From NCBI RefSeq assembly GCF_008831285.2, contig NC_045150.1, positions 806,001-870,000 of the forward strand: 64,000 bases of DNA, given 5' to 3'. This document shows positions 1-64,000 of this stretch, one piece after another. Every line of letters begins with the position of its first letter. The stretch's first letter is position 1. This DNA is from Nymphaea colorata. Taxonomy: Eukaryota > Streptophyta > Magnoliopsida > Nymphaeales > Nymphaeaceae. The notes under the pieces are model-generated. The model was not told the DNA's origin, ran no database searches, and was given only the letters and a program-made list of their open reading frames with translations. A program made the translations under genes and the position numbers.

Positions 1-1542
1 CATATGTTTGAATGAACTAATTGCAATGGAGTATTAACCTTAATTTCCTTACCAAACAGTTTTTGTGTTGATTTTCCTACCAAGCAATGTTCATAGACAG
101 GTATATCAAATTTCACAAGTGATCCCAGTAATCCCTCACGTGTGAGTCTATTTATCCCCTTTTGTCCAATATGCCCCAAGTGAGTGTGCCAAGTTAACAC
201 ATCCATGTTTATATGTGTATTAAAACAATTACCATTCACATAGCATAAATGAAAACAAACATCCAACACAAAAAAAAAAAACCTTTTGATAGAACACGAT
301 AATAGATCACAGATTTTTTGAACAATATTACATGAGAATTTTTTTCAAAAAAACAAGTCTATAACCAGAAGTCAGTAAAGTGAAAGCTGAAACAAGGTTT
401 CGTCGAATATTAGGAACATGTAGTGTATCATACAACAGATGACTGTGTCCATTATATATAGATAGTTGATAGGTTCCTATACCACGAACCTCTGCATGAC
501 TGTTGTTCCTCAAGAACAACCATCTTCTTCCAGTAGAGATTTTCTAATATTCGACAAATGAACTATGATCACATGTGAGTGGCCCGTTGATCTCGAGTCT
601 ACAATCCATAAAGGATGCAATTCAATAGTTAGAGCACAACTAGAAACAAATGAATAAGCAAACTGGGTCAGCGAGATGCAAACCTTCTCTAGTTCATGCA
701 CCTTCTTAAGTTCAATGCATTTTCTCCCGAAGTAACCACAATTAAAACATTTTAATTTTCCCTTGTCTTTTTTTCTCTGCACTTTCCATGCGTCTTAGTT
801 TTCCATCGTACTTCTTCTTGCCCTATACTTTACTGTGGTTGTTCATCAACCTTTTTGACCAAATCATCCCTTCCGCTTGCGACACAAAACATTCCTAGAA
901 TTCTCGGCTATATTGGACTGATTATTGGACTTAGCAGCCTCAAGATGCTCATTTTCCAGTTCTAGGTGACAAGCAATCTCATCAAAAGTCTTTATTTTCT
1001 CATTATGAGTCTTATTAATTTTCATGTACTCCCAATTATTTGGCATTGACTTTTATCACTGCCTAAACTTATTGTTCATATTGGAGAACATGTCTAGCAA
1101 AAACTCTCTAATCATGTTGGCCATCTCCCTAAGATGCTGACTGACTCATGGTGTGTTGATGTTGTTTTTTATATGAGTCAAATTTGATTGCAAGCTTTCT
1201 AAGTTTAGTGGCTGAAGTGCCTCCAAATTTGTCTTTGAAAGCTATCTACATATGATGTGCAGTCTCATAATGTTCATATTCAAACATTATGCTATCTTGC
1301 ATTGAGCATAAAATTGTGACACGAGCAATAGTGTTCATGCATTTTCATGCGTTATAAGTTTCTATGTCTCTACGCCTTTGCTGACCATTCCCCTCATGTC
1401 TAGTCATAGCATGGTTCAGAGTGTCAAGGGATTCAACTTCCTCTAAGGCAAATTGGATCTTACGATGCCAATTGTCATCATTGTCTCCATTCAGTTTTTT
1501 AATGTGGACTAAATATAGTATGGTCTTACTTGGTGTAGCCAT
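1..1542 (-). pseudogene. Ty1-copia gag-pol remnant (gag, zinc knuckle, protease, start of integrase)
   Basis: Read on the minus strand from 1542 down, the translation gives copia domains in the usual order but in broken frames. The gag start is at 1542 (MATPSKTILYLVHIKKLNG). A later gag piece follows at 1046-864 (NWEYMKINKTHNEKIKTFDE). A zinc knuckle lies near 740 (CFNCGYFGRKC). A protease-like segment follows, reading WIVDSRSTGH where the active site is normally DSG-A-T-G. At 480-370 comes the segment normally found after the protease (LHVPNIRRNLVS). At 200-1 is the GAG-pre-integrase segment (WHTHLGHIGQKGINRL). One zinc-binding Cys of the last segment is replaced by Tyr (YEHCLVGKS). The element runs off the left edge, so the rest of pol and the 3' LTR are not seen. 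Several frameshifts and stops make it inactive. The family is clear; the exact limits are not. Confidence 0.8.
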
Positions 1543-2275
1543 CTTGTATGTAAAAAGATGGATCAACAGCTCAATCAGCCTTTGAAGTCGAGCCCCAATA
1601 TTGGAGGTTTGATCTTGATGGAACATCCAGAATTGTTCTTAATGTGTGTCCAAGCATATTCACAATTAGATAGCATATCTATGTTTAGATAATGTCATGT
1701 TTTATTTCATAAGATGTGGAATCGAAATGTCATTATAATCGAAATCATCTCCCACTATTCTAATAATCCAAACCATGTAACTAATTAGTAAACCCTAACT
1801 TTAATACACAATTAGAGTGAGCTTAAACCTAAATGTATCTCATTCAATAGATAACCGTGATAATATAAAAGAAAATGAATAAATGTCACTCGTTTAGAAA
1901 TTTATGAATTGTATTAAAAATAAGTCCAAAGCCAAGATATGTCTATCATTATTGACAAAAAAAAGAGAACAAAGTCATAATCATCAAACTTAGGCAAATA
2001 AGAAGCAACTAGACAACTATAACTATATCCAGGGAACAATCATACAACTCTGCGTATAGATGGGCAGTTTCTAGAAAAGTTTGCCTGTTCCCAAATACTC
2101 TCTCGAATGCTCGAATGTCTTGCACTTCTTGCTAATGATGCATGGACTGCACCTCCCTGTCATTCCCTAAAAAAAAGTGTTGCATTTTTCATTCTTAAGA
2201 ATGGAATAGTATATATGAACATCTTGGAATCGGGTTCGTCAAAATACTTTCTTTATTCAGGACTCAACCTCGTAT
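1543..2275. other. AT-rich spacer between two copia fragments
   Basis: Low-GC sequence with no supportable gene. By position, part of it could be the untranslated leader or 5' LTR of the copia remnant to the left, but I could not identify LTR ends or a primer binding site in it. Confidence 0.4.
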
Positions 2276-3250
2276 TCAATGTTGTGTTACTACGAATAGT
2301 GTTTTTTTTTTTTCATGCCTAAGCAAATCATTTTCTTTGAATTGAGCCCAATCATCTGGAAGAGAATTCAAGATTGCATTCACTTCCTTCTCTAAGATCA
2401 AAAAATCCCATTCTTTGTCATCATAAGACAAATTTATCATCCATGATCGCAATATGATTACACATAGAATGTATAGCACACTTTTTATAGTTTAAAAAAT
2501 CATCAAGCACTTGCTCTGAGGAGATATATCATATGATGTAATAGGCTCACTAATGTTGTCCACTGACTGCAGTGATGCCCGTGGGTTGGAGATCTCATCA
2601 CTTTTATACGATCCATCTATTGTACCTGACATGGTGACTATATGCCATAAAAGAAAGCTAAACATTGACTAAGGCATACAAGTCAATTCATGGCAGTAAG
2701 TGTTTGAACAAGATCAAGTAAAATGTTTCAATAAATGTTGAACAGCTAAATTTGGACAAGTGCATAGTATCAAGATATAAGTCCAAATAAATAGGTCTAT
2801 AACATAAACTTGGATCCAAAAAAAACATTATGAAATGGGTCCATCAGTAACTATCATGTACTACTAGATCAAATAATGGATCAAAAAAAAAAATAGCATG
2901 GATATCAAAAACATGGTGCCATTATATCAAGAATGGATACATAATTGATAATCCATATTATCAGAATGAGATAAAATGGATGTATTGAGATGGAACTCAA
3001 ATCAACTATGGTACCAAATTTTAGTATCATAAATATGTACCTATGAGCAGTCAAGATCTGATCCAAAATCCAAATAAAAACCACATTTGAATGACCACCA
3101 TGCATATTAGATAAATAAAAAAAAATTACATATGGATCTGCATTAAAAAAGAAGTACATTATTTATGACATAAGGTAGTAACTTGGCTCTGATATCAATA
3201 ATAGATAAAAGCAAAAACAGAAATAGCAATGCATGCATACCTTAGTTTGT
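2276..3250 (-). mobile_element. Second copia fragment: gag piece, leader and primer binding site
   Basis: On the minus strand, 2560-2330 encodes a copia gag piece in two frames. It reads SMCNHIAIMDDKF and then VNAILNSLPDDWAQFK, which matches the M-x-HI ... V-x-AIL-x-SLP-x-x-W pattern of UBN2-type gag. An upstream ATG near 2632 begins MSGTIDGSYKSDE. At 3184-3197 the minus strand reads TGATATCAGAGCCA, one base from the initiator tRNA-Met primer binding site TGGTATCAGAGC, so the 5' LTR should lie just above 3197. This gag piece overlaps in homology with the gag of the fragment to the left, so the two are separate insertions. Most of gag and all of pol are missing. Confidence 0.6.
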
Positions 3251-4048
3251 TGTTTTAGGCTGTAAAGTCGCTGACAGCTCGACAGGGACTAGTTTTCACT
3301 GTGTTATGGAAAAACCTCTATGCCCACAACCCTTACCATATCAAGGATCAAACTTTCTCTTCCTTATTCATTATCCCTTTCAGTAACCACCCAAAATCAT
3401 GGTAGACAAAAACAAATGGTTATTGTAACTCCTTTTGGGTTACTGTATGCATTTTAGATCCAACCCATCATGGGCAGATCAAGATCTAAAATCCAACAAT
3501 ATGTAAACTTCTGCTAACTATAGTTAAAAAGCTCAACTCTATGTGATCAAACTTTCATTAGGGCTTGCTTGAAGGAAACCTCATCACATGCACTGGAAAG
3601 TTTTCCATAAACCAATCTATAAGGTGGGGCTTGCCTCAAGTCAATATGTAATACTAACTGAGCTTTTATGGGTGTTTTGCCCTCCAAGCATGCCATGAAA
3701 AGGTAGGATGGTGCCATATGCAAAGTTGAGTACTTGAACCTCAAAGTTTGAGAATTTATGTACCTACAAGGAGTGCACGTGGGGTTGAAGACCACAAGTA
3801 GGAACTATGGTTGGTAGTTGTATGCTAAAGGAAGCTTCCATTGCCTTGACTTTCCACTTACGCACACATCTTAGCAAACACAAAGTGAGGGTCCAATTGG
3901 CAAGAGAGGATAGGACTAAAATGCTAAGGCAGGAAATGGAAATTCCTTATATATAAGAATGCATGTAAGTGTGATTGGTGAGAATCTTTTGTTTGTGTTC
4001 ATCTTATTTCTAGCTTGAGTATCAATACCATATTCTTTGTTTCATAGC
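3251..4048. other. No recognisable gene; possible LTR remnant in first part
   Basis: 3200-3560 is where the 5' LTR of the adjoining copia fragment is expected, but I found no second LTR for comparison. The rest has no recognisable coding or RNA gene. An 82-codon minus-strand frame at 3547-3795 resembles nothing I know. Confidence 0.35.
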
Positions 4049-4448
4049 TAGGGATGTCAATGCAACAGATAGATGTACCTTTAACATGTCGGATTCAAAT
4101 ACATACACATATATGAATACAAATCTATTTTGTAAACTCATATGTGAATCCATATCTGATTTTTAAACTGAACCAGAATAACATTACAATATGTTACTAA
4201 AACCTGCTTTCAAGTTGTGTGGACATTGAATATAAGATATTTATTTATAATTGTGTGCAATCTGAATATAAATCCAATCAGATATTTACTTGGAACCGCA
4301 CACGAATCCAAATCCAAACATATGTCATTTCTCAAATTTGAACCTGATTTGGTGGTTTAATTGGATGTAATTTTTTTTTTCTATATCTGATTTTTTTTAA
4401 GCAGTATGATCACATATCAAATCCAAATTAGATTTATTGACATCCCTA
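4049..4448. mobile_element. Small inverted-repeat element (MITE-like, GATGTCAA family)
   Basis: The left end TAGGGATGTCAATG and right end ATTGACATCCCTA are inverted copies, and 400 bp of AT-rich sequence lies between them. The interior repeats degenerate GGATTCAAAT / AATCCAAATC words. No clear target duplication is visible (flanks TTCATAGC and TTTTTAAC agree at about five of eight bases), so the copy is old. Similar ends or interiors recur near 24.5, 53.2 and 62.4 kb. Confidence 0.65.
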
Positions 4449-6712
4449 TTTTTAACTCTTCTAGTTTTGGTTGAGCTCTTATTTTTTTAGCATATTGTGA
4501 TTTTTTTGTAGATGGAGGATGGAGGCTCTTGATGTCTAAATGCATATATGGTTTGTCTTTATCTATGAGAACCTTACACTATGGCATCATTGCACTAGAA
4601 TGCTATTGAAAGCTACAACTAGATAAACATGCCCTAGATCACAACCATCTTTTTTAAAGGTTGATGGTTCAAATTATTGGTCAAGTTGCATTTGCTAATA
4701 TATAACAATAAACAATTAGCTACAAGGGATTTTTTTGCCTGATGAAAGACCCTTCAAGAAAGAAAATCCTATAAGAGCCCTAATGCTCAAAATCTTATGA
4801 AAGGAAAATGTCATAAGCTAGCCAAAAAAAGGTACAGCCAAGACTTGATTCAATGCCTTCAATATGATACCCTCATAGCCCTCTCATGCTATATATGAAT
4901 GGCATGTCCCTCTCTTCCAAAATGCTTTACATGAATGACCTGTTGCAACCACCTTATAATTTGATTGTTCCTTCATCTAGTCAGTGATGACTTATATAAT
5001 GGTATTAACTTTTTCTTCTTTTAAAATTTTTCATTCAGGTCAAGTGGAACTTCAACAATTTTTCCATTATCTTAAATATACAGTACATGGGTATTTGTAG
5101 GGAAGAGATGGAGATGACTTTTTTGACATTTGACGGTCCAACGATGAATAGAGAAGTGGGGACATATCTAGGATGATTTGTTTAGGAAATAAAACACTAA
5201 AAAATAATTTAATAATCATTTAAAAAATATAACACTCAAAATCATTTAAGAATGAGTACAACGATAGCAAAATGAAGCAGAATCAACACTTAGTATTTAT
5301 TGGCACAAATACCTAAACCAGCTATAATTTAGCCTTAATAACTACATATATCTAATGTGAATAAAGATTTCAAATACCTTGTTGAATTAGCCAATCATTT
5401 ATAATTTAACAATCATCAAGAATGCTCCTTCAATAATGTGGTTGCTAATATAATTGGGTTTGGGATGAGAGCCTCCCAAGTTATGCTTACATTTAACACA
5501 TTAAAAGAAAAGAATAATTTCATGCACATTTAAACATAAACTGAATTTATATGCACATTTAAGATAAACTATAAAGTTATTCTGATTGTTAGATTTTATT
5601 GTTTGAAAAGGAAACAAAAAACAAAAATCTTAATTTAATGTGCCATCCAGATTGATGAATGTGATATGTTGGCAGTTGTTTTGGGTGAATGCAATCATTT
5701 GCAAGGACTTCGAGTACATTGGTGATATGACATTCTTTGACACAATATATAAAAGGCATAAGTATTTGATGTGTTTTTTATACTATTTATGGATGTATAA
5801 CAATTTTTTTGGTTTTGGTTACATGTTGTACCAAAAATAATTGTTGGAGGTTTAAAGAATGGTTAAATACAATGAATACTAATGTTTCATTACATTTCAA
5901 ATAATAATGTCATGATATACTCAACAATCAAAGTAGTATGCTATTGTATTATGAATAAGTTTTGCACATGACAAGTTGACAACAAGTATATTAATATTTG
6001 GATGATTGACTCAAATATGATTCAATTTTTAAAACTAAACAAAACATTCATTTCCATTAATAAAAGACTGTTTAGTATATTAGAAATAAATGGAACATGA
6101 TGATGACACTATCATATCCACTTTTTCATATAAGGAACTGATCTTTGAAAAGACCATGCCAATTTGATCTAACCTAATTATAAATGATACATTTATAGTG
6201 GAATACCTACAATCCAATATAGAAAGAACATGAATTTGTATTTTTCCAATTATGTTTATGTAGAAATTGCAATGTACCTTTTTGTGGAAAAGACAAACAA
6301 GCATCAACGGAAGGCACCATGTCAAAAGGGCACTTGAATTCATTATGAGTGACATTGTAGTGATTTGTAGAACTCCTAGTACCATGTAGCCTTGCTCATA
6401 AGATATTTTTCTTTCCTCTATTAAAGTTTGAAAAGTTAAAAAAGTTAGTCACAACTTTAAACTGTTTGCTAAGTTCGAATGTGAAGGCAATAATGTTGTC
6501 ATATTATGCAATGTAAAGCACATATTGAAAAGTAAGTGTATAAAAAGAACACCTTTTGCATATGAGGAGAACTTAGTAATTATGTAGATACATATATCCC
6601 TTAAGGAAATAGCCTAGCATTGTATTGCTATCGTATGCTTGTTAAATTTCATGTAGGACTTTTTCAATAGGTATTTGAAATTATACATCCTTATTTTACA
6701 CTTCCATTTATG
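4449..6712. other. AT-rich intergenic DNA, no gene seen
   Basis: Very AT-rich. Short open frames here (for example 5640-5840 plus and 6080-6385 minus) have no recognisable domain and look like chance frames. No RNA gene was recognised. Confidence 0.5.
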
Positions 6713-6717
6713 TAATG
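6713..6717. other. Target-site duplication TAATG (left copy)
   Basis: TAATG directly precedes the LTR start TGTTACG and is repeated exactly at 12186-12190 after the other LTR end CTCAACA. Five bp is the usual copia integrase stagger. Confidence 0.93.
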
Positions 6718-6943
6718 TGTTACGTTGAGAGGTAGAGAAGAACGAAAGGAAGGAGGAGAGAAAGGTAGCAGCAGAAAAACGTCCGGCTGCTCCTCTTTTC
6801 ATTAGACTAAATAATATTAGGGTTAAGACTAACCCTTTACATAAAGAGTCCACCAAAATATTAAAAATTTAGAAAGCTACCTAATACTAAATACCAAAAC
6901 ACATAACACTTTAAATATCAAAAAGCAACACGTTTTCTCAACA
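6718..6943 (-). repeat. 3' LTR of the copia element
   Basis: 226 bp, bounded by TG...CA when read on either strand. On the minus strand it begins TGTTGAGAAAACG and ends CTCAACGTAACA, so its ends also form a short inverted repeat (TGTTGAG/CTCAACGTAACA). It differs from the other LTR at about seven positions, five of them transitions. Confidence 0.95.
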
Positions 6944-6956
6944 CTCCCCCTCAAGC
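6944..6956 (-). other. Polypurine tract
   Basis: On the minus strand a purine-rich run ending GAGGGGGAG lies directly against the 3' LTR. The gag-pol stop codon TGA (6951-6953) lies inside this tract. Confidence 0.9.
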
Positions 6957-9900
6957 TGGAGCATAGATGTCTATCATGCTCAGCTTGCTACAACACTTCT
7001 TGAAATTGGATATTGGAAGAGCTTTGGTAAATATATCTGCAGGTTGGTCTTCAGAAGCAACATACTCAGTAGAAATAATCCCTGCTTGGACTAAGTCTCT
7101 AATGTAATGACAATCAACTTCAATATGTTTGGTCCGCTCGTGGAAGACCAGATTATTTGCTATGTTAGTAGCCGTTTTATTATCACATTGCATTTTTATA
7201 GGCATCTCAACCTGAATTCCAAGACCTTCTAGCATGCCTTTCACCCATGTTATCTCAGTGGCTGTTTGGGTCATGGCTTGATATTCTGACTCTGCACTTG
7301 ATCGAGCAACAACAGCTTGTTTTTTACTTCTCCAAGAGACTAAGTTGTCACCAACAAAGATACAGAATCCTGTAGTGGACTTTCTGTCATCAATTGAGCC
7401 TGCATAATCTGCATCAGAGTAAGCTTCTATCTGAAGTGAGGTGCTTCTTCTAAATAATAGACCCTTCCCAGGGGAGCCTTTTAGAAATTTCAATAATAAC
7501 AGAGCTGCATCCCAATGGGCTTTCCTCGGCTTGTCCATAAATTGGCTTAGTTTTTCCACAGCAAATGATATATCAGGTCTAGTAATTGTTACATATAGTA
7601 GCTTTCCAATGAGAGACCGATATGATTTGCTATCAACAGGCTCAGATTTGTCATCATATAAATGAGTACGAGAATTCATAGGTATAGAAGCTGGTTTAAT
7701 TCCAGTCATACCTATTTCGTGAAGCAAATCAAGAACATATTTTCTTTGAGAAAGGACTAGACCTTCTTTGCTCATTGCCGCTTCTATCCCTAAGAAGTAA
7801 CGTAGTGAGCCAAGATCTTTAGTAACAAAATGTTGCTGCAAATATTCTTTTGTGTCCTATATTTCTTGTTCATTGTCACCAGTTAAAATAATATCATCCA
7901 CATATACCACCATAACAACTATACCTCTGGAGGTCCTTTTTATGAACAATGAATGGTCTAGAGGAGATCTCTGGAACTCAAACTTAGACACAACTTCACA
8001 CAACTTCTGAAACCATGCTCTAGGACTCTGTTTCAAACCATATATAGCCTTCTTTAACAGACATACCTTGGTACACTCCCCCTATTTGTCAAAGCCGGGT
8101 GGTTGCTGCATATAAACTACTTCAGTTAAATCCCCATAAAGAAAGGCATTTTTAACATCGAGTTGGTACATGTTCCAACCATAATGAACTGCAATAGATA
8201 TAATAAGTCATATAGTGCCCAAACGTGCCACAGGAGAGAAGGTTTCAAAGAAGTCAACACCATATGTCTGTGTGTACCCTTTTGCTACCAAACGTGCCTT
8301 GTAGCACTCAACTGTACCATCTGAGTTGTACTTGATAGTAAAAACTCATTTCGAGCCAACAATATCTGCCTCATAAGGAGGTTCAACGAGATCCCAAGTG
8401 TGACGAGATATGAGAGAATCCATCTCCTCCTTCATAGCCTGGTACCACTTAGAGTCCAACATAGCTTGTTCATGTGAAATAGGAATGGATGTAGCTGACA
8501 AGGCATCAATGAATTTGCACATATGATTTCCCACATGGGTTGTACTAACAAACTTAGAAAGAGGATGAATTGTACATTGTCTAATCCCCTTACGCAGAGC
8601 AATAGGTAATTCATCAGGAACTGGAGCATTAAGGGAACACTCAGGCATGTTATGTAATTCAAAACTACTTACCTCCTGAGAGCAAGATGGTGCTGGGTCA
8701 TTAGATGATGGATTTCTTCTTGAATATGTAAGAGGAGGATCTTTAAACCGAGGGATGGAGGGTGATGATGAACAAGGAAGGGACTCAAGAGGAATTGGAG
8801 GAATTGGAAGTGGAACCGAAGATGGCATCTCAGACTTAGGATTTGAAGTACGTGCAAGAAAGTATGGAGATGACTCGAGAAAGGTTACATCGGCACTGAC
8901 AAACTCTCGATTAGATATAGGATCAAGGCATCAATACCCCTTTTGATTTTTTGAGTATCCCACAAACACACATTTACTTGCTTGAGCAGCCAGTTTATCT
9001 CGATTGGGACCAAGTTTATGGACAAAACATGTGCACCCAAATATACATGGGGGTAACGAAAATAAAGCTCTATTTGGGTATAGAATTTGTATTGGAATTT
9101 TGTTGTCTATGGAAGATGATGGCATTCTATTTATTAGGTAACCTGCAGTCAAAATTGCATCTCCCCAAAATTTGGAAGACATATGAGAATGAATCATGAT
9201 GGTGTGGGCTACATCCAACAGATGGCGATGTTTTCTTTCAACTACACCATTCTGTTGAGATGTGTGAGGGCATGTAAAATGTGGAACAATACCTAGAGAT
9301 TTATAGAATTCAAGTAAATGAGAGGATTTGAACTCGAGAGCATTGTCAGTGCGAACAACCTTGACACAAGAATTAAATTGAGTTTTTATTTCCAATATGA
9401 AAGATTTCAAGATACAAGGAGCTTCAGTTTTGTCTTTCATCAAAAACACCCAAGTGACACGAGAGAAATCATCAACAATAGAAAGATAATAACGAGACGA
9501 CAACCGACTTGGAACCCGACTAGGCCCCCAAACATCAACATGGACTAAATCAAATAGACATTGACTAGACTGACTTTGACTCGATGGAAAGGAAGTACGA
9601 CAATGCTTGCCCAGTTGACAAGCTTCACACTCGATAGACGTTGTGGAAGAGATTTGAGGACACAGCAGCCAAAGTTTAGGGAATGAAGGATGACCCAATC
9701 TGAGATGCCACTAGAAGGCACTTGAAGTAGAATCAACATGGAATGACGCCTCCTTAGGGGATGTATCCAAGATGTATATTCCATCTATCTCATGGCCTCC
9801 ACCAATCTTCCTCCCAGTCGATAGATCCTGAAATACACAAGTACCCGAGTAAAAAATAACTCTGCAATTCATCTCTTTTGTTAGTTTGTTTACAGATAAT

Positions 9901-11192
9901 AAATTCTTCGGGAATTCAGGAGCATATAACACATCATGGACATGTAAAGAAGAAGAAAGATAAACATCTCCATGTCCTTCAACTGGCGATAGTCTTCCAT
10001 CCGCCAAACGAACATATTGAGGAGAATCAAATTTCTGCAGGTTTGAAATACTAGCATCTCCACAAAAGTGTTTAGATGCTCCAGAATCAATTATCCAACA
10101 ACCACTAGAAGTAGAGTTACCTGCAGAGTACGTTGAACTTGTGACAACTGTAGATGCCGATGAGGTAGAAGGAGTAGCATTAGACCTATGCTCCATAATT
10201 AAGTCAATTTCAGCTGGACTTAAATTAAGAGATGTAGCATCTACAGAAGCAGCAGTGGGATTCGCCTTAGGAGCCATACTGACAGGATGTGTATTTGAAA
10301 TAGAGCTGGATGAAGATGTCACAGACGAAAAAGTGGATGAGTTAGGTTTACCCACTTTATTCCAGCACCTATCCTCTAGGTGACCAAGACGACCACAATA
10401 TGTGCACTGAAGTCTTCCACGTCCTCCAGGGCCTCGGCCTCTTCCTCTACCACGAGAAGAATATAAACCACCTCTTCCTCCCCCAAATGAGGCAAGGGCA
10501 GATGGCTACGAGTTGTTTGAGGAAGGAGGAAGAGTAATAGCCAATCTGTTTAGTCTATTGAAGGCCTCATCAAGATCGAGAAAATCAGAGCCTGTAAGCA
10601 TTTGAGCCTTGGATGCAGAATAATCAGAAGATAGTCCAGCAAGAAATTTAACCACAATCATTTGCTCCATGTGAGATTTGAGACAATGCTTATAGGGTGG
10701 TTTTAAGGAATTCATCTTTTCATAAGTAAACTTCAACTTTGTAAAATATTCTGTCAAATCCATGTCACCTTGCTGCATTTGTAGCAATTATTGCTGAACC
10801 TGTAAAATTTTGTTGATATTTTTATCTTGAGAATACGTCTGCCGAAGAGAATTCCACATATCTTTGGCTGTATTATAATAACAAAGTCCTGCTGCTATGT
10901 GGGGCTGAGTGCTATTCATAAGCCAAGCACTAATAATGTTGTTTTCTTCCTCCCACCGTGCGTATTTACCAGTTTTTTCAACTGGTTCATCTTCTTCTAA
11001 TATATATTTCTTCCCATGTCCAACAACAGACAACATGAAGGTTCTAGCCCATACATCATAGTTGGCTCCATCAAGTTTGACAGTAGATCCAAACGAAAAA
11101 GGATTTGAGAAAGCTTTGTACTCAACACTTGCCTCTAAGTGTTGATTTCCAGATTCAGTTCTATCAAATTGTATAGATCTATTTGCAGCCAT
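6951..11192 (-). pseudogene. Copia gag-pol, one frame of 1414 codons with eight internal stops
   Basis: Start ATG at 11192 (MAANRSIQFDRTESG) and terminal TGA at 6951-6953 are in the same frame with no frameshift. Gag UBN2 region is at 11192-10506. An RGRGRGRG-rich stretch and zinc knuckle CTYCGRLGHLEDRC (CX2CX4HX4C) follow near 10420-10380. The protease motif WIIDSGASKHFCG is near 10100. Integrase is at 9713-8931, with catalytic Asp in VDVWG, Asp in RTDN and Glu in QQNGVVERKH. Reverse transcriptase is at 8350-7400 with YVDDIIL near 7890. RNase H is near 7420-7100, including EAYSDADYAG and SSAESEYQAM. Internal stops lie at about 10788, 10503, 9714, 8928, 8364, 8197, 8083 and 7858. Each can be explained by one C-to-T or G-to-A change (CAG/CAA, CGA or TGG to stop). 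All key active-site motifs remain readable. Confidence 0.93.
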
Positions 11193-11947
11193 GATAAAAC
11201 CACGAAATCAGGCCCACTATAGACTGAAAATCAACCTGTGACTGAAAAAAAACTCTGCACCACATGCCAGGCAGATCAGACGTTATATATTTTTGATAAT
11301 CAATGTCTGAAAATCAAACCTCCACACGCCAGGCAGATCAGACTTTATATATATTTTTGATAATCAATGTCTGAAAATCAAACCTGAAACAGAAAAAACA
11401 ACGTCTGATCTAATATATATATATATATATATATATTTATTTATTTATTTATTTATTTATAATAACATCCACTGAATCAGATCTGATCAACACCAACACG
11501 TTGCAACGACGCCACCTAGATCTGATACACTTCTGTATTCAGATCTGAACTGTTTCGAACAAACAAAAAACAACAACCTTTTTTTTTTACTGCAGATCTG
11601 AACCAACAAAAAAACAGCAATGTCGACCTTCAGATCTGAACCAAAACAGCAACTAGTCGACTTCGACCTTCAGATCTGAACATCAACAGCAACACATCTT
11701 CTTCAGCAACATGAGGGACTTCGACCTTCAGATCTGAACGTCAACAGCAACACATCTTCTTTAGCAGCAACATAGGGTACAGATCACGTCTCTACATGAA
11801 GAACGTGATCTGGACCTTTTTCTTTATCAAGCAGTCCCACCGACAGCAGCAACCTTAGACGCCCAACTTGATCGAGAATGATAGGAAGAGGAAAGGAGAG
11901 AAAGAAAAGCTACGGGAAACCCTAGACGTCACAGCCCTAGGACTCAA
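11193..11947 (-). repeat. Copia untranslated leader with internal tandem repeats
   Basis: 755 bp lie between the PBS and the gag ATG. Near 11266 and 11328 a unit of about 62 bp beginning GCCAGGCAGATCAGA is repeated. Near 11659 and 11717 a unit of about 58 bp containing CTTCGACCTTCAGATCTGAA is repeated. At 11412-11460 is (TA)n followed by (TTTA)n. CAGATCTGA recurs throughout. No open frame of note. Confidence 0.8.
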
Positions 11948-11959
11948 GCTCTGATACCA
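11948..11959 (-). other. Primer binding site for initiator tRNA-Met
   Basis: The minus strand reads TGGTATCAGAGC, the standard plant copia PBS complementary to the 3' end of initiator tRNA-Met. It sits directly next to the 5' LTR. Confidence 0.95.
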
Positions 11960-12185
11960 TGTTACGTTGAGAGGTAGAGAAGAATGAGAGGAAGGAGGAG
12001 AGAAAGGTAGCAACAGAAAAACGTCCGGCTGCTCCTCTTTTCATTAGACTAAATAAGATTAGGGTTAAGACTAACCCTTTACATAAAGAGTCCACCAAAA
12101 TATTAAAAATTCAGAAAGCTACCTAATACTAAATACCAAAACACATAATACTTTAAATATAAAAAAGCAACACGTTTTCTCAACA
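11960..12185 (-). repeat. 5' LTR of the copia element
   Basis: 226-bp partner of 6718-6943. Transcription of the element would start here and run toward lower coordinates. The PBS directly abuts its inner edge. Confidence 0.95.
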
Positions 12186-12190
12186 TAATG
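12186..12190. other. Target-site duplication TAATG (right copy)
   Basis: Exact partner of 6713-6717, immediately outside the right LTR. Confidence 0.93.
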
Positions 12191-12644
12191 TATACATCAT
12201 ATAATTTAATAAAAAAATGTTATTGTATATAGAAATGGATATAGATGAAGAAAAATAGAGGAAGAAAGTTTATTGTTATATATAGTTTTACACTAGCACA
12301 TTATTTTCTAGTAGTTACTTATTCACTCTAGGCTTCTTGTTGTGAGATGGAAAAAGAGTATTCATTCACTCTAAGTTACTTGTTATATATTAGTGGAGTT
12401 TACTTTAATGTGGCAAGAAGAGTAAAGGAGAAGAATTTTGGTGGTGCAAATTATTGTTTCATTTACAAAACTTATAAGATGAGGATTAGTTTTTACCATT
12501 AACAATACTAATCATATTCAATATGAGTGTGCTACGTTGCAAGAAAGCCAATTGTGCAAAAGTTAAAAGCCACTTGTTACATACTATTGTAGTTTTCTTG
12601 TTATGTCATGAAATCGAATAAAAGTTTTCAAGATTCTTTTCCCT
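12191..12644. other. AT-rich spacer, no gene seen
   Basis: Short AT-rich segment between the copia element and the PIF/Harbinger-type element. Nothing recognised. Confidence 0.5.
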
Positions 12645-12700
12645 TTAGGGTGCGTTTGATGCACCGGTTGAAATCGAAATTTTCGGAAAAATTCGTACAG

Positions 12701-12857
12701 GCGGGTGAAATTCCACCCGCTCGACACCCTCCCCCGACCGACGAAATTTCACCCGCCTGACGAAAACTGCATCAAACGGGGCGAAATTCACCCCGTTTTT
12801 TTCAAAAAGGAGCGGGTGGAATTCCACCCGCTCGACACCCTCCCCCGACCGACGAAA
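12701..12857. repeat. Direct repeat pair inside the PIF/Harbinger-type element
   Basis: A unit of about 46 bp starting GCGGGTGAAATTCCACCCGC at 12701 recurs at 12812 with one or two changes. The start of each unit is itself a small inverted repeat (GCGGGTG...CACCCGC) able to form a hairpin. Confidence 0.8.
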
Positions 12858-12880
12858 GACCAACCCCTCGCAGCTCACCT

Positions 12881-13013
12881 TCTCACCCTCGCACCAGCTC
12901 TCACCGTTGCACAAGCTCTCACCGTCGCACCAGCTTCTCACTGTCGCACCAGCTCTCACCGTCGCACCAGCTTCTCACCGTCGCACCAACTCTCACCGTC
13001 GCCTTCTCACCGT
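12881..13013. repeat. Minisatellite, unit of 18-19 bp
   Basis: About seven tandem units of the form TCTCACCGTCGCACCAGCT with small changes. It lies inside the PIF/Harbinger-type element and is the most GC-rich part of the region. Confidence 0.85.
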
Positions 13014-13142
13014 GAACAGGCCTAACTAAGCCTGAGATCGTTTCAGCTACAATCTACAGTTCAATCGTGGTTAACTTTTGGGGCTTTTGGTGTCGATAGA
13101 TTCCTCTCAAAGAGATCTTTCCAAAGGAGGTGAAATTGCGAC

Positions 13143-13510
13143 GATGGGCCCAATATAGAGCGAGTTACGGCCTCTGAAAGTCGCAACAGCTTCTGTCCTG
13201 CTATTCCGCCGACCAGTCTGTGTTTTCGGCAACTTTGCCGGCGATCGGACCATTGGATCAAACTGATTCCGGTGCCAATCGATCCGTGACATCCATACGA
13301 TCCTCTCCACCAAATTTGAGATGATCGGCCCAGTATAGAGCGAGTTACGGCCTCCGAAAGTCGTAACAGATTCTGTCCTGCTATTCCATCGAACAATCTA
13401 TGTTTCCGACGACTTTACCGGTGATCGGACACGTTGGATCAAACTGATTCCGGTGCCATTCGATCCGTGACATCCATACGATCCTATCCACCAAATTTGA
13501 GGATGATCGG
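13143..13510. repeat. Tandem duplication of about 180 bp
   Basis: 13143-13322 and 13323-13510 align over their length. Both contain ATAGAGCGAGTTACGGCCTC, TCTGTCCTGCTATTCC and TGATTCCGGTGCCA. Open frames crossing the repeat on either strand resemble no known protein, so I treat them as chance frames. Confidence 0.8.
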
Positions 13511-13948
13511 ACCATGGATAGTGAATCTGGATGTGACAGCCAGAATATGGCGGAAATCGGCGGCGTCCAATCCTGAGAATGGCGGAAACAGGCGACAGGT
13601 GAACCGAATCTTCAAGACCCAACGAGTTGGCCTTACACTACTCGGATTTGCCTCAAATTTGGGGCGTCCAATCCTGAGAATGTTGGCTTGCTGATGACCA
13701 AATTTGGTGGTTTTTGGAGACTTCTACGATTTTATACAAATTTTGGAGTGAAGCTCCCTCAATCAGATTAAATTTTTTCTTTGCATCAAACAAACATGGT
13801 TAAATTTACCACTTTAATTTCTTCTTATGCATCAAACATGACCTCAAATCGGAAGAGGATTAAATTTCATCCTGAAATTTTTTACAGAAAAATTTTTCAG
13901 AAAAATTTACCACGTTAAATTCTTCCATGTGCATCAAACGCACCCTTA

Positions 13949-14733
13949 TGCATGACAATAATTTTTCTTCTTATGCTAGATAGTCCTAATAAAAGGTTGT
14001 TGAATCAATGTGTTATTTATTTAACCAAGATAGTGACTAAAATTAGAGGTAGAACAGAAAGTGGGACATAAGATTGCAGCTGAATTTGACTAGATGTCAC
14101 TAATAAATAGTTTGATATTTGTTCGCATCATTACTATTGGGAAAAAGTGTCACAATAACATATTTGAAACTCTGAGAACAAATAAATTTACAAATAATTC
14201 AATTGTTATGATCTTTTTCTCTCTTTTTTTCAGTTTTAAGCTATAATAATAATCTCCTAAAGCAAGCAGCATCAGTGGCTGAGGGAGGTGTGGGCATAGT
14301 ATGGGCAATTGCCACACATGCCCAGAAATTGTTATTTTTATATTGAAATTTCATGGCTGTTTTTTGAATTTACACAGATGCCCTTAAAAATTTACATTAT
14401 ATAACTAGTGCCCCTTTGTTGAAATTTTATGGCTCCACCCCTAAGAAGCATGACTTACTTTTGCATACAAGAGAAAGCAAAAGACATTTGGTATGATTCA
14501 AGTTTATCTAAATAGTCATTGTAAACATCAATATTTAGAGTAATTTGTACATAAACTTTTGTGTTATAATCAAACCATAAATTTGATAAACTTTGCATAT
14601 CATTGTGGGTCATATCCTTGGTAGCCCATGCATAACTAAAACTAATTTTGACATTTAAGCCACGCAATAGAGTACAGAAGATGGTGAAATTTTTCTCCTC
14701 ACCCATAGTTAGCATAATTGGAACTAAAACTTG
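13949..14733. other. AT-rich DNA with a possible old inverted-repeat element
   Basis: At about 14268-14445 the sequence starts CAGTGGCTGAGGG and ends TGGCTCCACCCCTAAG, with GGGC- and GCCC-rich words inside. This resembles the common plant GTGGCGGAGCC-type repeat; similar ends occur near 29.85 and 52.49-52.65 kb. No target duplication was found. An 86-codon minus-strand frame at 14455-14715 is not recognised. Confidence 0.35.
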
Positions 14734-16030
14734 ACTACTTTAGTATTTCATTTCTAGGTAGTTGTTTTCAAACTGAGAAACTAAATTCATTAGTTTACAA
14801 TTTATGTAGGGTGAATTCGTATTTATGCTCTCAAGCAAAAATTTCTCAAAAAAACAAAAAGCATCCTTTAGAATGTATACAATTAAGAAATTAGGTAGGG
14901 TACCTATGAAGTGTAAGTTACAATAGTTGTCACTGACCACATTTTCATTCATTTTTACTAAAGACATGATTCTTGCCATGTGTCCATGTTGAAAATTGTG
15001 CATAGACAAATAAAAATGCTCTGATAAAATTTATTTTGAAAGACAGCAGAATTTTTTTTTTTTGTGCCGCTTAGTTACCTTAACTGAGAACTATAACTAG
15101 TTTAATGTTTTATTTCTATGCAGTTGTTTTCAATTTGTGAAACTAAATTCATTATTTTACAATTTATGTAGGATGCATTCCTACTTATACCTTTAACAAA
15201 ACTTCGAAAAAAAAAGAAAAACAAAATTTAGATTGAAATGTATACAATTGAAAAAATACAAAAGAGGTATCTTTGAAGTGTAGGCCACAATAGTCATCAT
15301 TGACCACATTATTCAGTCCTACATACATGATTATGGTCATGTGTCCATGTTAAAAATTGTGCAAATAAATAAAAACTCTCACATAAAATTTTATTTCAAA
15401 AAATGGTGGAGCTTTATTTGCTCCACGTAGTTAGCCAACTGAGGAATTAAACTTAACTAGTTTATGTCTTATTTGCATGCAGTTGTTTACAAATCAAGAA
15501 ACTGAATTCGTGAGTTTACAATTTATGTAAGATGAATTCCTAATTATAACCTCAAAAAAACAAACGATGTGATTCTTACCATGTGTCTATGTTGAAAATT
15601 GTGCATAGATAAATAAAAATGCTCTGATATAATTTATTTCAAAATGTGGTGGAATTTTTCTCTGCTCCCTATAGTTAACTTAATGGTGAACTAAAACTTA
15701 ACTAATTTAAAGTTTTATTTTCATGCAGTTGTTTTAAATTGACAAACTAAATTCATTACTTTACATTTAATGTATTACTTTAAATTTCATGTAGGATAAA
15801 TTCCTACTTATACACTCAAACAAAACTTTTCAAAAAAATAAATGCAACTTAGGACATATATACAATTAAGTAGTTACAATATTGTATCTATGAAGTATAG
15901 GCTACAACAATTCCCATTGACTACATTATCATTTATTTTTAGATGGGGACATGATTTTTGGCATGCGTCCATGTTGAAATTGTGCGTAGACAAATAAAAA
16001 TGCTCAAATAAAAGCTATTTCAATCTTCTA
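14734..16030. repeat. Divergent tandem array, four copies of a unit of about 360 bp
   Basis: Copies start near 14734, 15096, 15457 and 15701. Each opens with ACTAGTTTA...TTTCATGCAGTTGTTTTCAA, continues AAACTAAATTCATTA-TTTACAATTTATGTAGG, and ends with ATGTGTCCATGTTGAAAATTGTGCATAGA then AAATAAAAATGCTC. (These are described as separate short words; each copy varies.) Copy 3 lacks about 115 bp from its middle. Copy 1 has an 89-codon open frame on the minus strand (14740-15009) with no recognisable domain; the other copies do not keep it. Confidence 0.8.
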
Positions 16031-16644
16031 AATGACGATCAATGTTTCAACACTGTCAATGAAAATGATCGTTTATAGATATGGAAAATATAGGCCTTGT
16101 CTCAGTGACAAGTAAAAGTAAATTAAGTCACCTCACAAGCCTTCTTCTTAACAGGGAAGATTATCAAAAGGCTATACACAAAAAAATATATATATGTTGA
16201 ATGTCGAATAATACACACATCGTTAATTAAAGATTCTCTTACCTTACATAAATTGCTATATATATTTTTATAAGATCAATGGTGATATGGCTAAGGCGCT
16301 TCGGGCAACTGGAATGATAGAAGGATTGAAATTTTGGGGCGGAAGACTAAAGTAAATGGACTTATGAGAGGTGTTCCTTTTGGAATACAAGTCATTTCAG
16401 ATGACCTTCCCGAGAAAAAACTGACGCCCCCAAAACCAAAGAGAAATAATTCCATCTTGTCAATGGAGAGTGTTATTGAAAGTCCCTTTCATTGCCAGTC
16501 ACCACCCACAAGAAGCAACTGATTGTTGCGTTTTCATGGATCCAAAGCACTGCAGCTGACATCCCAACATAAACATATACTTTCATTTTCGATATTGTAT
16601 GTATGTTTCTCTGAAAGCAGAACAGAGTAGGTAACAACATAAAC

Positions 16645-16700
<56 letters not shown>

Positions 16701-17117
16701 CATGGGCTTGCATCGCAGGCTTGTCTCCAACCGTTTCTAGCAGCTTTCAGTCCATAAGTCCCTTGAATGGAACCGTGCTGTGATATTGCATCTTGTTGAA
16801 GGTATTAACCTGTGGAGTCTTGCATTTGTTCTTAGATACTCAAGCGATCACAGAGCTTTTTTACAGCTTTATCCGGCTATCTGTTGAGGTGTGAACGCTT
16901 CAAAGTGATTCAAATAAATGATATCACATGCTTTATTCAAAGTATTCGTAAGGAGGTTCTACAGTTTAACAAGGTTCATGAGCCTCCGTATGCACCAAAC
17001 TCGCCCGGCGACGATCAGCAGTATGGTATGCAGGTGGGATATTAATCTTGTGGCGTGCAGATTAACACATTGTTCATTGTGATACTGGCCTCTTTTTTTC
17101 TCTCTCTCTCTCTCCCC
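16031..17117. other. Unassigned sequence with a CT microsatellite
   Basis: Contains (TC)n at 16648-16696 and a shorter CT run near 17093-17114. The frame at 16334-16522 (starting GRKTKVNGLMRGVPFG) and the segment near 16890-17040 (VIQINDITCFIQSIRKEVLQ) read like coding fragments but match nothing I recognise. Confidence 0.4.
16648..16696. repeat. (TC)n microsatellite
   Basis: Uninterrupted dinucleotide run of about 49 bp. Confidence 0.95.
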
Positions 17118-19420
17118 GGGGTAATTTTCAGGGCCACCTCCTATCATTTACAGTAGTTTATGGTCCTATTGTGGGTTAGACTTATGGCAGATCATCTCCT
17201 TGAGTAGCTCGAGCCACATCATTGCAGGCGACGTCAGTTGCTTACTTTGGTTGCAAGATTCAAATCACTACGTTCCACTTAATGCGGCTATTCGAAGCTT
17301 GCAGAATTTCATTCAAGAACATGCTATGTGCCCTCTCCCTGCCTTAAGTGATTGTTTCTCCTGGTCCAGTAAGAGAATTAATCCATCCTTGTGCCTTTTG
17401 GACAGGGCTACAGTGACTTCAGACATTTTAGATGTCATGACTCATGCCGGATCCGGATATCAAACCCCATATAGCGAGTCAGACAATATATCCCATCATG
17501 GTGTTTTTATTTATATCTTGGGGAGACTCAGCCGCACAATTCCAAAACATTTAGGTTCGACTAATGGTGGTTAAGTGAAAATAACTTTGGTGATATTTTC
17601 ATATCATCTTGGTCGTTACCTCGCCTGGCTAGATGGGTGGCTCAAATGTTCAATTGAAAGATAAGTAGAGCGAAAGTTCACATCAAGGCTTGGCTTTAAT
17701 GTAATAATGTTGCCAAGTTCCATCTCATTAATTCATGGGAGACCGAATTACTCAAGCTCACTGCTCAATGGGCTCCTTAATGAAGAACATGCCTTGTTGT
17801 CGGAAGATCAATTAACATGTATTGGTAGGCGAATGGAGCAGTTGTCCTTGTCTATTAATGATTGGAGGAGAAAGGAAGAGATTAAATGGAAAACTCGTTC
17901 GCGCGTGTAATTGCTCAAATGTGGTGATAGAAATACCAAGTTTTTTCCAGCATATGGCATCTCACAAACGTTGGAAAAATCTGTTTTCTTCCATGACTAT
18001 CGAGGGGGGTTCACTACCAGTCTAATGTTTGTATCTTTGCCGCTACCAGTTATCATAAGAAGATATTCTCTAGTAGGATTGCCTAGGTGGGTGGCATTGG
18101 TTCTTTTTACTCATTCCTCTCTCTCGCTGATTAGTTCAGGCTCACGGTATACAGATGCCATCTATAGAACAAGAAATTAAGGCTGCAGTAAAAGGCTTGA
18201 CAGGGCCTTGGAGATACCGTTAGGATGGATCCCATTAAACTTGTCCCTTGAGTTTCACAGAAATGATCCATCCAATGAAACTTGGCAGTCAGCCATTTTT
18301 TGTATTAAAGTTGCATCTCAAGGAGGCATAAGACCGAGTGCTATGGCCATTTTTGTTTCAATGTTTTTAAAATCATGGATGCTGTGAGTTATGGTCCATG
18401 GACCTTAATGGATGAAGGAATTAGTGACCACGGTGGAAGCACAAATTCACATTAGTGGTAGTTAGGGTTGCGACAGGGCTGTTCCCTTTATTCATATCTC
18501 TTCAACATCTCTTCTTGTCATTCATATCCTTCAGCCGGTTCCTTTCATTAATTTTCCGGCAATGTTGAAATATGCAGATGATGTTTATAGTTTTTGGGGA
18601 AGATTATAAGTTAACTATAATCTCTCAAATGGTTCGCATTCTCTCAATTTTTACAGCTCCAACAGTTTGTCGGTTAATGAGGAAAAGTGTAGGTGATGAT
18701 CAATTGCGAAACGCTTTTGAAAAATATTTTTAATTACACGGCTGGGGGAACCATCATTCTCATATTTGTGTTTCCATTACACATTACAAAGGTCACCACG
18801 GCAGCTTGGAGAGATGTTCTGCATAAAATTGAACAAAAAAAAATGTTACAAACATGGAAAAGTCAGTATCCATCCATCATCCATGGCAGAAGGGTCACTC
18901 TTTTCAGGCATGATTTTTTCTTTTATCCTTCAGTTTCTTAGGTCGGTTCATTTTGTGTCCACTACAATAGTCAACCAAATAGAAATCATCTTCAGAAAGT
19001 TTTCATGGTATGATAAGGATGACACACACAAAAGACATCTTGTTAAATGGGAAGAGGTGGGTGCTTCGGTATTCCTTCTATTCGGTCTAGAAATGTAGCT
19101 TTGCTTGTGAAATGGTAGCATGAAAGATCTAATACAGAATCAAACTAGGCACAAATGATGAGAAACAAGTATGATTTGTATGTAAGTGGATTGCAGAGTC
19201 CCCATCCGTATGATTGGCTATTACAAGTCCAACTTATGAATCGCGTGGATGGATCAAGGCATTTAAATGGGTTGGTGGATCGGAATAGACCAGCGGGTTA
19301 TTGTTGTAGAGTCAGTCATTCGAGAGCCGGTCTTCCAAAGATGGCTGTTTGCTATGGAAATGCTGGATTCTTACAACTTGGTGGCATTTGGATGACGAAA
19401 CAACGGGTTACTTAGAGGAC
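17118..19420 (+). pseudogene. L1-type LINE ORF2 remnant (endonuclease and reverse transcriptase)
   Basis: Broken frames on the plus strand follow plant L1 ORF2 order. An endonuclease part (VVYGPIVG near 17150; IIAGD near 17220; FSWSSKRINPSLCLLDRA near 17360; SD-N/H motif near 17480) comes first. The linker before RT reads EEIKWKTRSRV and LLKCGDRNTKFF near 17880-17945. RT traces include RQGCSLYSYLFN near 18470 and the catalytic YADD in MLKYADDV near 18563. The post-RT region reads AAWRDVLHKIEQKK near 18800 and KRHLVKWEEVG near 19030. Parts of RT are deleted and many stops are present. It is related to the second LINE at 53.9-60.6 kb. Confidence 0.8.
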
Positions 19421-19474
19421 AGGTATCCTTGTTATGTAACAACAGTCATAGGAGGCTTGAAATGTTATCAGGAG

Positions 19475-19533
<59 letters not shown>
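19475..19533. repeat. (TC)n microsatellite
   Basis: About 59 bp with a single interruption, just after the LINE remnant. Confidence 0.95.
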
Positions 19534-19536
<3 letters not shown>

Positions 19537-19743
19537 CAGAGCAGAACGAAATAGATGTCGAGAAGTGAATAGTTTGTCTCGAGATTTACGGTCATATAAA
19601 ATTGACGGATCAAATCAATCAATACATTTAAACGCATATTGGTGATCAAATAAGGGCACAAAAAGAGGGGCCATTGGAGAACAGAGTGGATCAAGGAAGA
19701 GAAGAAGCACCAAACTGAGCTTGACGGCCATGGACATATATGA

Positions 19744-19749
19744 TTTATT
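19744..19749 (-). terminator. Candidate polyadenylation signal for the zinc-ribbon gene
   Basis: AATAAA on the minus strand, about 157 bp past the stop codon of the 19906-20250 gene. A (CA)n run (19817-19836) lies between them in the presumed 3' UTR. Confidence 0.5.
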
Positions 19750-19905
19750 CCACACTAGCAAAGCAGAACATTTCTTTTCCAATTCATCACTTAAGACCCC
19801 AAACAAGGCTGGAAAAACACACACACACACACACACGAAGAAGACGAAGGTGATTTTTGGGATTAATTTGTACAGAAAGGGGGGCCGGTCTCTCACTCTA
19901 CATGT

Positions 19906-20250
19906 TCAGAGACAAGATCCGCAGAAGGGGCAGAAGCGAAACTCGGGATCGACGACGCGGGCGCAGGAGTGGCAGCGGAGGACGTCAGGGAGCGTGGGCG
20001 AATCGCTTCCACTGCCGTCGGATGGCGGCGGAAAGGAGGAATAGCGGTAAGGGATCAGCAGGGAGCAGTTGTCGCAGTACAGGGCAGGGGACTTACCGGG
20101 CCATCGCCAGACGGGGACGAAGAAGAGCTTCAGCACGTTTTCGTACTCGACAAGGGCAGCGTCGGAGCCGCAGCGGACGCAGCGGGTAGCTGCGCCCTTG
20201 AGCACCTGACGGACCTGCGGCTGCACTCCGCCGATGAAGAAGAAGAACAT
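19906..20250 (-). CDS. Small zinc-ribbon protein, conserved in plants (114 aa, intronless)
   Basis: The protein starts MFFFFIGGVQPQVRQVL and contains KLFFVPVWRWPGK and EFRFCPFCGSCL, features of a conserved plant family with a zinc-ribbon (zinc_ribbon_15-like) fold. Four CxxC pairs are at residues 24/27, 59/62, 93/96 and 107/110, enough for two zinc sites. The function of this family is not known to me. I chose the ATG at 20250 because family members begin with MFFFF. The frame stays open upstream to another ATG at 20328, which would add 26 mostly basic, low-complexity residues (EEGKKKRRREGRGG). The frame is intact, and its GC content is much higher than its surroundings. It lies alone between a LINE remnant and a hAT remnant, so the neighbours say nothing about its role. 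Confidence 0.85.
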   Translation of the reverse strand: MFFFFIGGVQPQVRQVLKGAATRCVRCGSDAALVEYENVLKLFFVPVWRWPGKSPALYCDNCSLLIPYRYSSFPPPSDGSGSDSPTLPDVLRCHSCARVVDPEFRFCPFCGSCL

Positions 20251-20340
20251 CTCCGGCTCAGACTTCTCTCCTCCTCTTCCCTCCCTCCGCCTCTTTTTCT
20301 TTCCTTCTTCCGCTCTCGTCGCTGCCACCGCCGCTTCTAG

Positions 20341-21509
20341 AATCGAGTGGACTCATCCTGCTTTTATTACTTGGAAGACAAGATAAAGGGTTGTTTAGTG
20401 CCAAATAGCTTTTCTTATCTGAAGTTTTTGTTTCTTTTTTTTATTTGCCTCTTAAGTGACCGAACGCAAAGTACTATAAAAAAAAAATCAATAAATTTTC
20501 TTGAAGGCAAAATAAAAGTTTTCGAAATAAAAAATTCCAAAAACAATTTTAATGTGATAATTATTTGAAAATGGTTTAAAATAATTGCCAAGAAAATTTT
20601 CAATGTAATAAAAAATTAAAAGTAAGTTAGAAAAAGTTAACACTCAAACACTTTCCATTGACATCCTCGTATTCAATTTCTTTTTTATGACTTCTACGTT
20701 CGCGTTGTTTCCATTGAACTTAACTTGTTTAGCTTGCGCAAAGTTAAATTAGTTAATTAATTAGTATCTCATTCAATTTTTTTTGACAATGAATTAGGTA
20801 ATTTTTTTAATACAATGAACTCAGACATGACTGCAGCTAGAACTCTACAAGTATCATGTACTTTCTAAATTCTAACTATTAAGTCATACCAGTTTCCAAA
20901 TCAAACCTTCAACTTTAAAATATAGCATCATAAATATAAAATAAACGTGTAATTTTTAAAAATACGGATGCTTCTAAAGTGCCAATCTCATCAATATATC
21001 TAATATATGTGATGCAAATTGATGTGCATATCTATGTGTTTTCTTTTTGTTCGAACTTTGAACTTTGAACAAATTTTAGATTATTCGAGAGCTTGACTAT
21101 TGAGCTAGAAACTTCGAGCAATTTGCTTTTTTGGAAAACTGTCATAGAAGTGTGACAACCCAAGCTCCTGCATACAGTATGGCATACACATAAATAACTA
21201 AATCAATTACAACTAAATATAAATTGCTTTTCATAATAAATCAATTACAACTATATGTTTTTTTGTTGATAATTTGATTGTCTATTTCTGTCACTTTTGA
21301 TCGAAGCTGTAAGCAGCTTTCATATTCAAATAGTATATTGGCTTAAAAAATTGCAATGCCAAACACTTGTTATGTAATTGTTATCTCTCACATTTTGATG
21401 TTGGACTTAGTGTCTTGTAGACTTATATTATGTTATTTGGAATTCAATCATTTATTCACTATTGTCATGGAGTTATTGATCATGCTAACTTATTAATGAT
21501 TGTCTATGA
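20341..21509. other. AT-rich intergenic DNA, presumed promoter side of the zinc-ribbon gene
   Basis: No gene recognised. The first few hundred bases are upstream of the minus-strand zinc-ribbon gene and must hold its promoter, but no clear TATA box stands out. Confidence 0.45.
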
Positions 21510-22949
21510 TAAACATGTAAATATGGGTGATACTTCAGACTCCATTGCAAACGACAAAGAGCCCGATTAGAAGCACGCTGTGTTTGTTGATAAGAAAAGG
21601 AAAAAAGTCAAATGCTCATTTTGTTAGAAAGATATGTTTGGTGGCTCAGATAAAACAACATCTTGCCCATATACAAGGCAAAGTTGAACCTTGTGAAGAA
21701 GTAGATCTAGCAATGAAAAACAAAATATTAAGAGTATCTCATAGGGTTTAGGGCTTAAAAAATGAAGAAGAAAAGAAAGCAAAAAAAAAACAACAGGTGA
21801 TTCAAATTCCAATGAAGATGATGAAAATGATGTCGTTAGACTATTTAAGATGCAGGAAGGAAAAAATTTACATAACATTGTTATTAATAATGTGTGTAAG
21901 TTTACAAATTTGAAGCAACTAAATTTAAAGTATCAAATTAACAAGCAAACAAGGCAAAGAATATGTGAAGCTATTTCAAGGTTTTTCTATCAGGCTACAA
22001 TTCTGTTCAATGTAGCTAGTTCTCCTTATTTCAATGAAATGGTCCGCGTAATAGTTGAAGCTGGACTTCATCGAAAGCCCTTTAGCAGAAAGGAAATTGT
22101 AGGAAAGTTTTTAGATAAAAAGTTAAAAAAAATTATAGATATATCATTGAAAAATTTCAAAGAATCATAGGTTTTGATTGAGCTGATGGCTGGAAGCACA
22201 ATGGAAGTTGATATTGGTCAATTTTTTGGTTCATTATCTCAAAGGAGTATGCTTTTTTAAGTCTGATGGCTAGAAAGGCAATAGAAGTAGAACATTGATC
22301 AATTTCTTGGTTTATTGTCTCGAATGAGTATACTTTTTTTAAGTCTATTGATATACATGATGTTGTCAAAGATGCAAATAACTTATTGAAGATGTTAAAC
22401 CAAACTGTGATAGAAGTTGGCAAGAAGAATATATATAAGTAACTACCCGTTGCTCAATTCTCAATCTCCTTAAATGTTCAAGTATTTGTAGTTTTCATGT
22501 TATAAACTTGTAACTTTTGTATTTAACTTTCTTTAGAGGTTATAATTGGCACTGTTACCAATTTTGCAGCCATAGGGTGACTGTTAAAAAAGAATATAAC
22601 TTGTTTTAGACCCCATGCCGTGTTCATTGCTTAGATTTGATTATTAAGGATATTTAGAAGACGGCCAAAGTGAATAATTGCATATCTAAAGCAATGACAA
22701 TAACCAAATTTGTGTATAACTATACTTTGTTGTTGCACAAGGTAAGAATTTTTTCACAATCAAGAAGGAAATTTTTAAGTTAGTGGAAATAAGGTTCACA
22801 ACAAATTTTATTTTGCTTTAGAGTTTGTTAGAAAACTAAAAAAATGAAAAAATTGTTTTGAACCCATTTTTTAGAAGATGGTAACTATATTTGTAAAGGT
22901 AGTTGAACATCTAATTCAAGTATTGAAATTGCTTGATACAATCTAAAAT

Positions 22950-23047
<98 letters not shown>

Positions 23048-23530
23048 TTTAAAGAAATATACAGTGGTGATGAAAAAAAATACAAAGTTTATTACGAAAT
23101 AATCGACAAGGAACAGGCGAGCGAGCTCCACCACCCTCTTCATGTTATAGGATATTCCTTGAATCCTGCACTTCAGTATTCATATTCATTCTCAACATTA
23201 AAAATTTAATGGTGATTAGACTACAAACTTATACTTTTATATTTTCATCTGCTTATTTAGTTTTCATAATGGATTTTTTTCATACTTGTTATTTTTAGGA
23301 CCTTGAAGTTAGGTGTGAACTAAAAAATGCATTATGCGCTTAGAGCAAGATGTTCAAAAAGTAATGGATGCAACATTACATGTTTACTTTTGCTTTTCAG
23401 TTTTCACTTATAACTTCATCTAGTATAATATCAACTACATCTTAAACTTTTTTTTCATTAGATCGAAGAATTTACACAGTCTCAATCAGATTTTGGTACT
23501 TCTTTGGCAATGAAAAGCAGACCAAAATGA
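21510..23530 (+). pseudogene. Decayed hAT (Ac-like) transposase with BED finger
   Basis: Plus-strand frames give hAT transposase domains in order. The BED zinc finger is at 21550-21715 (KHAVFVDKKRKKVKCSFC, then QHLAHIQGKVEPC), with the usual Trp before KH now a stop. A DUF659-like segment is at 21850-22170 (RICEAISRFFYQATILFNV, SPYFNEM). Near 22340-22440 comes DVVKDANNLLKMLNQTV. Near 22600-22760 are PCRVHCLDLIIKDI and AMTITKFVYNYTLLLHKV, the conserved central hAT block. After an (AT)n run, PLHVIGYSLNPALQYS near 23130 and DFGTSLAMKSRPK near 23490 continue the C-terminal part. Stops and frameshifts are spread throughout. I found no terminal inverted repeats. Confidence 0.8.
22954..23044. repeat. 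(AT)n microsatellite
   Basis: About 90 bp of pure AT dinucleotides, grown inside the hAT remnant. Confidence 0.97.
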
Positions 23531-25457
23531 AATATAGGATCCCTTTAAGTGTTAAACTATTTATTAATTAATATACTTTTAGGCATTTATAAATCAAACG
23601 ATGTATTTACTATTTAATGTAATCATTGTAATGATATATTTGACTTAGTACTACAGTTTCTGCCTTTGTTTAGCAATATGCTGGTATACATTCCTCCAGC
23701 ATTTCTCAATTCCTAATCTCTAAATTTCTTTCCATACCAACGAATTAACTCATTTTTGATGTCTTGCTCTAGCTTCCATCACACACCAAACCCTCTGCTA
23801 ATTCAATATTTGAAGAACAATTGATCTTGAGTGTCTTCCACCTCCTTACATAAAAGTCCTCATGCACTCCTCTGTCACAATTAGAGGGGTATGGATATAG
23901 AAGTCTGTTTTGAGTTGAGCTTGGGCTCGGGTCCCAAAATTAGATTCAAATCATTGTGAAAATGGTCAAAATAACTGAGAATTTTGTTTAAGTAAAATGG
24001 AGTACAGTCTTTTGAAAAAATTTGAGGTGATAACAGCAACCTTCCCTGACATTTATCTCCTAAACTTCGGTGAAAGTTGAAGTCTACAAGGATGTTTATG
24101 ATAAACCGTCACTGTAGACGAACCTTTTCTAATGGCCAGCAATAAACGTCATGAAATTCACCTTCACCGATGCGTGGAAATCCATGTGTTAGTAAAGCTT
24201 GTTTTTTTTGTAGTACTTTTTTAAATTTTTACCCAAATTTCATTTTTCTGATCCATCAAACAGGGCATATTTTGAGTGGGGAATAAGATCCTAGAAAAAT
24301 TCTCACGAGCTATTGATGAGAAAGTTGATAAAAAATTAACGATAAACTGTTGAGCCTGTTGACAAGTGATAAGTTTAGTCCTTTATCGAGAAGGTAGGTG
24401 AGAATTGGTGAGACAGTACTGCATCTACAAAAGCACAAGGGCTGGCGTACGAGAGAGCATTCTCAGCTAGACCGGTCCCAGATTTTGGCTAAGCCTGCAC
24501 CGGACCAGGACCAGATTTGTGAATGAAAAATATGATCATAAATTGGGTATTCAGATTTTGATTTTAGCTAAGGGCTTGAAATTTGGACTAGCGGATATTT
24601 AAATTCAGATTCAGATATAGAGAATCATATTTGAATGTCTCCTTTTTATTTATATTTATCTGATCAAACTTTGAATATAAAAGTGGGATTTAGATTGGAT
24701 TCGATTTAAAATTTAGTTGTTGTTTGGATATGGTATAGTTTTTTTCCTTAATCTGAATTTGGATTCAAATTTGAATCTGAATACGTAAATATCCACGAAA
24801 TGATATACTTGTATCCGAACAAGAGTTTGACGATGATAGACAGATTTTAGCTAAAAAATGCAGTGTCCCAAGCTCATAATTCATTTCTTAGTAGCCTTAA
24901 AAAATGTACTTTTTACGAAACTTGAGAAAGTATTAGTAAACACGTCAAGGGTTAGAATATTTCTACTGAAATATTTGTAAATCATATACGTAGATATTCC
25001 TAATATTTGACATGTTCATAATTTCATAAAAACACCGATTCTTTTTGTCTTAGATTAGCAAATATTTGTAAATATTAGGAATATCCTATCTCCAGATATA
25101 TTATTTAAAGGTCGGTTACAGGAAACAACCATGACGAATTATTATATTCTGAATTTCAATTCGCATGACTTGATACTAGAGAAAGTGCACGAATTTTCAT
25201 TGAGGAAGATGAATCTAATGCCTTAAAAGAAAATCAGGGATATTAAAGGTTTTCGATGAAATGTTTTCCCAGTGACCTTTTTGGACGACTTTTTTTTTCC
25301 TATGGGTTTGATTGATGAAAAAGCAGGAGAATTACACCCTGCATGCTCTGCTCCTGAAGATTTAAAAGAATAAGAAGAAACGGGGACAATATTAATGCTA
25401 AGATGGCAGCTGGGGATACTCACTTTGCAAGCTTCAACGTGCGTCATTTAGCCATCA
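23531..25457. other. AT-rich intergenic DNA with a GGATT-type repeat block
   Basis: Near 24460-24850 the sequence repeats degenerate words such as GGATTCAAATTTGAATCTGAAT, like the interior of the 4049-4448 and 53.2-kb elements. Clear ends were not found. No gene seen. Confidence 0.4.
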
Positions 25458-25463
25458 TTTATT
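25458..25463 (-). terminator. Candidate polyadenylation signal for the PP2C gene
   Basis: AATAAA on the minus strand, about 225 bp beyond the PP2C stop codon. Confidence 0.45.
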
Positions 25464-25686
25464 AGAATAATGGCCAACAATTTTATCTACACGTCTGAAA
25501 AAGAGTTGTATCTTAGTCAACCAAAGTATGAGAAAATCGCACCAAAGAAGCAAAAGAATGCAATTGAAAAGAGAACTGTCAATTGTTCAAAAGAGGACAC
25601 AAACGAAGGCTGAGGCGTTGATTGACGTCAGAGGAAGTTTACCGCCAAGCCTGTGACTTCAGCCATGGAAAGGAACCATGCATGCA

Positions 25687-28600
25687 TCATCTTTCCACTT
25701 CATCCAACACTGTGAATTCAGACGGTCCCTCAGGGTTTCCAAATCCTCTGACCGACACCGAGGCGGCCGAGGCACTGTGGCCTCTCCCACTCCCAGTCAT
25801 CTCGTGCTCTATGTAAACAACCACGACACTAATGTCATCGTGGCAAGCACGCCGTTCCCCCGGGGCGACCATCTTGATGAGCTCGTATCTCAGTCCACAC
25901 CTGTTCTCTATCACTTGCATTGCAGTTCTGATCAATCTTCTTGCTATTCCCTGGTGGTCGATGAGCAAAAAATGTTTCAATATGAAGCAGATAGAATCCA
26001 CTGAAACAGTAAATAAAGGATCCTTCAATCAATGCTTACAGCTCGGGGGCTTGCGAAAACAATGTCGACAGCTTGCTGATTGCTGAGACAATCCCATAGA
26101 CCGTCCGATGCAAAAATTAAGAACCTGTCTTCTGGCTGAATGGTGTGTTCCTGCATTGATGGTTCCGCTGTTAGTGCTGGCCTTTGCAGCGGCGCTGGAA
26201 GTTGGAAACGTGTATGTTCTGCAGGAAGAGCGAACTCCGCTCTCTTCAAGTATCCATCCCCAAGTGCCCTTGTTAACTGAAAAGGAGCAAATTAATGATA
26301 AATATTCAGAAAGAAGTTTAAAGTAACAACGACCTTAGACCGTGTATTTGTTACTACATATATATATATATATATAAAGTTTCCATGGACTAAGTTGCAC
26401 TGTACTGCAGTGCGTTCATGTGCATTCTTTTAAGTTAACGGCGGTGATACTTCAAGCTCAATATGTAAAGTCTGTTTAGATCTTCCATTCCAAGAGGGTC
26501 AAACCTGAATGATGCCCTTAACGCGCCAGACGCCGTTCTTCTGCACGACGATGTTGGGATCGTCGGAGTGACTGGAAATTAAAGCCTCCCTCACACTTGC
26601 GTTGTTGGGGTTGTGATCCTCGCTCAACTGCTGGGCGACGATCTGGTTGTTGCGGACCAAGCGTCCGAGCACTGCCCGCGAGTCACCTGCATTCGCAACG
26701 TAGACCTTGCCTTCCCAAATGACTCCCACCAGGCCGCACGAGCCGGCCGCTGCAATCAGCGGATTCTCTTCTCTCGACGTCTCCACCAGCCGTAGAAACT
26801 CGTTGTCTGTGGCCATGAAGGCATCTCGGATGGCGTTTCCCACGGTTCCATTCGGATTCTCCTTTGCAATCCCTATGACAGTAATTCAGGATGTCCAATA
26901 CATGTCAGCGGAAACTAGCAAGCAATTGTTCTAAAACAATAGCTATGGCACAGGAAAAGGAAACTAAATGAAATGAACGATCTACGATACTTGACAGAAA
27001 AAAATTTCCCGGCCGGCCTCTTGCATGTTGCACGGTTGCGCTTCAATCTTCATGTCCCACGCGCTAAATATATATAAGACCATGCTCCCGGAGCCTATTA
27101 TTATTAAGGATAATGCACAAGCTACCAGCAAACCAAACCACAAGTATATAGTACTTCATTTTCGTTACCATCATGTGTTTGTTGGTAATGAAATAACGGA
27201 ATATGATATCCAAGACGAGTTATCGAGCCTAGCTCGCTGTGCATAAGTTGTTTGTTGTCATACAAGTGGAGATTGGGCAGCTTTGTACGAGCTAGCTGTT
27301 TTCAGGAAAAGTTCAAATCTATAAAACTGCAGGGTCATTCAAGGTCTGGTCACAGTAGCTTGTGCATGCTAATTTACAACTAGATCTTAAAACAGAAAAC
27401 ATGCGCGTCAAATTTAACTTTCGCATATATAGCAAGCACTTCAAAGTTTTAATCTGGTCATAACTTCCTTATTTAAAGTATTTTCAAAAAATATGTTGAT
27501 GCATGTCAGTCCGCCGTATCAGGAACTCGTATCGCGCTTGGCGGAGATCTTATAGCCGCCTCCGCGACCTAATTTAATAGTGGAAAAATAAACTTACAAA
27601 TTACACCACAACGAGGCAAAACACGAGAACTTTCTAGGTGTAAGAAAAACTGATCTTGGTTGCCCTTTTTTTACCCAACAAGAAAACTCAGAAGACATAC
27701 GTAGATTGCAGAAATTCAAAATTTGGCAGCAAATAGCCAGCAGAGAAGACCAAACAGGCAGATCCAAAGCTCGGTAACACAAATACAAAGTGTATCATTC
27801 AAAATATTGAGTGGCTGGTAGCACCAATTTCTGGGAAATATTAATTAACCGTGGGATAACAAAATGGGTCTATATTCTTTTTTTTCTTTCTTTTTTTGGC
27901 ATTTTCCAAAAACAAATTGGAAAAAACCCAACATTTTACAGAGTAGCAAAGATATAAATGCAATAGCCGTAGTAAAGGTGTTGATCGTATATGAGACGTC
28001 ATCTCTTTTTAAGAATATGAGTTGTAAATCACCAATTCAACTTTCACTCCGAGGCCCTTAACAAGGCAAAGAAACAATCAATAAATGTCAGGTGCAGGGC
28101 TCCAAATTAACACCCATACAACCATCTAGGCCAAAACCGACCCATCAACTTATGCATATACAATTATATCATATTATCATCATGCCCTTTAAGAGAAGAA
28201 ACAAAACGAAGGCAAAAGAAACCCAGATTCTACAAGAAAACCTAAACAGCAAAAAGAAAATTGTTCCAACGGTTTCTGCTGGATGTTCTAGAAACTGCAT
28301 GATCAGCAAAAAGAACGCAGTGGATGGACGTGCCATCTACAAGGCCACGACGCACACTTGCAAGACCAGATGCGAAATGAAGCGTACAAAGCGAAGCACC
28401 TACCAAGAAAGTAAGATCGACTTCTCAAGAAACCACAAGAAGAATGCAAATTCTCAAGCGCGCAGACAAATGAAAAAAGAATGCTAAGAAATGAATTTAC
28501 CGGTCGATCGAGCCCCATGCACATCAAGATTTCCAAAAACAAACAGAAGAAACTCAAGAAACGCCCTGATGATCAAAATTATGAAGATCGATCAAAGAAT

Positions 28601-29083
28601 ATGAACTTCCGAATTACAAAGCGAATCAAGCATGACGATCGAAGCTAAAGTTCCTTCATCGCCGATAGAAAAGAATGCGATCGAAATTCATCAAAACCTA
28701 CTTCGATCGCGATGAACATCGATGCAGAAGTGAATGCTTTAGCGCGTGTAAACTCATCAAGAATTGGGTGCAAGAAAGCAGCGTAAGGCCATCGATTGCT
28801 TACTTAGAAAATTCTTGAAGAGGCGCTGTGCGACGTATGTCGAGCAATCGTCGCCTCCATGGCCGTCGTACACGCCGACGAACGTGCCGCACCGGAACGT
28901 CTCCACCTGCAGCTGGTCCTCGACGAGCACGTTCGCCTGCACAATCGCGGCAGAGAACTCACCGACATAATGCGGCAGCAGACTGTTCGACCAGAGCAAC
29001 AGATCATCATGATCGTCGCCGCCGTCGTTACCATCAGTCCTTGGAGGCGTTCGACCGCAGCATCTCGCCAGCCACGAAGCCAT
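25687..29083 (-). CDS. Protein phosphatase 2C, clade D type (382 aa, four exons)
   Basis: Exons (minus strand): 29083-28804, 26872-26505, 26276-26040, 25950-25687. All introns are GT-AG (GTAAGC, GTTTGA, GTAAGC donors) and the joined 1149 nt is open. The product is a Mn2+/Mg2+-dependent Ser/Thr phosphatase. Metal and core motifs: VYDGHGG (71-77), NAGDSRAVLGR (154-164), RALGDGYL (219-226), FASDGLWD (271-278), CHDDISVVVVYIEHE (331-345). GVWRVKGIIQ (207-216) and EFSAAIVQAN are typical of plant clade D, whose members dephosphorylate plasma-membrane H+-ATPase and are restrained by SAUR proteins (family knowledge). The usual SRSIGD reads LTRALGD here. The start ATG at 29083 (MASWLARCCGR) sits before the family's N-terminal region; no signal peptide. 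Intron 1 is 1.9 kb. The gene is head to head with OR. Confidence 0.95.
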
Positions 29084-31754
29084 CGACGATTCAGCCAAGT
29101 ATGGTCCCCCGATGCTTTCTCTGAGGCTTCGGTTTCTTCTCCGCTTTGAGAAGGAAGAAGGGTTTCTCCAGCGAAGGAAAGAGAAAGGAAGCAGAATTTG
29201 GGGACGTCGGACTGTAATGTAGAAAGGCGGTTTTCCGGGCGCGCTTTGAACTGAATTTGCGAATAGAGAGCAATGGAAGCAGAGGGGACGTTTCAAAACT
29301 ATAAATAAGGCGGGGACGGGGCTCCTCGATATTTTGAAAATTAAAAGTCTACCTGCTAAGTTTTCGAAAATGTTATTTTCATCACCATAAGAATTGCCAA
29401 AATTCTCAAAAACAAATTATAGCCCCCTATATTTTGGTCCCCAAAGGAAAAACATGACTAAACCATGTTGTATGCACCATCTTAGTGAATGCAATATGTA
29501 TGCACCAAATCCATTTGGAGGCATTTTAGTTATTTTTTATAAAGAAATAAACATTTTCAGAATATTATGATGCTTTTTTTATTTTTCTTTTTTTCTAGGG
29601 TTTTCCCCTCGAGAGATCCGGGGTATTCTAATTTTCTCAATGTTTACTTGTATAACTAATTAACTCCAAACCAAGGAGACTGCATTTGCAGATAAAAAAT
29701 TGATTACTTCACGTTTTTTATCCTTAAAATAGGGAGGAGGTGTACTTTGGAACTAAGGTTATTTTAGTCATTTGACTTCTAGTGCACAAAAAACTATACA
29801 CACAGTGGCAGCTATGTATTAATAGTGTCCTCACCTAAACTCTCGGCCCCGCCACTGGTAAGGCTTAGTCTTATAATAAGTATATTTAAAACAAAACATA
29901 ATATAGAAAATATGCAGTTATTATACCCTCGGAAAAATATCAGCCTTTGATGGGAATTAGCTGGGCCGTTGATTGATTGCAAGAAAATTAAATTGTAAAC
30001 GTAAAAGCGAAACTGTTATTTCAGTAGTCCAAAAATATGCTCAAAAGAAGCGAATAAGAGTTTCTTTAAATGAAACCCTTTTATATTATTTGGGGTATTT
30101 TTCGAACTCTTAAAAAGACAACCAGATAATTTCATTAAATCTGATTTATAGGACAGGACAACTATATAATTCCATTAAATCTGATATATGAAAGCTTAGG
30201 GTGTGTTTGTGTGTGCATGCACACACACACACATATAATATAGATAGTTACGGCAATTTTTGCATTGGAGAGAGAGAGAGAGAGAGAGAGGAGCATGTGG
30301 GCCATAGTTAATTGATTTAGATAACGTGGGCACGTACAGGTGCAATCCAGAAGAAGATGACAGTGGGAGATGATTTCCGGACCAATATCCGTTTGCTCGC
30401 CACACACTTGTGTGGACCTTCAGCATTCCCTTGTGGTCAGACAACTCCTCACTCATTTTCCGGCTGGCCCTTTCACTCCTTGCCTTCCCATCACACAACC
30501 AAAACCGCAGACACAGCAGGCACTTTTCAGTGGAGAGCGGCAACACATTTTACTTTTGAGTGAGGGACTTTACCCACATGTATAATATATTCAATTTTGA
30601 AATGAAGTTATATATATATATAGAGAGAGAGAGAGAGAAACACCAAGTCATTAAATTAAAAAGAATCACGAAAAGGGTGATGCAGAAAACTGCCAAATAA
30701 AAGGATCATGATAAGGGGCGGAACTATCAATACAAATAAAACAATTTCTGTGGGCTCACACTTGCCGCCACCACTGATTCTTTGGGTGCCCAATTATGCA
30801 GAGAGTTTGCCAAGGAGAGTGAGGGTTCAAAAGGCAATTCCTTGCCCAAAAACTGGTTTCAAACTTGGTCCAGGAAAGAGTTCCATGTGATTTCCCATGG
30901 GAAAGTCGGTCTGGCAAAGAGTTTCGTATGATACGAAGCAGACGCTCTGTATGTGAAAGTTAAATTGGCCAGTTTAAAGGTCCACTGTTTTCTATGAAAA
31001 GCAAAATAGTTTTTACTACATGGTTTAATGTTTTTCATTCACTAAATGTATGTTTCTAAACTATATTATAAACTTAAGAAGTTATTGATTACTTTTTAAG
31101 CATTTCGCAGCTCTCTTTAAATAGATCAAGGGTTAAGCAGCTTTTTGTAAACTTCTCTATTCTTTTTCTCGAAAACAAGTTTAAATGACATGACAAAGCA
31201 TTAATGGTGATTTCTTCTTCGCATCTCTAGCAAAATGACTTAACAATGCAGCAAGGATGCACCAGAGCAATGTTGTAAATTTCTCTTTAAGCTTGTTGCT
31301 GACATATATTGGCACTTATCGGCTGATTTCTTCTGATACGATGCGTATCGACTCGCATATATTGGTCGATATGCATCGATGTTTAATTTATCGCAGAATT
31401 ACACGGAAGCAGAAACGGCGAAGTCAGGGATCGTTTTGCAGAAGATTCGTATTTTAAAAAGGGAAATAAGAGGATAGACGGACGGAGACCACCTTGCAAC
31501 TCTTCCTCTCATCCGGTCTTCATGTGATTTCTCTTTCTTGTCCTATAGAATCACTCCTTTTTTCTTTTAGACGACCATAATTCTGCAACATTACTGAGTG
31601 AAAAAATGAAAAGGACGTGATCCAAGTGCACAACAGAACAAATGGCGATGCTAGAGAGGGAGAGGGACGTGGGTTGGTGGACATTTCTGTAGATGGTCGT
31701 TTCATTCTTCTAAAAGCTCAAGCATACCTGCCTGTGAAAAGTGGAGAAGCAACA
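29084..31754. promoter_or_regulatory. Bidirectional intergenic region between PP2C and OR
   Basis: About 2.85 kb separates the divergent start codons (29083 minus, 31938 plus). The segment holds (AC)n at 30220-30232, (GA)n at 30267-30290 and a TA/GA run at 30613-30639. Near 29816-29860 is a GGCCCCGCCACTGG end like the common plant GTGGCGGAGCC repeat. A TATA-like CTATAAATAAGG lies at 29300-29311; it points the wrong way for a perfect PP2C TATA box. No other gene recognised. Confidence 0.55.
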
Positions 31755-31880
31755 GAAGCAGAATTGGCACCATCCTCTTCCCCTTCTTCATTGTTGTTGA
31801 TCAGTTGTTTTGAAGCATAAGAACAGAGAAGCTGAAGTGGCACCATCCTCTTCCTCTTCTTTATTGTTGTTTATCAATTG
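31755..31880. repeat. 73-bp tandem duplication in the presumed OR 5' leader
   Basis: A segment with GGCACCATCCTCTTCC followed by CTTCTTCATTGTTGTT and ATCAGTTG at 31766 recurs at 31839, 73 bp later, with a few changes. Both copies lie within 185 bp upstream of the OR start codon. Confidence 0.75.
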
Positions 31881-31937
31881 TAGAGAGAGCGAGAGAGAAC
31901 TTTGATCAGCAGGGAAGCAATCAGGAAATCATTCACC

Positions 31938-34900
31938 ATGCTCTGTGTTGGTCGACTTTTCACATGCATCGGACCTTCTTACTCCTCTTCCCCTCCCCAT
32001 TCTTCCCCTTGTCTATCTGAACTTCTGCGTATTAAACATCCGTCCCCTTCTCCTGTTCGATGGCGACTGAGCAGGGCCGCCATGGATGCTGCTGACTCCT
32101 CCTCCTTTCCGGCCAGCCCTTTGCAGGCGGAACCTGATGCCGTCGACAAAAGCTCGGGCAGGTAATCGGCTCCCCATCTCCTATCTTTCCGAATATGCTC
32201 CGTGCTTCCGTCCCTTTTTAGACTTTACAGCATTTCAGTGATTTTGGGGATGCATGGTTTGATTAAATTTCTCCATAATTGTAGTGAATTTGATGTGGCT
32301 GCAGTTTTTGTATCATAGAAGGGCCGGAAACGGTACAAGATTTTGCAAAATTGGAGTTGCAGGAACTTCAAGACAATATCCGGAGCCGGCGGAACAAAAT
32401 CTTTCTACACATGGAGGAGGTTAGTTTTTTAGTGATTCAAACTGTTTTCCTTTTCTTTGTTAACTATTGGAGAAGAATGAATCTCGTCGATTGAACCCTG
32501 AATGTGTATATAACTGTTTATGCATATTTTACCTTGAACCAAGTCATTCAGGAAGTTTGTTTCTTATAAAATAGCTACTGGGAGCAGCAGAGGCTACCAA
32601 GATCATTCTAAGTCAGTTTTTTCTAGCTTAATAACCAGCTGTATTGGAACCCAAGGGGTTCACACCAATGAGAGGGCCTTGGCGAGGAAGCCGCTGGTCA
32701 TGAATTCAAACCTCATTGTAGCATTTTGCACGAAGGCATTGAGGCCTCACTTGACTTGCATGGATGAAGGCTACTAGAGTCAAGGGGTCTCCATCCCTGA
32801 GTTTCACACTATTGGGGAGACCATAACAGGTGTCGCAGGGTTAAACTAGTATGACCAAGTCGTCCATCCTAAGAGTGGTTTCTCTCTCTTGGAAAACGAA
32901 TTTTAACGGTGCTGTCAACCTTCCTTGTTGTTCAAGGCTCTTTCAGTTCAAAGTTGTAGACTATTGGAGAGGCCACCATAGGCATGGTCTGTCAGAAGTC
33001 AGAACAATGCTGCCAGGTTTCCCACGTCGAAAATGGTTTTTTCCCACCCCAAGAATGGTTTTCTACTATAGGGAGAGAAGAAAAAAGGGAAAATCATAGT
33101 TTGTCAACTGTTCTTGTTCTTCACTGTAACCTTGCCTCTTACACCATTTCAACCCATGGCTCATAAAGGACATGAAAAAATGGGTGTTGAATGGCCAAGT
33201 TCAATCTATCTTCTACCTATCCACATCGGGATATTCACAGTGCATGCTAACTGTTGCTATCGAACATGAATATGTTTACATTGCTATGGTACCATGTTGA
33301 AATTGGCTAAAGAGTGAACGGCGTGACCACTCTGGGCATGGATGAAAAGTACATGCATCTGGGGCTGTTAAAAGATTTAGAATTCCAAGAATCTATAATT
33401 AGCCAAGTGACTACGGTTGTCATCCAGGGGCTAAAATGGCCTTATTATCTAAAGTATTAATCGTGTAACCAAAAGCAGAATTAGGTAAGATGTCTTTAAG
33501 TGGATATTCTGCTATAATCTCTATGGACTTCTCAAAACCCTAATTATTCAAGTCAAGCTTTATCAAAGAACTGTTCTTTCACAAACACAGTTTTCTTCTT
33601 TACTCCAATAGCAATGTACAATTTCCTAATATACAGTATGTGAAAAAATATCCCAAAGGAGGAAAGTTAAAACAAGCTTTGCTATACAAAAGATGAAATG
33701 CATTGAAATCCACTTGCTTCAGACTGGACCTAAACCCTTCCACCAAGCCTAAGTGTGACTGTTTCATAGTTGGGACTCAATAAGCAAATTTATCTAGTTG
33801 TAAGCTAAATGATTTGATTTGCCTACTAAATTGCTAATATCTGTGCTGTAAAATGTCCCAAAGATAATGCCACACTGAGAATACAATATTCCAAGTTATT
33901 CTTACAAAACATTACAGATAGAAGTACCACCAATCAACGTGGGAAACAGCATCTTCTCTTTCTGTTCAGATGTGAACTTGCCTAATATAGTGTTTCTACT
34001 GCTCTTCAGTATGTATTTAGGTCGTGTATGGTTGGTTTTTGTAATCCAACATGTATTTCCTCATTATTTTTTTTGGGTACAATTTTTGGACTATTGTAGG
34101 TCCGTAGGTTAAGGATCCAACAAAGGATTAAAAGTGCTGAGCTTGGTATCTTCAATGACAAGCCTGAAAATGAACTTCCCAATTTTCCATCATTTATACC
34201 CTTTCTGCCTCCACTGGTGAGAATTTCCTTCTTAGCAATTAATTTTCCCACAAGAAAATAAAAATGTCACAAGACATTCTTTCAGATGTATGTTCCTTCA
34301 ATTTCTTTTGCTTCATTTAGAAGTTACATGTTAGATTCAGAGAACTATGTGATGAAAGCAGACACCGGCGAACTTGAGGGTCTACTATGCTACTTGTTTT
34401 ACTCTCATTGGTGGCATCATCCTTTTTGGTGGCCTACTTGCTCCAACTGTAAGTGCTTCTTCCTTTCTGATTTTGTTATGTGACATAGTGGAATATCATA
34501 TGGCTTTGCATATTTGTCCTTAAGAATTGATATTATCCACTTGTCTCATGTACTGCATGATCGAAAAAAGATTTGTTCTTGCCTCCAATTTTAACCCATA
34601 ATAACTTGGATGTGTGACTCCACCTGAATTAATTCCTTGTTCATCTGCTTATCTTCTCTACCAGCTTACTCATCTCATCTAGTTTGTGGTTGCTATTAAT
34701 CTAACTTTGATTCTTGCTGTTTCAATGTTCAGAATCCATTAAAAACCTTCTATAATTTTCTTTGATTGTGGGCATTCCCTTGGCATTTGATCATTCAATC
34801 ATCTATATTTTTTGCATCACGGACTTTGTGCCACAGTCAATGGCTTACCGGTCATGCATCAATATGAGAAGACCATCATTGCCACTGGGTCAGAAAACTA

Positions 34901-37900
34901 AGTGTGTTCTAATTATCAGACTTTCAATTGGAAGGGCCTTGCAGGAAATGTCTTCTCACTTCAATGGTAGGGTGCTAGCATGTTGTGCTTTTATGAGACA
35001 TCCAACACAGGAGATTGTCTGACATCTCAAGGATTCTCGAGAAGACGTTGGGTCCACCTTCTTGAAGTTGTCAATTAGCTTATTTTAAATATGAATAGTA
35101 CTTTTGGTGTTTAACATTTGCATTCATGGCATCATGTCATGCGACCCTTGGGTGTAATGTGCAGACTCATGTCGTCATCGTCAGAATCATCAAACGTTGT
35201 TGCTTATTCAATATTTGACCAGTTTAGATCCAGGCAATCTAATGTCTAGACTCCAAACCATGCCATATATGCATATGGTAGACTATGCCTAGTTACATGG
35301 TATAGAAAGAGAAGTTCCAAGATCCAGTTTCACAATCTAATAATATATAGGTTAATGATGTTTGCAAAACCAGAGTTTCGTAGTTGCCTTGCCTCCTAAT
35401 CACACACATGGTTGGCTGATAAAAGGGTCAAGTTTCTACTTGGACGACATAGACATTAGAGAGTCGTCATAGTATCTTTATACATGGCTTAACATAGGGA
35501 AACCAAAATCAAGTAATAGATTTATTTCCTGGTGCTTTTTCCACTTATACCCCAACTTCATAGGTTAATGTTTGAGAAGCTACTTTTCTTCTTCTGCAAT
35601 CATTTTTCATCACTCACTAATCCCCCTTTTTTTTGGTTTGTGGGTTGGGTGGTGGGTTGGGGGGTTTGGAGGTTGGCAGCATGGGGGAATCTGTGCATGT
35701 GTGTGTGTGCATGTTTTGGATGTTAAATCACAATATAATGAAAGCTGACAACACACAATCAAACTGGTTCAGGTTTCATTCCTTCAGTTTACTTTCAACC
35801 ATAAATGCGTACCAATTATATATCTTTTCTTTAACAGTATGTTTCATTGTTAATCACTGTTGGAATTGGGAATGAATCGTTTTATAGAATGGTATAGAGG
35901 ATCAGCCTGAAATGGTAGTTATCTTTTTACCTAAACAGTACAATAACAAGTCATTATAGAAGACCAATGTACGCTGCATCTGCTAGTTCAAGCCAATTCT
36001 TTCCATACGGGCTTCATATCTGTTGACAGCGTTTTTATAAGGGGTTGAATCATGAATGTGTATCCATCAATACAACCCATTATTGATAACCTTGCTATTG
36101 TTTGTGATGGGACCTGGGACTTATCATTACCAGTTGGCTGTTACCATATTCATTGTCAACTGAATGTAGAAAGAATGCCTGTGTTCAGCGCACCATTGGC
36201 ACTCTCCAGTTGCTTTTTTCCCCTTCTCCAGAAATGTGCCTCATATAACAAAGCTTTCATGTTTTCCTTTTCTAGCTTGAGCTTAAACTGGGACTAGGAG
36301 GTACATCATATGAAGATTTTATTCGCAGCATGCATTTACCCCTTCAATTGAGGTAAATATATCATGCTTGTATACATTGAGTTGGACTTCTTTTATCCTT
36401 ACGTACTGTTTTTAACTTTTTTTACTGTTTCTACAAACACATTATCATTTTACAACTTTCTTTTTCAATATTTCATGCCATTTGAATGAAGATTTTTTTC
36501 TCCTTTGCAGTTATTACTGATCAACTAACAGTTGTTTTATGTATCCAATATTGAGAATTTTTACCTGAGACCAATTAGTTGAATGGTTATACGATGCATT
36601 AGAAAGTTGTGGTTTGATTAGCTACTACATGCAACTCTTTTACCAGCAGAAAATAAATATGCCAAACGTGGAAGTATGTGTAATTATTTCATATTTTAGA
36701 ATGCTATCTGATGCCACTCAAAAGTAAATTTCATTGAGTCAAAGCTATCATCACTAAAAATCAGAGTTGCCAATGCTTCTTCTTTGTGCTTCCAAAGAAT
36801 TGAGCTTTCTTGCATATTCAGAAGTGTAACTGCGAATCTAACACAATGAGTTGGATATTCATTATGTGCCTGAATAAACTGGGTTCCAAGAGTTGACAGA
36901 TGCATTACTGTGGTTCAGAAAGGTACTAACAAAGATAGGATGCTTAGAACCCAAAGGTGAATTATTCATGGTTTAAGTCATGTATGGCTTAACAGCAGTT
37001 GGAGTATGTAGTGGATTTTAGTAGATCCCTTTTCTTGCTTTAATTAAGAGAAGCACCTAACCAAGATGAAGATCCATTACATGGACATAATGGTATCACT
37101 AATTGTTCCCAGCATGGCTGAATTATGTCTTTTTTTTTAATCTTTTTTCTTTTAAGTTTTAACCCATCCTCAACTGATAAAGGGTATGATGATTTACTAT
37201 TTATTCCCCCTTATGCAAGGACTCTAAATGGAATATCCAGCCTATTCATGGCGTCATTTTTGTAGGCAGCCATCTGGAGAAATCATCCTTTCAACTCAAC
37301 CAGAAGGTGTATCAAAAATCAGCTAAGCTACTTGGTCTGTCTCTTGTGCCTCAGTTGGCATGTGTGCCCATTGCATCCTTATGAAGGTCCACTAGAATGG
37401 AAGCACCATTTTAGCTTACCAAACATCAAGATGCTCTTTTACTTAGTTTATGTACATGGACAAAATCAGACAGCATTCAGTCGGCTGCAGCCACATTGAC
37501 CCAACATGGGTGCAGATGCTGGTGCCATTGTGGCTTGTGTGTGGGTCAGCCGTAGATATCGTGTGTTTCATTAAGAAAAAACGCAATATCAACATTAAAA
37601 AGAAAGAAAACAAAAAAATGAAAACAGCAAGGATACACATTTGTTCTGAAAAAATGTGAAAATAAATTTAATGTGTTATCACTTTTTCTTTGTATCTTTC
37701 ATTCCTAGCACTGATTCTGTTTATAAAAAGGTCATTGTCACCACTAAAGAAATGTTTATGTTGAATTTTTGCACGTGGTGCACTTTTTCTAAAAAGGGGC
37801 CAAGTGGGTTAAATTGGTGGTAAACGTTAAAATATAAATCCTTCACCAGCACGTTGAAGAGGCGTCTCTTAGGATTCCACCTCCTTGTAGAATGTGTTAA

Positions 37901-38187
37901 GATATTTAATGTTCCTGTAACATGTGAAGAGTCTCCTAGGATTCTATGTTGTAGTTAATATCCTTGTTATATGTGAAGTCTCGTAGGATTCTATGTTGTA
38001 GTTAATATCCTTGTAATATGTGAAGTCTCTTAGGTTTCTATGATGTAATTAATGTCCTTGGAGCTTGTGAAATCTCCTAGGATTCTACGATTGGAGACTC
38101 TTAGAATTCTGGAAATGGGATTATAAATAGAGGCCGTGCAAACCATTTTGGCTACGGCTTCTTCTCCTCAGTTTCTTCTTGTTTTCA

Positions 38188-38235
<48 letters not shown>

Positions 38236-41200
38236 TCCTGCGTGAGTACTGTTTTCTGGTTACAGAAATTGGTGCTAGATTTCTATCAGTAAAGAAGGGT
38301 AATTTGAAATATAGAAGATAAATGAAAAGCTTATGTATATAGACCATCTGAACCCATTTTCTGGAGAAGAAAATTTAGATAATGAACAACTTGATGTGAG
38401 TATAAAACAAATGAAAAATCTTACTCTACTTCAAGGGATGAAGATTAAGACTTGATTTTTTTTTTCCTTTTCTAAAATGAAAAATGACCTTATTTGTGAT
38501 AAATCCATGAGGGCTACAAGCTGTTGTTAGTTTTATGTTTGCCACTTCCCATTCTCGAATTTTCATGTGACTTTGCTAGTTTTCTATATTGGATATCTTT
38601 CATCATATTGAGATTATTAAATGTTGGTTTTAGTTGTCATTAGTTGACCTTTATACGTACATTAAATTATTGTCATTTTTTATTACCATTGAAACATCTT
38701 TTTATCTTTTTACTGGTTATTTTTTATGTCTCCTTATCAGTTTCTAATTATTTTACCTTAACCTAATTTTTCAAGTTTTTTTTTTTAATTACCAAGATTT
38801 TCCCAAGGAAAACAACTTTGCCTAAAAATACCTGAGAAAAACCTCGGCACTAGAAACACAAGAACTTGTTGCTATGATGTGGGTGCTTCTGCGTCAGCAT
38901 AATTGCAGCAACATCAACAAAGAAAGAGCAGAAGAAGGAGGTGAAAGAAGGAAGGGAAGGAGAAAGAAGAAGGGAGAGGAGGAAGAAGGTGGTACCTAGC
39001 AGCGGAAGGAGGGGGGGCAACAGTAGGCACCAGATAGGTAGAGGCCACCAACAAGGGGGGAAAAGAGACTTTTTTTTTTCTCCTGTACTTTTGCTCCTTC
39101 TTATTTGAAGTTTTGAACTTATAAGAAAGCAATCTTCATTACAATTTAAGAAAGGTACAAGCGAAGAGAGGAGAAAGGTACAAGCGAAGAGAGGTACAAG
39201 AAAGGTACAAAAGAGCCTATTCACACAAAGAGCACCTTCAATGTGCAGAAAGGTACAAGCGAAGAGAGGAGAAGAAAATATTATTGAAATTCAAAGAGGA
39301 AAACCCCTAAAGCTTATGTAAGAAAGGGTGCCAAGCACAATGGCTAGAGGGCTAGTCATTGGGAGCTCACAAACAGCCTGATCAAGTCACGGGCTATTGT
39401 TGTTTGGACAAAATAAAAAGAAATAAAAAATTAGAAAATTGGAGAAAATTACAATAAACAAAAAGAAAAAAGCACAACTACTATAGTATATTTCTTTGAT
39501 AGTTTTCAGCAAAGTTGTTTTCCATGGGAAAATATTGGCTATTTTTTTAAAATGAAAAGTACCTTAAAATTAGGTAAAAATAAAATAAGTGAGAAAATAA
39601 TAAGAAGACTTGCAATGGAATGGCATATTCAAAGTCGTCCTTTCTTAACCTCTTTTACTTTTTTCTCTTTTTAATGTTAATATTGTGTTTTTCAAAAAAA
39701 TGCAAAATCTATGGTTGTGGTGTATATGCATATGTATATGATTGCAATATGTGCACATAGATAAATATATAAATGTATTACATGTATTCTAAGTCACATG
39801 GGTACTTCAGTAAAGCCCACGTACCCTTGTTGCCGGACCCGTACCCAAAATGGGTACTTGGATGCACTTTGGTACCTTTATATTCAAATTGCTTAATTTT
39901 ACTTTGATTTAATTTTTTCCAGCTTACTTTTCATTATATTCTTAGAGTTATTGTTCATTAACATATAATGTTTTTATTTATATCACTTGTTTACTAAAAT
40001 GTTGCTTTCATTTTGATTTTTTTGTGTTATTTTGCATATATACATACATATATCTTGTCGTACTCCCGTACCCACATTTTTTTAAGTTGTCGTGTCCATA
40101 CCCGTACCCATGTGACTTAGCATGTATTCTTTCTGACAATATATTCAGGTGAATTTTGCATTTTCTAAAAATTCTTTGTTTGTAAATAGTAGTCATAAAT
40201 ATCATTCAAGCACATGGTCATGATTGCTTTTGAGAAGAGTGTAGAGAAGAGGAAGAAGACTAGAGAAGAGGGGGGGGGGAGGGAGAGAGAGAGAGAACAT
40301 GTCTTTTCTCATTAACCTGAATCCCATAGTAAAAAGGATTAAGGGGCAGCAACTTAATTACAAAAGAAGTCCACATAATAAAACAAAATTCTTAATGAAA
40401 ATCATCTGCAATAATAAATATTAACCCATGACTCCTAATTATTTACTAAAGAGTCACCAAATTCTCTCAACAATCCCCCTCATGTTGGTGCAAAGATGTC
40501 AACCACGCGCAGCTTGTTTTACCACTTCGTAAAATGAACACTAGCAAGAGGCTTGGTAAACACATCAGCAACTTGACCTTCTGAAGACACATGAATAATC
40601 GATATAACTCCTGTTTGAACCATGTAATAAATATAATGACAATCAATTTCTATGTGTTTGGTCCTCCCACCAACATAGGATTGTTGGTAATATAGATTGT
40701 CGCCTTGTTATTACATCTCATCTCCATAAGTAACTTCAGCTGAACTCCTAGATTGATGAACACAATTTTTATGTATGTCATTTCAATAGTTGTTTGGGCC
40801 GTAGCCCTTTATTCTTACTCAACATTAGATTTTGCCACAACAGTGTTTTTTCACAAAATTATCTGTCAACACTCCCCCTCAAGCTGGAGCATAGAAGCCC
40901 ACCATGCTCAACTTGTTGCATTACTTCATAAAATAGCAATAAGTAGAGGTTTCGTAAACACATCAGCAACTTGAACTTCTGATGACACATGAAAGTCGAT
41001 ATAACTCCTGTTTGAACCATGTCACGAATGTAAAGACAATCAACTTTTGTGTGTTTATTCCTCTCATCAAACTCAGGATTGATGACAATATAGATTGCCG
41101 CCTTGTTATTACATCTCATCTCCATAGGTAACTTCACCTGCACTCCTAGACTGCTGAACGCAGTTTTTATGTATGTCATCTCAATAGTTGTTTGGGCCAT

Positions 41201-44200
41201 AGCCCTATATTCTGATTCAACATTGGATTTGGCCACAATAGTCTGCTTCTCCATAACATCAGGTTTCCACCAACAAATACATAGAAACATCTGGTAAACT
41301 TCCTATAGTTAAGGATCCTGCATAATCTGCATCAGAGTAAGCTTCTATTTCTAGATATGACCCTTTTCTTAAACAACGGTCCCTTGCCTGTAGAAGATTT
41401 CAAATATCTCAAGACCATCATGGCTATGTCCCAATGGACTTTCTTCAGCTTGTCAATAAACTGGCTCAACTTCCCAATAGGTAAAGATATATCCAGCCTA
41501 ATCACAATCACATAAAAGAGCTTTCCAATCAATGATCTATATGACTTGCTATCCACTGGTTTTGACTCATTATTATGCACATGTAATCATGGATTTATAG
41601 AGATAGTAGCCGGCTTGGTGCCAAGTATGCTCATCCCTTGCAACAAATCGAACACATATTCCTTTGGGAGAGGACAATACATTTATTCCTGGTTACTTCA
41701 ATTTTGAAGAACTATCTCAGTGGGCCCAGATCTTTGGTGATAAAATATTTCTACAAATATTTCTTCATATATGAAATTTCTTTCTCATTGTCACCAGTCA
41801 AATAATATTATCTACATACACCACAACCTCTACGATACTTTTGGAACTCTTTGTTATAGAAAAGGAGTGATCCAAGGGAGATTTTTGAAAATCAAAATCT
41901 GACACTACCTTAAATAACTTATCGAACTTGACGTGTGGGATTTCCTTCAAATTATAAATAGCCTTTTTGCACTTGCATACCTTTGCACACTCCCGTTGTC
42001 TCTCAAATCCAGGTGGTTGCTACATATAAAGTTATAAACTGGCTCAGACAAATCACCATATAAAAAGATGTTTTCACATCTAGTTTAGACATGCTCCAAC
42101 CAAAATGCACTGCAACAGAGATAATAAGTTCAATAGTACCTCAGGAGAAGAGGTTGATGGAGGTCCATGAGAGGGTTGTCTTCGAGTGTACGCTTGTGAG
42201 GGATGAAATAGCAGGAGAGTTGTCAATAAGAGTAGGAGAACAAGAAATAAACTCTAATGAAATCGATGGAATAGGCAATGGAAATAGAGATGACACCTCA
42301 AGCTGCTTTATATTGTCAGGAACCAAGAAATAAGGAGTAGACTCGAAAAAAGGTTATGTCTACATTGATATCCTTGTTTTGTTTTTTTATATATAGGGAT
42401 TGAAGCATCTGCACCCCTTCTGGTTTCTTGGATAGTCCAAAAACACACATTTGACTGCTTGGACTGAGAATTTGTCTCTTTAGGGCCAAAGATATGAACA
42501 AAACAATTACATCCAAATGCCTTTGGTGGCAAGTAAAACACATCCTCGTTCACATGTCACCACCTATGTTGGAAGCCTAAAACAAGGGGTATCACTAGAA
42601 GCCCGAGGAATGATGACTGAAAGATGGCTAAGCCGATTATATGCATCGGCGAGAGTGGGATCTCAGCACCTGTGAGCATCTGTACCTTAGCCACAGCTTA
42701 CTCAGGAGATAGTCCATGTAGGAATGTAGCTACTAGAGTCTGTTTCTGGTGTTTTTCTATAACAAGCTTTGCATGGGGACCAAATTGCATTCAGTTGGAG
42801 TTAAAAACTCTCGTACTCTACCTGCAAAATCCTTGTTCACATTCTTATCCTATGAATGTACCCACAATAACTCCCACATCTATTTTGCAGTAGTTAGTAG
42901 ACTAAGCCATCTGCAATATGGGGCTGGAGGCTGTTCATAATCCAGGCCGTAATAATATTATTATCCTCCATCTATGTAGCATATTTTCCTACTCTCCTTC
43001 GTCTCCTCTTCATCAATAATATGGTCCTTTCGATGTCTTATTGCCGATGTCATAAAAGTATGTGACTACCTTTCATAGTTAGTGCCATCTAATTTTACAT
43101 ACAACCCATACAAGAAAGGATTAGCAAAAGCTTTATAATCTGCTGTGATGTCAGATTTACCGTCCTTTCCAAGATTCTTATCTTATGCCATTGAGCCCAG
43201 CAATGTATAGTATGCAGGCCAACAGAAAAGATCAACAGTAGTATGAAAGAAATATGAACAATCCACAGCACTAGACCAGCAACTAGTCAATCCACATCCT
43301 GAGATCAGATCTGGGATAAACCTCAATGGGATCTGATCTAAACCATCAACATCAGATCACCCACTAAAGCAGCCACAAAATAATGGAACAGGAGTTCAAA
43401 TCAGATCACAAGTTAAATATCTAACAAAATGTGATCTCAATCACCAACTTAACTTGTGCAGCCACAGGGATAATAAATCACAGATTCAAATCTGATCATA
43501 AACTTAGGTCTGATAATCATGACTAGACAAAACCAATCACTTTCTAATATCATCGCTAGGAAACTTCTAATAAATGGCTAGAAAGGCCAAGTCTGGTGGA
43601 CGTCAATAACAAGAAGAGCAATGCACTGAACAATGAATTAAACTCTACGTCAAATTTGAATAAGCAGCTCTAACTGATGGTAAGCTATATATATATATAT
43701 TATATACACCACAAGATTTCATGTCTTTAACTACAAAGACAGATCTAACCAGCAGCAATATCTACTTACTAGATCTGTATATGCTTCCACACAACTCCCA
43801 CAACAGACATGAATATCAACTCCAACAATGACGTGAAACTAGCCAGCATGTATGACGTCGAACTTCAACTGAACTGTATACCATGTGGCTCGACTCAGCT
43901 CTCCTGGCATCCATCCAGCATAAATACTATCAAACCACACTAGCTGGACTTTTTTCCACAGCAACATCAACTTCAATGAGACATCGATCTAGGGTTTTTT
44001 TGTTAGAAAACCCTAGATCATGCTAAAGGAACACAATCCAAATGTGCCAACCAAGATGATAAAGAACTTGAAAAGCAAGGAATAAGAGGGAAAGAAGAAG
44101 AGATAGAAGAAAGGAAAGATTTTGGCATCAACAGCTCCCAAGATGTGCTCTGATACCATGTTGATAAGATTATATATATATAGAGAGAGAGAGAGAAAGA

Positions 44201-44237
44201 GAGAAAGAGAAAATGCCTTTTCTCAATAACCCTAATC

Positions 44238-44285
<48 letters not shown>

Positions 44286-46699
44286 ACATGCCTTTTGCCT
44301 TTTCTCAATAACCCTAATCCCACATTAAAAGGGCTCAGGGGGCAGCATCACAATTACAAAATAAGACCACATAATAAAAATAAAATTATTAAAGAAGACC
44401 ACCTGCAATAATAAATATTAACCCACAACTCCTAATTATTTACTAAAAAACCCTTCACAAAATTATCTCTCAACATTTCCCTATTGTTTTATGCTATCAT
44501 ATGCCTGCCAACCCTCTGCATTGAGGCAGCCCCATTCTTAGAATATGCCTTCTGGTGGATTTGATCTATATGTTTTCACGTGTAACAAATGCTGGTAGGA
44601 AATATGTTCTGTCATCATCTTAGTTAAAGTTGTAACGTTTTGGAATGTTCCAGTCAGGTTGATCCCATAGTGGCATCATTCTCAGGGGGAGCTGTTGGTG
44701 TTATTTCAGCTTTGATGGTTGTTGAAGTCAACAATGTCAAACAGCAAGAGCACAAGAGATGCAAATACTGTCTTGGAACAGGTCCGTTCTTGATGATCAG
44801 ATTTATATATTTTTTTTATTATTTTGATATTATTTGGGCAATACATTATCTGGTCTAACAGCGTGACCATAATATTATACAACATTTTTTTGTTTTTTCC
44901 ATTCTCCCCGCAAAGGAATTTAGTATCTTTTCAGTCCTTGAGAATCTGTGCTGCTAGTGACAAGAGATTGATTATATTTGGTTCAATAGCCATGACATCA
45001 ATTTCCAAATCCAACTGTTTTGAACAACACAAGTATTAATATGGACAAAATATTTAGAACTTAGATGAAATCATAGTCACCAATATAATTCTCACAAGGT
45101 TTTCTAATTTCTTTTTAAGAGGAAAATGTCAAAATTATAAAACATGAAAAATTATAAAAAACACAAAGAAATTTTAATGATATACTAGGCCTTCTGCTAT
45201 TTCCTTGGAAAAGGTTAGAAATAGAGGTCGAAAGGCTCTTTAAATACATATTGAAAACAAAAAGAAAAAAATCATAAGCTTTAAAATATGGAAGAACGGA
45301 ACCTTTTGAAAGTCGCTGAAAAATATTGGGAATATCTTAGAATAATATGGTGCTGTTTTATTTCAAGATATATTTTGAAAATATTATGAATCTTGTGATA
45401 CTTTGCTGATATTATCAGCTAGCACCAAGGTGGCAATGGAATCACGTTATTTTAAAAAAATTGGAGATTTGCTTACGTATGAAATAGGATTGCATGACAT
45501 GCAAATGCATCAAATGGAATAGATTGCATAATTTTATACGTCATTCTCAGTCAATGATGAACTTTAAAGGAGAGACAGACCACCATTCTTAGGCAATGAT
45601 AGTGGCACTGATATGCTGTGAGTATTAAGGGTGAGTTCACATTTCCAGAGCAGCCTTCCATATGATTCATTAATTTTTGAGATGGATATTGCTCTTTCTG
45701 AAGTTCATGATCTTTGTGAGATGATTTGATTTTTGAATTCAAGATTGAGCTAATTAACAAGTTAATTTCTCGTTATTCTTTGTAGGAATGTACCATCTTT
45801 TGGTTTTGAAGTCAAGCTTAACAGTTATCCATTTCTGTTTTAAGCAGCTGAAAGTTGAGTTAGAAAATGTACTTAACCATGAATAAGAATAATGTATTTA
45901 ATCAGTTCACATGTATAATTAATGCAATTTACTTATTTATCTTGCTCAGGCAATTCCTTATGGACTAGGCCCTTTTGTTTGGTGGAGTGATAATTAACTG
46001 GCTTTTGCTTGGTTGCTCTATTCTGCCTGTTTCTGCAGGATATTTGGCTTGTGCTCGCTGTTCAAACACAGGAACTATTCCAATTGAACCAATTGTAATG
46101 GCTCAAGGTTCTGATCAACCTTTACCACTGCCTAAGACACAACGGTGTAAAAACTGTTTAGGTGCTGGAAAGGTGATGATTGCAGTTTTTTTTTCTTTTG
46201 GTGACTTTTTAGTTCAATGACATTTAAATATTAGCTTGAGATGTCCATATGTCTTCAACTACCAAGCCGTAATGATGGAAATTTCTGACTTCTATTCTCT
46301 TTTAGGGAATCAATGTTTGAGGTTTAGTTAGTTAGCATCATGTATCATGCAGTTCATTGTCTTCACGTAGCTATTTCATGCACATACTTTTGTGCTTCAA
46401 TTTTTTTTTTTTGGTAGCATTTAATGAAATGACCTGTTGCAATATTTTCCTGAAATGGCTGAATTAACATGGAATCAGTCAGCTATGTATCAATCATCAC
46501 ACAACCTGGTTCAGTGAAGCAGCAAGTTGGAATGTTTCTTTAACATTATGGCAGGCTTTCAAATTGATGGCCAAGATTTTGAAGATCATCATATGTGATC
46601 TGTGTTTCTATTGTGTTGCAGGTTATGTGTCCAACTTGCCTTTGCACCGGAATGGCTATGGCCAGTGAACATGATCCAAGAATCGATCCATTTGATTAA
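31938..46699 (+). CDS. OR: ORANGE (OR), plastid DnaJ-type zinc-finger holdase (319 aa, eight exons)
   Basis: Exons: 31938-32161, 32305-32419, 34100-34216, 34362-34448, 36276-36352, 44654-44781, 46039-46172, 46622-46699. All introns are GT-AG and the joined 960 nt is open. OR proteins hold phytoene synthase in active form, aid chromoplast formation and carotenoid storage (family knowledge). Residues 1-60 are Ser/Pro-rich and basic, a likely plastid transit peptide. GFCIIEGPETVQDFAK-type sequence starts at 75. NIRSRRNKIFLHMEE spans 99-113; all its arginines are present, and known carotenoid-boosting OR alleles replace an Arg in this neighbourhood. Two hydrophobic segments lie at about 162-180 and 218-232. 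Four CxxCxxxG repeats are at 243-250, 254-261, 286-293 and 297-304. The end SEHDPRIDPFD is the family signature. Intron 5 is 8301 bp, so the gene spans 14.8 kb. Confidence 0.97.
32634..32855 (+). repeat. Candidate SINE or similar retroelement in OR intron 2
   Basis: A GC-richer island within the AT-rich intron. CCTTGGCGAGGAAGCCGCTGG resembles an internal promoter A box and GAATTCAAACCTC a decayed B box (GGTTCGAANCC), about 30-40 bp apart. The tail reads AGTCAAGGGGTCTCCATCCC then GTGTCGCAGGGTTAAACTAG. The match is by eye and old; other origins are possible. Confidence 0.4.
34449..36275 (+). other. OR intron 4 (1827 bp)
   Basis: AT-rich intron between the first membrane exon and the LELKLGLGGTSY exon. 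Contains a GGTTGGGTGGTGGG stretch and a short GT run near 35690-35710. No transposon recognised. Confidence 0.8.
37770..38265 (+). repeat. LTR-like remnant with U3 direct repeats and TATA box
   Basis: Units of 47-49 bp containing TGTGAAGTCTCCTAGGATTC and TGTAGTTAATATCCTTG repeat from about 37923, 37972, 38020 and 38066. They are followed by TATAAATAG at 38122-38130, a CT-rich leader with (TC)n at 38190-38228, and a possible LTR end ...TTACA at 38264. The next bases, AATTGGTGCTAG, look like a decayed primer binding site. This layout (repeated enhancer-like units, TATA, leader) is typical of a copia LTR. No internal element sequence follows, so it may be a solo LTR. It points the same way as OR. 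Confidence 0.5.
38122..38130 (+). promoter_or_regulatory. TATA box inside OR intron 5
   Basis: TATAAATAG followed by AGGCCG and a CT-rich stretch, directly after the four direct-repeat units. Good fit to a plant TATA box; it belongs to the LTR-like remnant. Confidence 0.5.
39789..40120. mobile_element. hAT-type MITE in OR intron 5 (332 bp)
   Basis: Perfect 17-bp terminal inverted repeats: CTAAGTCACATGGGTAC at the left, GTACCCATGTGACTTAG at the right. The 8-bp target duplication CATGTATT is exact on both sides (39781-39788 and 40121-40128), as expected for the hAT superfamily. The interior has CCCGTACCC words near both ends and no coding capacity. Confidence 0.9.
40230..40843 (-). mobile_element. 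Copia fragment A: 3' LTR plus end of pol
   Basis: About 240 bp of LTR ends CTCTCAACA at 40472. A pyrimidine run ATCCCCCTCATG (the PPT, minus strand) follows, then about 355 bp encoding the last part of RNase H and the pol C terminus on the minus strand. It stops abruptly at about 40843, where a second LTR end begins. The LTR is similar to, but clearly diverged from, the one at 44159-44475. Confidence 0.75.
44147..44158 (-). other. Primer binding site of copia fragment B
   Basis: The minus strand reads TGGTATCAGAGC, exact initiator tRNA-Met PBS, abutting the LTR at 44159. Confidence 0.93.
44159..44475 (-). repeat. 5' LTR of copia fragment B
   Basis: 317 bp, inner end at 44159 next to the PBS, outer end CTCTCAACA at 44475. 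It is enlarged by two TA/GA microsatellites (44171-44215 and 44237-44285) and a short internal duplication of the TTTTCTCAATAACCCTAATC segment. Confidence 0.85.
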
Positions 46700-46932
46700 T
46701 GATGTTGCTGAATAATCTTATCACCTGATTCTGGTAGCCATTGTGGGGAAATTTTGTACTGCAGCCTAACTGCAAAGTGAAGGATACAAAATAGAAAATA
46801 ATACTGGTTATGTAGTTATTCAAACATAATTGGCCCTTGTATCATTGATGACATATAGAGAAAGAATTGCCTATGATTGTAATTCTCTCATATTGAATGA
46901 TGCCAATATGTTACCATTATGTTACACAAATC

Positions 46933-46938
46933 AATAAA
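46933..46938 (+). terminator. Candidate polyadenylation signal for OR
   Basis: AATAAA about 234 bp after the OR stop codon, at a normal distance for a plant 3' UTR. Confidence 0.55.
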
Positions 46939-48894
46939 AAAGATTTGAGTAAACAGTGTTAGTCCTACTAGGCTTGGATGCCAAATGGTGCATTTTGGCA
47001 TCCATATTATGGGGTAATTTCTGGTTTCTAGTGCCAATTGAATCTTAACTATAATGGCGTTAAGGGATACTTCTCTATGAACATCTAACCGATGCTATGT
47101 GTATCATAGCGTATCATACGAGGACACCCAATGCCATCTTTGAGTGATTGAATAAGGAGAGTCAGGTCCCAGAAGAATTCACCTCCACCATTCAAAGAAT
47201 ATTCCCTAAAGATGCCAAAAAATTGAAAACACGAAATGCATCCTTAAAGGTTGAAGTTTTAGATTTCTTTTCAATCTTCTAACTCTACGAACATGATATT
47301 TTCTAATGTTTAAAAGAGGAAAAATGCTACTGAATGGTTTTATTTGAATACATAAGTAGGACTTTGTGAGGATCAGAATTTCATGGCCTTGAAATCCCAC
47401 AGTTTATACAATCTTACCTGACAATGGAGTTTACTAATATGTTAATCAGTTGTAAACGTGGAGAGTCTATTAATATGACATTTATGTAATCAATATTATA
47501 GGCTTTTCATATGATCTTAATGTAACTAATAAATAATCAGGCTTTATTATTTGCTGAAAACCGAGGAAATGTCCAGAGACGGCTCATGGAAAACAAATGG
47601 CATAAAAGTTTCTAAAAGGCTGCCTTTTTCTTATGCGGGTTAGGATCATTTACAATAGAAGAGATAAATACACACATTAGAGTTTCTTTTTTCTTAATAC
47701 AAGAAAACCACATTTGGAAGTTCGAACTTAGTCACACATAGGTTTTTTGGGCACATTGTCCCCCAGCTTGAATGTTCTTTTTGTTTTTCATCTGAGCTTC
47801 TTATTTCTATTGATCAAAACAGAATACGCCCTGTTGAAATTCTTTCTTACTATTCAATTTCCTATTTTGTTTATCTTATTTAATTGTGTTTCTTGTTTCA
47901 TTAATTAGAATTCAAAGATTTAAAAGCAGCATTCAGCTCACTATTTTTTTGTATCCATCAACAAGCGAAAGTTATGGTTTTGATTTATGATGCTGGCAGC
48001 ACCAATTTAAATAATATGGTCCAACATTAAGTCGGCGCCTAAACATGGTCCTAGAGATCCTGTGTATGAAAGTAGGTACTTAATCCAGGTGGGAGAGGGA
48101 GATATATCGTAATGATAAGAAACTTGTAAAAGAATGTGTTTTTTAACCTAAAATATTGATGCATCTTTATACATCACTAAACAGCACACAAAAATTTATA
48201 TATCACTGATAATAAAGGGATCATTTAGGCAGTTGGATTTGGGTTCAATAGACATCTCTGATTAAAGGCACCATTTACTTCTTTTTACTTCTGATCCTAC
48301 CCTTTTAAAAGAGGAATAAAAATAAAAAATAAAAAGCATTTCGTCTGGCTGGTTACCTTTTTAGGGAGAAAAATAACCTACCAAAATCAACTTCTACCCC
48401 GAATCTGACACCCGTCGACTGTACGTTTATGCAAATTTTTAAAGGGAAACCGTAGGCTTAATAGCAGCGAGCAAGTTTCAATAAAAGATGCCCAAAAATC
48501 TAATCAAAATGCAGCAGCAATTGATGCCTAACATCCCAGAAAACCTACAGTTGCCACCGGCTGTCTGCCTTTCTGGCCTCAAATGATTTCTGCCGGTTTT
48601 TGCTTTTGACTAAATGCTGGGAATCCTAGAAGAGCTTTTGAAACTAGTGGAAGCACGTAAACAGCTCAAAAACCAGTGCGTCTAAGTGTGATTTTTCTCT
48701 CTTCAAAAGCTCCGGTCCCAATCTGTATATGTTTAGCAATTAAACCAGTGCAAGTATTGTCGATTTTAAGATTAAAATATATGATTAAATGAAAACAGGC
48801 TGCCGTGAAACAGAACCGTTCATTGTTTTTGTTGATGTGATTTGCCGGAATATGACAACGTCCAGGTGTCTCCATCCATTAGAACTAATGGACA
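46939..48894. other. Intergenic DNA downstream of OR, no gene seen
   Basis: AT-rich with no recognised coding region, RNA gene or clear transposon end. Confidence 0.5.
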
Positions 48895-48911
48895 AGAGAG
48901 AGAGAGAGAGG

Positions 48912-48945
<34 letters not shown>
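48895..48945. repeat. (GA)n microsatellite
   Basis: Two GA runs separated by GGACAA, about 51 bp in all. It makes false Arg-Glu open frames on both strands. Confidence 0.95.
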
Positions 48946-48948
<3 letters not shown>

Positions 48949-49520
48949 TTACTTGTATCGTGCTAAAGAGGGAACTGCTGGCTGGCAAATTTGCCAAATG
49001 GCCTTTTCAAATCTGTCAATGCAAATTCCAAAAACTGATGCTAAATGCTTTGAAAAACTGTGTATCAATAGAAAATGTTTGTAATGTACCTATTGCGATC
49101 GCTCCTTGAGGCGAACCTTTATATACACACACACCAGTCATTGGACCGGATGGAAAAAATATAGTCAGCTAATTGACCTGTGTGGATGGAAATCAAATGG
49201 ATATTCAATTTGAAGGAGGATGGTTAAATTGAAAAAGTAGAAACCAAACTATATTTTTAAAAAACAAAAATACCCTTCATGGGAGGAAAGAAATCAATTT
49301 CCTAAATCGAATCTAATCTCATTAAAATTGGTAGGCCCTTATGATTCTCATTCAATCAAGTATCTAAGTGTGTATCCAGATTTGAATAGAAAAATAATTC
49401 AGCGTCTCACAGCACACCAACGTTACAATACATGGCCAGTGCATTTAATCACTCTCTCAATGCACTGCGCCAATGGCGGTTATTGAATGGAGGTCCGAAT
49501 GGGTAGAGGATTTCACTTCC

Positions 49521-49563
<43 letters not shown>

Positions 49564-50120
49564 AATCTAAATCAGTTAACTGCTAAATGTTATCATATGG
49601 CTGGATGATTAAAAACCGTTTTTGAAAGTACTATTATAAATTGTTGCTACGCTATAAACACTTTCTAAGAGCCATGTACCTAAAGACTTACAGATAATGT
49701 TCTACAAATAAGTCTTGTAGTGCTAAGAAAGTTGTAAACCATAAAATTGTAGCATAAATTTTGCTTATAATTAATATATTAAAACATCAATCTCTTACAT
49801 TAACGTCCAAGCAAAAATTTACTTTTTTATGTAAAAAGAAGTTTCAAACCATTATTCTTGTCAAATAAATTTCTTATTCATAAGTAGGACATAGAGATTG
49901 GTCCATCAAATCATCTATTATCGTCCCAAATTTTTTCAAAAAAAAAAAGGCTATTATTTTATTATTTGGATTTAAAACAAATTTGCGACTATTCGATCCA
50001 AAATGAATTTCTAAACCTAAGTTTAGATCCAAATCTAGCATTTTAAACTCAAAATCTAATTATCAAATCCGAATTAGATCCAAAATCTAAGTTTATATCC
50101 AAATCAGAAATTCCAAAGTT
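48946..50120. other. Intergenic DNA with an (AT)n run, no gene seen
   Basis: Contains (TA)n at 49525-49559. From about 49990 the sequence shifts to repeated GATCCAAAATCTAAGTTTAG-type words that lead into the next repeat block. Confidence 0.5.
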
Positions 50121-50335
50121 CTTCCCTCTTGAATTCAAATCTTAAATTCAAATTTTGAATTTTGGCTCAAACTCTTCCTTCTTGGATTGAAATCTTGAAT
50201 TCGAATTTTGAATTTTGGCTCTAAAACTTTTCTCTCTTGAACTCAAATCTTGAATTCGAATTTTGAATTTTAGCTCCAAAACTCTTTTATCTTGAATTCA
50301 AATTTCAAATTTTGGCTCCAAAGTCTCTATAAATA
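50121..50335 (+). repeat. 54-bp tandem repeats followed by a TATA box (LTR-like U3)
   Basis: Four units start near 50121, 50174, 50228 and 50282. Each has CTCTTGAATTCAAATC-like sequence followed by AATTTTGAATTTTGGCTC. TATAAATA at 50328-50335 follows, then a CT-rich leader-like stretch to about 50460. The layout parallels the LTR-like block in OR intron 5. No matching second LTR or coding part was found. Confidence 0.55.
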
Positions 50336-50340
50336 CCTAT

Positions 50341-51514
50341 ACAATCTTTTCTCTTGAGCATGAGCCAACCATGAAGGAACCTTTTGTGCTTCCTTACTTG
50401 AAATTCCAATTTTTTTTTTTGCTCTTTCTTTTCATTTTCTCTCTTCTTCTCCAACCTTGGGAGCAAACTTCATCAACCTACAACTCTTCAAAGAAGCACA
50501 AAAGGATCCCTTGGTGGTTCAACATCTTAGAGTTTCATCTTAAGTGACTTTAAGATCATTCAAAAGAGAGGGCTCATTTCTAATATCATTCATATTCAAG
50601 GTATGTAATCTTCATCTCATTTTCATCTATTTTCTCTTTTCCTCTTGTCACCTCCTCATGGCCGTGCAAGAAAGCTCAAATGATTTCTTATCCTGAATCA
50701 AGAGCTATATCTTGAGTGTACCGAGAGTATGAGCAAAGTGAAATAAATTCTATTTCTTCATTTTATCCCCAAAAATATGCTTGTTATATTGTCTTCCTCC
50801 TCATGTATGCTTGAAATGATGTTTATGCATGATATTCTAATTTTTCTTTAATTAATGAGCAAATGCACGGTGAGAATGAGTACTTGGGGTTGAGATTTCT
50901 TCAATCCTGTGTTGATTTTTGATGTTGGGACTTGTCCAACCCGGGAGAGCCCTCCACAAATTTGTACATATTAAAGTGCATCTTCATGTCATTTTCACAC
51001 ATAGTTTATTTCTTAAACACTCGATTAGGATTCCCAATGAGTGCTTCGACATTCTCCATTTCACGTATTTTTTATTTTCTTCCATACCCAATGGTGGAAG
51101 AAATGTATTTTCTTGAAGCAAATAATATGATTTTATGTTCATATTTGGAAGCATGTTTTCCAAAAGATTTTTAAAACTAAATACCCTCTCTAATGTGGCC
51201 ATGGACACTTAGTTTGGACTCTTACACGAGTTCAAGCTCCCTTCCAGCATACATAAAACTTGAAGTCGGTTGTTTTCATTTCTTGATTTTTATTTTCATG
51301 AAGACATGTATGTATATACGTGTTATATATGTATGCGTGCACATGATTATTTCTTTTTGTCATTCTCTCTTTATGATTTAACATATCTTTTTACAAACTC
51401 TCATATACGTATATATAAATATATACACGTTTATTCCATTTTTTAAATCTCTTTCTCTTTCTAAAATGATCTTCTCTCTTCTATTTGATTTAAACTTCAT
51501 TTTCCCAAGGTTTC

Positions 51515-51549
<35 letters not shown>

Positions 51550-53202
51550 TATCTCTCTTCCTTTTAAATTTTTAATTTTATGATTTTCAAAATCTATTTT
51601 TCTCTCTCTTTATCTATATCTCTCTTGGGATCGAGTCTTTCATTTTTTCTCATTCTTTCAATAGTTTTCTCTTATCATTTTAGATTTTAATTTTTCATTT
51701 GCCGGCTTCATCAAGACTACAAATCAAGTAATGATCCAATATTGAATTTATGTTTGACGGTTTACAACCCCAATCTATTTTCAAAAACTTTTCCTGTTTA
51801 TATATGATAGTTATCAAAACAAAAATCTTAGATGTATGTTATGGTAAAAATATTTGTAGATGAATATTGTGGTATAAATGTTTCATTCTCTTTTAATCAT
51901 ATATGCTTCATTCTCTTTTAATCATACAGGTTCAATTCATTCATGCATTCACAATCACTTAATATCACTTATGAGCACAATCACATTTCTAAAAAAACTT
52001 AAGCAAAATGTGATGGAGCACTAAGTAGGTGGTAACTAAATTAAAGCAAAATCTCAAACCTACTTAAAGTCTTAACAGAACACTAAAATGACTTCAAATG
52101 ATTTTCCAAGCTTTCCAAATGGTATTTACAAAGATTTTTCAATTCTAGTTTTTCCTAAAATATTTCACATTATCAAGTAATTCTTTAAGAATCTTTTCAA
52201 AAGTTTGAAACATCAAACTTTCAACATTTTTCTCAAACATTACATGACATGTAGAATGAAAAAGATGTTCAAGCCAAAATGAAATGCATCAACGATAAAC
52301 ATAGCCCTTAGATTGATTACCCTCGATAAAAGTACCAGGAATGATCGATCCTCATACCGATAGGCGAGTCCATTTTTCACTCATTTTCAATACAAAACCT
52401 CATTTTTTTAGAGCACTCTAAAACCAATGAAAATTTTGAGATGCAAAAATCATCCTCATTACCAATGTCAAAAACATTGGCATGGTTGGGTGGAGCTAGG
52501 GAGCGGGGAGGGTCTTTCCACCAATTAATTTTTTGAAAAAAAAATTAAAGTATCATATAAAATATGTTAAAAAATATCATTCAACCTAAATTAATTTTTT
52601 TAAGATTATATAGTGACCCTTTAACCAAAATTCCTAACTCCACCCCTTGTAGAATACCAAAAGAGTGACTCATCACCTGTCAAATCCTTGAAGCACGATT
52701 CACGTCCTTCCGCCCTTTGATCCTCTCTTGTTTGAGTAGAGCATCAACATCAGCATCAACATACATGATAGGTCTGTAGGGAAAATGGAGGGGAAAGTAA
52801 ACCTAGGTGACTTGATTTCACATGCTAGCTGGATCATGTCTCTGTCGTTCTTTGACAATTTAGTTGCCCCGTTCATGGGAACATGTCAGGTATTTAACTT
52901 TCAATTATACTTCAAGAATTGAATACAAAAATTCAATGTCTTCATGATGAAAGTTTGTTTTATGGCCCTCCCTAAAAAACAACCTGTTTCCCATCATTTG
53001 GTGCATCACCAACTAAACAATGAAGAAGACATGACTTTCATAAACAAGAGGCATGATTAACTTCCGTTAGTCAGACCTTGGGATCTGAAATCTTACAATG
53101 AGGGAACAGATTAAACTTTCATACCAAAACCAAAAAGATTAAACTTTCATACCAAAACCACAAGTAAAATTGACAGAATTCTAGATGGTAGGCAGTAGCG
53201 AT
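50341..53202. other. AT-rich intergenic DNA, no gene seen
   Basis: Begins with the CT-rich leader of the LTR-like block. It contains (TA)n(CA)n at 51514-51549. At about 52490-52650 is a possible old inverted-repeat element with ends GGTGGAGCTAGGG and CTAACTCCACCCC. No coding gene recognised. Confidence 0.45.
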
Positions 53203-53620
53203 GTCAATTGGTCGGATTCGGACGGATGCATCATGTAAAATATCTGACTTATCAGATATTTATATGTTCAAATTTGAATTCGGATACAAAATATTACATA
53301 CCATATTCGAATGTGGTTTTTAAGTTTACATCAGAGAATCCGATCTGAATCCGATTTCCAAGTTTACATCTGAAATCCAATCCGAACTCGAATTTCAAAT
53401 TCGTAACCGGATCCGATCCAACTCTAACCTTTTACAAATTTTATCTAATCCAAGCCAAATCTGAATTTGAGTTAATATCCATATCTGAACATCCAAAATC
53501 AAATTTCATATCCGAATGTAATAATCTGAAATCCATTTTCAATGTTAGCTCATCCGGAATATCTATAGCTATATTGTGGATCCGAAATATCCAAATTCTG
53601 GTAAAATTTAACGATGCAAA
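53203..53620. repeat. Degenerate GGATTCGGAT-type element (GATGTCAA family)
   Basis: Starts TAGCGATGTCAATTGG, one base from the left end of the 4049-4448 element. It continues as repeated degenerate words GGATTCGGA, AATCCGATC, TCCGAATT. The right end is unclear. Confidence 0.5.
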
Positions 53621-53875
53621 TAAAAAACCTAATTTTTCTAAAAAAAATAATCAGGTGTATACGAAGGAAAGAAAAACACAGCTATGAGAGAACCTGCTCA
53701 GTGTAAAATATTCTTTAGAAAAAATAATGCATTGAACCAGATTATATATCCTAACAGTTTTTTCAGCAGAAAACTTAAAAGGAAACATTATTAAAGCCAT
53801 TAGCCATCGAAATGGTTATATTATGGCACATAAATGAGAAATTATTTCAGTAAGATGAGTCGAATTGATCACTAT

Positions 53876-55222
53876 TTTTTCTCTAGCGGCTGCTCGGAGT
53901 ATTTGGAATGTGCTCATTCACTCAAAATGTTGCGCAGATATACTTCGGCATCCTCATCTCATGCCTCCACCTAAGTGATAGGCCTACGGGTAAGACAGTT
54001 TTTCGGCGTTATAACTTTTGGTCTCAAAATTCAGATTACTTTGATTTAGTTAAATCCAAGTGGCAGCTGTTTAAAAATGGGTGCGCTATGGTCCGCCTTC
54101 TCAAAAGAATGGAGGTGGTGCATCGAGCTACACAGGCTTGGAGTAAGAGCGGCGTCTATAATTTTGACAGCAGAAGGGCCAGCACGCACTATGGGAGCCA
54201 TCTCTCATGCACACTTAGAGGTCGAAAGAGGTAATCCTTCGTCTGTCTTAGAGGAAAATAAGTAGACAGTGGAACTTAGGTCCCTCCTGCAGCAGGAAGA
54301 AGAATTATGGCGTCAGAAATCTCGGGTCAGGTGGCTTCAGAAAGGAGATTCTAACACTAATTTTTTCATGCACATGACCAGCAATAGGCGTCAGAAAGCA
54401 AAATCAGATCCATTGTCAACGGCGATTCTCGCATCACAGACGACAATGGGATTTTTTAAATCTGCACCTCCTATTTTGAAGGCCTGCTAGGCAACAACTC
54501 TGCACCTGGCTGGCTCCCGGAAGGGCTTGAGAAAGGCCCTTTGGTTTCTAGTGCAGAAAACGACTCTCTTCATCGCCCTGTGATAGAGGAAGTTCGGTGG
54601 GTAGTGTTGGGAGCAGACAGTAATAGTAATTCGGCTCCTGAGCCCCATGGTTTCCCAAACAAGTTTTTTGATTCATTCTGGCCCATTGTCAGGGATGATG
54701 TCTCAGCTGCCATCGAGGATTTTTTTTTTAAAAAAAAAAATATTGGCAAGATTATCAAGGACCCATTTTGCTCTTACACCTAAAGTGCACGAGCCAAGTC
54801 GACAAATTTCCCTCTATACTAGTGTTCTTAAGTTTATTAGCCGCATCATGGTTATTAGAATGTGGCCTATCCTTAACCGAATCATCGGGAAGAACCAGAG
54901 TGCCTTTCTCCTAGGACGGAAAATCCAAGATAGCTTCGTATTGGATCATAAGATGATGGTGGGCCTCAACGTCAGGAACACTAAAGCACCATGTGCTAAA
55001 TGAGACCTTAACAAGCGCTACGATCGAGTCATGCCTTTAGCCATTTGAGATTCCATGAAAGATGGATTAGACGGATTCGTTTGTGCATCACCTCTGTTTC
55101 CTTTGCACTTCACATTAATGGATGTGAAGGAGAGTGGTTCGATCCTATCAAAGGGCTTCGGCAGGAGATCCCTTCTCTCATACCTCTTTATTTTAGTAAT
55201 GGAGATTGTCCCCCGTAGATCG
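53876..55222 (+). pseudogene. LINE ORF2 remnant, 5' part (linker and N-terminal reverse transcriptase)
   Basis: Plus-strand frames match plant L1 ORF2. They include RRYNFWSQNSDYFDLVKSKW (54005), EEELWRQKSRVRWLQKGDS (54290), and HGFPNKFFDSFWPIVRDDVS (54640). Further on are FALTPKVHEPSRQISLYTSV (54770), IIGKNQSAFLLGRKIQDS (54880) and SYLFILVMEI (55185). Several stops and frame changes are present. The sequence stops fitting after about 55222, just before the segment that should carry the YADD/FADD catalytic motif. Confidence 0.8.
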
Positions 55223-55711
55223 TTTGATTGTTGTTTATTGGGACAAGACAAAGGTGTTTGATTGTTGTTCATTGAGACAAGACAGACAAGCTGTCCATTC
55301 ATGAACAATGATGCTCATTGTCCACTCATTGTCCACTGTTTGATGATTTTAAGAACAAAATACTACGTTCTTCTTGTTCGATGTTTGTTTCGTGTTTCTA
55401 TTCTGTTTGTTTGTGTCTTTCATTTGTCTGTCTTGTCTGGTGTTTGTTTATGTTTTATTTGAACTTTTTGTTCTACCTGATGTTCGAATAGACCACAACC
55501 ACATGTTATATATGTCTTATCTGGAGTTTGTTTATGTTTTATTGGAACTGTCAGTTCTATCTGATGTTCGAATATACCACAACCACATGTTTGCAACTTT
55601 CTTGAGGGCAACTTCTATGGAGTACTGAATCATAGATTAAAAACATCTAGCATTTTTTTCCAAGAAATACTTCACAAATATGAGAGTTGACCGACCATTC
55701 TGCACTTCTCA

Positions 55712-55748
<37 letters not shown>

Positions 55749-57154
55749 AACGAGTTACTGGTTGAAACAGTACAAAGTTTTACCATGAAGTAGGATGAAA
55801 GAAAGTCACGCGGACTGCAGTTGTTACATTAACAATGCTCAAACAACTAGGACATATATCCTCTAGCTTGCAGACCTTACTGAGTTGTACGTGCCAACTA
55901 TTCAAACAGCCAAAAAATAAGACCCAAAACAACTTGTTTTTTCATTAATGAAGAAAATAGACAAACAAACTGAAACCAGTTCGCCATGTTGAACCAAAAG
56001 TGATGCATCTAAGATTCCGGTAGTAGTTTATAAATAGTATATTATTCAATATTTGAAGCCCATGCTTTCTACAGAAATGCCCTTGTCTACAAAGATCAAT
56101 CTTTATAAATTTCAATGTTCGGCCATCCTTGTTCAGCCTGAAACTTCACAAACATGGCTAGGAATTATCGTGCAGCCTAGATCCGAATGTACAGTGACCT
56201 CTTGGCGTGCATTTCTCACCAAATCCCTACAATGAGAAGCAACAACCTTACTTAAATATCACACCCTAGAGAGAGAGAGAAACCTGTAAAAGCAAACAGT
56301 GTAGTCACTGGCATTCTTCCCTTTCCATGGTATTTGATTTCATATATGCTCTCTTCGGTCAACACACTATTCCTGGAATAATAAAATTCAAAAAGATACC
56401 CTCGGACAATTTATAAGCTACAGTTTTGCAACATCAAATTTCTATTCTTTGATGATATAAAAAAATTAAAAGCAGTCTCTCTTTTTGATGGAGCATGAGA
56501 TGATGTTCTCATCTTCGGGTGTCCTTTCGGAGAAGCCTCTAGAGAGGATGCTTTGTGATTGGTATCTGCATCCTCATTGTCCTCCTCAAAGAAGAAAATG
56601 CAAACACAAAGAATGTATTTCGTATGTCATCCTCTCAGAAAAGTGGACAAAAGAATAGGAGGCAAATTCCAACAGGACTTTTCATTCGTTCGACTCTAGT
56701 GTCACAGTATTTTCCAGTTATCCCCAACACTTAATGGCTACAATTTCAGACTGAATCAAGAAAAAAGAACAGAAATTCATGGCATGAAAGGACACAGCAG
56801 AGAAAATTTATTCCTTCAACATGCCAATAACTATATGTCCGCCACTCATATGTGACATTTACCAAGTGGTCATTCCTTCTCTCTAGTGGCTTTCAGGACC
56901 AGAGGAATGCTAGTTAGGTCCATCATCCCCAATAGAGAGCAAGGAATAAAAGAGAAGAACAGAGCCATATTGCTAACAATGAAGGAATACATTGTTCAAA
57001 AACAAAATCAGCAGAGATGGCAAGAATCAGAATTCCTAGTAGACATTGATAACTGATGATGAAAATGCCTCTAGTTCACTGTTTTCAGAAATACATTGTT
57101 GACCAATTTGGCTTTTACCTTTTCCTAACTTGAATTTAGTATGCCCTCTTATCA
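55223..57154. other. Foreign DNA within the LINE, first part
   Basis: No recognised gene. Contains an 84-bp tandem duplication (55430-55592) and (GT)n(GA)n at 55712-55748. 55223-55330 repeats TTTGATTGTTGTT plus GAGACAAGACAGAC-like words. Confidence 0.45.
55430..55592. repeat. 84-bp tandem duplication
   Basis: Two copies starting GTCTTGTCTGGTG (55430) and GTCTTATCTGGAG (55514). Both end with GATGTTCGAATA then ACCACAACCACATGTT. A few substitutions separate them. Confidence 0.85.
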
Positions 57155-57176
57155 TTACTGACTAGATTACCAACAT
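57155..57176 (+). repeat. 22-bp direct repeat flanking the GPAT fragment (left copy)
   Basis: TTACTGACTAGATTACCAAC followed by AT; the identical 22 bp occurs at 57929-57950, bounding the 752-bp GPAT-derived segment. Confidence 0.9.
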
Positions 57177-57928
57177 TGTATTTGAAAAAGTAATGATTCT
57201 TTCCAGCCTTTTTGGATGACAGGAAGCGTATGTGGTGTACAGGCAAGATGAGAAGAATGGCTTGCCTTCTTCAATCATGGCAAGAGAGAAGTATCCCAAG
57301 CCCCTGGTCTTCCATGATGGCAGACTGGCTTTTTTGCCTACTCCAATGGCCTCCTTGACTATGTTTCTATGGATTCCTTTTGCCTTCCCGCTAGCCATCT
57401 TCAGAATCGTAATCGGGATCTCTCTCCCCATGAAGTTTGCTAGAGCAATAGCAGCCATGGATGGTGTGCAGATAAGAGTCAAGGGGCTTGACAGAGTAGA
57501 CAGAAACGCCTAGAAGGGTGTTCTCTATGCCTGCTCACACACGACTCTGCTGGACCCTGTGATCCTCAGCAGTGCATTGCAAAAACCACTGTCAGCAGTG
57601 ACCTACAGCGTGAGTAGAACCTCTGAGATCCTCTCCCCTATCAAAACAGTGAGGCTAACAAGAAACAGAGAGAGAGATGCAAAGACCATGAACAGGCTGC
57701 TGAAGGAAGGGGACTTGGTGGTGTGCCCAGAGGGCACCACATGCAGAGAGACCTACCTCCTGAGATTCAGCTCACTGTTTGCAGAACTGGCTGATGACAT
57801 AGTGCCTTTGGCCATGAACACATCTGTGAGCATGTTCTATGGCACAACAGCCAGTGGGTTCAAGTGTTTTGGACCCATTGTTCTTCATGACGAACCCTTC
57901 TCCTGTGTATGAAGTGGAAATATTGGGG
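57177..57928 (+). pseudogene. Broken last exon of a glycerol-3-phosphate acyltransferase (GPAT1-3-like)
   Basis: The translation matches the acyltransferase half of plant sn-2 GPATs, enzymes that acylate glycerol-3-phosphate for cutin/suberin-type lipids (family knowledge). From 57226 it reads EAYVVYRQDEKNG, then YPKPLVFHDGRLAFLPTPM (57290), SHTTLLDP (the HX4D catalytic motif, 57536), [16 protein letters not shown]-like sequence and [18 protein letters not shown] (57720), then [12 protein letters not shown] (57835). Before EAYVV is a pyrimidine-rich CTTTCCAG...GACAG, so intron sequence came along. A TAG stop at 57511-57513 and a frameshift near 57887 break the frame. The other exons and the C terminus are missing. 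It is a DNA-level copy, not a processed transcript. Confidence 0.85.
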
Positions 57929-57950
57929 TTACTGACTAGATTACCAACAT
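57929..57950 (+). repeat. 22-bp direct repeat flanking the GPAT fragment (right copy)
   Basis: Exact copy of 57155-57176. The GPAT similarity stops at this repeat. Confidence 0.9.
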
Positions 57951-59002
57951 CTACACTTACTGCTCATTAGAATATTAAGCTGATCCAAAGTTCAAACTCA
58001 AAAATATAGCTCTTGACACTTGAATCTCATCACTAGGTATTCTTTCACAGTATCCTTTACCCTCGTTGAAGTAGCCATACAGAGGATCCCATGTTATCAA
58101 CACACTAAACCTATCACAACTGAATGATGTGATGTCACATAAAGTGACAAGAGCCTAGTGCAGCAGTTATATTCTGGCCCAAGTATTGGCATGTGACGCA
58201 GATATGTAAGAACCAGTAAAAATTAAAAATTTGTTGCAAATAATCCCAAAGGAAAACGAGAGATTAACAGCAGATTCTGAGTTCTTTCAGTAAACCTTCT
58301 GCAATACTTTGTAAACCTGCAGAAATTTGAAAGGCTGATTGCGTGTAATGCACAATAAGCCTTCAGAATCACAATCAGGAAAGGGCATATGCAAAATAAG
58401 GCTTTAGAATCACAATAACAAAAGGACAGACTTATATTTAAGACCCCCAAAGGCTGTACTCATGACCCTCCTTGAAAGCAAAAGAAACATGTTTCATCCT
58501 AAGTGGAAATAACTTTTTTTTTTCCTCCAATCATGCCTCATTCGGTATCCCCTTTCAAACAAATCTGCATCCCTCTTCAAAGAAAACCTTTGAACCACAG
58601 AGGACAAAGAAGACTCCAAAGAGGGAAGGAAAAGAGGGAGAACATGCGACGCTTGTAGGAGATGCTGCGTCGGTTCACGAAGAAGAAGAACACCATAAAA
58701 CCCCTCTGCCGCCAACGGAAATGCGTGCTGAAAATTGGCCGAGGGAGAGACAGGGGGCAGAAAAAACGAGCAGAAAGAGACAGAGAGAGAAAGAGAGAGA
58801 TTGACTATCACCATGGCAAGCCGCCGCCCAGGAGCCGCTGGAAAATGCCCTACTGAGGAGCTGCTCGAGGACGCCGGTTGATGAGCTGCAGCAAGAGGAA
58901 ACGAATAGAATCCGTGTAGACGACGAAGGAGAAGAAGAGATGGGGGAGAGAAACAGAAAGGCTCGGGCGACGGAGGTGAAGAAGAGAAACAGGAAGGGCT
59001 AC
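57951..59002. other. Foreign DNA within the LINE, last part, with a GC-rich stretch
   Basis: 57951-58580 has no recognised feature. 58600-58990 is GC-richer and, on the minus strand, CT-rich, like a plant 5' untranslated region or first exon (for example TTCACCTCCGTCGCC). The open frames there are low-complexity and not recognised. Confidence 0.4.
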
Positions 59003-60590
59003 TATATTATTTTGCTTTTTGTGTTTATTAACAAGCGAAGTACAAGGAATTTGCAATGCTCTCGCCAACTTTCAGAACTGCTCAGGTTCGATCATCAATT
59101 TCACTGGGTTTAATCTTTCATCTTCAAGAATCCATGCTATGACAACCACCTTTGGTTGGTCCTACCAGATGCAGCATTTTACCTACCTGGGCATGCCGTT
59201 GCTCACTAGTGATCTCCTTGAAAGCATCATCTGCTCTCCCCTTTGCTTGTTTGTTAAAGTGGGGAAACATTTATCATGTTGGAGGCAAAAGATGTTTTCT
59301 CATGCTGGCATGTCTTTTTGGTCGGATTACGTCCTTAGCCGGCTATTCCCCAATACTGGGGGCCAACTTCATTTTGGGGAGAATGTTGTGCTGGATCAAT
59401 TTTCAACAACCATTCCCCTGCGTGGCGTCACACTTTTGCAGCATGGAAAAGCATCAGATCTCTTATCAAATGAGAAAGAAGTTCACAATGGTATGCATGC
59501 GAAGTTCTGGCTTGATGCGTGCCATGCTCTGGCTCTTAGCTCTGATTCCTGGTGAGAAATACTCGCTCATTGAAGCCACCAAATCCATCTCAATCCATGA
59601 CATACTTTTGGAGATGGAGTGGGATTCAACATTTTTGTAGTTACTCTTCCGACCCTTGGTCACCAAGTGGGGGATATTCGGGTCTGGACTGTGGACCGTA
59701 AGAGCATTATTCGAAGGTATAATGGCCAATGCGGTAGCTGATAAATGGCGGGAGCGTATTTGGCCGGCTTCTGATCTGCCAAGAGCTAGCTGCCTCTTGA
59801 TTGCAGGGCTCAAAGATTGGGCCTCAATTTGGCTGTCTCTGCCTAAATGCTATCGAGGACAAGAGGCATCTCTTCTTCAAGGGCAACATTTATCGCAGGA
59901 TTATGGACCATACTACTGGGAAGTTTACTCGAGTTCGTGGTAGTGGCAGCAGCGCAGGTTTAGAGCGAAATGGTTATTGAAATGTTGGAAGAACTGCTAC
60001 CACCTTCTTGTGCGGTTTATTTGGAAGCTTCCAAATAGTGCGAAGCATGAAGGAAGAGAGGCCTTTCTGGATTCTAAGGAAGCTTCCAAATAGTGCGAAG
60101 CATGAAGGAAGAGAGGCCTTTCTGGATTCTAAGGAGTCAACTTGTCAGGAACATTTCTGTCTTGGTAAAGAAAGATCAACGGGGTTTTGCTGGACCGGCT
60201 CCAACATGGGGTAGCTAGGTGGAAGCTGCCCTTTATTGGGCCCTCTACCGACGTATGGCAGAAATTCTTCGAGCCTAGATGGAGCAATTCTTATTCAGTG
60301 CAATCATGTCAAGTGGATGAATCATCTTGATGGTGCTATTAATGGATTTAGACCTTTCGTTTTCATTCTACAGCAGATCTGGCCCTGCAACCGAATGTAT
60401 GCACTTGGGAGCTCCCCTCCAGCTGCTGAAGTTATTCATCTACTTACTCTATCTAATGGTAGAGACCTTTTTTCTGAATGGAAAGGTCACGGATGGGATC
60501 AGGAGCACTTTCTGTGTTTATACCCAAAGAAAGAGAGCCCTAAAGGCTCCCATTTTTTGTCACTGTATATAACTATTTCTTGTCAATAAT
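59003..60590 (+). pseudogene. LINE ORF2 remnant, 3' part
   Basis: Continues the LINE at 53876-55222. LLTSEVQGICNALANFQNCSG (59022) is the segment just after the RT active site. FTYLGMPL (59178) and LSCWRQKMFSHAG (59272) follow, then HAKFWLDACHALALSSDSW (59492), the zf-RVT region. The catalytic Asp-Asp motif itself is lost. Later frames to 60590 are less certain. A 55-bp tandem duplication at 60023-60132 shifts the frame. The end near 60560-60600 (TGTATATAACTATTTC) resembles the 3' end of plant LINEs, but no poly(A) tail remains. Confidence 0.75.
60023..60132. repeat. Perfect 55-bp tandem duplication
   Basis: 60023-60077 and 60078-60132 are identical (start GGAAGCTTCCAAATAGTGCG). It lies in the decayed LINE; lack of any difference means it is recent. 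Confidence 0.95.
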
Positions 60591-62049
60591 ATTCTGGGAA
60601 AATTCCCGCAGCCTTTCTACGGAGTATATTTTTAAAAAGGTTATGATGCCATAGAAAAACCCTAAAAAATGAAGCAGGATGTTGAAAAACCATACAGTTT
60701 AAATACACTTTAATTTGTTTAAGTTTCAATATCCCACTTCATTGCTTTATATGCTATGGCTGTTGACCTTTTTTTCAACAACAACAAATAAACATTTTTT
60801 TTTTCAATAAGCCGCTCATTAACTTGCATCTATTTGGTGTCGCCCAACTAGAATTGCAATGTCAACATGTGTCATTTTTGAAATCTAAATCAAATCTGGA
60901 AAATAAACATCTTCTCATCACCTAAATATGTTCGCTATAATGGTTAGGTCGAATATTTTGATTATGAATTTAGGAATTTATAATTTTCGATTCTAGATTG
61001 TTTGGTCCAGGTTGGCCACGTGGTTTAGGTTCAATTATGAGCCTTATTGAGTTACTACCTGAAGTATTATGCATCATATTGTCATTTATATCTGTAATGT
61101 TTAGACTCATACATGCATCCATCGAAAACCTTGATTTATACTTAGGACTTGGCATAGAGCATTAAGATTGGCTCTAGAATTGAACATGGCTTTTTTACTC
61201 GAGAGTGGATTAGAACTCAAATTGAATTGCACCAATCAAATGAAATCGAATAAGTTTCGGTAGATAAGATCTGAATGGCTGAATCCCATTGACTGATGAC
61301 CCAGATTCATTTAAGGACTACCAATCTAGATCAAATAAGAAATAATAGATTAAATTTTGGTCTGAATTTTGTTTTTTAAGCATCTAATTCATTTGGTAGC
61401 AAGTCCAATAAAGATATTGGATTTTCACATGTAACCATGTAGATCCATGTTTGTTTTGATCCAATCATTTTGTTAATTCAATAAATAAATTTTTTATTAT
61501 TTAAAAAAAAAATTGATTTTAAATGTATATATTTCAATGTTAGTTAAAAAACACTTCAATAAAGGAATTTTTGTTTAATTGATTGCGTTAATTTATCTTT
61601 TGAAAGTATGTTTTTCTGTTTTAATATAAAATTTTGTTTGGATAACAAAAGAAATTGTCTCAAGCATGTATTTTGAGTCTAAATTACAAGAAATACATAT
61701 TAAAAAAAATTATAGCCTCAAATAGTAATCATGGATCATTATTCTTATAAACCAAGTTCAACTTTTAAATATATTAATCCTATACTATTTTTGTTTCGAA
61801 AATACTAGTCTTTTATTTTCATTAATTGTTTTTGCTATTATATTTATATGACCTTATTTCTTCATTACGGCCTTGTATACTTAAAATAAGATTCAAATTT
61901 ATTATGGTTTAGGGTCCACAAGAAAGAAAATATGGCTATGAACCTTCATTTTCCAGCTACTGAGTGATAATTGACGTGGGTCAAAGAGGATGGTTTATAG
62001 AAGAATGATAAATCTTAAAAGTTTAATTCTTTGTATAGATTTTATGTTA
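60591..62049. other. AT-rich intergenic DNA, no gene seen
   Basis: No recognised gene, RNA or transposon end. Confidence 0.5.
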
Positions 62050-62426
62050 TTGTATTGTCAATAATTTAAGTTGGTTCCCATGTTTACAGCTTTTGCCAAA
62101 ACAGCCCGAAACATGTTAAGTTCCAGGTTCAAAACCCATCAACCCATAATTTCAAAAGACGTTGGATTTGAATTTATAGTTTCTGATTCGGATTCCATAG
62201 GATTAAGATGGGTGAACTTGGATTCCGATGGGCGACTTCGGATTCTGATTTGAATATCATACTAAGAAAAGTGTTATCCAAACAGATAATTATTTAAAAC
62301 CAAATCCAAATTCGATTAGATATCATCTTTTAAATCCATATCCAATCTGATTTTTTATTGGGATGTTCTATCATATCTGATTTTTTTAAATGTTTCGGTC
62401 AGATATCGATCTGTTGACATCCCTAG
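62050..62426. repeat. Degenerate element with GATGTCAA-family right end
   Basis: The right end TGTTGACATCCCTA (62413-62426) matches the right end of the 4049-4448 element. The interior has GATTCGGATTCC, GGATTCCGATGGG and AATCCAAATTCG words. The left end was not located. Confidence 0.5.
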
Positions 62427-63580
62427 ATGGCAGAGTAGAAGACCAGAATTTGCTAACCTCTGTAACAATCAAAGGGCATTCCATCAATTGACTGAGACTC
62501 GTAATCAATACTTTTCAACATAACATGAAATCAACAACAACCCCATGAAATTTAAGCATCAGTTCTCGAAATGTGTTGGTAATCTTGCATGCTCATATTT
62601 GGACGGTTCTTAACATTTGTGAAATGTATACAATCAGATAACATTGCGAACGTGTTGTTCTATGAATACCAGCTATGTAATTAGTGTTTTTCATTTTCCT
62701 TTAAAAAGGCATCACTTCTCAGAGTTTAGTTTTACAAAAATCTCTGCAATCAATTGGTAATCAAACTGGAAACAAACTTGTCCCCCTAAAAGAAAACCAC
62801 AGCTTCTAATTGGAGTGTGGGATTGATGGAGTCAGCATCTACAGTCCTCGAGCAATCCATTGAACAGCTACACAAGGAAGCTCACAGGTTCATAAGATAT
62901 CCATCCAATGAATCAAGATCACATTGATGGGCTATACATGGATAACTGGATCTCCAAATTAGAAAGAGAAACAAGCAAATGCCATAATGAAGCTCAGCAG
63001 CAATCCTTGTGGGGACACAAGAAGAGATGATCTCAAAATGCATGATGCTCCACAATTTGATAAACTTTCTATTAAATGGGAAAAAAGGGAAATCAAGGTC
63101 AATTTGTGAGAGTTTAAACTTCTTTCCGGAGAAAGCCTCATAGGAATATTATGAACAAAACTAAATTCCAGATGAATCAAAGGGTCCTTCTGTTTTCTTC
63201 CCGTTTGCTTTGGGATCTAGAGCAACATGATCTGGTAGGAGAAACATTTCCAGCAAGTATAAATTTTACTTAAGTCAGCGAGTTGCAACTTGTAACATAC
63301 TCAAAGGCTTGCCACCACAAGAACAAAAAAAATTGGTTCCTCGTTTAACCAAACCTAGAACCCAAATGACAGTAACAGCTAACAGAGCCTCAAATCTTAT
63401 TGGATGACTCAGAACCACAATGATGATATCCAAATTCACAATTTCATATACACAATGAAGTAAAATGATAATCAGTCTCTTGTTCTACAGCAGAAAATTT
63501 GAGATCATGCAAAATCATATGTCAAGAAGTACAGGGATGCAGGGAAATTCAGGTTTATTAGCTAGCTTGGAGTGGGCGCC
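62427..63580. other. Intergenic DNA, no gene seen
   Basis: Less AT-rich than its left neighbour, but no coding region that I recognise. A 73-codon minus-strand frame at 62959-63180 has no known domain. Confidence 0.4.
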
Positions 63581-64000
63581 TTTTGACAACAGTGAACCAT
63601 CAAAAACATAGCTACAGAGACAAAGAGAGACGGAAAACACATAGTAACTTCAAGCCAAACAATGTGAACTTAGATAAAAAAACCATTATATGGGAAAGGA
63701 AACAGAAATTAAAAGCAAGAGGAGGGTAAATTTCCTGTTGTGAGAGGTATACTTGAATAAAGGAGCAGCCAAGAGGGATAAGACCAAATCTCTTGTTGGT
63801 ATAGAAGGCCTGCGTATGAAAGACAGAAAAAAGGAAGGATGAGTTTTCACCAAACAAGCGTGTGAGAGAGCGACAAAGAGACGCATAGGGCTCACCTAGG
63901 GTTGCAAGCGGGTAACGTTGGGTTTGACAGGAGAGACCTGTGCAACGAGAGAGGAGACGAACAAGAGAGCAAGAGAGGAGGAGACGCAGCGAGAGAGGAG
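63581..64000 (-). other. Possible 5' end of a minus-strand transcript
   Basis: Read on the minus strand from 64000, a CT-rich leader-like stretch ends in AACCCTAG, followed by GTGAGC (63892-63887), a good splice donor. About 80 bp on is a pyrimidine tract ending in CATACGCAG (near 63810), a good acceptor. Further on, CTCTGTAG (near 63614) precedes a 15-codon open frame starting ATGTTTTTGATG. No protein family is recognised and the transcript is inferred only from these signals. Confidence 0.25.

Follow-up and report, generated by a model that had tools for sequence, protein, structure and literature searches.

An 8.3-kb intron filled with mobile DNA in an ORANGE gene of the water lily Nymphaea colorata

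Insertions of LTR elements into ORANGE (OR) genes have been described in Brassica. The dominant Or allele of cauliflower carries an LTR element of ~4.7 kb in exon 3 (PMC6851270, PMC6969158), and in BrGOLDEN of Brassica rapa an LTR element likewise lies in OR exon 3 (PMC9603932). As portrayed in these reports, the exon 3 elements of both species disturb splicing and raise carotenoids (PMC6851270, PMC6969158, PMC9603932), and the rice work presented in one of them ties the OR effect to in-frame aberrant transcripts and not to a loss of function (PMC6851270). Members of the ORANGE family are described as usually having seven introns, with eight in some genes (PMC6969158, PMC9603932), and four CxxCxxxG motifs are given as a feature of the family (PMC9603932). 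Mobile DNA within introns is documented elsewhere. The working Arabidopsis genes RPP7, AT3G05410, and AT1G11270 are reported to hold ~5 kb of retrotransposon sequence in an intron (PMC4417168). According to the same line of work, Arabidopsis genes with intronic transposable elements show relatively high expression, and the loss of heterochromatic marks from long intronic elements is accompanied by early polyadenylation (PMC4417168, PMC10241880). Long introns filled with LTR elements have been reported for Chloranthus spicatus, for which, together with the magnoliids, group averages of 1.66-3.35 kb are given (PMC8626473).

We analyzed a window of 64 kb from N. colorata (contig NC_045150.1), this term referring to the whole stretch of DNA at its full length; it contains no ambiguous bases (N). 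A microsatellite primer published for chromosome 13 of N. colorata (Ny-13.1, PMC9601493) has a single exact match in the genome, on contig C13, and together with its partner primer delimits a product of 177 bp with CT and CA repeats, which assigns the window (C13:806001-870000) to chromosome 13. The window holds a plus-strand gene that we take to be ORANGE from its likeness to the Arabidopsis sequence; on the same basis, this gene looks Or-a-like, and a second gene on contig C1, described below, looks Or-b-like. Its eight exons are located at 31938..32161 (exon 1, with the start codon at 31938), 32305..32419 (exon 2), 34100..34216 (exon 3), 34362..34448 (exon 4), 36276..36352 (exon 5), 44654..44781 (exon 6), 46039..46172 (exon 7), and 46622..46699 (exon 8, including the stop codon). 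When spliced in silico (31938-46699), they yield a single unbroken frame of 960 bp that encodes 319 amino acids, and the span from start to stop is 14.8 kb. Introns 1 to 7 measure 143, 1680, 145, 1827, 8301, 1257, and 449 bp, respectively; all seven have GT..AG ends, and the number of exons and introns fits the rule for the family. Inspection of the protein by eye revealed the four CxxCxxxG motifs CKYCLGTG, CARCSNTG, CKNCLGAG, and CPTCLCTG. A Pfam search with the 319-residue protein returned matches below the cutoff only, and a search of the PDB returned two weak matches, the better of which had an E value of 0.31.

Intron 5 (36353..44653, plus strand) begins at the donor GAG/GTAAAT at 36353, ends at 44653 with the acceptor TTCCAG/TCA, and splits the Ser codon of the segment LPLQL-S-QVDP. 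A first-pass annotation had placed an intron of 8.3 kb with intact splice sites at exactly these positions, in an ORANGE gene with an intact frame; the coordinates and length agree to the base (8301 bp), GT and AG are found at the two ends, and the frame is borne out by the eight exons. From the sequence, we infer that exons 5 and 6 are joined. Two AG acceptors lie 4 bases apart at the start of exon 6 (CCAG/TCAG, 44650-44657), and the frame is kept by the first only; use of the second, which lies 4 bases inside exon 6, leads to a frameshift. If the donor is left unspliced, a stop is reached one codon past exon 5, at 36356, and the predicted product is a protein of 207 amino acids that ends in LPLQLR and lacks the residues of exons 6 to 8, including the Cys-rich domain. 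A search of positions 30000-48000 against Rfam gave no matches at the gathering score, and a tRNA scan found none. In the open-licence literature, covered mostly at surface level, we found no report of this intron.

A search of the whole genome (407.8 Mb in 783 contigs) with the ORANGE protein, in which all 19 candidates were scored, gave 20 matches at an E value of 10 or less. One further ORANGE gene was retrieved, on contig C1 (C1:15677516-15682780, locus L036); weaker matches on C2, C12, and C11 covered the Cys-rich end only, and two others, on C5 and C2, had E values of 0.44 and 2.2. The comparison of the two genes covers exons 2 to 8. Exons 2 to 6 and exon 8 are equal in size in both (115, 117, 87, 77, 128, and 78 bp), whereas exon 7 measures 134 bp in the window gene and 137 bp in the C1 gene. 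The intron positions agree as well, that of intron 5 included, but intron 5 is 126 bp long in the C1 gene versus 8301 bp in the window gene. Introns 2, 3, 4, and 6 are also shorter in the C1 gene (1151, 105, 1037, and 265 bp versus 1680, 145, 1827, and 1257 bp). The longest intron of the C1 gene is intron 7, with 1738 bp (L036:5469-7206) versus 449 bp in the window gene. OR genes had been considered compact in the first-pass annotation, and this holds for the few comparisons available, namely, the 126-bp intron 5 of the C1 gene, the OR gene of B. rapa, with 1648 bp in total, 8 exons, and 7 introns (PMC9603932), and that of rice, in which exons 3 to 5 are reported to span 457 bp of genomic DNA versus 233 bp of cDNA (PMC6851270).

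As a control for intron length within the genome, we used the gaps between adjacent exon matches of kinesin and myosin motor domains, which provide approximate lengths from two motor-domain families that are not a random sample of genes. For kinesin, there were at least 160 matches; only those on the large contigs C1 to C14 were considered, those on small contigs and ten on large contigs that lacked a neighboring exon match were dropped, and 37 of the 59 gaps between neighboring exons were adjacent in the profile and were used. The two largest unused kinesin gaps, of 4.3 and 11.9 kb, may conceal long introns. For myosin, 89 of 98 matches were used, the 9 on small contigs being dropped, and 68 adjacent gaps were retained (unused gaps reached 6.9 kb). 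Among the matches listed, the resulting 105 control introns had a median of 106 bp and a maximum of 6.9 kb, the latter in a myosin gene; 14 were at least 1 kb long, 3 at least 2 kb, and 1 at least 5 kb, whereas none reached 8 kb. The 8301-bp intron exceeds all 105 control introns in length and is thus atypical for this genome. It is extreme, but it lies on a tail that is common to other genes of this genome. A separate observation concerns small unplaced contigs. Kinesin and myosin matches on such contigs (e.g., C288, C464, C507, C711, and C159) read through several TAA and TAG codons and few TGA codons; the picture is less clear for C87 and C557, in which TGA is read through as well. Two frames that were checked, L084 (536 amino acids) and L085 (532 amino acids), are open under genetic code 6, with 10 and 11 TAA/TAG codons, no TGA, and about 50% G+C. 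These small contigs look like ciliate contamination of the water lily assembly.

About 81% of intron 5 (some 6.7 of 8.3 kb, by coordinate arithmetic) is mobile DNA. Where the first-pass annotation had noticed at least three insertions, at least four can be distinguished, namely, (i) an antisense Copia element, (ii) a miniature inverted-repeat element (MITE) of 332 bp, (iii) a diverged repeat bearing inverted arms, and (iv) a sense solo LTR nested in the latter. Each of the assigned repeats has relatives elsewhere in the genome.

The old, broken Copia element occupies 40218..44475 on the minus strand (edges placed by eye, with an approximate left edge). Its 5' LTR (44159..44475, minus strand) is followed by the primer binding site (PBS) TGGTATCAGAGC (44147-44158, minus strand), and its degraded 3' LTR is at 40218..40472 (minus strand), the edges of both LTRs also being set by eye. 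A Copia-type reverse transcriptase domain (RVT_2) was detected at 41801-42019 on the minus strand (Pfam E value of 2.1e-10), whereas five other pieces of the element gave no Pfam match. The domain itself is very common in this genome (11,294 first-look candidates, of which the best 150 were scored). The frames are interrupted by many stops, and the LTRs are 81.6% identical, with a Kimura two-parameter distance (K2P) of 0.213 over 282 aligned bases that extend slightly past the LTR end; BLAST gave 79.9% over 214 columns. An element that is still active was considered and rejected, given the broken frames and LTRs that are 82% alike. No target site duplication (TSD) is visible by eye in the flanks, the 3' LTR end being degraded, and the best other copy of the LTR, among the best 40 of 63 first-look candidates, covers 217 of 311 bases at 81% identity. 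Translation of the K2P value into time gives a weak date: at the rice rate of 1.3e-8 per site per year, it would correspond to ~8 My. At a substitution rate of 1.51e-9 per site per year (PMC8626473), it would correspond to ~70 My. The 3' end of the element is tandemly duplicated (40454-41270), the repeated unit comprising the RNase H end, the polypurine tract, and ~20 LTR bases; the copies are ~398 bp apart and 82.5% identical over 389 bases (K2P, 0.20). This distance is close to that between the LTRs, and thus the duplication may be roughly as old as the insertion itself; it may have arisen through, e.g., a template switch. A second Copia element is present in the window at 6938-11207 (minus strand), has longer open stretches with integrase and RVT_2 detected by Pfam, and is 68.6% identical to the intron element over 1.3 kb; the latter seems to lack stretches that the former still has.

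The diverged repeat with inverted arms (37547..39700, right edge approximate) is probably a nonautonomous DNA transposon, with the solo LTR embedded in its left arm. No TSD was found for it by eye. The genome search with this repeat produced 771 first-look candidates, of which the best 40 were scored, giving 79 matches. The solo LTR (37825..38288, plus strand, 464 bp) belongs to a young Copia family and has the same orientation as ORANGE. It is a single LTR that lacks an internal region and is flanked directly on either side by the perfect 5-bp TSD GTAAA (37820-37824 and 38289-38293), which is the structure of a solo LTR. A truncated element in which the text after 38264 forms a leader was rejected, as the LTR extends to 38288 and the TSD comes next. 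Among the best 40 of 531 first-look candidates (self included), the 39 others are 92 to 98% identical to it. Twelve loci were fetched, 6 of which remained unaligned (unoriented). L059, L062, and L065 have the PBS TGGTATCAGAGC after the LTR, where the window copy has the TSD instead, and L060 and L064 resemble 3' LTRs; the first base is C in the window copy and T in the relatives. The full-length relatives L082 and L083 contain RVT_2, and their LTR pairs differ by K2P values of 0.0065 and 0.0022, respectively. Because these pairs are nearly identical, the family must have been active recently. The solo LTR differs from the four LTRs of these two elements by K2P values of 0.022 to 0.029. Its nesting in the older repeat is indicated by relatives of the repeat that match both flanks: the alignment of L051 extends to 4 bases past the rejoined site, and that of L049 begins 16 bases beyond it, no single relative among those compared aligning far across the site.

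The sense orientation of this LTR, the TATAAA motifs at 37833 and 38122, and the recent mobility of its family, seen in the LTR pairs of two relatives, are compatible with its use as an alternative promoter, in the sense direction, from which exons 6 to 8 would be transcribed. Such a transcript would be devoid of exons 1 to 5, and we regard this function as exceedingly improbable.

The MITE (39789..40120, 332 bp) has the terminal inverted repeat CTAAGTCACATGGGTAC and is bounded by the perfect 8-bp TSD CATGTATT at 39781-39788 and 40121-40128. The hAT-type class of MITEs is characterized by short length, terminal inverted repeats, an 8-bp TSD, and many copies, and the features found here make this element a good candidate for that class. 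Among the best 40 of 757 first-look candidates (self included), the 39 other copies are 83 to 91% identical. Exact 8-bp TSDs were readable in 5 of 19 other loci (L018, L021, L026, L028, and L030); in L031 to L033, 7 of the 8 letters agree, L023 has no TSD, and most of the remaining loci were unoriented or misplaced.

Perfect TSDs thus surround two of the four insertions, the solo LTR and the MITE, and argue against misassembly at those two sites. This bears on the possibility that the content of the intron is wholly or partly an assembly error or represents an assembled allele unlike that of most plants of the species. The sequence is described as a draft assembly from PacBio reads (PMC7015852), and foreign contigs are apparently present in it; against an error speak, in addition to the TSDs, the absence of N from the window and the position of the solo LTR within a repeat of which other copies match the sequence on either side of this LTR. 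We therefore consider an artifact or an unrepresentative allele very unlikely.

The part of the intron that precedes these insertions (36353..37546) gave no other match in the genome search and may be old intron or an unrecognized insertion. When positions 36360-37740 were compared with the genome, 8 matches were obtained, of which 1 was the query itself and 7 started at or beyond 37547; the search skips very common words, so that the absence of a match for 36353-37546 is no proof of a single copy. In this segment of 1.2 kb no insertion can be named; its CpG ratio (0.16, with 6 CpG) is the lowest among the 14 stretches compared, and it could carry something functional. As to the order of events, the old Copia element would have arrived early and the solo LTR last; the MITE and the inverted-repeat element may have inserted at various points, the latter before the solo LTR.

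According to the first-pass annotation, long repeat-rich introns in a carotenoid gene can alter splicing, heterochromatin marks, or polyadenylation and hence carotenoid content; the sequence features considered in the following lend no clear support to such an effect here. Introns that depend on IBM2/EDM2 contain an insertion that bears CHG methylation and H3K9me2, with early polyadenylation when these are lost. By analogy, intron 5 could act as a regulatory switch in which heterochromatin on the insertions sets the degree of read-through, and loss of which would lead to early polyadenylation within the intron and to the 207-residue protein. Such behavior is documented for long intronic retrotransposons of Arabidopsis RPP7, AT3G05410, and others (PMC4417168, PMC10241880), and the stop one codon past exon 5 is in line with it. 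The intron contains 17 AATAAA motifs on the sense versus 6 on the antisense strand (raw counts). However, of the 17, 10 are in the antisense Copia, 5 are in the inverted-repeat element, 2 are in 36353-37546, and none is in the young sense LTR; moreover, the old Copia is antisense, and its own terminator therefore points the other way. The observed-to-expected CpG ratios are 0.28 for the old Copia, 0.32 for the inverted-repeat element, 0.49 for the solo LTR, and 0.81 for the MITE, and they do not fall below those of introns 2, 4, and 6 (0.28 to 0.33) or that of 36353-37546 (0.16), exons and the whole window having ratios of 0.49 and 0.52. No CpG depletion special to the insertions was thus seen among these stretches, the introns being CpG poor as a group. 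Taken together, a switch of this kind appears unlikely. In a more elaborate form, for which we see a very slim chance, the recent solo LTR on top of older insertions would have turned intron 5 into a gate under chromatin control; this gate would fix the proportion of full-length to 207-residue ORANGE and thereby adjust carotenoid storage in a flowering plant of an early-diverging lineage.

It is highly probable, in our view, that intron 5 is an ordinary spliceosomal intron that was enlarged by repeated insertion of mobile DNA, is removed whole, and carries the insertions as tolerated passengers. The entire 8.3 kb would be transcribed and then spliced out as one intron, and the insertions would be tolerated since the splice sites and exons are untouched; were they heterochromatic, transcription through them would presumably be sustained by readers of the Arabidopsis IBM2/EDM2 type. 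A number of observations support this reading. (i) The frame, the GT..AG ends of the seven introns, and the four CxxCxxxG motifs are intact. (ii) The exon sizes and the position of intron 5 match those of the C1 gene. (iii) Two insertions have perfect TSDs, the repeats have relatives elsewhere, and RVT_2 is common in the genome. (iv) Long introns have precedents in the 6.9-kb myosin intron and in the LTR-filled introns reported for Chloranthus (PMC8626473). The growth of this intron to 8.3 kb through four or more insertions of different ages is a real but fairly ordinary kind of event. It offers a clean example of a compact plant gene that takes up several kilobases of mobile DNA in one intron with its frame intact, at a locus with a sister intron of 126 bp, insertions whose order can be deduced, and TSDs that remain readable.

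When compared with the known systems, the long introns of Chloranthus and the magnoliids are general, whereas the sampled introns of the water lily are mostly short (median, 106 bp) and intron 5 is an outlier. With Arabidopsis RPP7, AT3G05410, and AT1G11270, the locus shares retrotransposon sequence inside an intron; unlike these genes, the water lily intron contains a mixture of broken and nested elements. In the Arabidopsis cases, methylation and, in mutants, early polyadenylation have been measured. As in cauliflower Or and BrGOLDEN, an LTR element lies within an ORANGE gene, but in the water lily the elements are in intron 5, not in exon 3, and the exons and splice sites are intact. An exon insertion of the cauliflower type was rejected, since all exons are intact, exon 3 (34100-34216) included. 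The locus resembles the Brassica alleles in the gene affected and in the type of element but differs from them in position and damage, so that it should not be filed with them. It provides instead a natural contrast within ORANGE between an apparently tolerated position in intron 5 and the disruptive exon position in Brassica.
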